42,765 nt of DNA from a virus, in IMG/VR virus record IMGVR_UViG_3300043543_000738, positions 1 through 42,765 of that record; one strand, given 5' to 3'. The stretch's first letter is position 1. Each line of letters opens with the position of its first letter. The position numbers and the translations under genes were made by a program. This document shows, one piece after another, positions 1-42,765 of the stretch. The notes under the pieces are model-generated. The model was not told the DNA's origin and did no database searches. It saw only the letters and a list, made by a program, of their open reading frames with translations.

Positions 1-2184
1 ATGAATCCCGACACGGTAACGATTCGCATTCATGGCATGGACTGTGCCGAAGAGATCGCTGTCTTGAAGCGGGAAATCGCGCCGCTCGTCGGAGGTGAAG
101 ATAACCTCGGATTTGACTTGCTGCGCGGGCGCATGACCGTTGCCGGAAGATCCGGCGGGGTTCCCGTGGAAGAAGTGCTCGCTCGCATTCGCGCCACGGG
201 TATGCGCGGCGAACTGTGGCAAGACGAACGCGAGGTCGCACGTCCCGAGAAGCGTTGGCAGGACCAGTACGGGCGTCTAATACTGACCGCAGGCAGTGGT
301 GCTCTCGTGCTTGCCGGTTTCCTAACCCACCTATTGATCGCCGGCCGTCTCGTCAGCATCCTGGGCGCCGAAGGCGCGGGCATTCATCACGACATTCCAG
401 TTTCAGTCCGGATCATCTACGGACTCGCTGTCATCTGTGGGGCCTGGCACGTCCTTCCGAAAGCATGGTTCGCGCTCCGGCGGCTACGGCCAGACATGAA
501 CCTATTGATGACGATTGCAGTTGCCGGCGCCGTCATTATCGGCGAATGGTTTGAAGCCGCGTCCGTATCGTTCCTGTTTGCTCTCTCGCTGACCCTGGAG
601 GCGTGGAGTGTTGGCCGGGCGCGCCGCGCCGTCGAAAACCTGCTGAGCCTCACACCGGCGGTTGTGCGCCTGATCGACCAGGATGGCCGGGAACGAGAGG
701 TTCGACCTGAAGAAGTGGCCGTGGGATCGCGGTTCTTGGTCAGACCTGGCGAGCGAATTCCGTTAGACGGCGATGTCGTGAACGGCAGCAGCCAAATCAA
801 TCAAGCTCCGATAACTGGCGAAAGCGTCCCCGTCGAGAAGGCGACCGGAGACCCGGTCTATGCTGGCACTGTAAACGGCCCTGGAGCGCTCGAAATTCGG
901 TCTACCCGGCCCGCAGGTGAGACTACCCTCGCGCACATTATCCGCATGGTCGCCGAGGCTCAGCGCAAACGCGCTCCTTCAGAGCAATGGGTGGACACTT
1001 TCGCCAGGATCTACACGCCGGCTGTGATGGGCCTGTCTGTCGCGGTACTGATTCTCCCACCCCTGGTTTGGGGGCAGCCGTTTGGAGAATGGTTCTACCG
1101 GTCGCTGGTTCTGCTCGTCATCGCTTGCCCGTGCGCGTTGGTCATCTCTACGCCGGTGAGCATTGTCGCGGCTCTGGCCGCGAGCGCTCGACATGGGGTG
1201 TTGATAAAAGGCGGTCCGTTCGTCGAGGCTCCGGCACATCTCAAGGCTCTGGCGCTTGACAAGACGGGTACCCTAACGAGCGGAAGGCCTGCGGTTGCGG
1301 AGGTTCTTCCTCTGAACGGCCACTCTGAGAGGCACGTCCTCGAAATCGCCGCGGCGCTGGAGTCCCACAGTAATCACCCACTTGCGCTGGCGGTCGTCGA
1401 ACACGCCAGGGAACGCGGAGTCGAGTGGCCAAGCGTCGCGAATCTGCAAGATGTCTCCGGCAAGGGCGTCACTGGCGAGATCCAGGGATCTCGGTACTGG
1501 ATTGGTTCCCACCGGTACTTGGAAGAGCGTTCACAGGAGCCTCAGGAACTCCACGGCCGACTTGTCGATTGCGCGAAGCGCGGCCTAACGGTCGTGCTCG
1601 TTGGAAGTGATCACCATGTGCTTGGTCTTCTCGCGTTCGCGGACCAGGTTCGACCGGATGCCGCCAAGGCGATACAGGGCCTGCGTGCGGTCGGCGTCGA
1701 ACACCTGGTGATGCTGACAGGTGATAATCGCCCCACGGCCGAAGCGATAGGTCGAGCGGTCGGAATTTCGGAAGTCGAAGCTGAACTACTGCCGTCCGAC
1801 AAAGTCTCGGCCATTGAGCGCCTGGTGGCGCAGTACGGGAATGTCGGCATGGTCGGTGACGGGATCAATGACGCGCCGGCCATGGGCCGTGCTTCAGTCG
1901 GAATCGCGATGGGAGCGATCGGAAGCGACACTGCAATCGAGGCCGCAGATGTCGCGCTGATGTCCGACGACCTCGAAAAGCTGCCGTGGCTGATCCGCCA
2001 CGCTCGGCGTACGGTCGGAATCATCCGCGAGAATATCGTGGCATCGCTAGCGGTGAAAGCGGTCTTCGTGGCCCTCACGTTCTGGGGTCACGCTTCCCTA
2101 TGGGCAGCCATCGCAGCCGACATGGGGGTGTCTCTGCTTGTGATCTTCAATGCGCTTCGGCTGCTTCGGCCCAGTGGGGCCTGA
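1..2184 (+). CDS. cadA: Zn/Cd/Pb-exporting P1B-type ATPase
   Basis: A 727-residue inner-membrane pump, the usual length for ZntA/CadA, that uses ATP to expel divalent soft metals. The N-terminal heavy-metal domain has GMDC at 12-15 followed by A-E-E, so the second Cys of the classic pair is replaced by acidic residues, as in many Zn/Cd pumps. The membrane metal site is C376-P-C378. The phosphorylation motif DKTGTLT begins at D420, an SHSNHPLA segment lies in the nucleotide domain, and GDGINDAP begins at G619. K686 and D707 in the last two helices match the Zn/Cd/Pb (P1B-2) subgroup. The ATG is at the first base of the window, so the promoter and any MerR/ArsR regulator are out of view. It is the only non-phage gene seen and is probably host DNA next to the prophage. 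Family is certain; metal preference is inferred. Confidence 0.95.
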   Translation: MNPDTVTIRIHGMDCAEEIAVLKREIAPLVGGEDNLGFDLLRGRMTVAGRSGGVPVEEVLARIRATGMRGELWQDEREVARPEKRWQDQYGRLILTAGSGALVLAGFLTHLLIAGRLVSILGAEGAGIHHDIPVSVRIIYGLAVICGAWHVLPKAWFALRRLRPDMNLLMTIAVAGAVIIGEWFEAASVSFLFALSLTLEAWSVGRARRAVENLLSLTPAVVRLIDQDGREREVRPEEVAVGSRFLVRPGERIPLDGDVVNGSSQINQAPITGESVPVEKATGDPVYAGTVNGPGALEIRSTRPAGETTLAHIIRMVAEAQRKRAPSEQWVDTFARIYTPAVMGLSVAVLILPPLVWGQPFGEWFYRSLVLLVIACPCALVISTPVSIVAALAASARHGVLIKGGPFVEAPAHLKALALDKTGTLTSGRPAVAEVLPLNGHSERHVLEIAAALESHSNHPLALAVVEHARERGVEWPSVANLQDVSGKGVTGEIQGSRYWIGSHRYLEERSQEPQELHGRLVDCAKRGLTVVLVGSDHHVLGLLAFADQVRPDAAKAIQGLRAVGVEHLVMLTGDNRPTAEAIGRAVGISEVEAELLPSDKVSAIERLVAQYGNVGMVGDGINDAPAMGRASVGIAMGAIGSDTAIEAADVALMSDDLEKLPWLIRHARRTVGIIRENIVASLAVKAVFVALTFWGHASLWAAIAADMGVSLLVIFNALRLLRPSGA

Positions 2185-2269
2185 TCAATTCGAATCCATC
2201 GCCTTCGGCAGTCGCGAGTCGGACTGTAACCATCGGCTCCACGTCTCTGAATTCAATCGAGTTCGATCG

Positions 2270-4138
2270 TCATGGGTTTGTGTAAAGCAATATGTAACCG
2301 AGGCTTGCCCCGTCGGGCGTTTTCACCTTCAGCACGCCAGACCAGCCGGAGGGGTTGTTGGCGGCGCTGAGTTCGGCGAAGCGGTAGCCGTTGCCGGAGC
2401 CGCCGGCGAGGATGAGTTCGCCAGTGGCGGTCAGTTCCAGGAGGGTGCTGTCGGCGAGGTTGGAGCCGGGGCCGTGGATCTTGAGGGGCGACGTGGCGTT
2501 GTCTGGCGCGGCGATGACGGTGGGGCCGGCGGCGAGGCCGGAGGCGATGTGCGGCGTCTGCGACGCCCAGGTGCGGGCGTAGGATTTCTGCGGGTCGTTG
2601 CCCTGCTGGAGGCAGGCGCCCCAGAGGTGGATGTCGCCGGTGGTCCAGTCATCACCGTTGGCGGCGTACTGGCGGACGACGACCCAGAGGCCGGTCTGGC
2701 CGGATGCCAAGGTGCCGGTGATCTTGAAGCGCTGCCACGACGTCGTGAGCGTGATCTGGGTTGGACCGGCGATATAGGCGGCATACGGGTTATCGACGAT
2801 GGCGATCGACACCTTGCGAGTGCCGGAGGGGACGCGCGCCCAGATGTAGAAGGTGTAGGTGCCGCCGTCGGCAAGACCGGCGAGCTGCTGCTGGATTACG
2901 GGCGTCGAAGTGACGGCAGTGATCACGTCTGCGGTCTGGTTGCCGTCCGGAGCGATGAAGGCGTTCGAAGTGACCGAACAGGAGCCGCCGTTCTTGTCCC
3001 AGGCGGTCGCGGCGAAGTCTTCGGAGTACTTCGCCATGTTCTCGAGTGGGCCGCCGACGGCCTGGTGCGGGCCGCAGTCCAAGGGACCGGTGAAGTGCTC
3101 GCCAGCGCGGTTGGCAGGGATGTAGCCGAGAGCGTTTGTGATCTCGCCGGCTTCGGGCGCACTCGCGCTGATGGTCACGCTGACACGGTCGTTGGCGGGG
3201 TCGTCGGCGGCAGCCAGCGAGACACGCGTGCCCTGGACGAGGTTCAGGGCCCGGCGTGTCCCGACGTCGGCGCCGTCCTTCTGGACCTTGTGCGGGAGCT
3301 CGCCGCTGACGATGTCGCCGGCGGTGTGCGTGTGGGCGGGCAGATCGCCCGCCGCGAGGTTCGCACCGGCGGTCACGCGGCCTTTGGCATCGACGGTGAT
3401 CTTCGGATACGTGCCCGGCGTGACACCAGACGGCGGCATCGAGAGAACGCCCGCTTCGACGGCGAGGCCTCCGGCGGCGTCGACCTGCACGATGCCTTTG
3501 TTGCCGTACCCGGCATCAGGGTAGGAGAACGCGCCGAACGTCTGCCCGGGCGCGAAGTCGATGATCGCGTCCGAGACCAGATGGTCATTGGCGTTCAAGG
3601 CGAACCCCAGGTCGCCGGAGCCGTCGGCCTTGCGCCACTTCACCGCGCCGGTGTTTGGCAGCCGGACCAGTCCTGTGGCGGCCTTGTTGCCAGAGCCAAA
3701 CTCCGCGCCGTCAACGAAGCTCTTCGCGCCTGTGATCGTCACCGCGCCGTCCTTGCGGATGTAGTTGCGGTTGGAGGCTGTCCCGAGTTCCTGCTCGATG
3801 GCGACGACGGCTTCCTGAAGCGCCTTCAGATACGCCGAGACCATGTTGGCGCGCACGGTTGCGCCGGAGGTGTGCTGCGCCGCGACGGTGCCGAACGCGC
3901 CGCGCTGGCAACCGGTGAACTGCGTGGCGGTCTTGCCCGTGTAGACGATCAGTTCATCGTCGATCGAGAGGATCCCGTACTCATCAGGGAAGCCAACTCC
4001 CGTGGACTCCACGCTGATGGTCGTGTCGCCAGCGTAAACCGGCATCATGGTGATCGTTTCGAGCGGCTTCGCCGAGAAGGCATCCGCGGGCGAGTAGAGG
4101 CTCGAGGCATCGTCGATCGCGTTCGGGTAGTTACTCAT
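2270..4138 (-). CDS. Phage tail fibre/appendage protein with C-terminal carbohydrate-binding-like domain
   Basis: 622 residues, last gene of the tail operon. Residues about 35-95 form a short module (IDDELIVYTGKT then FTGCQRGAFGT) that I know from phage tail and baseplate appendage proteins. The middle is repetitive and rich in G, T and A, as in fibre shafts. Around residues 350-510 a segment beginning ENMAKYSEDF and containing TYTFYIWARVPSG looks like a jelly-roll carbohydrate-binding domain. Its ATG overlaps the stop of the upstream tail gene by ATGA. It probably contacts the host surface. The domain reading is by recall and the exact fold is not proven. Confidence 0.75.
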   Translation of the reverse strand: MSNYPNAIDDASSLYSPADAFSAKPLETITMMPVYAGDTTISVESTGVGFPDEYGILSIDDELIVYTGKTATQFTGCQRGAFGTVAAQHTSGATVRANMVSAYLKALQEAVVAIEQELGTASNRNYIRKDGAVTITGAKSFVDGAEFGSGNKAATGLVRLPNTGAVKWRKADGSGDLGFALNANDHLVSDAIIDFAPGQTFGAFSYPDAGYGNKGIVQVDAAGGLAVEAGVLSMPPSGVTPGTYPKITVDAKGRVTAGANLAAGDLPAHTHTAGDIVSGELPHKVQKDGADVGTRRALNLVQGTRVSLAAADDPANDRVSVTISASAPEAGEITNALGYIPANRAGEHFTGPLDCGPHQAVGGPLENMAKYSEDFAATAWDKNGGSCSVTSNAFIAPDGNQTADVITAVTSTPVIQQQLAGLADGGTYTFYIWARVPSGTRKVSIAIVDNPYAAYIAGPTQITLTTSWQRFKITGTLASGQTGLWVVVRQYAANGDDWTTGDIHLWGACLQQGNDPQKSYARTWASQTPHIASGLAAGPTVIAAPDNATSPLKIHGPGSNLADSTLLELTATGELILAGGSGNGYRFAELSAANNPSGWSGVLKVKTPDGASLGYILLYTNP

Positions 4139-7100
4139 CCGTTCAACCTCCTCGCGTTCAATCGGAACGTGTTCAGACGGCTGCTGGCCTCAGGCGCGTA
4201 AGCCACGGCGACGGGTGCTTCGGGCGAGCGCGCGGCGCGTGGGCGCCGATAGGAGACAAGCGTTGCTGTAGACTGCGCAGGCACTTCCAGCGGCACGGGG
4301 CGCGAGTTCAGACAGAACTGGTCGAAGGCCCAGAAGCAGAACGAGTACAGCCCGCGATTGCGCCACATGCCGTAGGCCTCGCGCATTGGCGGGTCGGGCG
4401 GCCCATAGATTCCAGCCAGGTACACGCACTCGGATACCGGGCGGCCGAGTTGCAGAGGAAACTCGAGCGTCTGACGCATGAGCCGCGCGTTCCTCTGCCA
4501 GACGTCGTAGTCGAAGCCCTCCGAGCGGAAGTACTTTACGCCGTGGGCAGAGGTCTTCCATTCATTGGGCAGGTTTACGTGGAAGTTGAGCGCGCGGAAC
4601 GCCGGATCGGGCGCGGGCTTGCCCTGGTTGGCGTCGAGCGGCCAGAGGCACTCGAACACTGCCGAGGGATGGAACCGCCGGACGTAGCTGATGACCTCGG
4701 CGCAGTACTCCCAGATGCGATCGCGCAGGAAGTTCGCGCTCTCGATGTCTTCGTGGGGCGAGTCGGTGTTGGCCAGGAACCGGTGCAAAGGCCGGCCGTA
4801 GCGAGCCTGGAACGCCGCCTTGGTGTCGTCGTCGTAGAAGGGCATGCCGGATTCGTTCGGGAAATACCACCACTGCGTTTCGCCGAACTGGAGCACGATG
4901 GGAAGGCCTGCGGCGGCGATCTCGTCGGCGCACTCCTTGTACATCTGCTTCAAGTAGTCCCGCACGCGCGGGCCGAAGTGCATCTGATGCGACGGGATGG
5001 GCAGGAAGACCGGCTCGCCGTCCCAGTAGCGCGCGGCCATCTCCATCGGAGGCCGATAGCATTCCATCGAGAAGGCGAAGCTCGCATCGATGCCGGCCTG
5101 TTTGAACTCCCGCGCTAGGTCGCGGATCCAGTTCCGCGCGCCGTGGGTCATCACGGGCGAGATGGTGTCGATCATCTCCCAATCGCCTTCGGCGCCCGGC
5201 TGATCAAGCGGTGGCGTGCCCTGAGTGATGCTTAATTGCGGACTGGTCGAAATCGAGAAGGTGTAGCTCGGCGCGCGGGAGCGGATGTGGATCGATCCGC
5301 CGTCGCTGGTCGACCAGACGCCGGGGAAGGTGACGTTGATCATCGCGCGCAGGTGCGCGGCGATGTCTTCGATGGCGAGGCCCACGCCGGGTGAGAAGTA
5401 GAGCGTGGTGCCTGAGAGATTGATCCACAGTGGCTGATCCACCTGCCAAGCGCCGATGCTCACGGTGCAGTTCGGGTAGGTCGCCTCGATGCGGCGGCGT
5501 TTGTTGTTCCAGAAGACGCCCATGTAGACGTCGGCGTGGCCCATGAAGCCGAGCTGCTTCAGATGCCACACGTGCCAGGCGGGCGGCTTCTTGTAGCCGT
5601 GATCGGTGTCGAAGTCGATTGCCGCAGAGACATCGGGATAGACCTTGGGCGGGTCTGGAGGATCCTGAGGTTCAAGCGGCCAAAGATAGTCGAAGTAGAA
5701 GTGATAGCCGGTGCTCGACGGGTGTTTCGAGAACAACGCGCGGATCTCGACCGTGTGCATCCCGCCAGGCAGCGCGGCGGCGAGTTTCTTCATCGCCGCT
5801 AGGCCGTTGTAGTCGTTGAGATACAGATCGTGAACGGCGGGTGCACCGCCGTCGATGCGCATTTCAATCCGGCCAGCATCACGGCCGAGCCACGTGCCGA
5901 GGTAGAGATCATGCTCGCGCGGGTAGGAGTAGCGGATAGTCACCGTCCGCTGGTCCTGCGCGTCGTTGGGCGCGCAGCGCTTGGCGTGGCCGAGCGACCA
6001 CCATTGCGTCGGCCACCCTGCGCCATAACGGTAGTCTTCCCAGAAGCCCTCGTACCGGCAGCGACCATCGGATTCTTCAATGCGCGGCGTATCGCCGCCG
6101 ACCTTCAGCGTCCGGTCGCCGGTGACGGTGAGATTCGAGATGCGCACCTGCCACTCGATGTCCGAGCGGGTGCCGGTGATGGTCGAGATCCGCTGGATGC
6201 GCGTGCCGGGCGTCCAGGCCTGCGGAGTCGAGGAGTCCTCGCCGCGGCGAACGAGGATGCGGTAGTACCAGGTGGCCGGGTCGTCGGGATCGGGCTTCAC
6301 GAGGCCAAAGTTGGCGAGACAGGCGACGCGTTCTTCGACATCCGGCATGCCGACGTAGTACTTCCGGCCCGCGAGCATCTGGTCGGCGTCCGTCAGATGC
6401 CATTCCTCCTCCGTGCCTGGCGGCGATGCTGCAACGCCTTCCTTGAGCCGTCCACCCTCGCGCAGGCCTGCCTCCACGTCCTCAAAGCGCGGCGCGAAGG
6501 TGAGGTGGACCTTCACGATATCGCTGGCAGGAACGGGCACAAGCGAATTGCGGTCGCCGTTCTTATAACCGGAGAGGGAGGCGAAGGGAAACGTGAATCG
6601 GTAGGCTTGCGTGTTGCCGGCACCATCAACGGCGGCGGCGAGTGAGGTCGCCCCAAACGCACCTTCCTTCTTCTCGATGCGGACGATCTGGTTTGCGCCA
6701 TCGACCGAGACGAGCACGGGCATGCCGTTGGCGTCGCGCCCATACGCGCCCAGTTGCCCCGTGAGCCGCAATTTCAGTTCGCAGGACGTGTCCGTCGTAG
6801 TGAACCGCTCAACGGCAACGCTGGCGGGCTGCTCGCCGTAATCGGGCGCCGGCGCGTCCACCATGCGGCTCTTGAGCACCCTCCCGAAGTGCCTCGCCCG
6901 CGGCAGCACGCGGCACTGGATGTTGTAGACACTCCCGTAGTGCGGCTTCGTGAAATACGCCGTGAACGTGCCCGGCCCAACGGCCAGGACCTTGACGACC
7001 TCGTCGTTGGCGCTGCCGATGTCGACGCCGACGTAGTCGCCCACACGGATCTCGGCCGAGGAGGCCACTTGCGCGGTGTAGATGCCCGGCACGGATCGGC

Positions 7101-7974
7101 TCAGCGTGGCGGGCGCGGAGCCGCTGTTGGTCGAGACTTCGACCGGGCCATTCACGCCTGGCTCAAGCGTTACCGTGATGACGTTGCCCGACGCGGTGCA
7201 ATCGACCAGGTAGCTTGAGAGGCCCACCATCGAGGCCAGCCGGGTTGCGATGTCGGCGGCGTCGGTCGCGCCGGCCTCCTGGATGCCCGCGCCGCCGTTG
7301 TTCACCAGCAGGTAGTGCCAGAAGTTGGGATCGTCCTGCCACCAGATGGCCTGCTCGCAGGAAGGAACGTCCGGCGCACCGATGTTGTTGAGGAGCCGCG
7401 TTTCGAGGTTGCAGAAGGCGATGGCCTCGGCCGAGGAGCAGGACCAGCGCGTTCCCATGAAGTAGACGTAGGCCTTGTCGGTGAGGGCGGGCGTGGGCTT
7501 ACCGATGAGAAGTTCGTCGAGCGTCGCGGCGTCGCGATCGTGGAGCGAGAATCCGAAGCTGCCGGGAGTGTAGTCTCCTGACATTACTGCCGCGTGCTGC
7601 ATCAGCGGGACTTCGTAGATGTCGCCTGCTCCAGTGCTGACGGTCAGCTTGTCCCAGCCGACAGAGGCGTAACGCATGCAGTCCGGACGCACGTTGCCCT
7701 CCTCGCCGTTGACCGGCAGGATCTCCATGTCGTACTGGAGGGTCAGCCCGGAGAGGTCGGTTACCGGGAGCGGCTTCAGGCGCAGGTGATTGAAGTAGTC
7801 GTACGCCGAGAAGAGCTGGACGTTGGCGAAGTCCTCGGCCGCCTGGAAGATGCCCGAGATCTGGAAGCCGGTCTCGGTGGCGTCGTGGAGCGTGGTGGTC
7901 GCCGCGCGGCCGGAGAAGCCCTGAAGCTGTAAGGTGTGGCGGGGATCGAAGATCTGAAGTGACAAGGTGGCCAT
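4135..7974 (-). CDS. Large phage tail tip protein with TIM-barrel/glycosidase-like domain
   Basis: 1279 residues, starting ATG at 7974. The first half (about 1-600) looks like a beta-rich phage tail protein. Roughly residues 930-1230 resemble a (beta/alpha)8 glycoside-hydrolase-like domain: an AGIDASFAFSMECYRPP strand-loop, LPIVLQFGETQWW and AVFECLWPLDANQG give the spacing of beta strands ending in acidic or aromatic residues, and E and D are available as catalytic acids. Gene transfer agents and several tailed phages also carry TIM-barrel domains in tail-tip proteins, where they may cut surface polysaccharide. It lies between the antisense NYN gene and the last fibre gene, which it overlaps by ATGA. 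The hub gene upstream is about 600 bases away, unlike the tight spacing elsewhere, because the NYN gene lies between. Enzymatic activity is inferred. Confidence 0.75.
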   Translation of the reverse strand: MATLSLQIFDPRHTLQLQGFSGRAATTTLHDATETGFQISGIFQAAEDFANVQLFSAYDYFNHLRLKPLPVTDLSGLTLQYDMEILPVNGEEGNVRPDCMRYASVGWDKLTVSTGAGDIYEVPLMQHAAVMSGDYTPGSFGFSLHDRDAATLDELLIGKPTPALTDKAYVYFMGTRWSCSSAEAIAFCNLETRLLNNIGAPDVPSCEQAIWWQDDPNFWHYLLVNNGGAGIQEAGATDAADIATRLASMVGLSSYLVDCTASGNVITVTLEPGVNGPVEVSTNSGSAPATLSRSVPGIYTAQVASSAEIRVGDYVGVDIGSANDEVVKVLAVGPGTFTAYFTKPHYGSVYNIQCRVLPRARHFGRVLKSRMVDAPAPDYGEQPASVAVERFTTTDTSCELKLRLTGQLGAYGRDANGMPVLVSVDGANQIVRIEKKEGAFGATSLAAAVDGAGNTQAYRFTFPFASLSGYKNGDRNSLVPVPASDIVKVHLTFAPRFEDVEAGLREGGRLKEGVAASPPGTEEEWHLTDADQMLAGRKYYVGMPDVEERVACLANFGLVKPDPDDPATWYYRILVRRGEDSSTPQAWTPGTRIQRISTITGTRSDIEWQVRISNLTVTGDRTLKVGGDTPRIEESDGRCRYEGFWEDYRYGAGWPTQWWSLGHAKRCAPNDAQDQRTVTIRYSYPREHDLYLGTWLGRDAGRIEMRIDGGAPAVHDLYLNDYNGLAAMKKLAAALPGGMHTVEIRALFSKHPSSTGYHFYFDYLWPLEPQDPPDPPKVYPDVSAAIDFDTDHGYKKPPAWHVWHLKQLGFMGHADVYMGVFWNNKRRRIEATYPNCTVSIGAWQVDQPLWINLSGTTLYFSPGVGLAIEDIAAHLRAMINVTFPGVWSTSDGGSIHIRSRAPSYTFSISTSPQLSITQGTPPLDQPGAEGDWEMIDTISPVMTHGARNWIRDLAREFKQAGIDASFAFSMECYRPPMEMAARYWDGEPVFLPIPSHQMHFGPRVRDYLKQMYKECADEIAAAGLPIVLQFGETQWWYFPNESGMPFYDDDTKAAFQARYGRPLHRFLANTDSPHEDIESANFLRDRIWEYCAEVISYVRRFHPSAVFECLWPLDANQGKPAPDPAFRALNFHVNLPNEWKTSAHGVKYFRSEGFDYDVWQRNARLMRQTLEFPLQLGRPVSECVYLAGIYGPPDPPMREAYGMWRNRGLYSFCFWAFDQFCLNSRPVPLEVPAQSTATLVSYRRPRAARSPEAPVAVAYAPEASSRLNTFRLNARRLNG

Positions 7975-8029
7975 CCAAGAAGGGTTCCGCGTAGCGTCTT
8001 TGTGACGCGATGGGGGCTCGATTCGTGCG

Positions 8030-8043
8030 TAGTATCCTTACTA
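8030..8043. promoter_or_regulatory. TAGTA/TACTA palindrome just before the NYN gene
   Basis: TAGTA, a four-base loop, then TACTA forms a perfect inverted repeat ending three bases before the ATG at 8047, where a Shine-Dalgarno sequence would be expected. No GGAG-like sequence is present. It could be an operator, a -10-like element (TAGTAT) of a nearly leaderless mRNA, or chance. Confidence 0.25.
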
Positions 8044-8046
8044 TCG

Positions 8047-8580
8047 ATGCCCAATTTCCTGTACGTCGACAATTCGAATGTCTGGATCGAGGGAATGCAC
8101 GTTAGTGCGGTCGCCCGCGGCCTGGCACCCAGCATTTGGGACGCCCTACAGCACAAGATCTGTGATTACGATTGGAAAATCGATTTTGGGCGTCTTTACG
8201 AGTTCGCCGGAGGCGATCCTTCCGGCTGCGCGATGCTTTACGGATCTCGACCACCCGCGAATGATTCCCTTTGGGCGGTAGCGAAAGCGAAGGGCTTCGA
8301 AGTTGTCGTACATGATCGAAACGCCGCAAATCGAGAGAAAAAGATCGACACAACCATTGCCCGAGATATCATGCGAGACTCCTTCCAGAGGATGAAACCA
8401 GGGGACACCGTCACATTGGTAGCGGGCGACAGTGACTATGTTCCAGTTGCCGAAGATCTCACCGCTCGTGGACTAGGGTTCGAGGTGGTGTTCTGGAACC
8501 ACGCTGCACGGGAACTGAAGGATGTTGCTACCAAGTTTGTCTCCCTTGATCCTTATCTGGAGCACCTCAGGAAAAAGTAG
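8047..8580 (+). CDS. NYN-domain (PIN-like, LabA/DUF88 type) predicted ribonuclease
   Basis: 177 residues, the length of a single NYN domain. The acidic active-site pattern is visible: D8 and N11 in the first strand (LYVDNSNVW), K99 and D101 with D107 in KKIDTTIARDIM, and D128/D130 in LVAGDSDYVP. NYN proteins are metal-dependent RNases, and some take part in RNA decay or defence. The frame is open to 8002, but homology begins at the ATG at 8047, so that start was chosen. It lies antisense between two tail genes and is visibly richer in A and T than its neighbours, which suggests later acquisition as a lysogenic cargo gene. No partner gene is adjacent. Domain assignment is strong; the role is unknown. 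Confidence 0.9.
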   Translation: MPNFLYVDNSNVWIEGMHVSAVARGLAPSIWDALQHKICDYDWKIDFGRLYEFAGGDPSGCAMLYGSRPPANDSLWAVAKAKGFEVVVHDRNAANREKKIDTTIARDIMRDSFQRMKPGDTVTLVAGDSDYVPVAEDLTARGLGFEVVFWNHAARELKDVATKFVSLDPYLEHLRKK

Positions 8581-8621
8581 GGTCAGATCACGTCTGAATC
8601 ACAACCGTGATGTCTGACCCT
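8579..8621 (-). terminator. Long hairpin between the NYN and tail hub genes
   Basis: AGGGTCAGATCACG (8579-8592) pairs with CGTGA (8606-8610) and TCTGACCCT (8613-8621), leaving a two-base bulge. Read on the minus strand it is followed by ACTTTTTCC, so it resembles a rho-independent terminator for the tail hub gene whose stop lies inside it. On the plus strand no T-run follows. The arms overlap the 3' ends of both convergent genes. Confidence 0.6.
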
Positions 8622-11600
8622 GGATCAGGCGAGGCGACGGCCAGAATGTCGAATGCCAAATCGTCGCCCTCGTTGAGCACCGGAGTCGGCCAGATGGTTG
8701 GCCGGATGCGCTCGCCGGCGGCGTGGTCCTTGGTCACGATGGCGTCAAACGTTTGATTCTCCGGATCGACACTGATCACGCGCACGTACTCCTCGTTCGC
8801 GCCGCCGGGATCGAGGAAGACGAAGCCGCCGGCCACGAGGCCGAGCCGGTTCGCGCCATAGGAGGCCGTCTGCAAGGTCTGCGGATCGGGCCCGGCAGTC
8901 ACCGCCGAGATCAGCACCAGGCCGTAGTCGGCGTATGGAAGCCGGCGCGTGGCGGGAAGCCCCAAGCCCTCGTTGTTCACCAGAAAGTCGTAGGTGGTCT
9001 TGTAGGCGTCCGGCAACGCCTGCGCGATGCCCATGTACTCGAGCGGTTCCCATGTTGCGCCGTCGTCGCGGCTGATCTTGACGAGGAACGCCGACTGCCC
9101 GTCCGTCGTGCCCTGCTGAAGGTAGCCGTAGACGCAGCGGATCGATGCGGCATCCTGAACCTTCATCGGGATGACGACGTTCTCCTGGACGGTGAGCGGG
9201 CCCGGCACCTGAAAGGTATAGGCGCCGCCGTTGCAGGTGCGAAGGCCCGGCATGTAGGGCTCGTTGTGCCGCGAGAGGGGGAAGACGGTGAATGGCCCGT
9301 AGCCGAAATGATTGGCCACACCAGCCAGCGCCGCCACGATGCAGGCGCTCGGCAGCTTCGCCTCAATCCTCGCGGGCAGGTCCGGCGTGCGGAAGAATCC
9401 CTTGCGGACGCTGAAGGTGAACGTCTTCTGATCGAGCTTGTAGAAGCGGATGCCCGCGAGATGCGCGCAGCGCAGGGTGCCGAAGGTCGCCTGGCCCTCG
9501 GGTACGCCCGGGTAGGTGCGTCGCAGGTGAAACTCGCCGCTCGGCACGACGTCGCCGGGCGCGCCGGGGCCGGTGATCTGAGTGCATTCATAGGATCGCC
9601 GGCCAGGGTTCGCAGGGTCGGCCGACTCATCGTTGAAGACGACGAAGTCGCCCACCCGGAAGACTCGTTGCGTATCGGGATTGACCGTGCAAACAACGGT
9701 GACTGGGTCGGTTGTGGCATCGATGGCGGTGTCGAGGGACGCCCAGAGATCGGTGGTCAGTTCGTCCACGTAGTAGAGCGCCAGCGTGATCTCGTGCGCG
9801 CCGACGATGTTGGCGTTGCCCGAGGCATCGGGTGCAACCGTCATGTCGTCGATGGCAAACGTGCCGTAATCACCCAGGCGAGGAACACCGTTCAGCACGC
9901 CGGGGACACCCGTGTCGATGAGCACTTCCTCGGTGGGCGGCTCCGGCACGACGTCGGCGGGCTTCGGGCCGGCGACCAGGTCGTACATCGAGTCCGTAGT
10001 CGTGCGGCCCTGGATGTCAATCGAGTAATCGCGGTTGAGCCGCCACCCGGTCACACGGAACTCGCCCTGCCCGCCGGGCATGTCGGGATGGGTCATCGAG
10101 CACACCATGCCGGGTTCCGTGTTGAGCGCAAGCACGGTCGTGCGGAAACTCATCTGGCGCGCCCTTTTCCATTCATCCAACGTGATGCCGCCCAATTCCT
10201 CGCGCAGCCGCACGGTGATGATGCGCGCCGCTTGCGACTTCGACGCCGTGCCGGAGAGATTCACCGTCGATTTCAGGAACAGCGGACCCGCGCCGCCCGC
10301 AATCAGCGTGGCGTAGTCGATGTCGTAGAGCGAGATCGAGTTGGCGACAAAGTCGAAATCCTCGTCCGCGAAATTGGCGGTTAGGTGGTTGAACGAGGGC
10401 TTGAGCGGCGCCAGTTGCAGACTGCGAAACAGGATGTTGCCTTCGGTAAAGGCCTCGACGGCCGAGGAGTTCACGCGGACGCCGAGCTTGAGCTTGCCGT
10501 TCGAGAACGTGTAGTAGCCCAGGCAATTGATGAGGACTTCCTGGAGCCAGTCGCGCAACGGCTTCTCTTCCTGGAGCACGCCGCGGAACTTGAACTGCGT
10601 CTCTGTGCCGGTGCCAACCAACTTTGAAACCTGCTCGTCGCAGATCGCCGCCGCTGCGATGGCCGCATCGACATCAAACAGCGTCTCTGCGAATTCGAGT
10701 TGCTCTGTGGTGGCGCCCGCGCCCAGACGCAGGCCTCGCGCGCGCAGCAGCATGTTGACCGCGATCCAAATGGGGTTGGTCAGCGGAGGCCCGTGGACAC
10801 GCACGCCGGGCGAAGTCCACACCCAGCCGCCGAGACCTTGGGCGACGACCGCCTCCATGGCGTGCTCGCTCAGGCGCGAAAGCTGCAAGCCTTTGGCGTC
10901 GGAGCGCCGGATCATGAGGAACGCCGTGCCGGCCGCGCGCTCCGGTCCAGCGTCGGTGTCCATGCCGAAGGTGATTGGGTTCGGATCAGCGCCCAGACTG
11001 GTCATCAGTCCGAGCGAGCCCGGATAGCCGTGATGGTACTGCCCGTCGAGCTTATGGCCCGCACCAAATGCGCCCAGGGGACCTTCGCCGACGATACCCA
11101 CCGCGGCGTAGAAGTCGCTCTCGTCGCGGCCCGAAGCGATCTTGCAGTTCACGGGCATCGCCGAATCGGTGTAGATCTCGGGCAGGACCTGATCGTAGAT
11201 CGAGTCGGCGACCAGTGAGACGGAGGTGAGCGTCGAGCGGCCGAAGCCCCAGACGCCGGTCGAGTTGTCCTTGATGCGCACGCCCTGCGGCTTGGCCATG
11301 ATGCCCCCGTAGTATTCGTTCATGCCGTGGGCGCGGCAGCCGTTGGGCGTGTCGAAGCCCTTGTCGCAGCGCGTGGGATCGGCATCGGGAAAGTTGATCA
11401 GATCGAGCGCGCCTTGCGAAGCGAACGGGCAGGCCGTGGAATTGAACGGCTTCCAGCAGGTGCGGGAGATCTTGCGCCTGGGATAGGGCAGGTTCAGTTC
11501 GTAGAGGCCGTCGGCGGCGGTGACGCGGAACTCGGGGCCCGCATCGCAGGTCCAGTTGACGATGTTTCCCTTCCAGAGGTCGAGCTTGATGCCGGTCCCG

Positions 11601-12340
11601 ACGTGGAAGAGGCTGAAGGCGATCTCGGCCCGGAAGAGGTCGACGTCGTTCGAGAGGTCACGCATCACGCGGTCGGCGTTGCCGAAGGTGAACTGAGCCT
11701 CGTCTGACTCATTGCCAATGGACTGCGAGATGCCCTCGAATTCGACGAGGCGCGCCTGGTAAAGCTGGCCGCCGATCGTGCAGCGCCGGTCGGAGACATA
11801 GATCGCCGGGTAGCCTTGCTGGAGAGGCTGGATGCGAATGAGCGGGATGATCTCTTGGACCTGCGAGAGCAGTGCGGTCTGTAGGGCGGCAGGCGGGAAG
11901 CGGTTGACGGTCTGGTTCAGCGGATACGACGGGCTGGTCTGGGGAATCTCGATGAGCGTGACGCCGAGCGAGCACGCCCAGTCGGCGACCATCTCCCAGG
12001 AGAGCGGCTCGTTGGCGAAACGGCAGATGACCGGCGCAGTCCCGAGACCGTCGTCGTTGGGAGCGTTGTAAGTGAAAGCACCGTACGGCCCGTACTTCGA
12101 CTCCCAGAAATTGCGCAGGGCGATGCGATCTGCGTCGCGCAGCCAATGCTTGCGGATGGTGAAGCGCCGTGCGCCGGCACCGAGGAGGAAGCGTTGCTCC
12201 ATTTTTGAATTGCCGCTGCCGAACTGATGCACCACGACTTCATGGTCGCGGCGCACCTCGAGCGGGTAGTCCGGCGTGAGCGGAAACACGCCCGACGGCG
12301 CGATCTCGGGCACTGGAATGTTGCCGAGGTAATCAGGCAC
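8588..12340 (-). CDS. Phage tail hub / host-specificity protein (DUF2163- and gpJ-like)
   Basis: 1250 residues. The N-terminal 150 or so residues resemble a small minor tail module (WESKYGPYGAFTYNAPNDDG). Residues about 170-340 resemble the DUF2163/gpL class, with a Cys cluster (CWKPFNSTACPF, then RCDKGFDTPNGC) that in lambda gpL and gene transfer agent relatives holds a metal or Fe-S centre. The rest resembles the gpJ-like central hub and tip. Separate genes in other phages therefore look fused here. It starts with GTG at 12340; a GAGG lies about 14 bases upstream. It follows the beta-helix protein gene closely and ends in the hairpin at 8579-8621. Hub assignment is firm; domain limits are approximate. 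Confidence 0.85.
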   Translation of the reverse strand: MPDYLGNIPVPEIAPSGVFPLTPDYPLEVRRDHEVVVHQFGSGNSKMEQRFLLGAGARRFTIRKHWLRDADRIALRNFWESKYGPYGAFTYNAPNDDGLGTAPVICRFANEPLSWEMVADWACSLGVTLIEIPQTSPSYPLNQTVNRFPPAALQTALLSQVQEIIPLIRIQPLQQGYPAIYVSDRRCTIGGQLYQARLVEFEGISQSIGNESDEAQFTFGNADRVMRDLSNDVDLFRAEIAFSLFHVGTGIKLDLWKGNIVNWTCDAGPEFRVTAADGLYELNLPYPRRKISRTCWKPFNSTACPFASQGALDLINFPDADPTRCDKGFDTPNGCRAHGMNEYYGGIMAKPQGVRIKDNSTGVWGFGRSTLTSVSLVADSIYDQVLPEIYTDSAMPVNCKIASGRDESDFYAAVGIVGEGPLGAFGAGHKLDGQYHHGYPGSLGLMTSLGADPNPITFGMDTDAGPERAAGTAFLMIRRSDAKGLQLSRLSEHAMEAVVAQGLGGWVWTSPGVRVHGPPLTNPIWIAVNMLLRARGLRLGAGATTEQLEFAETLFDVDAAIAAAAICDEQVSKLVGTGTETQFKFRGVLQEEKPLRDWLQEVLINCLGYYTFSNGKLKLGVRVNSSAVEAFTEGNILFRSLQLAPLKPSFNHLTANFADEDFDFVANSISLYDIDYATLIAGGAGPLFLKSTVNLSGTASKSQAARIITVRLREELGGITLDEWKRARQMSFRTTVLALNTEPGMVCSMTHPDMPGGQGEFRVTGWRLNRDYSIDIQGRTTTDSMYDLVAGPKPADVVPEPPTEEVLIDTGVPGVLNGVPRLGDYGTFAIDDMTVAPDASGNANIVGAHEITLALYYVDELTTDLWASLDTAIDATTDPVTVVCTVNPDTQRVFRVGDFVVFNDESADPANPGRRSYECTQITGPGAPGDVVPSGEFHLRRTYPGVPEGQATFGTLRCAHLAGIRFYKLDQKTFTFSVRKGFFRTPDLPARIEAKLPSACIVAALAGVANHFGYGPFTVFPLSRHNEPYMPGLRTCNGGAYTFQVPGPLTVQENVVIPMKVQDAASIRCVYGYLQQGTTDGQSAFLVKISRDDGATWEPLEYMGIAQALPDAYKTTYDFLVNNEGLGLPATRRLPYADYGLVLISAVTAGPDPQTLQTASYGANRLGLVAGGFVFLDPGGANEEYVRVISVDPENQTFDAIVTKDHAAGERIRPTIWPTPVLNEGDDLAFDILAVASPDPGSDITVVIQT

Positions 12341-12356
12341 TTGTGTTCTTACGTCC

Positions 12357-14531
12357 TCAGTAGTAGACGGTCGTGGGCCACACGACCGTCATGCCGGGGA
12401 TAACGATACTTCCGCTGTACGTGTCCTCGGCGTCGCTTCCGAGCCTCCTCACCCGCCAGATCATGTGTTGCTGACAGGCGGGTGGCAGGGAAGAGATCCA
12501 CACCGCGCCGTACTGCCACTTCCCAGCGGTGCCGGGGTTCAGAAGCCCGGTTCCCGTCCCAAGGACCGTGAACGTGGGCGTGGCCACCACGTTTCCGCTC
12601 TGGGAGCAGTAGTAGGCCACCTCGAACTTGACGTACCGCGACGACGAGGGGGCCGTCGCCGACCAGAACGGAAGGTTCACCGTGAAACCCGTGCTGTGCA
12701 CCGCGCCCATCGGAGGAGGCAGGTTAAAGTACAGCGTCGTCGTGGTCGCGTCCGGGAACTCATACCCGCCGATCGCGAACGGCGCCGTCCCGGCGCACAC
12801 CATCGCCGGCGTCTCGGTCGAGCTCACCGTGGCGAGAGTGTGCGGGGTCCCTGATGAATCGCACGCGACGAAACTGCCGCCGGTCTGTAGCTGGCTGTTC
12901 AGTTGGTTGATTTGCTGGACGCCGTAGTTCGAGTGGATGAAAGAGCCGGACAACGTGACGCCGGATGTCAAGATGGCCTGGCCCATCCACATGATCGTCG
13001 GCTTGAAACCGTTGCCCACAGCGTAGAGGTACGGGTTCGTCACGGTCCCGCGAAGCTCGATCGCCGAATAGGCGATGGAATCGTTCCACACGGTGCCCCA
13101 GAAGACGTTGTTCGTCACGATGAGAGACGTGGAGTTGTTCCCGAGCACATGCCGAAGATCGGCGTACCACTCACCCGGGTCGCTTTGGTAGTTGCCGGCG
13201 AACCTGTTCCCGCGCACCACGCAGGTCTCGCACGCGTTCAGGCGAACGAGAGCGTTCCGCCCGTAAGCGTCCGGGTCGAAGTCGGCCGTCGGCACGACGA
13301 GCAGCGGGTCTCTGTAGTCGTAGTCGTTATCTTCGATGAACACCAGGGAGGCCGTCTCGACCCGGGTCGAGTTGATCCGCGCCGGAGTGTCGAACCTGTT
13401 CCTCGTGACCACGTTCCAGCTCGACTGCGCCGCGGTCGCACCCCCGACGAGCACCGAGCCCGACACAGACCCCGAGAAGTCGCATTCCTCAACCAGGCCG
13501 TGCAAGGTGTTGTAGAGATAAACCGAATAATCGCCGGAGGCCGTGGCGGTCCGATTCGCTTTGTTCCCGTCGACGCTCACGCCCACGATCCCGCATCCTG
13601 TGCACTCCATGAACTTGACGACGTGCCCCGAGTACGAGTTTGCCGCCCTGATCCTCGAACCCTTCTTGTCGGCCATGATGTACACGCTCTTGGCGTTCAC
13701 GAGAACCTGGTTCGAGACGACATACTCGGCAGCGGCGAGCTTCACCACGCCGCCCCCGGAAGGCAGGGCGGCGACGGCGTTGTTGATGCAGGTTTCGTCG
13801 AACGTTCCCGCCGCGGCGCAATAGTCGTCCGCGTACATGTAAGGTCCGAACCTGAGCTTAGCTTCGAAGATCTCGGCCGTTGAGTTATACACAAGGGTCG
13901 AGGCGTTCTGGGCGCCTACGCTCGTAATCTGGCCAATGTCATGCGAATGCGACGACGGCGCTTTCCCCGCCAACGCGTCCATCAACCCGGCCACGTCCGC
14001 AATTGCGTAGTCTCCGGCCTGTGCCGTGACTGCGCCGGTTCGTCCGAAGACGCTGGCCACCTGGCCCGCCGCGCCGGGCTGCCAGCGATTGACGGCCGCG
14101 TTCCACAAGAGCGTCTGGCCATCGGCCGCGCCACCGCCGAGGATCTGGGATGGCTGGATCGAGAGCGAAGGCGTGGGAGTAGTCAGGACGCGCACCTGGC
14201 TCACCTTGAGCGGCGTGGCGCTCGTCGGCACCACCCAACGCTCGGACCACGCAAGGCCGGAGGTGGACCGGTACGCGACGTGGTAGCTCGTTCCGGCGGG
14301 CGTCGCCGTATCGTTGGGTTCCAGATCGAAGGCGATCACGCCGTTGGTGATCGTGAAGGACTGCACCGTCCGCTGGACGGTCCTTCCGTCGGCGGTTGTC
14401 ATGTCGGGACCGGTGATCGTGATGCGTCCGCTGAACAGACCCCCGTTGATGCTCGTATAGCTGGTATCGCGGATCTCGGTCGCTCCGAAAACGTTGAGCG
14501 CAAGCAGGAAGAGTGCGAAGAGCGGCCTCAT
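12357..14531 (-). CDS. Beta-helix (pectate-lyase-fold) tail fibre protein with a signal-peptide-like N terminus
   Basis: 724 residues from the ATG at 14531, chosen because CCTGGAGGTAGC is a good ribosome site and the ATG overlaps the previous stop as ATGA. The first 16 residues, MRPLFALFLLALNVFG, look like a Sec signal peptide with cleavage after A17, which is odd for a virion protein. A GRTGAVTAQAGDY segment followed by SSHSHDIGQIT is typical of phage fibre proteins. Residues about 240-560 form repeating short strands with N-rich turns (VEECDFSGSVSG, VTRNRFDTP, IEDNDYDY, VRGNRFAGN), the pattern of a right-handed parallel beta-helix. Such proteins often bind or cleave polysaccharide. Cys residues are unusually frequent. 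Enzymatic activity is not shown. Confidence 0.75.
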   Translation of the reverse strand: MRPLFALFLLALNVFGATEIRDTSYTSINGGLFSGRITITGPDMTTADGRTVQRTVQSFTITNGVIAFDLEPNDTATPAGTSYHVAYRSTSGLAWSERWVVPTSATPLKVSQVRVLTTPTPSLSIQPSQILGGGAADGQTLLWNAAVNRWQPGAAGQVASVFGRTGAVTAQAGDYAIADVAGLMDALAGKAPSSHSHDIGQITSVGAQNASTLVYNSTAEIFEAKLRFGPYMYADDYCAAAGTFDETCINNAVAALPSGGGVVKLAAAEYVVSNQVLVNAKSVYIMADKKGSRIRAANSYSGHVVKFMECTGCGIVGVSVDGNKANRTATASGDYSVYLYNTLHGLVEECDFSGSVSGSVLVGGATAAQSSWNVVTRNRFDTPARINSTRVETASLVFIEDNDYDYRDPLLVVPTADFDPDAYGRNALVRLNACETCVVRGNRFAGNYQSDPGEWYADLRHVLGNNSTSLIVTNNVFWGTVWNDSIAYSAIELRGTVTNPYLYAVGNGFKPTIMWMGQAILTSGVTLSGSFIHSNYGVQQINQLNSQLQTGGSFVACDSSGTPHTLATVSSTETPAMVCAGTAPFAIGGYEFPDATTTTLYFNLPPPMGAVHSTGFTVNLPFWSATAPSSSRYVKFEVAYYCSQSGNVVATPTFTVLGTGTGLLNPGTAGKWQYGAVWISSLPPACQQHMIWRVRRLGSDAEDTYSGSIVIPGMTVVWPTTVYY

Positions 14532-14932
14532 GCTACCTCCAGGAGTTCGATTCCGACGTCCGCGCGGCTGAGGTCGACCGACTGGCTCCACTCGCCGGCG
14601 AACCGGACGGTGTACCGGCCCACGACAGCTTGGCCAGTGGGATCATGCGAGAACTTCGGGCTGGTTTCATACGGGTCGTAGAAGTGGAACGGCTCGGTCG
14701 GGCCCTTGCGGGCGTCGTAGAAATCGCGGAGGGCCGCGAGTTGCGCCGGAGTCAGCCGCTTCGCCAGTCGCCAGCGCTTGCGGCTGTTGGTCGCCTGGAC
14801 GGACCGCTGCGACTCGCCGTTGCGGTACTCGTTGTCGAGCGCGGGGTACTCACGCTCGTGGACGAAGGCGCGCGACAGGCTCGCCGGCAGCACTGTGAGC
14901 GGCGCCGCGTTCTGAACCGAGCCGGGCATCAC
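14528..14932 (-). CDS. Phage minor tail protein (DUF2460-like)
   Basis: 134 residues. The centre reads ALRDFYDARKGPTEPFHFYDPYE, followed by YTVRFAGEW, a pattern shared by phage proteins that join the tail tube end to the hub. The start is either GTG at 14932 or the ATG three bases later; both overlap the preceding stop, so translation is coupled. The 3' end overlaps the beta-helix gene by ATGA. It sits between the lysozyme-like gene and the fibre and hub genes, consistent with a tail-tip component. Confidence 0.7.
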   Translation of the reverse strand: MMPGSVQNAAPLTVLPASLSRAFVHEREYPALDNEYRNGESQRSVQATNSRKRWRLAKRLTPAQLAALRDFYDARKGPTEPFHFYDPYETSPKFSHDPTGQAVVGRYTVRFAGEWSQSVDLSRADVGIELLEVA

Positions 14933-15375
14933 GCCGTCACCAGGTCGAGGAGTCTCTGGTCGGGGCTCGCGCCGATCTTGCGCGCGACGAAACGCGCGTA
15001 GTTCGCCGGATGATTGTCGTCCGCCGAAGGCGCGTACACCCGTAACATCTCCTCCGCGGTAGGCGGCTTGCCCTGCGTGTACTTCCCGTCGAGGTACTGC
15101 CCGACCAGCACGCGCAAGATGCGCCAGCCTTCCTCGATCGCACGACGGCTCATCTCCTCACGCGATGCGCCGGGAAACCGTTCGGAGGCCCACGCGACGA
15201 AGTCCACATAACCGCGATGGGTGGGATACGGCCGGCCGCGCGCGTCGCGCCACTGCCGGATGTTGCCCGGATTCGCGTTCCGCTGGGCAAGAGTTGCCTG
15301 CGCGGCGGTGGCGTAGAAACCCTCCATCTCCGCGATCGCCCGCGCGATCTTTTCAATGAGTTCTGCTCGCGTCAT
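14929..15375 (-). CDS. Tail-associated lysozyme-like protein
   Basis: 148 residues. IARAIAEMEGF near the start and NANPGNIRQW around residues 33-42 resemble the lytic transglycosylase/lysozyme-like proteins found after the tape measure gene in many siphoviruses, where a peptidoglycan hydrolase helps DNA entry. E17 could be the catalytic acid. Lambda and gene transfer agents carry NlpC/P60 peptidases at the equivalent place, so the position supports a cell-wall enzyme. ATGA overlap with the tape measure stop. No other endolysin was recognised in the window. Confidence 0.55.
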   Translation of the reverse strand: MTRAELIEKIARAIAEMEGFYATAAQATLAQRNANPGNIRQWRDARGRPYPTHRGYVDFVAWASERFPGASREEMSRRAIEEGWRILRVLVGQYLDGKYTQGKPPTAEEMLRVYAPSADDNHPANYARFVARKIGASPDQRLLDLVTA

Positions 15376-18300
15376 GACAGGATCAATCCTGGACTCAATT
15401 GCAGTCCGGTCATCTCCCGGCGACCGGCGCTGGCCTTGGTTGCCGTCATCGCCGCCGATTGCACCGCGCGCGGATTCTCAACCACCACGCGGACCGTTTC
15501 CTTCTCGAAGAACTCCTTGGCTCCAGGCACAGTGATGTTGATCACCGTGGGCCCAGCGGCGGACGAAGGCGCGCCGTTCCCGATTCGGTCCAGCGTCAGG
15601 CCGCCGGAACTCGACTGGAACAGGCTGCCGCCTTGTTGTAGGAGTGATACCGGACGCACGGTGGCCGCGAGCCCAGAAGTACTCTGGCCCGTCGACAGCA
15701 TGTATAGTTCGACCAGATCGCGGATCTGTTGGCTGCGGATGGCCATGTCGAGGTTGCCGCCAAAGCCTTGCTTGGCGATGTCGACGACCTGCCTCAGCAC
15801 GCTCTTGTCGCGAATGTCGACGCCGTAGGTGGCCTTGATCTTCTCGCGAGCCTTCTCCTCGGCTCCTTTCACAAACAGCCGCACCAACCCGGCGACCGCT
15901 CCGATTCCAGCGCCGATCGCCGCGCCGAGTGGACCGCCATACTTGAAGCCAATCATCGCCCCGCCGGCGGTGGTCATCGCGAGGCCGGAGATGCCGCCGC
16001 GTTGGACGCCCAGCAGCGCAAGCGTCGCGCCACCGAGCAGCGCGGCATTCGACCGGCCAAGAGCCGACAGCTTCTGACCCATGGTGGCGGCTTCCCAGGT
16101 CACGGCCTTGCCAGGCGCGTACTGGACGCCGCCGCCAAAGCCGAGAAAGTCTTTCCACCCGCCAACGAGCCCACTCCATCCGCCGCCTCTATTCGAAGGG
16201 ATGAATGGAGGAGTGCCCCACCCTCCGGCCGCGCCGCCCGGAATGGGACCACCGCCAGTGGCTCCTCCGAAGACCGGCGCTGCGCCGATGCCGAGCAGTC
16301 CGCCGAGCCTGCCGAGCGTGCCCCCACCGGAGGCACCTCCGCCAGCCAGTGAGACTCGCTGTCCAGTAAAGAGCTGCATCAGCATCGCGGCGACGCGCGA
16401 GGTGACCACGTCCTTGATGGCGGTCAGCAGAGCCGTTTTCAGCGAGTTTCCGATGGCCGACCAGATGGACTGCGACTTGGTGAGCAGCGCGTCGAAGACA
16501 CCCTCGGAATGGCGCTTGAACGACTCGAAGATCTGCTGGTTGTGGTCGCGGATCAACTGGGCCTGGCGGATTGCCGCCGTCTCGCGCGCGCCCTGGATCG
16601 CGGCGTCCGTGGCCTCCTGCTGGAACCGCCGGATGTCATCCCGCTGCGCGGTGAGCTCGGCGATCCGCGCCTGGATCTCGTCGGCCCGGTAGCCGAGCCG
16701 CTTGAGCTGCGCCTCTTCCTCGATCACCATCCGCGAGGTTTCTAGATCAAACAGCCTCATGCGAATCTCGTGGACCCGCGCGAGGTGCTCGATCTCAATC
16801 GCCGCCTTGCGCTGCTCGACCGCCACCTTCTGCTCAACCGTCTGTGCATTCGTAGCGTCGAGCGCCCGCAATTGGGCCTCGCGCGCAATCCCGGCCCGCG
16901 CCTCCTCAATGCCAAGCATCTGCTCCAGGTGATCCAGGTTCCGCTTGGAGATCTCCTCGTTATAGGCCAGCCGCTGACTGAACAGATGCGACTCGATCTC
17001 GAGCCGCCTCCGTGCGGCTTCTTCCTCCGCCGCCAGATACTCGGCGAGATTCTTGCGGTTCGTCTCCTGGACCTCCTCTTGCCAGTTCGCGAGTCGCACG
17101 CGCAGTTCGCCGATGACGTTCTCCCACGCATTGCGGGTGAGAGCGATCCGCTGCTCGTTGCCCCGCTCGTCCACGAAGGTAGTCCACTTACGGATCTGTT
17201 CCTGGGCCTCGGCCATGTCCCGCGCGAATCCCACGAGGCCGCGCCGGCGCGCTTCCTCGAGCGCGCGTGCGCTCTCGCGCTCCACCTCCAATTGGCGCTT
17301 CCGGATCTCGGCAGCCCGTTTCAATGCTTCGAGGTCCGGCTCCGGTGACGTCTTGATGCGGAGTTTGGGGCCCTCGTAGGTGGGCGGCTCCCACTCGCCG
17401 GGCAGCCAGCGCTTTTCGCCCAGCAAGACTCGGATCTGGTCGTCGGTCATACCCTGCTTACGAAGGGCATCGACATTTGTCCGCCCGGACAGCAGATCCT
17501 CGCGTAGCGCCTTGCGCTGCATCTCGTCGAAACGGGCCTGAAGCTGATCCTGGGTATCCTTCCACTGCGAGTAGATGGCAAAGCCCGCCCCGACAACGCC
17601 CACCGCGAGCAGCGCGTATGGGTTGATGCTCGCGAGTTGGAGCGCGGCGATCGATTTCGCCAGCGCCATGATCTTCTCGGCCAAGGCATAGGTCGCGAGG
17701 ATGCCCGACACCCACAGCGCCACTTTGCCGAAATCTTCAAGCAGGTCGGTGTTCTCGCGGAGCCAGCCGACCAGGCCGCGCAAATTACCGATCAGCGCCT
17801 TGAAGTCATCCTGGAACTTGGCGCCGATGTCTTCGCGGAGGTTGTTGAACTCGCGCCGCAGCGCGCCCAGTTGCCCCTCGACCGTCTGCGCGGCGGCCGC
17901 GTGTGCGCCCTGGATCTTCGCGCCTTCGCGGATCACCGCGTTGTAGCGGAGCTGCTTCTCCTCGACCTCGGTCAGGGCGCGCCCTAGTTGAAGCTGGGCG
18001 ATTTGCGCTTCCTTCTGGAAGTCGACGAACAGCCCCAGGGTGCGCAGCCCGCGCGAGGCGCCCGACTCGATGGCCATCACGATGGACTCGAGGGCCTCAC
18101 CGGCGGTGATGTTCTGGACCGCCGCAGCGTCCTTGGCGAGCTTGGCCAACCCCTGCGCCTTCGACAGTTCCAGATCGGCCACGATCAGCCGCTGCACGGC
18201 GTGGGCGGCTTCGGTGTACTCGAAGCCGATCTCTTCGATGGCGGCGACTTGCCTGGCCGCAGCTGCCGCTCCCACGCCGTGCGCGTTGGCCAGCGCCTTG

Positions 18301-18584
18301 AGCGAGGCCTCGGCTTTGGCATTCTCGGCGGCCATCATGACCGAGCCGAGGGTGAACTCCTTGGCCCAGGTGAGCGCGCTCTTGATGGCGTCGGACAGCA
18401 GGTTCCCTGCGGTGGCGCCCTTCACCATGGCGGCGGTCATGCCGTCGATTCCCTGCGCCGCGCCTCGGGCTGTCTTCACGGCAGAGGCCTCCATGCTGGA
18501 CAAGCTCGCGTTGACGCTCTTGATGGACGCATTGGCCCTGTTGGTGTCGACTTCAACGACGAGTTCGAGCCTGTTATCGGCCAT
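15372..18584 (-). CDS. Tail length tape measure protein
   Basis: 1070 residues, the typical size and place for a tape measure: directly after the tail assembly chaperone. The first 280 residues are alanine-rich helices. Residues about 287-340 are hydrophobic (ILATYALAEKIMALAKSIAALQLA, then YALLAVGVVGAGFAIY), like the membrane-inserting segment of other tape measures. Long charged coiled-coil helices follow (roughly 400-700). A glycine-rich stretch and a second hydrophobic region (GGAMIGFKYGGPLGAAIGAGIGA) lie near residues 850-920. The ATG at 18584 overlaps the end of the frameshifted chaperone frame by 11 bases and lacks a strong ribosome site, so coupling is likely. Confidence 0.92.
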   Translation of the reverse strand: MADNRLELVVEVDTNRANASIKSVNASLSSMEASAVKTARGAAQGIDGMTAAMVKGATAGNLLSDAIKSALTWAKEFTLGSVMMAAENAKAEASLKALANAHGVGAAAAARQVAAIEEIGFEYTEAAHAVQRLIVADLELSKAQGLAKLAKDAAAVQNITAGEALESIVMAIESGASRGLRTLGLFVDFQKEAQIAQLQLGRALTEVEEKQLRYNAVIREGAKIQGAHAAAAQTVEGQLGALRREFNNLREDIGAKFQDDFKALIGNLRGLVGWLRENTDLLEDFGKVALWVSGILATYALAEKIMALAKSIAALQLASINPYALLAVGVVGAGFAIYSQWKDTQDQLQARFDEMQRKALREDLLSGRTNVDALRKQGMTDDQIRVLLGEKRWLPGEWEPPTYEGPKLRIKTSPEPDLEALKRAAEIRKRQLEVERESARALEEARRRGLVGFARDMAEAQEQIRKWTTFVDERGNEQRIALTRNAWENVIGELRVRLANWQEEVQETNRKNLAEYLAAEEEAARRRLEIESHLFSQRLAYNEEISKRNLDHLEQMLGIEEARAGIAREAQLRALDATNAQTVEQKVAVEQRKAAIEIEHLARVHEIRMRLFDLETSRMVIEEEAQLKRLGYRADEIQARIAELTAQRDDIRRFQQEATDAAIQGARETAAIRQAQLIRDHNQQIFESFKRHSEGVFDALLTKSQSIWSAIGNSLKTALLTAIKDVVTSRVAAMLMQLFTGQRVSLAGGGASGGGTLGRLGGLLGIGAAPVFGGATGGGPIPGGAAGGWGTPPFIPSNRGGGWSGLVGGWKDFLGFGGGVQYAPGKAVTWEAATMGQKLSALGRSNAALLGGATLALLGVQRGGISGLAMTTAGGAMIGFKYGGPLGAAIGAGIGAVAGLVRLFVKGAEEKAREKIKATYGVDIRDKSVLRQVVDIAKQGFGGNLDMAIRSQQIRDLVELYMLSTGQSTSGLAATVRPVSLLQQGGSLFQSSSGGLTLDRIGNGAPSSAAGPTVINITVPGAKEFFEKETVRVVVENPRAVQSAAMTATKASAGRREMTGLQLSPGLILS

Positions 18585-18906
18585 GAGTGTTCATCTGCTC
18601 GCGGTCGAGCGCGTCGCGTTCCTCCTCCAGCACCACCAGCGCTAGGAACTCGTCTGCCCGGATCTCGTCGAGGCCAATTCGGACGCCGAGCTTCAGCGCC
18701 GCCCGGAGATCAAGCGCGCGCCGCAGCAACAGGCCCGCCTCGGAGGATTGCGCCGCATCGAGCTTGTCGAGCGGGCAGTGGTCGCAGCGGCCGGCATCGT
18801 CGGGAGCGTCCGGGCAAAGGCCGGGGTCGCAGAGTTCGTCGCGGCGAAGGGCCCAATGGATGAGGAACCGCAGGGAGGGCCGGGCAGGCCACTCCCCGGG
18901 CGTCAG
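18574..18906 (-). CDS. Tail assembly chaperone C-terminal part reached by -1 frameshift (gpGT-like)
   Basis: A 110-codon open frame with no ATG or GTG start of its own, lying -1 to the chaperone gene and entered at CCCAAAC (18912-18906). It starts LTPGEWPARPSLRFLIHW and ends at a TAA at 18576-18574, inside the tape measure start. Residues 26-44 hold four Cys (CDPGLC, then CDHC), a possible zinc site. In lambda, gpG and the longer gpGT are made by the same trick and coat the tape measure protein before tube assembly. Position, size and slip site all fit, so the long product should be about 310 residues. Confidence 0.8.
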   Translation of the reverse strand: MTPGEWPARPSLRFLIHWALRRDELCDPGLCPDAPDDAGRCDHCPLDKLDAAQSSEAGLLLRRALDLRAALKLGVRIGLDEIRADEFLALVVLEEERDALDREQMNTHGR

Positions 18907-18912
18907 TTTGGG
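18880..18912 (-). promoter_or_regulatory. -1 ribosomal frameshift site (CCCAAAC) with downstream hairpin
   Basis: The zero frame reads GAC CCA AAC TGA. The heptamer C-CCA-AAC has the canonical X-XXY-YYZ form and is followed at once by the stop codon, which should pause the ribosome. Slipping back one base gives CCC AAA CTG ACG and continues for 110 codons. Six bases further, CCGGG (18899-18895) can pair with CCCGG (18884-18880) as a small stimulatory hairpin. Confidence 0.8.
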
Positions 18913-19505
18913 TCGCCCGACTCCTGGAAGGCGCCATCGAGAGCGTCGATCGCGGCTTTCACCGCGACGGCTTGGTGGATGATGGGCACATCGCCCGCGT
19001 ACCCTTCAGAGGATTCGAGCAGCTTCTTGAAGAGCGCTCCCGCCGGGGCTAGGTTGATGATCAACTCCTGGCGGTTGTAGGGCAAATCGAGCACCCGAGC
19101 GAAGCCACGGCGGTATTCGAAGACGTCTTTAGCCGAGGGCATCTTCAAGATATGCGCCACCGTGCCGCCAAGGACACGCAGCGTCATCCGGAAGGAATCA
19201 CCAACCTGCTCGACGTCATCTACCTCAGCCTGGCTCAACTGCTCGATGATCCGGCTGGCTTCGAAGGCATCGACCTCGGCCGCGTTCTCGTCAGGAACTC
19301 GGATCTTGGCAAACAACGCGGCATCGGCTTCTGCCGAGTCGGGGATCGTCGTTTCGGACACGCCGCGGCCCAGTTGCTTCACGATGACCTTGCGCTTCTT
19401 CTGGCGGTCGATCCACTCCTCATCAGTCGGGAACCGCACCCGGACCGGCTTGACGCCATCGGGCGTACGCAGGTGAATGGTGATGGGTTGCTTTGCGTCA
19501 AACAT
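18903..19505 (-). CDS. Tail assembly chaperone, short form (gpG-like)
   Basis: 200 residues. The start ATG at 19505 (MFDAKQPITI) was preferred to the longer open frame. Sequence is acidic and mainly helical, without a recognised catalytic motif. The assignment comes from context: it lies between the tail tube and tape measure genes, and its end carries the CCCAAAC slip site and a -1 frame extension, the hallmark of siphovirus tail assembly chaperones. It would bind the tape measure and recruit tube subunits, then leave the finished tail. Confidence 0.82.
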   Translation of the reverse strand: MFDAKQPITIHLRTPDGVKPVRVRFPTDEEWIDRQKKRKVIVKQLGRGVSETTIPDSAEADAALFAKIRVPDENAAEVDAFEASRIIEQLSQAEVDDVEQVGDSFRMTLRVLGGTVAHILKMPSAKDVFEYRRGFARVLDLPYNRQELIINLAPAGALFKKLLESSEGYAGDVPIIHQAVAVKAAIDALDGAFQESGDPN

Positions 19506-19516
19506 GAGAGCCCTCT

Positions 19517-20557
19517 CTACTGACAGATCCCGTCCACGTTGCATTTGGCCACCGCCGAGACGATGCCGTTGGTCTCATCCCACATCGGCAGGCAATCGAC
19601 CGACACGGTGACGATGCCGTCGGTCTCACCGACCTCGGCCGAGGCGAAGGAGACCTTGTGCCAGGTGATTTCGAGCGAGTTGTTCGCGTCGTAGGTGAGC
19701 GCCAGCACCGCCGTGCCCGTGGCTTGGCTCTTGAGCTTCGTGAGTTCCGTCGAGCCATTTTCGAAGCGGGCGACGAAGCGCAGCGTCCCCTGGCGGTTGC
19801 CGAACTCGAGCCGGCCGCGGATCGCTCCGCTTGCGCCGTCGCCGGGCGTCTGGAAGCCCGAACCTGGATAAAAGCCGCCATCCAGCCGGACGTTGTTCTT
19901 CCACGACGTTTCAAGTGAGACGATGTTCTTGTTCGAGACGTAGTTGACACCGTTGATCGAGAGCGCGAGCGACGCCGACGGCAGCAGCTTCTCAAGGGTC
20001 GCCGCCGGCATGGTGACGCCCGAGGGCTCGGTGGTCTTGCCCGAGCCGACGAACTCGACCGTGATCTTCGAGTTGGCGCGGCCAGGCCCCGAGCCGATCG
20101 AGATGCTCCAGCCTTCGACCACACATCCCACCGCCATCCGGTCGACGACGATGCCCGCGCCGGGGCGGATCTGCTCGACAAAGGAGAAGTAGGGCAGTTC
20201 GGCCGCATCACCGTTTGCGGGGAACAGCGGCGTGCAGGTGTAGGTGAAGTTCGGCGTCGTACCCGACTTGACGACTTTGCCAAGGCCGAACGCCATCGCC
20301 CAAGCGCCGATCTCCGCGCCGAGATATTTCTCCAGAGTCCCGTTGACGTCCCAGGACGTCTGGAACGACTGCGTCGGGAACTCGTGGCCCTTGCCGAACT
20401 CCTCGGCGTCGTTTTCGGTGTTCAGCTTCGGGTTGGCGAGCGTGGCGTTCAGCTTCCGCAACTGCCACATCTGGACGCCGGTGTTGGCGGTCGCAATGTC
20501 GGCTTGCTTCTGCTTACCGAAGCAGATCTGGATTTCCTGCATCCGCGCGACGGACAT
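19517..20557 (-). CDS. Major tail tube protein
   Basis: 346 residues, rich in beta structure, G, S and T, with almost no charge clusters, as for a tube-forming subunit. Near the start, MQEIQICFGKQKQADI resembles tube proteins of the lambda gpV group. An AGGAGGTAACGCCTG leader directly before the ATG at 20557 is the strongest ribosome site in the tail block, fitting a highly made protein. The start overlaps the small gene at 20514-20684. The gene ends just before the chaperone gene, the standard order. Confidence 0.85.
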   Translation of the reverse strand: MSVARMQEIQICFGKQKQADIATANTGVQMWQLRKLNATLANPKLNTENDAEEFGKGHEFPTQSFQTSWDVNGTLEKYLGAEIGAWAMAFGLGKVVKSGTTPNFTYTCTPLFPANGDAAELPYFSFVEQIRPGAGIVVDRMAVGCVVEGWSISIGSGPGRANSKITVEFVGSGKTTEPSGVTMPAATLEKLLPSASLALSINGVNYVSNKNIVSLETSWKNNVRLDGGFYPGSGFQTPGDGASGAIRGRLEFGNRQGTLRFVARFENGSTELTKLKSQATGTAVLALTYDANNSLEITWHKVSFASAEVGETDGIVTVSVDCLPMWDETNGIVSAVAKCNVDGICQ

Positions 20558-20684
20558 CAGGCGTTACCTCCTCATCTGTGACTTGCCGCCAGCCGCGCAC
20601 CATGAGCGGCACGATCTTTGCCGGCGTGGCTTCCACTTCCTGCACCTCGCCCTCGGGCGAGCGCATGAGCACGGTTTCAGTCAT
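20514..20684 (-). CDS. Small phage protein between tail terminator and tail tube genes
   Basis: 56 residues, MTETVLMRSPEGEVQEVEAT and on to a TAA at 20516-20514. GGAGATGGGAG precedes the ATG. It overlaps the upstream gene by 8 bases and extends about 44 bases into the tube gene in another frame. Short proteins with an RSPEG segment followed by a tryptophan-bearing tail occur in this place in other phages; their role is unknown to me. The overlap pattern supports a translated gene, though the final 15 residues are shadowed by the tube gene. Confidence 0.6.
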   Translation of the reverse strand: MTETVLMRSPEGEVQEVEATPAKIVPLMVRGWRQVTDEEVTPDVRRADAGNPDLLR

Positions 20685-21150
20685 CTCCCATCTCCGTGAA
20701 GCTCAGCGGTATTTCGAAGTAGTCGAGCCCCTCGGCGTCGGTTTGCCGCTGGATGAGTGGCAGGTCCATCGGGTGGCAGGCACCGTGCACCGTGGCGTTC
20801 AGCAAGGGTATGCCCATCGACGACGGCACGCCCTTCGTAATCAACCGGAACAGCCTGTAGTAAGCCGTCGGCGGATCGCCCTCGAAGGTCTCGCGCGCCC
20901 GCAGATACAACGTGACCTGGTGACGCCAGACGTCGGCGCCGCCGAAGCTCGAGGGCTGCGTCCCCTGCCAGGCGACTAAGATGGCCGGCGCGGGCATGTC
21001 GTGGATTGCCGCCGCGAGGCTCGCCCGCTTCGGATACTGATCGTGGTAGGCGAAGATCCGCTGCTCATCGCCATCCATCTCGGCGACGAGTTCCGGGATG
21101 TCGCGCAGCAGGGCGACCAGGTTGTCGACGAGTTCCGAAGGGTTGATCAT
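20677..21150 (-). CDS. Tail terminator-like protein
   Basis: 157 residues. MINPSELVDNLVALLRDIPELV at the N terminus, an ILVAWQGTQPSSFGG centre and a VTLYLRARETFEGDP strand resemble the small proteins that cap siphovirus tails and join them to the head (lambda gpU role). It lies between the gp10-like neck gene, which it overlaps by ATGA, and the tail tube gene. Position gives most of the support. Confidence 0.65.
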   Translation of the reverse strand: MINPSELVDNLVALLRDIPELVAEMDGDEQRIFAYHDQYPKRASLAAAIHDMPAPAILVAWQGTQPSSFGGADVWRHQVTLYLRARETFEGDPPTAYYRLFRLITKGVPSSMGIPLLNATVHGACHPMDLPLIQRQTDAEGLDYFEIPLSFTEMGDD

Positions 21151-21602
21151 CGCTGCTTTCCTCCCAAGGCGCGTTCCATGAGCAGGCGCGGCTTCATTGC
21201 GTCGAGCATCTTCCGGGCAGCCTTAAGCACGGCCGCCTTGTTCTTCGGCGAGAACACCATCCACGCCTCGCGCTTCTGGTTGGCCCAAGCCTTGATCCGG
21301 TCTTTGCGGGTCGAAACGTTCGCCTTGGCGCGTTTCTCGCTCACCGTGCGGACCTGGAAGTTGCGCAGCAGGTCGCCCGAGAAGGTCAGGTTGCGGCGAT
21401 TGCCCTTGCCTTTCCGGGTCTTGAAGATCGCATAGCGCTTGGTGAGCGGCTTGGCAGCGGAATCCTCCGGACCCTGAGCCGCGGCGACCCGCACTTTTAC
21501 CGCCGCGACGCCCGCCGCGCCCAACTCATACATCTGGCGCTGCCGGAAATTCAACAGGTCGAGCCGCAGTTGCTTCTTCTGGTAGACACGAACACTGGGC
21601 AT
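21147..21602 (-). CDS. HK97 gp10-like neck / minor tail protein
   Basis: 151 residues from the ATG at 21602, which has GGAGGCGATCG ahead of it; the frame remains open a little further upstream without a better start. The protein is very basic, with many K and R, alternating short helices and the segment RRNLTFSGDLLRNFQV, typical of the gp10-like class that helps connect head and tail. Upstream lies the inverted-repeat segment 21664-21698, and downstream it overlaps the terminator-like gene by ATGA. Confidence 0.65.
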   Translation of the reverse strand: MPSVRVYQKKQLRLDLLNFRQRQMYELGAAGVAAVKVRVAAAQGPEDSAAKPLTKRYAIFKTRKGKGNRRNLTFSGDLLRNFQVRTVSEKRAKANVSTRKDRIKAWANQKREAWMVFSPKNKAAVLKAARKMLDAMKPRLLMERALGGKQR

Positions 21603-21663
21603 CGATCGCCTCCGAGAACTTGTGCGCAATTGCCCACAAGTCGTAAACCTCCGCCAGATTTGG

Positions 21664-21698
21664 CGGAAGTCCGACTTCCGGAAGATTTTCCGGAAGTC
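21664..21698. repeat. Overlapping inverted repeats of CGGAAGT between head and neck genes
   Basis: CGGAAGT (21664-21670) can pair with ACTTCCG (21674-21680). Alternatively GACTTCCGG (21673-21681) can pair with CCGGAAGTC (21690-21698), a perfect nine-base stem with an eight-base loop. The two hairpins exclude each other. The right arm overlaps the stop codon of the head-tail joining gene. No T-run follows on either strand, so this is more like an attenuator, processing site or protein site than a terminator. Confidence 0.55.
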
Positions 21699-21999
21699 AG
21701 TTGGCTTTACGCAGCCGGAGGACGGCGGCGCCCTCGGCGTCGGCCTCGATATCGAAGACCTTGTAGCGGACGCCGTCTATCTCGACCTCGTCGCCGCGCA
21801 CGGGCGCCGCAGCCAGGTCCGCGATCCGTACGAACAGCACCGCATAGACTCCGGGCGAGGTGTCTTCGACTTCTCGCGCCGGCTGAAATACCGCGCGGAT
21901 GGCGGCCTGCCCGCCGATCTCGGGAAGGTAGGTGACCTCCCGCCCGAAGACCCGCAGGCAGGCCCCGTCCACCCTAATGACGGAATCAGCGAACGCCAT
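21697..21999 (-). CDS. Head-tail joining protein (gpFII-like)
   Basis: 100 residues, mostly beta: YLPEIGGQAAIRAVFQPAREVED, then VEIDGVRYKVFDIEADAEGAAVLRLRK. This short layout and the place after the capsid decoration gene match head-tail connector proteins of the lambda gpFII class. The ATG at 21999 overlaps the previous stop as ATGA. It is followed by 94 bases without a gene that hold the inverted repeats. Confidence 0.65.
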   Translation of the reverse strand: MAFADSVIRVDGACLRVFGREVTYLPEIGGQAAIRAVFQPAREVEDTSPGVYAVLFVRIADLAAAPVRGDEVEIDGVRYKVFDIEADAEGAAVLRLRKAN

Positions 22000-22340
22000 C
22001 AGGAGATGAACGCCCCGTTCAGCCGCACCCGGCCCGTGGCGTCGCCGTCGGCCGCCGCCCTCACAGCGACGCCGATCAGTTTGTTGCTGGTCGCGGTCTT
22101 GGTGATCACCTTCGTCGTGTTGTTCCAGTAGATCAGTGCGCCCTGCGACCAGCCGGTGCTCGCGCCAGCTTCTCGATCCAGATCGAAGACGCCCGCCACC
22201 TGAAACTCGCCCTCTTCGCCGCTCGCAACATCGGTTGCGGCCACGCCGAAGATGGAGCCCACCAGCGCGCCGCCGCCCGAACTCACCGCATAGGGCGCGG
22301 TGAGTGTCAGCGTTTCACCGTTCTGCACGTAGTTCCTCAT
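21999..22340 (-). CDS. Capsid decoration-like protein (DUF2190)
   Basis: 113 residues, MRNYVQNGETLTLTAPYAVSS at the start and LIGVAVRAAADGDATGRVRL near the end. This pattern is the DUF2190 family, found right after major capsid genes and thought to trim or stabilise the head. The ATG at 22340 has AGGAGGATTGAAC ahead of it; the longer open frame runs over the capsid gene and was rejected. Confidence 0.85.
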   Translation of the reverse strand: MRNYVQNGETLTLTAPYAVSSGGGALVGSIFGVAATDVASGEEGEFQVAGVFDLDREAGASTGWSQGALIYWNNTTKVITKTATSNKLIGVAVRAAADGDATGRVRLNGAFIS

Positions 22341-22351
22341 GTTCAATCCTC

Positions 22352-24232
22352 CTAAGCACCCACATTCTTTTGGAGCCCGCGCCAGTCGATCGCCTTGGCC
22401 CCGAAGTCGAGGCGCGCCTTGATCTCGACCCCATCGACGTCGAAGCCCTGGCGCGTTTCGATGTACACGCCATCCTGGCCTTCGAGGTAGGCGTACTCGA
22501 TCGTGTCGATCTGATCCGGCGAGGCAAACAGATACCAGGCCGTCGTGCTCGCCGCATCCAACCGGGGCTCGGCAATCGGCGTCAAGGCCCGGATATAGTC
22601 CGGCACGAGGTCGGCGGATTTCGCAGGCGCCAAGTTCGGCGCGATCATCTGGAAGGCCGCGAGTTGCAGCGCCACCGGCACGACGAGATAGCGCGGCTGC
22701 ACGTTCAGTACGGTGATGCCATCGAGTCCCTTCTGTTTGGCCATCGCCGCCATGCCCGCGCCCAGGCCCGTCAAGGCCAGCGCGCTGCCCGTACCCGTGT
22801 TGAGGTTCGCGTGGTTCGCGTGGAACAGCGCGACGCCGTCGCCCATTGCCGGGTTCGAGGTGATGATGCCCCACACCGTATCGCTTTCAAGCGTTGCCGC
22901 CGCCACGCCGAACCCGGCAGGGATGCGCGTGAAGGCGCTCAGATCGTCGTTGATGATCGTCTGGCGGGTGATCGAGACGATGCGGCCATAGGTGGCGAGC
23001 TTGTAGGTTTCCTTCGATTCGGCGATCGAGCCGTGGGTGAACTCGCCCTTCTCGTTGACCTTCATCAAGCTCGGCGCTTCGCCCAACTGCACGGCGTTGA
23101 TGTTCTTGAAATCGACCGCCGAGCGCCGCCGCGAGAACGGCAGGAACGTGCGCGGGTAGGCTTCATAGGCCTGCCGCAGGGTCTTGTTGGCCACATCGGC
23201 AAGGATCGATGGGAAGTCGGAGGTCGACAGGGCGAGCTTGGCGATCTCGTGGCGCGGCAGCCGCTTGGTGCGGGTGCCGGCGGTTTCGAGGCACTCCTTC
23301 GCCAGATCGAGCAGCGTCTGCCCGGCCCAGTCGCGGCCGAGATCGTCCTTCAAGGGGAAGACCGCCGGATCGTAGCGGTGCAACAACGCCGCCATGATCC
23401 CGGCGCGGCGGATGTCGGTCTGATCGCGCGTGACCACGGCGGCCGCGCTGCGGATGGGATTGCGCTCATCCTCTTCAGCCCGCTTGTCGAGCGCAAGCTT
23501 GCGGAACTCTTCAATCGAAGTGCCCGCTTCGACATGCTGAGCGACCAGGCGCGCATCGACGTTCAACGTGCGGCCGACCTTCTCGATTTCCCGGATGCGC
23601 GTGCGTTCGGCCAGTGCGGCGGCCTGGCGCTCGGCATCGAGGTTGATCTTCAGTTCGTCCCGGGCCTCTTCGCCCGTGGCGGTAACGATGGCTTCATCCA
23701 TCTTCTGCTCCTGTGGGCCAGTTGCCCGTTCAAGCTTGAATCCCGCGCCCGGATCGGCGCCGATGGGTACGAGCGATACTTCCTCGGGTTCCCAATCGGT
23801 CACCAGAACCTGGCGCATCGCCACTCCCTGCGGCGTCACATCCTCGACCGCGTGAATCGCCACACCCATCGAGGCGTTGCGCAGGATGCCGTCCTGAACG
23901 TCCTGCCAGACCGGATCGACGTCGGCGCGCTTCGAGAACCGCACGGTAGCCTTACCCTGGCCGTTCTCAACCCACGCGCGGGCGATCACGCCGATGACAT
24001 CGTCGACGGTGAAGTCGCGATGAGAATTCAATAGCGGCGCCGAACCGCTCGCGAGGCGTCCCATGCGCACGGCGCCTGGCTCCATCGAGAAGCGCATCTC
24101 GAACGGGCCGCGCGCGTCGTAGCGGCGAACGGATGCGCCCGTGTACCAGGTCAGTGTCGCCGTGCGTTCGTCGCGGTCGGCTGGAGCCAGCGCCTCAAAC
24201 TGGGCTTCCAGCCGTTCTCTCGTTGGGGTCAT
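22352..24232 (-). CDS. Fused prohead protease and HK97-type major capsid protein
   Basis: 626 residues. The first 150 residues form an S78-type prohead protease with H71 in NSHRDF and S121 in RNASMGVAIHA as likely catalytic residues. A charged, helical linker (about 180-260, rich in E, R, A) may act as internal scaffold. From about residue 330 the sequence has major capsid features (KTLRQAYEAYPRTF, LMKVNEKGEFTHGS, YGRIVSITRQTIINDD). In many phages these are separate genes; here maturation would need the protease to cut itself away. The start ATG at 24232 has GAGGAACCTCAAC before it and lies 38 bases inside the end of the portal gene. Confidence 0.9.
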   Translation of the reverse strand: MTPTRERLEAQFEALAPADRDERTATLTWYTGASVRRYDARGPFEMRFSMEPGAVRMGRLASGSAPLLNSHRDFTVDDVIGVIARAWVENGQGKATVRFSKRADVDPVWQDVQDGILRNASMGVAIHAVEDVTPQGVAMRQVLVTDWEPEEVSLVPIGADPGAGFKLERATGPQEQKMDEAIVTATGEEARDELKINLDAERQAAALAERTRIREIEKVGRTLNVDARLVAQHVEAGTSIEEFRKLALDKRAEEDERNPIRSAAAVVTRDQTDIRRAGIMAALLHRYDPAVFPLKDDLGRDWAGQTLLDLAKECLETAGTRTKRLPRHEIAKLALSTSDFPSILADVANKTLRQAYEAYPRTFLPFSRRRSAVDFKNINAVQLGEAPSLMKVNEKGEFTHGSIAESKETYKLATYGRIVSITRQTIINDDLSAFTRIPAGFGVAAATLESDTVWGIITSNPAMGDGVALFHANHANLNTGTGSALALTGLGAGMAAMAKQKGLDGITVLNVQPRYLVVPVALQLAAFQMIAPNLAPAKSADLVPDYIRALTPIAEPRLDAASTTAWYLFASPDQIDTIEYAYLEGQDGVYIETRQGFDVDGVEIKARLDFGAKAIDWRGLQKNVGA

Positions 24233-25775
24233 GTTGAGGTTCCTCGTCAGCAAGCAGTTGTGAAATCCCGCGCAACTCACGCTTCAGTTCAGCGACCGGC
24301 AGTTTTTGTTGCGCGCCGCTTTGCGTCACGCGGCGCGGATCGCAATCGAGCACGATGCCGCGCTCATCGAGCATCCGGTTGATCTGGGCGATCTGTTCGA
24401 GCTGCGCGTCGGGGTCGTAACCCTGTTCAGCGATCGCTTGCCGAAGCGTGAGCGTTCCGGTGCGCAGCCGGTTGAGCGTCGCGACCGAGTCCTTGTACGG
24501 ATCGACGCTGCCGAAGCCGGGCGGTGTCCACTCGGCGCGGAACGGCCCGGGCTCGGGGATCGCGCCGGCGGCATAGGCCACCGCGAGAAACCGCTCCCAG
24601 ACTGGCGTGCAAAGCATTGGAATGAAGGTCAGCCAGCGAAAACCCTCGATGCCGTTGCGGAAGCTCAGGAGCCCTGCACGGTAGCTCGAGTAGTTCACGC
24701 GCGAGAGGTCGCCGGTCAACTGCTCGTAGGTGAGCTGCAAGCCCGTGGCAATTTGAGCCTGCTTGGCGGCGACGTAGTCGCGATAGCCAGCGGAGGCCGA
24801 CGGAGAAGCGAAGGTGATCTCCTCGCCCGGCTTCAGGTACTCGATCATGCCCGGCTCGAAGCTTTCGACGCGCTTACCAGTGGCCGGGTCCGGCGCTGCC
24901 GGCGCAATAGGCGGACCATCCGGGCCCTGCGGCTGCGTGACAAACGCCGCGAAGCAGGCCTCGATCTTCTTGCGGACCAATTCGGCTTCTTCGTACTCAT
25001 CGAGATCGCGCAGCGTGACCACGACCGGCGCAAGCCACGGCACGCCGCGCACCTGGCCGGGACGGTCCTTTCGGTAGATGTGCAGGACCTCGCTGGCAGG
25101 GACGCGCACGGACTGTAGCGACGCCCCACCGCGCACGCCCGTCTGCACCACATCGCCTGGATGCTGACCGTAGAGCCAGTAGAAGACGCGCCGGCCCACC
25201 AGATCGAACTCGACACCCTGGATGATGTAGCCCGTCTCGGTCTTCTGCGTCTTCGTGTGGTCGAGGTAGTCCGGCTCGAGCACCTGAAGCTGTAGCGGAA
25301 CCGTGAGTCCATCGCTTTCGCGGCGCTGGCGGAAGCGCACAAGGCACTCTCCGCTCTCAAACACCGTCCGCGCGATCAGCGCCTGGAGACCGAAGAAATC
25401 CAGTTGCCCGTCGGCGTCACACTCTTCGATCCAGTCGGCCCAAGCCACGTTGATGAGCCGGTCCAGATCCGGCTCTCCGCTCCGCGCCTGCGCCGTAATG
25501 CCTGTCCCGATGGCGTTGCCCACGATCTCGGCCACGGCGCGCGCCGCGTAGGCGTTGTTGCGGATCAGGTCGCGCGAGCGCTCGCGCAGCTTCGACAGCG
25601 CCACCGAGATCTCGGCGTTGGCCGAATTGCCTGTCGTGACCCAGCCGCCTGTGCGGCGGTCCGTCCGCGCACCTTCGTAGGCCAGCCGGATGAATTCTCC
25701 CGCGCGGCGGGCGCGCATCCGGCGCAGACCCGTCTCGGGCGACACCCAGGCGATCGCTTTATCAAGCCAATTCAT
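24195..25775 (-). CDS. Portal protein (lambda gpB family)
   Basis: 526 residues, the usual length. GEFIRLAYEGARTDRRTGGW near the start, RSRDLIRNNAYAARAVAEIV at about 65-85 and IEECDADGQLDF at about 117-128 are typical of the lambda portal family. The portal forms the twelve-fold ring for DNA passage and docks the terminase. It overlaps the gpW-like gene by ATGA and the capsid fusion gene by 38 bases. Confidence 0.93.
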   Translation of the reverse strand: MNWLDKAIAWVSPETGLRRMRARRAGEFIRLAYEGARTDRRTGGWVTTGNSANAEISVALSKLRERSRDLIRNNAYAARAVAEIVGNAIGTGITAQARSGEPDLDRLINVAWADWIEECDADGQLDFFGLQALIARTVFESGECLVRFRQRRESDGLTVPLQLQVLEPDYLDHTKTQKTETGYIIQGVEFDLVGRRVFYWLYGQHPGDVVQTGVRGGASLQSVRVPASEVLHIYRKDRPGQVRGVPWLAPVVVTLRDLDEYEEAELVRKKIEACFAAFVTQPQGPDGPPIAPAAPDPATGKRVESFEPGMIEYLKPGEEITFASPSASAGYRDYVAAKQAQIATGLQLTYEQLTGDLSRVNYSSYRAGLLSFRNGIEGFRWLTFIPMLCTPVWERFLAVAYAAGAIPEPGPFRAEWTPPGFGSVDPYKDSVATLNRLRTGTLTLRQAIAEQGYDPDAQLEQIAQINRMLDERGIVLDCDPRRVTQSGAQQKLPVAELKRELRGISQLLADEEPQHDPNERTAGSPV

Positions 25776-25975
25776 CCTTTTGAGGTCTGAGCGAAAGAGA
25801 AACGGTCCGTCGCCGTGCCGGATTCCGAGGCCAGGGCTTCCTGGATCACGGCATACGCCTGGAGCAGTTCATCCATCGAGCGGTAGGTCACCGTGCGATC
25901 GCCGAAGCGGACGGTCAGTTCGCCGCTGGCGATGGCTGCTTCAACGGCGTCGAGCTGTTGCTGCGTCCAGGCCAT
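25772..25975 (-). CDS. gpW-like head completion / connector protein
   Basis: 67 residues, as in lambda gpW (68). MAWTQQQLDAVEAAIASGEL, then VRFGDRTVTYRSMDELLQA, matches the gpW pattern of two helices around a beta hairpin. The protein seals the filled head and prepares it for the tail. It begins directly after the TAG of the gene before it and overlaps the portal by ATGA, the same order as W-B in lambda. Confidence 0.88.
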   Translation of the reverse strand: MAWTQQQLDAVEAAIASGELTVRFGDRTVTYRSMDELLQAYAVIQEALASESGTATDRFSFAQTSKG

Positions 25976-26161
25976 CTACCCGCGCCTCCGCTTGAAGTAA
26001 AACGTCGCCCGCGATCCGAACTCGCGCACGACGGCCACCAGTTCCCACCCTTGCGCGCCGTGTTCGTCGAGAATGTCCGGCGATTCCGCGTCGCCGGTGA
26101 CCACCAGGTACTCCCAGGCGCCGGGCGTACCCTGTGCGCTCGGCTGACTTCTCACCTTCAT
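25976..26161 (-). CDS. Small DUF4177-like protein
   Basis: 61 residues from the ATG at 26161, whose ATGA overlaps the terminase stop; a GTG twelve bases upstream is a second possible start. WEYLVV near residues 17-22 and the LDEHGAQGWELVAVV core are the DUF4177 signature (short beta-alpha-beta protein). It ends KRRRG with a TAG immediately before the gpW-like ATG. The role is unknown; it travels in the head operon. Confidence 0.7.
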   Translation of the reverse strand: MKVRSQPSAQGTPGAWEYLVVTGDAESPDILDEHGAQGWELVAVVREFGSRATFYFKRRRG

Positions 26162-29100
26162 CGCGTGAGCCACTTCCTTCCTCGCTCGCCCAGCCAGCGT
26201 TCACGATCCCGGTCATCCTCGGGCACGGGACGGGGCCGGTTCGCGGCCAGGATCCGGTCGGCTTCGTTGTCGAGCGAGAGGCCCATCGACACGAGGGCGC
26301 GCAACGCCGCGTAGGCATAGACGCGCGCGTCGAGCGCCTCCTGCCGGACGCCCGGTTTCGGCCGCCACTCGCGCTTGGGCTGGCCCTTTGCATACGTGGT
26401 CACCAGGACCTCGCCCAAGAGCTGCTCGAAGTAGCCTTCTTCGCGGTCGGCTGGAAAGTGCGAGTAACCCGGCGTGCCCGGAGTCGGGTTCTTGAGCCGC
26501 CCGTAGATCGTTTCCTTCGCCGTATCGGTGCCGACGATCCACGGCTTCTCGCCGCGGATGTTCTTCGCCGTCGGCTTGCGCTGCCAGACAGGCAGCGGGC
26601 CACCCTTGCCCTTCACGGCGAAGATGCGCCGGTGATACCGGGTCCGGCAGAATTCATACACCGCTTGGGACTCGTAGCCCGCGTCGATCGCGCATGCCGC
26701 AACTGGCAGCGAGATCCCCGTTTCGTGCGGCCAGCGGCGCTCGAGGTACGTATCGAGTTCCTGCCAGACCAGTGCGCCCGACGGATCACCCGGCAACACG
26801 CGGTACTCGATCGACCACGATTCCTCGCCTCGCCCCCAACCCACGAGTTCCAGCTCGAGCCGGTCCTTCTGCACGTCGACGCCCGCAGTCAGCACGACCG
26901 CGCCGTACGGCACTGCCGCCCGGTAGTGCTCGCGCCGCGCCATGACCGTCGCCTGGTCGACCGCGGTTTCCGCGGCATCGTCCCAAGGCTCGGCGAGCAC
27001 CGTGTTCACAAACTCGCGCAGTGTCTCGATCGACTTCTTGTCGGCCAAGAACTTTTTCGCCAGCGCGCCCCACTTTCGCCACGGCGAATAGAGACCGTTG
27101 ATCCAGAATCCGGCGATGTCGGCCACCTCGGGCCGCGCGGCGCGCCACTCGCCGGCCTTGAGCATCTGGTGCTTCTGCCAGTCGGCGATCAGCTTCGAGC
27201 AGTGCTCGCAGCGGTAGGCCGCCTTCTCCGGCGCATCCTTCGGCCAGACGAGGTTGCCCCACGCGAGCACCTGGTAGGCCCCGCAGTGCGGGCACGGCAC
27301 CCAGAAGCTCTGCTGGTTCGAGTTGAGCCAGGCTTGCTCGATGCGCGAGGCGCCTTTCGTCGTCGGCGTCGAACAGAGCACGATCTTCCGGTTCCAGAAG
27401 TTCGCCGTGCGCGTGATGGCCAGGTTCACGGGATCGCCTTCGCTGCCCGCGCTCGCCGGATAGCGGTCCACCTCATCGAGAAGGCAGTAGCGGATCGAGC
27501 GCATCGCGAGGCCCGCCGGCGAGTTCGCCGCCGCGAGCGTAATCGAGCCGCCCAAAAACTTCTTGTGCAGGATCGTGTTGTTCGAATCCCGCGAGCGTGC
27601 ATCGGCCACCTTGCCGCGCAGGCACGGCGTGTCTCGCAGCATCGGGGCCAAACGGTCCTTCGAGAATGCTTCGGCATCCACCTCGCGCGGTTCCACCAGA
27701 AGCACCGGCCCCGGATCGAGCTCGATGATGTAGCCGAGGAAGTTCTCGAGCAGTGAACTGTTGTGCGTGGGGATCATCCCCTTGCCAGCCAAGAACAGCC
27801 GTGATGGCGAATCCACGGCAACGCAACGGACTGGCATCGAATCGACTGATTCAATTGCGATGATGCTCCTGCGCCGACTCTCAGAGGGCCGGGACTCGCG
27901 TGAATCAGCCGTGCGCAGCCTGTTCAGCTTTCGTTCCAGCCGAAATGGGCGGTCCTCGCGGTACGCGGTGAAAGTAATTCGGAACTTCGGTCCACAGTCT
28001 TTACCGCGGAGGGTGGCGCGCGCCTCTCTGAAACTCGGCTTGAAGCCAAGCGACACCGCGAGTTCGTAAAACTCCTTCGCGAGCCGCTCGTTGGTGTTCG
28101 TAAACTCCACCGCCGAGCCTGACGAGGAAGCATACCCATCTGTGTCGAGAAGTCCCTGGAGGAGTGCCCGGCGCTGGCTCTCCGACGCCCGCAGATACGC
28201 AGATGGAATGTGCTTGTTGCCCAGCACACCCAGCCTTCGCAATTGGGCGGTCATCGTGTCGGACGCCTCCACAGTGTTCGTTCGCCCTGCAACGCGGGGA
28301 AATAGCCGCCCTTGGCCAAGGCGCTCTTGCCGGCGCCGCTTTGTGGCGAGGGCATGCATGACCTTGCATGGCCGACAGTAGCCGGGCCCCAGATTGTTGC
28401 CTTTCAGCCGATGGCCGCGCGGACATTCGCTACGCAGCGCGATTCGCCTTGGCCGGCCAATCTGTACGCTGGCGACGCCGGAGGATGTTGTCCGGATGAC
28501 CCGCGCCTCTGTCCCTGTTGCCGCCAGGAGTTGGTCCATCCCGTCGCTGAGCAGTCCAGTAATTTGGGCGTGGTGGGAGTTTCCATCGCCGAGCCACACA
28601 CCGAGTACATAAGGATCGATGGGGAGAACAACATCGGACAGGTTGAGCGGCCCTGCACAGGATATGCGGTAGCGGAACGTCTCGGCTCTATCCCGCTTGA
28701 GTGAGACCTCGCGCGACATCTCCTCGGTGGTTACTACACGGAACTGCCTTTGCCGCCGATCATGTGCCCACCATCGATGCTCTGCATCGGTTGTGATTTC
28801 GCTTCCGTCATCGAAGCGCACACGATAGCAGGGCAGCCCGTGTTTAACTTCGCTGGTGGCGAGGACGCGGCAGACGTTGCCACCCTCATCAAACAACCGG
28901 TCGCCAGGTTCGACATCTGAGATTGTCTTCCAACCATCTGGTGTCGGAAGAGGGGTATCGAGCGCCAGGCACTTCCCGCTCTGAGCAGCCCACATCATCA
29001 CGACCGTTTCGTAGGGGCTTGCTGGGCCCATGGCGTCCATGACCGCCCGCTGATACGGCGCGCGGTCGGTGCGCCACTCGCCCTTTTCCGAAGCCGACTC

Positions 29101-29202
29101 CGACGAAAGACGCCGGTTCTCATCGGCCCATTGCGACACCGTCAGGTCTGGCGGCGGCAACAGCACATCGGCCGCCAGGATCTGGATTTCGTCAACGCGC
29201 AT
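26158..29202 (-). CDS. Terminase large subunit (lambda gpA type) interrupted by an intein
   Basis: 1014 residues, of which 78-481 are an intein. Joined exteins would be 610 residues, a normal gpA length. The packaging ATPase P-loop is AAQSGK up to K77, then S482-S-L-L-E-N after splicing. YCLLDEVDRYP holds the Walker B acidic residues, a CPHCGAY...CEHC zinc-binding region follows, and AGVDVQKDRLELELVGWG marks the C-terminal nuclease. The enzyme cuts concatemeric phage DNA and pumps it into the head. Because the intein splits the P-loop, splicing should be needed for activity. ATG at 29202, overlapping the small-subunit gene by 11 bases. Confidence 0.93.
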   Translation of the reverse strand: MRVDEIQILAADVLLPPPDLTVSQWADENRRLSSESASEKGEWRTDRAPYQRAVMDAMGPASPYETVVMMWAAQSGKCLALDTPLPTPDGWKTISDVEPGDRLFDEGGNVCRVLATSEVKHGLPCYRVRFDDGSEITTDAEHRWWAHDRRQRQFRVVTTEEMSREVSLKRDRAETFRYRISCAGPLNLSDVVLPIDPYVLGVWLGDGNSHHAQITGLLSDGMDQLLAATGTEARVIRTTSSGVASVQIGRPRRIALRSECPRGHRLKGNNLGPGYCRPCKVMHALATKRRRQERLGQGRLFPRVAGRTNTVEASDTMTAQLRRLGVLGNKHIPSAYLRASESQRRALLQGLLDTDGYASSSGSAVEFTNTNERLAKEFYELAVSLGFKPSFREARATLRGKDCGPKFRITFTAYREDRPFRLERKLNRLRTADSRESRPSESRRRSIIAIESVDSMPVRCVAVDSPSRLFLAGKGMIPTHNSSLLENFLGYIIELDPGPVLLVEPREVDAEAFSKDRLAPMLRDTPCLRGKVADARSRDSNNTILHKKFLGGSITLAAANSPAGLAMRSIRYCLLDEVDRYPASAGSEGDPVNLAITRTANFWNRKIVLCSTPTTKGASRIEQAWLNSNQQSFWVPCPHCGAYQVLAWGNLVWPKDAPEKAAYRCEHCSKLIADWQKHQMLKAGEWRAARPEVADIAGFWINGLYSPWRKWGALAKKFLADKKSIETLREFVNTVLAEPWDDAAETAVDQATVMARREHYRAAVPYGAVVLTAGVDVQKDRLELELVGWGRGEESWSIEYRVLPGDPSGALVWQELDTYLERRWPHETGISLPVAACAIDAGYESQAVYEFCRTRYHRRIFAVKGKGGPLPVWQRKPTAKNIRGEKPWIVGTDTAKETIYGRLKNPTPGTPGYSHFPADREEGYFEQLLGEVLVTTYAKGQPKREWRPKPGVRQEALDARVYAYAALRALVSMGLSLDNEADRILAANRPRPVPEDDRDRERWLGERGRKWLTR
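27760..28971 (-). mobile_element. Intein with LAGLIDADG homing endonuclease in the terminase P-loop
   Basis: 404 residues. It begins Cys1 (CLALDTPLPTPDGW), has the block B T-x-x-H in TDAEHRW, and ends GMIPTHN, followed by Ser as the +1 residue, so all splicing residues are present. Two LAGLIDADG motifs lie at YVLGVWLGDG (121-130) and LLQGLLDTDG (270-279), so the homing nuclease looks intact. Between them is a zinc-finger-like segment with CPRGH (183-187) and YCRPC (198-202). The coding region looks less GC-rich than the exteins around it, as expected for an invading element. Confidence 0.93.
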
Positions 29203-29680
29203 GTTGGACGGCGCGGTGGGTATCGTTGAGCAGGACGCGCGCCTCGCGCATCAGCACGTCCCACACCTGGCGTTCATCGGTAAGGGGCGCGACCTCCGGC
29301 GCAACGCGGTTCGGCCAGGCCATCACGGTTTCCTTGATCACCACAAGAATCGCCTCGATCCGTTGGCGAAACAGATCGGTCTCCATCAGCTTGCCCATCC
29401 GCTGGTCGTACTCCATCTTGCGCAGCCGGGCCTTGAAGACCATGTCGGCGGTCTTGGCCTGCGCAAACGTCGTCCCTGTGGGAGCGGTCTCAATCGGAGC
29501 GGCTGCCACGCGTTCCGAGATCGGCTCGGGCCGATCGTCGAGCACAGCGTCCGAGGCCGGCGCGTCCACCTTGCCGGCCCGCATCACGAGCACGCCAGCT
29601 TTGGCGAGGCGGCTGATGTACTGGCGGCTCTTGCCACGGTGCCGCGCGTACTCGGCCTGGGTCATCAATCGGTCCGACAT
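29192..29680 (-). CDS. Terminase small subunit-like DNA-binding protein
   Basis: 162 residues. The first 40 residues are a helix-turn-helix (QAEYARHRGKSRQYISRLAKAG), like the DNA-binding domain of lambda Nu1. The middle has a charged helix (KARLRKMEYDQRMGKLMETDLF) likely for oligomerisation. The small subunit recognises the phage packaging site. It lies directly before, and overlaps by 11 bases, the large subunit. The nearest upstream gene is on the other strand, so a promoter must lie in the 90 bases to the right; no clear consensus was seen there. Confidence 0.8.
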   Translation of the reverse strand: MSDRLMTQAEYARHRGKSRQYISRLAKAGVLVMRAGKVDAPASDAVLDDRPEPISERVAAAPIETAPTGTTFAQAKTADMVFKARLRKMEYDQRMGKLMETDLFRQRIEAILVVIKETVMAWPNRVAPEVAPLTDERQVWDVLMREARVLLNDTHRAVQHAR

Positions 29681-29770
29681 CTCCGGCCCTATATGTTTGA
29701 AACGTCGCGAGATTCAGTTGTTCGATTCTGCTGGATTGTCCGGCGCCCCCGAGCGATGAATGGAGTCGCA

Positions 29771-30022
29771 ATGAGGAACACCAAAGCGCAATCGACCACG
29801 CAACGAACCGCCGCTCACCAGTACGCCGCGCGGTACGCCGAAGCCCAGGATCTGCTCAAGCGCATCGCTGCGCGCCTGGCGGAGCACCAGAAGCAGCAGG
29901 CCGCCGCGCCCGCCGATTGGGGCTACGCGGGCGACCTCGGCCGCATCACCGAACAACTCGCCTACGTGCTGGCCGACCTGGGCGACCGCGGCGCGGTCGA
30001 CGCCAAAGGCCTCGAGTACTGA
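29771..30022 (+). CDS. Small unknown phage protein, first of a plus-strand group
   Basis: 83 residues from the ATG at 29771, with GGAG nine bases before it; an in-frame ATG at 29756 is an alternative. The protein is helical, with AARYAEAQDLLKRIAARLAEHQ and DLGRITEQLAYVLADLGD. No family recognised. It opens a run of four small plus-strand genes, divergent from the terminase, spaced only 5 to 18 bases apart. Confidence 0.65.
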   Translation: MRNTKAQSTTQRTAAHQYAARYAEAQDLLKRIAARLAEHQKQQAAAPADWGYAGDLGRITEQLAYVLADLGDRGAVDAKGLEY

Positions 30023-30040
30023 AGCACCAGGAGACGAACC

Positions 30041-30229
30041 ATGACCGCGACACCCTATATCGAATGCTCGCTCTGCGATGAGGCCAAGCCGATCCACCGC
30101 GAGCTCGTGTTGACCAACCGCGAGGGGCTGCTCCTCGACCAGGTCCGTTTCTGCCGCGACTGCTGGAACGACATCCGGCAGTCGGTCGAGGACGCCAGCG
30201 GCCTCATTGACCGCCGCCAGGAGGACTGA
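30041..30229 (+). CDS. Small zinc-ribbon-like protein
   Basis: 62 residues with two Cys pairs, CSLC at 9-12 and CRDC at 38-41, the spacing of a zinc ribbon. The rest is acidic. AGGAGACGAACC before the ATG is a good ribosome site. Second gene of the plus-strand group. Small proteins of this type often bind DNA, RNA or a protein partner; no specific role can be read. Confidence 0.75.
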   Translation: MTATPYIECSLCDEAKPIHRELVLTNREGLLLDQVRFCRDCWNDIRQSVEDASGLIDRRQED

Positions 30230-30233
30230 CGCC

Positions 30234-30467
30234 ATGGCCATGACGCGCGAAGAACTGATCGCCTGGGCCACGCGGAACGGCTGGAAGCTCGACCGCTGGG
30301 GCCACCTCAAGAAGGAGTTCCCCAACGGCACGCACCGCTTGAAACTCAGCCGCATTGCCGCACGACACGAGCTCTCGACCCCATTCGGATGGGCGAGAGT
30401 CTCGAGCGGCTACTACAAGAACTTGCACCTCACCGCCGACGATCAACTCGCCGGCATGACCCGATAG
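30234..30467 (+). CDS. Small unknown phage protein
   Basis: 77 residues from the ATG at 30234, four bases after the previous stop, preceded by CCAGGAGGACTGACGCC. REELIAWATRNGWKLDRWGHL at the start is faintly like HicA-type double-stranded-RNA-binding folds, but no catalytic His is clearly placed and no HicB partner is present, so no function is claimed. YYKNLHLTADDQLAGM is near the end. Confidence 0.7.
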   Translation: MAMTREELIAWATRNGWKLDRWGHLKKEFPNGTHRLKLSRIAARHELSTPFGWARVSSGYYKNLHLTADDQLAGMTR

Positions 30468-30481
30468 AAAGGACACCCAAC

Positions 30482-31036
30482 ATGACGACGTTTGCCATCG
30501 ACAACGACAACACGATCACCGCCTACCTGGCTGGTGACGCTGTCCCCGAAGACCACGCGCGATTCTCGAGCGAGAAGGAACTCGCCAAGCTCGCCGCCGA
30601 CTGGCCCGCCGACCGTCTGGTCGAGATCTGGAACAGCTTCGCCGGCGTACCGCCCTTCGGCGACCTGAAGCCGGTGAAGAAGTTCACCGACCGCAAGACC
30701 GCCGTCGCGCGGATCTGGAAGGCGGTCCAGGCCCTGACGCCCACCGCCGCTCCCCAGGCGGCGGCTGTCGCGCCGAGGAAGACCAAGGCGGCCATGGAGG
30801 CCACGCTCGGCGACTCGACGAAATCCGCGCGCGAAGGCAGCAAGAAGGCCATCGTCCTCGAACTCCTGCGCCGCCCCGAAGGCGCCACATTGCAGGAGAT
30901 CATGTCCGTAACCGGCTGGATGGCGCATTCGGTGCGCGGCTTCATCTCCGGCGCGCTCAGCAAGAAGATGGGCCTCACGGTCGAATCTCTCAAGACCGCT
31001 GAGGGCGCCCGGGCGTACCGCATCAAACCTCAATAA
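30482..31036 (+). CDS. DUF3489 protein with C-terminal winged-helix-like domain
   Basis: 184 residues. The N-terminal part (ELAKLAADWPADRLVEIWNS, then FTDRKTAVARIWKAVQ) and the C-terminal part (LLRRPEGATLQEIMSVTGW, AHSVRGFISGALSKKMG) are characteristic of DUF3489. The C terminus reads as a winged helix, so it may bind DNA; the family has no established role that I know. AAAGGACACCCAAC precedes the ATG. It is the last gene of the plus-strand group and is followed by the hairpin at 31056. Confidence 0.9.
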   Translation: MTTFAIDNDNTITAYLAGDAVPEDHARFSSEKELAKLAADWPADRLVEIWNSFAGVPPFGDLKPVKKFTDRKTAVARIWKAVQALTPTAAPQAAAVAPRKTKAAMEATLGDSTKSAREGSKKAIVLELLRRPEGATLQEIMSVTGWMAHSVRGFISGALSKKMGLTVESLKTAEGARAYRIKPQ

Positions 31037-31055
31037 CATCAGCGCCGCACCCTCC

Positions 31056-31080
31056 GCCGCCAGCCTCAGTCGCTGGCGGC
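31056..31080 (+). terminator. Hairpin terminator after the DUF3489 gene
   Basis: GCCGCCAGC (31056-31064) and GCTGGCGGC (31072-31080) form a perfect nine-base stem with a seven-base loop, followed on the plus strand by TTCTCTCTTCT. The loop contains the stop codon of the convergent membrane-protein gene on the minus strand, so the hairpin is shared by the 3' ends of both genes. Confidence 0.65.
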
Positions 31081-31320
31081 TTCTCTCTTCTGCCGTACGA
31101 TCCCCTCGATCCTCTCCTCCAGCAGCGCATTGTGCAACTCGCATTCTGCCCGCCGGATGTACAGACCGTTCAGGCGCAAAATGATCCGGCTCTCGAGTTC
31201 GGCCAGTTCCTTCCGCACCTCGGCCAGCAGCGCCCGGTTCTGGAGACTGACGTAGGTAGCGATGAGCCCCGAGGCCAATCCCACTGCCGGGATCAGGATC
31301 TGAAGAATTTGCTTTTCCAT
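31066..31320 (-). CDS. Small membrane-anchored coiled-coil protein
   Basis: 84 residues. ILIPAVGLASGLIATYVSL (about 8-26) is one membrane segment. The remainder is a charged coiled coil (LLAEVRKELAELESRIILR, then ALLEERIEGIVRQKREA). Size and layout are like small phage lysis accessory proteins such as spanin inner-membrane subunits or XhlA-like proteins, but no lysin gene is adjacent, so this is only a possibility. GGAGAGCCTCC precedes the ATG. It ends in the shared hairpin. Confidence 0.7.
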   Translation of the reverse strand: MEKQILQILIPAVGLASGLIATYVSLQNRALLAEVRKELAELESRIILRLNGLYIRRAECELHNALLEERIEGIVRQKREAASD

Positions 31321-31477
31321 GGAGGCTCTCCAAGATTCGAAGCTCGGCGGACCAGTCCCTCAACGCCAGGAGGAGGCCTTCGATGTCCGGGTGACCCGCG
31401 CGAAGAAGCGCCTCGACGGAGTCGATCTCACGACGGCACCGCGCGATCTCGCCGCCCAGATCATCTGCGTGTTTCAT
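31321..31477 (-). other. Possible small gene remnant between the nuclease and membrane-protein genes
   Basis: An ATG at 31477 starts two bases after the nuclease stop and opens MKHADDLGGEIARCRREIDS, followed by a leucine-rich helix up to about 31320. This part looks like a real helical phage protein. Beyond it the frame stays open to 30443 but runs over the membrane-protein gene and antisense to DUF3489, where it looks non-coding. A lost stop or frameshift is possible; otherwise this stretch is untranslated. Confidence 0.3.
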
Positions 31478-31478
31478 T

Positions 31479-32006
31479 TCAGGCGATCTCAAATAGTCGC
31501 GCCTGATCATGAACGACTGGCAAACGGACAGGTGCGGGACTCAGTGTTGGCCGCTTTCCGGTAATGGCCGCGAGTGCGCCTTCAATCGGAAACTGATCGA
31601 TCGTGTGTGTGCGCTCCGCACGGGCGGAGATCCGGTGTCCCGGCGGGCGCAGATGAACCGTTTGCAGCCCCTGGAACGGCAGATACGCAACGATGCGGAT
31701 GTCCATCGCGACCAGCGCCACGATGTCGAATTCATCGTCTGCGTATCGCCGCCGGCCGCCCTTACCAGCCCTTCGCACGTTGTACAGATACCCCGTGCCG
31801 ACAGCGCCTCGCTGCGGTATCTTCTTCGGCTCGCGGCTCGCCTTCACCTGAACGCGATACAGCGTTCTCTCGTGATCGATGACAACGTCGTAAGGGAGCC
31901 CCTGCTCCGTGAGGTAGGCCCGGTAGCCGGACAGAATCAGATCCGCGACTACCAGGTGTTCAGCAGCCTTGCCGATCTCAAGATCGGACAAGTGGTCCGT
32001 GTTCAC
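31479..32006 (-). CDS. PD-(D/E)XK family nuclease
   Basis: 175 residues. The nuclease core is clear: E16 in GKAAEHLVVADLILSGY, D40 in GLPYDVVIDH and Q53-V-K55 in LYRVQVKAS. This arrangement (E, D, QxK) is seen in PDDEXK_5-like nucleases and relatives of archaeal resolvases and restriction enzymes. A basic loop, RRAGKGGRRRYADDEFDIVALV, follows. Its ATG overlaps the stop of the ParB-methyltransferase gene by ATGA, so the two are probably made together. That pairing suggests a modification-linked nuclease or a recombination enzyme; sequence alone cannot decide. Confidence 0.82.
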   Translation of the reverse strand: MNTDHLSDLEIGKAAEHLVVADLILSGYRAYLTEQGLPYDVVIDHERTLYRVQVKASREPKKIPQRGAVGTGYLYNVRRAGKGGRRRYADDEFDIVALVAMDIRIVAYLPFQGLQTVHLRPPGHRISARAERTHTIDQFPIEGALAAITGKRPTLSPAPVRLPVVHDQARLFEIA

Positions 32007-33262
32007 GAAGCGCCGCCTTTTCTGGCTCTTGAAACTTGCTCCAATGTCTGCCCGTCCGCCTCCAGAGTCGGCTGTTTGCCGCAGAATTCGTGGTAGCGCC
32101 GGATGATCACATCACAGTAAAGCGGGTCAAGCTCAATCAGCCGCCCTTTCCGTCCCGTTTTCTCGCACGCAATCAGCGTCGAGCCTGACCCGGCGAAGGG
32201 GTCAAGCACCGTGTCCCGGCTCTTACTGCTGTTTCGAATGGCGCGCTCGATCAGTTCCACCGGCTTCATCGTCGGATGGAGGTCGTTCACGTGCGGCTTC
32301 TTGATGAACCACACGTCGCCCTGGTCGCGGGCGCCGCACCAGTGGTGGTCCGTCCCTTCCTTCCAGCCGTAGAGGATCGGCTCGTACTGCCGCTGGTAGT
32401 CGGATCGGCCCATGGTAAATGTGTTCTTGGCCCAGATGAGGAACGTCGACCAGTGGCCGCCTGCCTCGGTGAACGCCTTGTACAGCGTGTGCAACTCCGA
32501 GGACGACATGCAGATGTAGACAGCGCCCTTCGTCACTGCCAGGATGTTCGCGCAGGCGTCGCGCAGGAAGGGTTCGAACCCGGGTCCCAGGTTATCGTTG
32601 GCGATCCGGCGATGCTTTTTTCGGAGCTTGTCCTTCATCGTCTGGCCGTAGTTGACGTTGTAGGGCAAGTCCGACCAAGTCATGTCAGCCAGGCTGTCCG
32701 CCAGTACCTTCTCCACAGCATCTATCTGCGTCGCGTCGCCGCACAGCAGGCGATGATCGCCAAGCAGCCACACATCGCCCGGCAGGGTCACTGCCGTCTC
32801 CTGTGCCACCGGGACGGCGTCCTCGTCGGTCAGTCCCGCGGACTCGCCCTCCGGCTCCGCAAGCAGCGCCTCGATCTCCGCGTCTTCAAAGCCCAGCAGG
32901 TCGAGGTTGAACTCGTCCTCGCGAAGCGCCTCCAGTTCGACGCGCAGCATTTCCTCATCCCACCCCGCGTTCTGGGCAAGCCGGTTGTCGGCAATCACCA
33001 GCGCGCGGCGCTGCGCCTCAGTCAAGTGATCGAGCACGATCACCGGCGCCTCAGCCATGCCAAGCTTGCGCGCCGCCATCACGCGCGCATGGCCCGCGAT
33101 GATCACGCCGTCGGCTCCGACAAGGACCGGATTTACGAACCCGAACTCAGCGATCGACGCTGCGATCTGCGCGACCTGCTCCTCGGTGTGGGTGCGGGGA
33201 TTCCTTGCGTATGGAATCAGCCGTTCGAGGGGCCAGCGCTCGATGTGGAGGTCGGGCTTCAC
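32003..33262 (-). CDS. DNA methyltransferase with N-terminal ParB-like domain (first copy)
   Basis: 419 residues from the GTG at 33262, which overlaps the previous stop as GTGA; the longer open frame upstream looks non-coding. Residues 5-95 are a ParB/sulfiredoxin-like domain (NPRTHTEEQVAQIAASI, IIAGHARVMAARKLG). The methylase has the amino-methylating motif DLPY at 198-201 (usually DPPY, so an L variant) and FAGSGS at 356-361 near the C terminus, the motif order of the beta class (N6-adenine or N4-cytosine). Such fusions are common in phages and probably protect the phage genome from host restriction. It is coupled to the nuclease gene downstream. Confidence 0.92.
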   Translation of the reverse strand: MKPDLHIERWPLERLIPYARNPRTHTEEQVAQIAASIAEFGFVNPVLVGADGVIIAGHARVMAARKLGMAEAPVIVLDHLTEAQRRALVIADNRLAQNAGWDEEMLRVELEALREDEFNLDLLGFEDAEIEALLAEPEGESAGLTDEDAVPVAQETAVTLPGDVWLLGDHRLLCGDATQIDAVEKVLADSLADMTWSDLPYNVNYGQTMKDKLRKKHRRIANDNLGPGFEPFLRDACANILAVTKGAVYICMSSSELHTLYKAFTEAGGHWSTFLIWAKNTFTMGRSDYQRQYEPILYGWKEGTDHHWCGARDQGDVWFIKKPHVNDLHPTMKPVELIERAIRNSSKSRDTVLDPFAGSGSTLIACEKTGRKGRLIELDPLYCDVIIRRYHEFCGKQPTLEADGQTLEQVSRARKGGAS

Positions 33263-33528
33263 TTCTTGATGTAGGGCGCTTGCGCTGGAGTGCCGTCGGG
33301 ATTGGCAAAGTGGGCGAGCACGGCTGCCACGCCCTGCACGACAGACAGCCCGACCATGGCCCAGAACTTGCCGCGCTCCGGTAGCAGGTCGATCGAGGCA
33401 TTCAACCCCTGCGCCACGAGTGCGAGCATCTGAATGGCAACGTTGACCGAGAACTTCATCTTCGTTAGCTCCTGGAATTGGTGGATGAGCGGCCGCAGCC
33501 GCCACCAGATCCGCAGTTCGCGAATCAT
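33259..33528 (-). CDS. Small membrane protein, holin-like
   Basis: 89 residues. A basic N terminus (RELRIWWRLRP) is followed by two hydrophobic stretches: VNVAIQMLALVAQGLN and FWAMVGLSVVQGVAAVLAHFA. Length, two segments and a charged start match small phage holins, which open the inner membrane at lysis, but no endolysin gene is next to it. The start may instead be the internal ATG at MKFSVN. The stop overlaps the methyltransferase GTG. Confidence 0.6.
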   Translation of the reverse strand: MIRELRIWWRLRPLIHQFQELTKMKFSVNVAIQMLALVAQGLNASIDLLPERGKFWAMVGLSVVQGVAAVLAHFANPDGTPAQAPYIKK

Positions 33529-33532
33529 CGGA

Positions 33533-33889
33533 TTACTGCGCCCAGTACGGAATGGGAACCCAGTAGGCCACGATCAGGCCCTCGCCGGCGACGTTCGCGT
33601 CGATCCAGTAATCGGCGGGCCGGAGGCCGTTGGGCGATTCAAGAACCAGGTCGTCCGCAACGCCGCCACCCACGCCCGTGGGCCAGAACTCTTTGATCAC
33701 TCCCGCGCCGGTCGCCTTGTTCATCCCCGCCACGCCGAGAAACACCCGGCCCGTCTCGCCGATCAGCGTGGCGAACCGCAGGCGGACCGCGCGCAAGGTC
33801 TCATCTGCAGTCAGCCGCACCGGTGTGCCCGGCGCGACCACGGCGATCTTGCCGAACGACCGTGCTTCCAGTGCAAAGCGGTCAGCCAC
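33533..33889 (-). CDS. Unknown phage protein
   Basis: 118 residues, GTG start at 33889 with AGGTGAAC in front. The sequence is beta-rich (FGKIAVVAPGTPVRLTA, VFLGVAGMNK) and ends with LIVAYWVPIPYWAQ. It has no clear motif but looks like a small virion or fibre-associated domain. It lies between the holin-like gene and the terminator at 33909. Confidence 0.6.
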   Translation of the reverse strand: MADRFALEARSFGKIAVVAPGTPVRLTADETLRAVRLRFATLIGETGRVFLGVAGMNKATGAGVIKEFWPTGVGGGVADDLVLESPNGLRPADYWIDANVAGEGLIVAYWVPIPYWAQ

Positions 33890-33908
33890 GAAAGTTCACC
33901 TGTGTGTG

Positions 33909-33947
33909 AAAAAGAGGGCGGCCCTGCGGAGGGGTGCGGGACCGCCC
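33909..33947 (-). terminator. Rho-independent terminator
   Basis: On the minus strand the arms 33947-33939 and 33924-33916 form a nine-pair GC-rich stem (one G-U pair, loop of 14), followed by TCTTTTT. It lies after the 33972-34409 gene and before the GTG at 33889, so it could end or attenuate the transcript coming from the methylase block. Confidence 0.75.
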
Positions 33948-33971
33948 GTTCATGCGCCTGGAGGAGAAAGA

Positions 33972-34409
33972 CTACTTGCGGCTCGCCAGCGCGTCTGCCA
34001 CTGCGGCGGCGACCACAGCCCCGATCGCTTTCAGCGAGACGTCGTCGATCGAGACCGCCCGCGCGGTCAGCGTGTCGCCCGCGCCTTGCTGCACGGGATT
34101 CCATTGGCCGTCGATGGCGATGTCGCCGTGACGCACGGCCTGCTTGGACACGAGGTTCGCCGTCTCGACGGCGTTCTGGAGCGCCTGCGAGGCGATCTGG
34201 TTCAACCGCGTCTGCTCGGTGAGAGCCTGGCGCGCGGCCTGGATGTCCAGGTCCTGATAGACGTCGTAGGTCCGCTTGATGTTGGCGAACGTCACGCGCT
34301 GGTTCTCGCTGTGCGCGGCTCCGGCGGTGGCGCTCGTGTTCTTGAACGATTCGTCCGTCCCGGTCTCGAACTCGCGTTCGGCCTGGTTCGGCGTGGCAAC
34401 TTCAGGCAT
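33972..34409 (-). CDS. Unknown phage protein
   Basis: 145 residues. The start is polar (EREFETGTDESFKNTSATAG). A helical centre follows (YDVYQDLDIQAARQALTEQT, IASQALQNAVETANLV) and the C terminus is AIGAVVAAAVADALASRK. No family recognised. AAGGAGTGAATCACC precedes the ATG, and the stop of the second methyltransferase overlaps this ribosome site. The terminator at 33909 follows its end. Confidence 0.6.
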   Translation of the reverse strand: MPEVATPNQAEREFETGTDESFKNTSATAGAAHSENQRVTFANIKRTYDVYQDLDIQAARQALTEQTRLNQIASQALQNAVETANLVSKQAVRHGDIAIDGQWNPVQQGAGDTLTARAVSIDDVSLKAIGAVVAAAVADALASRK

Positions 34410-34423
34410 GGTGATTCACTCCT

Positions 34424-35869
34424 TCACGTGTTGGATTGAAATGGTTCGCCCGTCACCGCATGGACGGGCGTGAGTTTCAAGGTCTCCTGCAATCGGCGCA
34501 GGATGACGTCGCAATAGGCCGGGCTGATCTCGACGCCGAAGCCCGCACGCTCGAGCAGTCCGGCGGCGACCAGCGTCGTACCGCTGCCCGCGAACGGATC
34601 GAAGACCACGTCACCCGGATCCGAGAACGCTTTGATGAAGAACTCCGGGATGGCACGCGGAAACGGCGCCGAGTGGTTCCCCTGCGAAGACTCGGTCTTG
34701 GCTTCGATCACGTTCGACGGTCGCGCCAGCCCGCCGTGCCGGCCTTCGAGGTCGTTGGCGTTGCGCCGTGTGGTCTGCCAGGCGGCGTGGTTCTTTCCTT
34801 TGTCGGCCGCCGCGCCGCGCGGCCCTGTGCCCAAGAGCCCGCTGCCAGAAGTCGATTTCGGATTGTCGGGCGAGTAGTCGAAACAGTCGTCGGACCAGTG
34901 GCCCACCTCGCGCGGCCGGAACTTGATCTTGCGCTCGCGCGAGAAGTGGTAGATCGGCTCCCAGGCATTCTTGAAGCGGTTGTTCCACCCGCCTGGCACA
35001 CCGTCATCGGTCTTGCGCCAGCAGAATTCATCGACAAACCGCCAACCCCATTGCCGCTTGTGGGCCAGCACCAGGTCCATCACATACGTGTGCCGCTCGC
35101 CCTCGTCGGCGTGGGCTTTGATGTTGAGGAAGTAGGAACCGTCAGGCGCCAGCACCGATTCAATCGCTGCGGCGACATCCTTGAACCACGCGACGTACTT
35201 CTCCGGCAGCACCGGGGCGAAGCCGCTCGACGGATCGTACTGCCGCTGCGTGGCGTAAGGCGGCGACGTGATCACCACATTCGCCTTCTGGCCCTCGAAC
35301 AAGCGCACGATGATGCCGGGATCCCGGCAGTCTCCACAGATGAGCCGGTGCGGCCCGATCAGCCACAGGTCGCCGGGTTTCGTTACCGCCTCCGCAGGCA
35401 ACTCCGGAATCGCGTCGTTGACCTGTTCGGCCTCCGGCTCCGCGTCCCGTTCGAGCGACGCCAGGAAGTCGTCGATCTCTTTCTGATCGAATCCGGTCAG
35501 CGTCGCGTCGAACCCGGCGTCAGCGAGTTCCTTCAACTCAAGCGCCAGCAGCTCGTGATCCCAACCGGCCAACTCCGACAGGCGGTTGTCGGCGAGGAGG
35601 TAGGCCCGCCGCTGGTTTTCGTCCAGATGATCGAGAACGATGACCGGCACTTGAGCGAGCCCCAGTTTCTTTGCCGCGAGTAGCCGCCCATGCCCGGCGA
35701 TGATGCCATGGCGAGAGTCAACCAGAAGCGGATTGCAAAAGCCGAATTCGACGATCGAGGCTGCGATCTGGGCTACCTGCTCTTCGGAATGCGTCCGGGG
35801 ATTCCGCTGATAGGGCACCAGCTTCTCGACCGGCCAGAGATCAATCCGCGCTGGCAGGACCGTTGTCAA
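34424..35869 (-). CDS. DNA methyltransferase with N-terminal ParB-like domain (second copy)
   Basis: 481 residues from a TTG at 35869 whose TTGA overlaps the stop of the C5 methylase; GGGAGG lies about ten bases before it. An ATG at 35905 is the alternative, but homology to the first copy starts at IDLWPVEKL. The ParB-like domain (NPRTHSEEQVAQIAASIVEF) is closely similar to that of the 32003-33262 gene. The methylase half differs: it has TSPPY at 201-205 and FAGSGTT from 426, again beta order, and a long recognition region between. The fusion domain has therefore been paired with two different specificities in one phage. Confidence 0.92.
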   Translation of the reverse strand: MTTVLPARIDLWPVEKLVPYQRNPRTHSEEQVAQIAASIVEFGFCNPLLVDSRHGIIAGHGRLLAAKKLGLAQVPVIVLDHLDENQRRAYLLADNRLSELAGWDHELLALELKELADAGFDATLTGFDQKEIDDFLASLERDAEPEAEQVNDAIPELPAEAVTKPGDLWLIGPHRLICGDCRDPGIIVRLFEGQKANVVITSPPYATQRQYDPSSGFAPVLPEKYVAWFKDVAAAIESVLAPDGSYFLNIKAHADEGERHTYVMDLVLAHKRQWGWRFVDEFCWRKTDDGVPGGWNNRFKNAWEPIYHFSRERKIKFRPREVGHWSDDCFDYSPDNPKSTSGSGLLGTGPRGAAADKGKNHAAWQTTRRNANDLEGRHGGLARPSNVIEAKTESSQGNHSAPFPRAIPEFFIKAFSDPGDVVFDPFAGSGTTLVAAGLLERAGFGVEISPAYCDVILRRLQETLKLTPVHAVTGEPFQSNT

Positions 35870-37203
35870 AGCGCATCGACCTCCCGCATTCGACGCCCGA
35901 TCCACCGCATCACCGGCACGGCCATCGAATTGCCGATCGCGCGATACCTCGGCCCGTCTGCAGCCGGCTTCCCACGAAACGGAACCAGCGTGTAGTCATC
36001 CGGGAAGCCCTGCAGCCGTTCACACTCGCGCGGGGTAAGACGCCGCACGGCGATCCGGTGCCGGATGAGGCTTCCACCGGCTTGGCTGCCCGGCGCGTCC
36101 GACCGCACTGTGCCAGCTGTCTCGTACTCCCGGACTCCCGTCTGGCCTTCCTGAATGCACACGGCGATCTGCCCTCCGGCGTTGGCGTGGCTGCGATCGT
36201 GTGGCATCGCGCACAGAGTCGGAGCGGCCGCGCCTGCGTCGGCTCCGTGATCCTTCGCGGAAAAGGCCATGGGGATGAAGGTCTCCGAAGGATCGGAGCC
36301 AAACCCGCCGCCGCCATGATTGGCCTTGAGCGTGCCGGCGACCAGTGGCGTTCCGCGGCCAGTGCCGTCCTCGCTGGCGTCAAACCCGTTACCGCGCAGC
36401 GCGTGTGCCACGAAGGTTTCTGTTTCGAAGTCCATCCGGCCACTTCCGCCATGAGCGTTGCAGGCGGTGGCGACATCGATCGGGCCGTGCGTATTGTTGC
36501 CGCCGAAGACGAGAAGGCCAACTTGGTTCCGGATCGCGCTATCCTTGCATCGCGCGTCCAGTGTCGGCGCTAGCTCCGTGAACCGTCCTCCCGCAGGACC
36601 GACTTCAGCGCCATATACAGCACCGCCGGGAGTTGCTTGCCGCGCTTTGCGGCGCGCCGGAGTATCCCGGCACAGGCCTTCGCGCTCAAGAAGTACCGCC
36701 GCGGCACGCCGCCAGTCTCCAAGATGTCCGACAACGAAGACGCGGCGGCGCCGCTGGGGCACTCCGAAGAACTGAGCGTCCAGCACTCGCCAGGCGCAAC
36801 CATACCCGAGTTGCGCCAGCGCCCCGAGGATGTTTCCAAAGTCCCGCCCGCCGTTCGACGACAGGACACCGGGAACGTTCTCCCAGACGATCCAGCGAGG
36901 CCGCAGTCTGCCAGCAAGCCGGCAAAACTCGATGGCCAGGTTGCCACGCGCGTCCTCCAGGCCGCCTCGTCTTCCGGCGACGGAGAACGACTGGCAGGGA
37001 GTTCCTCCGGCCAGAATGTCGATTGCGCCCGATGCTTTATCGATCCGGGTGAAGTCGCCACGGTTCTCGACATTGGGGTAGCGGTGCGCCAGCAGCGCCG
37101 CGCAGAACGGATCGATCTCAGCGAACCACGCAGGCCGGAATCCGAGCGGCGCCCAGGCGACCGTGGCCGCTTCGATGCCGGAACAGACGGAGGCGTAAGT
37201 CAC
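35866..37203 (-). CDS. DNA cytosine-C5 methyltransferase
   Basis: 445 residues from the GTG at 37203, chosen because related enzymes begin MTYxSVCSGIEAA; the frame stays open to a TTG at 37296. Motif I is SVCSGIEAAT, motif IV is GGTPCQSFS with catalytic C70, then WENVPG (motif VI), GVPQRRRRVFVV (motif VIII) and YRAIGNSMAVPV (motif X). The region between motifs VIII and X is long and rich in G and D and should read the target sequence. The enzyme transfers a methyl group to C5 of cytosine, and with two more methylases downstream it likely shields phage DNA. The 288 bases upstream may hold its promoter. Confidence 0.93.
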   Translation of the reverse strand: MTYASVCSGIEAATVAWAPLGFRPAWFAEIDPFCAALLAHRYPNVENRGDFTRIDKASGAIDILAGGTPCQSFSVAGRRGGLEDARGNLAIEFCRLAGRLRPRWIVWENVPGVLSSNGGRDFGNILGALAQLGYGCAWRVLDAQFFGVPQRRRRVFVVGHLGDWRRAAAVLLEREGLCRDTPARRKARQATPGGAVYGAEVGPAGGRFTELAPTLDARCKDSAIRNQVGLLVFGGNNTHGPIDVATACNAHGGSGRMDFETETFVAHALRGNGFDASEDGTGRGTPLVAGTLKANHGGGGFGSDPSETFIPMAFSAKDHGADAGAAAPTLCAMPHDRSHANAGGQIAVCIQEGQTGVREYETAGTVRSDAPGSQAGGSLIRHRIAVRRLTPRECERLQGFPDDYTLVPFRGKPAADGPRYRAIGNSMAVPVMRWIGRRMREVDAL

Positions 37204-37312
37204 GGGCGTGTCAAAACTGAGGAGCCCCAACGGCCGCTTCTGCGATGTCAACTGCGGCAGCCCGGCGGGGTGACGGCTTAACAGATTCCGTAGCAATGGG
37301 TTGCCGCAGACT

Positions 37313-37329
37313 TGTCAACGTGCGTCAAC
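37313..37329 (-). promoter_or_regulatory. Possible -35 region with GTTGAC direct repeats upstream of the C5 methylase
   Basis: On the minus strand a perfect TTGACA (37318-37313) lies inside two GTTGAC direct repeats (37329-37324 and 37319-37314) spaced ten bases, one helical turn. The matching -10 position (TGCTAC) is poor, so an activator or repressor site is also possible. The gene start at 37203 would give a leader of roughly 80 bases. Confidence 0.35.
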
Positions 37330-37419
37330 CTCGAAAAACCCGCTGGCGCTAGCCGCAGCGTGCAATCGGCCCACCCGCGAAAAATCAACGACTTCCGAGG
37401 ACCCGGCGCTCGATCGCCT

Positions 37420-37436
37420 CTTCGGAATTTCCGAAG
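37420..37436. repeat. CTTCGGA palindrome in the spacer before the C5 methylase
   Basis: CTTCGGA, a three-base ATT spacer, then TCCGAAG form a perfect inverted repeat of 17 bases, the size of a typical dimeric repressor operator. It lies in the 37204-37491 spacer, which otherwise shows only the possible promoter and no convincing gene. Confidence 0.45.
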
Positions 37437-37491
37437 ATGGCTCAGGTGTCCGCCGGGCAATCCACAGGAATCACCGCGCCCCGTGCGCCCC

Positions 37492-37620
37492 TCAACATCC
37501 CCTCGCCACCTGAGCCGCTTGCGCCGCGAGCTTCGGTAGCCGCGGCAACTTAACCTTGAAGAATGCGCCGCGCATCCGCGCCACGTAGCGCGCGCCGACT
37601 TGCTTCTTCCGCTGCTTCAT
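37492..37620 (-). CDS. Small basic protein
   Basis: 42 residues, MKQRKKQVGARYVARMRGAF, then KVKLPRLPKLAAQ. The ATG at 37620 overlaps the stop of the upstream gene as ATGA. The positive charge suggests nucleic acid binding. Too short to assign; kept because of the coupled start and coding-like composition. Confidence 0.55.
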   Translation of the reverse strand: MKQRKKQVGARYVARMRGAFFKVKLPRLPKLAAQAAQVARGC

Positions 37621-37958
37621 CTCGCCACCAGGCAGTCGGCCACAACCTGGAGGAAAATGCCCCGAGCCGAAAATGGCACTCCGTCCTCGTCCTTCCCGTC
37701 CAACCGCCGCAGCTTCCAGCAGCGGCCATGTTCCAGGTTCTCGATGAAGCTGTAGTGAGTCCCCACCCTGGCACGGGCCTCGACCGGACTGCTGCCGTCC
37801 TCCCGCCGCAGCCAAATCGCCTTCAGATGCCCTTTGCGGCCATACGACGGCTTCACGAAGCCACCCTCGATCAGCCGCTTGGCTGCATCCAGCGCACGGA
37901 AACCGAGCGATCTGCCATCGGGGGCATACAGCGGGATCTGTTGGTTCTTGGAAGACAC
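37617..37958 (-). CDS. Conserved small protein of unknown function
   Basis: 113 residues, GTG start at 37958 with no clear ribosome site. NQQIPLYAPDGRSLGFRALDAAKRLIE, then SYGRKGHLKAIWLRREDGSS and SARGIFLQVVADCLVAR. I recall close relatives in Acidobacteriota genomes, where it is a repeated hypothetical family; that is memory, not a search. The basic GRKGHLKAIWLRR strand could bind nucleic acid. It lies after the VRR-NUC gene and overlaps the 42-residue protein. Confidence 0.7.
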   Translation of the reverse strand: MSSKNQQIPLYAPDGRSLGFRALDAAKRLIEGGFVKPSYGRKGHLKAIWLRREDGSSPVEARARVGTHYSFIENLEHGRCWKLRRLDGKDEDGVPFSARGIFLQVVADCLVAR

Positions 37959-38010
37959 GTGGAGTGTGAGAGGCGTAAGGGAAGGAGTTTCGCGAGAGTC
38001 CCGTCTCTCG

Positions 38011-38343
38011 TTATTCGCTTACTATGTACGCCGTATCACCCCCGAGTGTCCGGCCGAGAAGCTGATTTTTTTCGAGCACCGCCCCTACCTCGGCAACGCT
38101 GTGAACCACGGCCACAACCGCGCCGGCACGCCGCCACTCCTCGAGCCGCTTCAACTGCAACGGCGTCGGCCTTTCGCCCGGGCGCTTCACCTCGAGTTGC
38201 ACGCTGCAGCCGCGGATGCAGGCGTCGATGTCGGGATCGCCGGCCACGCCCATGCCGCCGCCCCAACGCTTGCGCGCCAGGCAACCAGGGAGACTGTTCA
38301 GGTACGCAAGGATCGCCTTCACGATGGCACGCTCCGTGGTCAC
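38011..38343 (-). CDS. VRR-NUC domain nuclease
   Basis: 110 residues, the size of a stand-alone VRR-NUC. The core reads GDPDID (D36, D38), then LEVKRPGERPTPLQ with E51, K53 and Q63, the GxPD...ExK...Q active site of this PD-(D/E)XK branch. Phage VRR-NUC proteins act on branched or flapped DNA in replication and recombination. The GTG at 38343 overlaps the previous stop as GTGA. The longer upstream frame was rejected because it shadows the gene before. Confidence 0.9.
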   Translation of the reverse strand: MTTERAIVKAILAYLNSLPGCLARKRWGGGMGVAGDPDIDACIRGCSVQLEVKRPGERPTPLQLKRLEEWRRAGAVVAVVHSVAEVGAVLEKNQLLGRTLGGDTAYIVSE

Positions 38344-38786
38344 GCCCGCCGCCTCCGAGGCATCGACTGTTCCGCGGCTTCCGCCGCCGCCTTCCTCAGC
38401 CGCTCGCGCCGATACTCTTCGCAGATCCGGGCCACCTGCCGCCGCCGCCACTCTTCGGGACTGATCCACTCGCAACCCTCGTCGTTGATCACGAGCGGCA
38501 TCGAGTCCATGCGAAGGACACGTGCCGCCCATCGGAGTTCGTCCATGTCGGTGCGCGGCGGATATGCCAGGGCCAGATGGCCCAGCGGCAGGCGAATGAT
38601 CCGGATGCCGGCGCGGTTCATGAAGTCCTGCGCCCGGCGCACGTCGATCAACTCCTGCTTGTGCTCGCGCACAAGTTGCTTGATCTCCTCCGGCGCTCCC
38701 TTGTCGATGCGCAGATTGCCCTCGCCATCGAGCCAAACAGAGACTCCGGCCTCCATGAGGCGGTCCAGCACTGCCTCAACGTCCAT
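38340..38786 (-). CDS. Protein with TubC-docking-like N-terminal domain
   Basis: 148 residues. The first 55 (MDVEAVLDRLMEAGVSVWL, NLRIDKGAP, LVREHKQELIDV) match the pattern of TubC N-terminal docking domains: helix, G-x-x-W/L-x-x-x-G, L-x-I strand, then a helix ending KxEL. These are best known from polyketide and peptide synthases but also occur in phage and mobile-element genes. The C terminus is a charged helix (RRQVARICEEYRRERLRKA) that could contact DNA or the replication proteins beside it. TAGGAGAACCGGC precedes the ATG. Confidence 0.65.
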   Translation of the reverse strand: MDVEAVLDRLMEAGVSVWLDGEGNLRIDKGAPEEIKQLVREHKQELIDVRRAQDFMNRAGIRIIRLPLGHLALAYPPRTDMDELRWAARVLRMDSMPLVINDEGCEWISPEEWRRRQVARICEEYRRERLRKAAAEAAEQSMPRRRRA

Positions 38787-38796
38787 GCCGGTTCTC

Positions 38797-39183
38797 CTAC
38801 GAGGCAGCGTCCAGGCGGCGCAATTCGATCCCCAGGTAGCGCACGCCAGTTTTTGTGCGGCGCTTCGTTACGCCCATGTCGGCCAGCACCATTGCGAATC
38901 GTTTCTGGGTCAAGGCGGCCGTCCCCACCTGCTCGGCCCATTTTCGGAATTCGTGATAGAGGCTGATGGCGCTCGTTTCCACCGAGGCGTCCCGCGCGCA
39001 CCTCTGGCTCAGGAATCGCGACACGCTCTCATGTGCGGCGTTCTCCTCCCCAAGCCTCGGCGGCGGGTTTGAGACCAAGGCTGTCACCAGTTGGCTCAGT
39101 GCAGCGATCCCCTCGGCCACGCCGTCCAAGTTATGAGCTAACCGGACCAGCAAGTCAGGATCAGAGATGGCAGATTTCCTCAT
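38797..39183 (-). CDS. Stand-alone copy of the primase-helicase C-terminal domain
   Basis: 128 residues. The last 60 (LYHEFRKWAEQVGTAALTQK, RFAMVLADMGVTKRRTKTG, VRYLGIEL) follow the same pattern as the C terminus of the neighbouring primase (LYREYKSWAEQYGESPVSHK, MFASFMSERGFGKTKTNRG, FLYSGVGV), a winged-helix DNA-binding region typical of D5-like primases. The N terminus is an unrelated helical segment. It could bind the same DNA as the full primase, and thus tune initiation. GAGGAGAAACTGC precedes the ATG. Confidence 0.75.
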   Translation of the reverse strand: MRKSAISDPDLLVRLAHNLDGVAEGIAALSQLVTALVSNPPPRLGEENAAHESVSRFLSQRCARDASVETSAISLYHEFRKWAEQVGTAALTQKRFAMVLADMGVTKRRTKTGVRYLGIELRRLDAAS

Positions 39184-39428
39184 GCAGTTTCTCCTCGTGG
39201 GGATTGGAATGAATCGGGCGGGCGAGTGACCAGCCGACGAAGCAGAAGTGAAGAGTGAAGGGCGTGAAGGTTTTTCCCTATAACCTCTATATAGCTTTTA
39301 GAAAGGAGGTCTCTTTTCGCGTATAGCGGATAATAGAGTTTACCCTTCACGTACCCTTCACTGATGAAAGACGCGTTGAAAACAAAAGACTTGCATAAGC
39401 GAAAAGTGAAGGTTTGTCTGAGCCTCAT
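39180..39428 (-). CDS. Doubtful small gene across the repeat region
   Basis: An 82-codon open frame that overlaps both neighbours by ATGA and has AAGGAG ahead of its ATG, which argues for translation. Against it, the composition is AT-rich, the protein (for example KLYYPLYAKRDLLSKSYIEV) resembles no family, and it is built over the GTGAAGG repeats. The stretch may be a replication origin instead, or both. Confidence 0.3.
   Translation of the reverse strand: MRLRQTFTFRLCKSFVFNASFISEGYVKGKLYYPLYAKRDLLSKSYIEVIGKNLHALHSSLLLRRLVTRPPDSFQSPRGETA
39247..39412. repeat. Six GTGAAGG-type repeats; candidate replication origin
   Basis: AGTGAAG at 39247-39253, AGTGAAGG at 39254-39261, CGTGAAGG at 39263-39270, inverted CCTTCAC at 39344-39350 and 39355-39361, and AGTGAAGG at 39405-39412. 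Between the blocks lies an AT-rich stretch (TATAACCTCTATATAG, then TATAGCGGATAATAG). Iterons beside an AT-rich segment and next to the primase/helicase gene is the classical layout of an origin; an operator array is the alternative. Confidence 0.5.
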
Positions 39429-41992
39429 ACCACTTCTCCTTCGTCCTCCTGGGCCAGAGCGGCCTGCTGAGGCGCCCGCTGGCTCCTTGGCGCGTCGTAA
39501 TGGTCCTCAGTCCGCACCCCCACGCCTGAGTACAGGAAGCCCCGGTTGGTCTTGGTCTTTCCGAATCCCCGTTCGCTCATGAACGAGGCGAACATCTTGT
39601 GGCTGACCGGCGACTCGCCATACTGCTCGGCCCAGGACTTGTACTCGCGGTACAGGGCCAGCGACAGCACGCGTGCATTGGGCGCCCGAACGCACTTCTC
39701 TTCGAGGAACATCGCGAAGGTGTCCTGCTCGGCCTCGTACTCGCGCGTGGCCGCCACCACCTCCTCAGGCACCCCGAGACCGTTGCGCTGCCATTCCAGG
39801 CACCCCTCCAGCGCCCAGTTCAAGATCCCCGAGAACTCCCGCCGGAACATCGCCATCACCTCGTGGCGCGGCTTCTGGCGCTCCTTGGGGATCGTCACGT
39901 GGAAGGGGATCAGCTTCAGCCGATTCCACAGCGCGCGGTCGCCGCGCACCTGCGGCTTGTGGTTGGTGGCCAGCCACGGCTTGAACTCCGGGTAGAACTC
40001 GAAGAACTCGCCCCGCATGAACCGCGCCGAGAGCTTGTCGCCGCCGGTCATCTCCTTGATCAGCGACTCCGACAGCCTCGATCCGCGCTCGTTTTCGGAA
40101 GCCCAGACGAAGCGCGCGCCTTTGAGCTTGGCGACGTCGTTCGGGATCGCTCCGTCCTTCTTGCGCAGGAAGGTTTCGGTGGGCGTGCGCACGGCGTAGT
40201 CGCCGAGCAGCAGTTGGATGACGTCGACCATGGTCGACTTGCCGTTGTCGCCACTCGCGCCGTAGAGGATGAACATGGCTTTGTCCGACGTGATCCCGGT
40301 GAGGCAGCAGCCGAAGGCGCGCTGGAGAAACGAGACCAGCCGCTGATTGCCGCCCATGACCATGTCGAGGAACTCGAGCCAGTTGGGGCAGGAGGCCGTG
40401 GGGTCGTAGCGAACCGGCGCCAGCTTGGTGATGCGGTCCCGCTGGTCGTGCGGGCGCAACGTGCCGGTGCGCAGATCGAGCGTGCCGTTCTCGACAGTCA
40501 GCAGCCACGGGTCACGGTCCAGGTCGCCAGGCCGGACGGCGAAGGCCGGGTCGGCTTTGGCGAGGTTGATCAGAGCCGTTTGCGCGCGGAAGGACTCGGA
40601 CCGCGCCAGGTGTTTGAGGAAGGCCTGCCGTTCTTCGTCGTCGCGGATTCGCTTGGCGAGCGGGTACAGGCTCCGGATCAGGAGTCCGGCCAGACGGTAG
40701 ACCTCGAGCGTTTCGTCGTCACGCCAGCGCATACTGTCCCAGTCGAACCAGCGAGTCCACTTCTCGCAGTACAGGAGCCGGCCGCGGTAGCGAGCGGCAA
40801 AGCGTTTGGCGTTGCCGAGGTCCGTGAAGTGCTCAATCTGGGAGGCGGCGGCCGTGACCGCCGGGGGCGGCGGGTCGGATTCGTCTCCGGCTTCTGGTTC
40901 TGCGTCCTCGGGCGGCCCGGACTCGCCGGCTTCGCCGCCCACATCCAGTCTTCCGATGGCGATGGGCGAGTTCACGTTGCCCCGGAACAGGCACGCATCG
41001 CAGAACCGCGCGCCGCCGAGATCGGATTCGACGTAGGCGCAGATGACGGGCGCCACTTGCTCGCCGGACGCCTGCTTCAACTTGCGCTGTGTCTCGCGCC
41101 GCGAATACTTCGGGTGCGCCTCGCTCAGCTCGTGAGCCCAGCGTTCGGCATCCTCGCAGCGGGCGATGACCGTCAGCATCCGGTACCACTCGGGCTCGGG
41201 CAGCGTCGCCGCGTCGTCTCGGCAGTGGCGCATCCAGGCGCACCCTTCGAGAATGGGCGGCAGTTTGGCCGGCGGCAGGTCCGGCGGAGGTTGGCTGGGC
41301 GCGGGCTCGCCCGGATCATCGAGCCCGCAGAGGATCTCGCCGATGTCGCCCACGCAGTAGGCCCGGTCGAAGTACTCGGCGGTCACTGGGCGCACGTCGT
41401 CGGGGAGCTTGCGGTTGAAGGTTCCTGGTACACGGAGGACGCGGCAGAGATCGGCGGTCGGGTCGATGGTCCACCCGCGTGCGCGGGCCTGCAATCGAAG
41501 CATCTGCTGGAAGCGCCGCGACAGCGATTTCAGATCCTGCCGTTCGGCCTCCGTCTCGATGACGAACGGCTCCCGGAAGAGCCAGTACACCTGGAGTCCG
41601 AAGCCGCTGCGCACGATCACCGACGGAGGGAGTCCGACGGCATCTACTAGAGACAGCGCTTCTTCTTCACTCCCTGGGAGGTCCTTCGCTTTGTGCGCCA
41701 CGCCGCAGATGTCGATGTCGGCCCACACGCCGGGTACCGATAGGACACCAGCTTCCTTTCCACGGCTCCCGTTCTCGGGCGCCTGGCCCTGCAATCCGAC
41801 CGCTGCGTAGACGTCCTGCCGCGAGGCTCGATCCGCGCAATAGGCGACGGCGGCATCGAGGGCGCCCTCTTGCGCGAGAGGAAACGCCCGCGATGCCTTG
41901 TCCTGGCGGGTCCAGACCACGAACCACCCTTGTGGCTCGGGACCGTGGACCCGCTCGATGAACTGCCGGATGGCCAGTTCGCCGACCTCCAT
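39425..41992 (-). CDS. Phage primase / SF3 (D5-like) helicase
   Basis: 855 residues. The N-terminal primase domain has the metal-binding D92-x-D94 pair in VWADIDICG and VIVRSGFGLQVYWLF, typical of archaeo-eukaryotic-type primases. A Cys-containing linker (about 230-350) and a D5_N-like region follow. The helicase has Walker A GASGDNGKST with K585, ENERGSRLSE in the B region, and an SF3 sensor segment, KPWLATNHKPQVRG. The C terminus (LYREYKSWAEQYG, about 770-825) is a winged helix. The enzyme should open the origin and prime phage replication. GGGGAGGAAGC precedes the ATG. Confidence 0.93.
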   Translation of the reverse strand: MEVGELAIRQFIERVHGPEPQGWFVVWTRQDKASRAFPLAQEGALDAAVAYCADRASRQDVYAAVGLQGQAPENGSRGKEAGVLSVPGVWADIDICGVAHKAKDLPGSEEEALSLVDAVGLPPSVIVRSGFGLQVYWLFREPFVIETEAERQDLKSLSRRFQQMLRLQARARGWTIDPTADLCRVLRVPGTFNRKLPDDVRPVTAEYFDRAYCVGDIGEILCGLDDPGEPAPSQPPPDLPPAKLPPILEGCAWMRHCRDDAATLPEPEWYRMLTVIARCEDAERWAHELSEAHPKYSRRETQRKLKQASGEQVAPVICAYVESDLGGARFCDACLFRGNVNSPIAIGRLDVGGEAGESGPPEDAEPEAGDESDPPPPAVTAAASQIEHFTDLGNAKRFAARYRGRLLYCEKWTRWFDWDSMRWRDDETLEVYRLAGLLIRSLYPLAKRIRDDEERQAFLKHLARSESFRAQTALINLAKADPAFAVRPGDLDRDPWLLTVENGTLDLRTGTLRPHDQRDRITKLAPVRYDPTASCPNWLEFLDMVMGGNQRLVSFLQRAFGCCLTGITSDKAMFILYGASGDNGKSTMVDVIQLLLGDYAVRTPTETFLRKKDGAIPNDVAKLKGARFVWASENERGSRLSESLIKEMTGGDKLSARFMRGEFFEFYPEFKPWLATNHKPQVRGDRALWNRLKLIPFHVTIPKERQKPRHEVMAMFRREFSGILNWALEGCLEWQRNGLGVPEEVVAATREYEAEQDTFAMFLEEKCVRAPNARVLSLALYREYKSWAEQYGESPVSHKMFASFMSERGFGKTKTNRGFLYSGVGVRTEDHYDAPRSQRAPQQAALAQEDEGEVV

Positions 41993-42015
41993 GCTTCCTC
42001 CCCGCGCTGGCCGTG

Positions 42016-42765
42016 TCAGATGATTTCGCCTTCACCGTGCTGAACGTCCTTTGCCGTGGGGGCCGAGGGCGCCGATTCGAGGAACGGCTTGAGCATCGCG
42101 GCGTACTCTTTGATGCGCGCCGCCTGTTCCGGCGAGAGTCGGCCGCCGGAGGTGAACGTCGCCCGCGAGTAGACGATGCCCTGCGCGTTCTTCGTCTTCT
42201 CAAGGCCGATCTTGGTGATCAGGCTGTAGCAGGGCACAGCCTTCGACGCGAGGCGCATGAAATACTGCCGCGCCGGCTTCACTGAACTCGCGGGCAGGCT
42301 CACGATCTCGGGCAGCAGGTTCTCCTCGCGGACGAAGAACAACTGGCGCACGAGCTTGCAGGCCTGGCCCTCGCCCTTCGGGTCGCTGCCGAACTGCGCG
42401 AACGGGCACTTGTGACAGTCGCCGCCCGGCTTGCCCGAGCCCGTGCGGGCGTCGAGCGAGTAGCAATCCGGCGGCATGTTCCCATCCGACTGTTCAAGCG
42501 GCACGCTCCAGTAGGCGCGCGTGTCGCGCCAGGCCACGATGATGCCGGCCAGTTCCTTGACCATCTCCTCTCCATCGAGGGTTTGCAGCGTCCAGGCCGT
42601 GCCGCCGCCCGCCGGGATCTTGATGCGCTCGAAGTCCGTGGCGCTCATGCCGCTGTCTCCGAGGTTGGCCGCCACCGCGTCGCGGATCTCCGCAACCGGC
42701 GTCTGGAACACGACGAACGGACTGATCGCCGCTTCCTGGTTCTTCTTGATGACTTCCTTGCTTGC
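42016..42765 (-). CDS. Phage Cys-cluster protein, 5' end cut by the window edge
   Basis: The frame is open to the window edge (at least 249 residues, N terminus missing), reading ASKEVIKKNQEAAISPFVVF at the cut. Residues in the middle hold DCYSLDARTGSGK, GDCHKCPFAQFGSDPKG and ACKLVRQLF, a four-to-five Cys cluster likely to bind zinc or iron. I recall similar proteins beside phage primases and recombination genes, where a single-stranded-DNA or recombination-accessory role is suspected. The stop lies 24 bases before the primase ATG, so they share an operon. Confidence 0.7.
   Translation of the reverse strand, partial: ASKEVIKKNQEAAISPFVVFQTPVAEIRDAVAANLGDSGMSATDFERIKIPAGGGTAWTLQTLDGEEMVKELAGIIVAWRDTRAYWSVPLEQSDGNMPPDCYSLDARTGSGKPGGDCHKCPFAQFGSDPKGEGQACKLVRQLFFVREENLLPEIVSLPASSVKPARQYFMRLASKAVPCYSLITKIGLEKTKNAQGIVYSRATFTSGGRLSPEQAARIKEYAAMLKPFLESAPSAPTAKDVQHGEGEII

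Follow-up and report, generated by a model that had tools for sequence, protein, structure and literature searches.

The window, a virus record of 42,765 bp analysed over its whole length, carries a prophage-like gene set. On its minus strand a 231-aa gene is followed by the gene of P0002, an intergenic gap, the gene of P0001 and a 148-aa TubC_N-like gene; a nuclease-like gene (best PHROG endonuclease), a 113-aa gene and two methyltransferase genes come after these (Table 1). The ORF of P0001 is present as the preliminary description of this DNA had placed it. The nearest primases in bacterial genomes belong to Bryobacterales / Acidobacteriota, which points to a soil bacterium of this group as the likely host.

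Elsewhere in the window, the gene of the terminase large subunit (GpA; 26158-29202, minus strand) possesses an intein-like insert after about residue 110, named from sequence features and not from a family match, with a LAGLIDADG Pfam match at 343-394 and the best ATPase stretch restarting at 482. Three DNA methyltransferases are encoded at 34424-37296 and 32003-33505 (minus strand), two of them ParB_N plus N6_N4_Mtase proteins and one a C5 enzyme. Genes with NYN and DUF3489 domains (8002-8580 and 30389-31036, plus strand) run against the direction of the phage genes and are moron-like. At the window edge (1-2184, plus strand) an ORF named from sequence as heavy-metal P-type ATPase-like is probably host flank.

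Table 1. Features of the P0001 locus and its surroundings, with coordinates in the window
Feature	Position	Strand	Basis
P0001, 128-aa stand-alone winged-helix protein	38797..39183	-	ORF, Pfam, BLASTP, AF2, homologues in L003 and L041
N-terminal helix of P0001, residues 9-38, predicted dimerisation helix	39070..39159	-	AF2 helix, heptads
Winged-helix domain of P0001, residues 44-121	38821..39054	-	pLDDT 91-95 per 10-residue block, residues 51-120
Wing tip of P0001, T110 K111 T112 G113 V114	38842..38856	-	Model strands 106-110 and 113-121; aligned to primase wing
Primase-helicase P0002, 855 aa, D5_N + DUF5906 + Pox_D5	39425..41992	-	Pfam, PHROGs
C-terminal winged helix of primase, residues 751-830	39503..39742	-	BLASTP, structure model
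Primase wing-tip residues N816 R817 G818 F819, tracking iteron type	39536..39547	-	
Iteron-type replication origin, predicted	39184..39424	.	Repeats, alignment of relatives, P4 crr layout
GTGAAG iterons at 39248, 39255 and 39264, spacing 7 and 9	39248..39270	+	
Two inverted GTGAAGG iterons at 39344 and 39355, spacing 11	39344..39361	-	
Outlying GTGAAGG iteron adjoining primase stop codon	39406..39412	+	
TATTATCCGC box adjoining inner iteron pair	39326..39335	-	10-origin alignment
GCAAGT...TTTTCAA-type element, present across most iteron types	39376..39394	-	10-origin alignment
Approximate mosaic cassette: primase wing tail, origin and stand-alone gene	38755..39592	.	Identity to L004 and L041 in 60-bp bins
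Next gene, 148 aa, weak TubC_N-like N terminus	38340..38786	-	Pfam TubC_N, 21.8 bits (cut-off 26)

P0002 is a P4-type primase-helicase initiator, combining D5_N, a helicase and a C-terminal Pox_D5 domain with iterons nearby. BLASTP analysis matched residues 46-125 of P0001 to the C-terminal residues 751-830 of this protein without gaps (31% identity, 56% positives, E 2e-15); the resemblance to the primase C terminus, noticed earlier over the last 60 residues, is thus borne out and covers 80. When P0001 was compared with the entire record, the only two matches were P0001 itself and the primase C terminus. Both proteins possess the Pox_D5/P4-alpha winged helix: Pfam Pox_D5 (PF03288; cut-off 21.4 bits) scored 23.0 bits in P0001 and 21.9 bits in its homologue from L041, with the primase slightly below the cut-off at 20.7 bits. 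Seven PHROGs match P0001, mostly via the C terminus of the profile, and six of these are named primase, helicase or polymerase/primase. A sequence search of the PDB returned no match. The AAA+/D5 helicase domain is absent from P0001, in which Pfam and AF2 show only the winged helix and one further helix; P0001 is therefore not itself a P4-type initiator. Nor was a nuclease domain, as in an Odn-like origin-directed nuclease, found by Pfam or PHROGs. P0001 and the origin-binding winged helix of P0002 are paralogues, P0001 standing alone and carrying an additional heptad helix ahead of the domain.

The AF2 model of P0001, built on a 44-sequence alignment, has a mean pLDDT of 82.6, and the model of the primase C terminus has its helices and strands in a comparable order. 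A differing predicted fold had been named beforehand as a finding that would count against the kinship; AF2 models and VIA-align instead found a shared winged helix. The top folds from VIA-align were RFX5 (8zjr, Z 10.2) and RFX1 (1dp7, Z 9.1), followed by the African swine fever virus primase C962R (Z 8.5) and the P4 origin-binding domain (1ka8; Z 8.3, rmsd 2.8 over 75 residues, 24% identity), a Z near 8 being weak by itself for the latter match, with which the sequence concurs. Foldseek ranked RFX first (E 1.0e-3), giving by itself no match counted at E <= 0.001. P0001 thus has the fold of both an RFX-type winged helix and the P4 origin-binding domain. The basic wing KRR.KTG.RY is kept in all three stand-alone proteins.

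The helix in front of this domain carries large hydrophobic residues at all eight heptad a/d positions (L12, L15, L19, V22, I26, L29, V33 and L36), which was equalled by 2 of 5000 shuffles. In the L041 homologue six of eight are hydrophobic in the same phase (145 of 5000 shuffles). With heptads in phase in two proteins that are 40% identical, it is a good inference from sequence and model that P0001 forms a coiled-coil dimer. P0001 had been regarded as a free copy of the DNA-binding domain: the domain is there, but with this new N-terminal helix the protein is more than a mere copy.

Relatives of P0001 are few. The closest (L003:1033-1419, 93% identity) lies on the sole IMG/VR contig besides the window to carry one, and a distant full-length relative (L041:3986-4393, 40% identity over 121 aa) is found in Bryobacteraceae MAG23. 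The slot in L041 is as in the window: primase, origin with GTGTAGG iterons, stand-alone gene and TubC_N-like gene. Searches with all three stand-alone proteins detected a full-length copy in one of 257 genomes of the order and one of 399 of the class, the sets overlapping and the genome being the same; this rarity indicates that the protein is dispensable in most relatives. In phage collections 3 of 22 matching records cover at least 80% of P0001 (22-24% identity; annotated primase or primase/helicase), in plasmid collections none of seven, and the matches in both are mostly primases, helicases or unannotated. The window and L003 copies differ with a dN of 0.043 and a dS of 0.162 (dN/dS about 0.27).

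A tree built by a quick method from 84 columns of 44 domains, in which many forks are open, groups the three stand-alone proteins as a single clade on a long branch (SH-aLRT 99), nested in a 24-row clade of Bryobacterales primases (SH-aLRT 98); long branches leave its exact sister uncertain. This position within the primase domains of Bryobacterales phages supports a real but old duplication within this primase family. The earlier proposal of a duplicated primase domain therefore stands as to derivation, with the qualifier that the paralogue is an old one: recent duplication from this very primase is rejected by the tree and by the identities, 31% to P0002 versus 40% to the L041 protein. Further short frames were considered as candidates. 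Those of L085 and L091 were rejected as primase remnants, the primase linker sequence, absent from P0001, being kept in L085. That of L105 was rejected as an orthologue; in this 151-aa minus-strand ORF a TubC_N-like domain and an RFX-like winged helix, both weak, are fused. Together with the gene adjacency in the window, the L105 fusion hints that TubC_N-like and winged-helix domains may work together. L047 encodes a diverged stand-alone Pox_D5-like ORF (5757-6110, plus strand; 117 aa, 20.0 bits against the cut-off of 21.4) after a 113-aa gene, downstream of an ATGTAGG origin; the same ORF search found no such ORF in its near relatives L051 and L053.

The genes of P0001 and P0002 are separated by 241 bp (47% G+C). 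GTGAAG occurs six times in this gap, four copies on the plus strand and two on the minus strand (at 39345 and 39356), in the order + + + - - +, with the sets inverted around an AT-rich core. Five of the six extend to GTGAAGG, and among 2000 dinucleotide-shuffled versions of the gap there was one in which a 7-mer reached five copies; the gap holds 5 of the 14 GTGAAGG copies in the whole window. Some other 241-bp segments of the record (around 38221-38381) also contain 7-mers in five to six copies, so the repeat count by itself is not unique and the argument rests on layout and on conservation in relatives. In an alignment of ten origins the backbone, consisting of the TATTATCCGC box, the GCAAGT...TTTTCAA element and the placing of the iterons, is mostly constant while the iteron letters vary. 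The TATTATCCGC box is intact or nearly so in most of the ten, whichever iteron they carry; the origins of L042 and L007 retain less of the backbone than the others. The gap is hence predicted, from sequence, to be an iteron origin laid out like crr of P4. It had been described as a repeat array flanked by the two genes: the genes do flank it, but the repeats are dispersed iterons and a tandem array is rejected (TRF gave no rows). An 82-aa ORF spanning the origin (39180-39428, minus strand), with ATGA overlaps with both neighbours in the window and in L003, was judged to be chance and not a gene; the L003 and window versions differ by three silent and two changed codons, and the gap between the primase and the stand-alone gene of L041 has no coding-strand ORF of at least 60 aa. 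No sigma-70-type promoter was found at the P0001 locus.

The TubC_N-like gene directly follows the origin in relatives without the stand-alone gene (L004 and L008). The primase of L004 is 94% identical to P0002, yet L004 lacks the stand-alone gene. Per 60-bp bin, identity between the window and L004 is 0.80-1.00 from 41992 to 39533, falls to at most 0.70 down to 38753, where the stand-alone gene is largely gapped in L004, and returns to 0.75-0.98 from 38752 to 38093; the two are about 93% identical on both sides of this cassette and not inside it. It follows that wing tail, origin and stand-alone gene changed jointly between near-identical phages, and the stand-alone gene was apparently gained or lost together with the origin. 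Against L041 there is no such step (0.42-0.93 per bin to the contig end, 0.43-0.85 within the cassette). A further mosaic break lies at 37613-38092, where identity to L004 is 0.32-0.45 per bin across the 113-aa gene.

The stand-alone gene also keeps company with one kind of iteron. Among 26 distinct primases whose downstream stretch was readable, an ORF search confined to the available stretches found it in 3 of 3 rows with GTG(A/T)AGG iterons and in 0 of 23 others; the figures count rows rather than events, since the window and L003 belong to one lineage and L041 to another. The commoner state is ATGACGG iterons without the extra gene. In the same 26 primases the iterons pair with the tip of the primase wing: ATGACGG with TMKGA, TMKGV or TMQGA; GTGACGG with TKHGA or TRNGA; ATGTAGG with QT(S/G/A)GM; GTGAAGG and GTGTAGG with (T/S)NRGF; and GTGGAGG with TKTVM. 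Between the window and L004 the recognition helix is identical, whereas wing and iteron both differ. In L081 the recognition helix differs (TETAFAAALAERGF), yet its wing reads TM.GA and it shares the ATGACGG iteron with L004.

A rule for these pairings was formed post hoc, after inspection of the data, and evaluated on 31 of 70 domains, those with at least three RTGNNGG heptamers and no more than 1 of 300 shuffles as high; the 39 domains dropped include L035, with no RTGNNGG counted yet seven copies of GTGAAGT. At the first tip position M or T goes with A1 and K, R, N or S with G1 in 31 of 31 domains. At the fourth, 29 of 31 domains combine A or T with C5, or any other residue with A5; L008 and L025 depart from this, and the alignment is uncertain for the most divergent wings, such as L025, L026 and L065. 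Base 1 requires seven to nine changes on two trees; well-supported branches contain only three independent wing-iteron pairs, all agreeing (sign test p 0.25). RFX proteins read the major groove with the wing, which fits this tracking. The wing-tip residues, which track the iteron bases in the window (39503-39592) and in L004, L041, L047, L007 and L081, are thus a possible specificity code for P4-type initiators in which the recognition helix need not change. For the P0001 tip, K-T-G-V, the rule predicts G1 from the lysine and leaves base 5 undecided, since of the rows with V at the fourth position two have A5 and one has C5. The tip is compatible with the protein's own GTGAAGG iterons, which is not proof: neither the recognition helix nor the tip is that of its own primase (KTGV against NRGF at the tip), and P0001 may read another sequence.

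Much of this arrangement has a counterpart in P4. Like P0002, P4 alpha carries a C-terminal Pox_D5 winged helix on a D5_N/DUF5906 protein, and P4 too has short iterons in inverted sets, one of them downstream of alpha, where the type 1 repeats of crr run + + - - + as against + + + - - + in the window. The P4 origin-binding domain is likewise among the top structural matches of P0001. Copy number in P4 is lowered by Cnr, which is reportedly the partner meant in the title of the 2002 work of Yeo et al. on P4 and which we take to be ORF106 (DUF5375). P0001 was rejected as a homologue of ORF106 (hhalign probability 0.1%; no DUF5375 match in P0001 by Pfam): ORF106 lies upstream of alpha, whereas P0001 is a paralogue of the origin-binding domain and lies downstream of the origin. 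An origin-binding domain made without the rest of its protein is also known as a repressor from herpesvirus OBPC (the UL9 C terminus) and the short E2 of papillomaviruses, which come from the same gene or an overlapping ORF, unlike the separate, diverged gene of P0001.

In the SaPI Rep and SCCmec Cch2 helicases, the C-terminal domain binds short iterons directly downstream of the helicase's own gene, and the part of that account available describes no stand-alone copy of the domain such as P0001 (PMC7581432). The pIGRK plasmid makes a shortened initiator product, RepR', which according to the available part of its report dimerises, binds the origin region and negatively regulates replication by restraining initiation (PMC6854812); its start lies within the initiator gene itself, whereas P0001 is a separate, diverged gene of another replication system. 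Odn of phage ICP1, as far as its report was available, is like P0001 in using an initiator-type DNA-binding domain outside an initiator, and differs in its nuclease fusion and in targeting the origin of another element (PMC8263062). In Arthrobacter phage Phives, which has its own D5-type primase, a GIY-YIG endonuclease reminiscent of Odn (L100:5554-6222, plus strand) resembles the winged helix towards its C terminus, with a tblastn E of 0.1 and 28 bits to a custom profile but without confirmation by Pfam. Regulation by a shortened initiator is thus already known, as are the domain and the downstream position of the origin. Literature searches, covering titles and abstract openings with subscription papers outside their scope, returned no stand-alone Pox_D5 domain, no wing-iteron covariation in these initiators and no P4-type primase whose origin-binding domain also has a diverged gene of its own that moves with the iterons.

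The role of P0001 that appears most likely, and which is put forward tentatively on sequence and model, is that of a dimer without helicase that binds its own origin, holding back initiation or silencing the origin of the prophage. For a probable dimer that lacks a motor and is encoded at, and swapped with, an origin, that origin is the simplest target. The dimer would bind the GTG(A/T)AGG iterons, or closely related origin sites, through its wing; without the AAA+ motor it could not unwind DNA and would limit initiation by occupying iterons or by bridging the two inverted arms. Bridging (handcuffing) is known for plasmid origins, according to the part of the literature available (PMC4857107), and by analogy with RepR' copy-number control by P0001 is plausible. 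Its likely use would be to limit firing during lytic growth or to hold the prophage origin silent, and it may additionally regulate genes downstream of the origin. Weighed in favour of such a brake were the homology, the fold, the origin, the second lineage in L041, the company of GTG(A/T)AGG iterons, the cassette, the heptads, the basic wing, the wing-tip lysine, the dN/dS and the RepR' precedent; weighed against it were the differing recognition helix and tip, the rarity of the gene, the two lineages only for the iteron association and the lack of a detected promoter.

That the gene adjoins the origin in both lineages and travels with the GTG(A/T)AGG origin type and wing would also suit a positive factor, needed for these origins only, with the dimer organising the origin by pairing the iteron arms and helping core melting or loading of the primase hexamer. 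This is rather unlikely, as close relatives with the same origin backbone (L004 and others) lack the gene and P0001 gives no sign of contact with the motor. P0001 is also a small, dimer-like winged-helix protein encoded first in an operon, and in L004 an inverted iteron pair lies directly ahead of the TubC_N-like gene, so iterons there may double as operators. A transcription factor acting on the operon downstream of the origin (the TubC_N-like and nuclease-like genes), its initiator kinship historical only, is nevertheless unlikely: P0001 is kept beside the iterons and exchanged with them, and the absence of a detected promoter-like site at the locus speaks against it.

The example of Odn, which carries a satellite-initiator-like DNA-binding domain, cuts the satellite origin and, in the part of its report available, is a proposed driver of replication-module swapping (PMC8263062), suggests a use between elements, in which P0001 expressed from the prophage would block the origins of incoming phages or satellites with the same or another iteron. 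The variation of iteron types between near relatives agrees with this; however, P0001 has no nuclease domain, sits within its own origin cassette and has no target in view, making such a function improbable. Finally, primase remnants with a winged-helix domain do exist (L085 and L091). It is very improbable that P0001 is likewise a decaying, functionless remnant of an initiator gene, since both lineages keep an intact ORF, 40% identical over nearly its full length, the heptad phase and basic wing are common to them, the dN/dS is low enough to argue against decay, and the linker seen in L085 is missing.

Joined with the cassette and the wing-tip pairing, the brake on initiation leads to a broader and more doubtful possibility: a mobile origin-specificity cassette in which wing, iterons and helicase-less DNA-binding copy are swapped together between near-identical prophages, the wing tip serving as a simple iteron code and the stand-alone dimer as a built-in brake on the same iterons. 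Were this so, each swap would create a new, self-consistent replication-incompatibility type. Both prophages and satellites use P4-type primase-helicases, few of which are understood as to origin choice and control. The window and L004, a near-identical natural pair, differ sharply in wing, iterons and extra gene, which makes natural variants available for testing both specificity and what the extra protein does. If P0001 is a brake, the phage would be using the shortened-Rep trick of plasmids in the form of a separately evolving gene.
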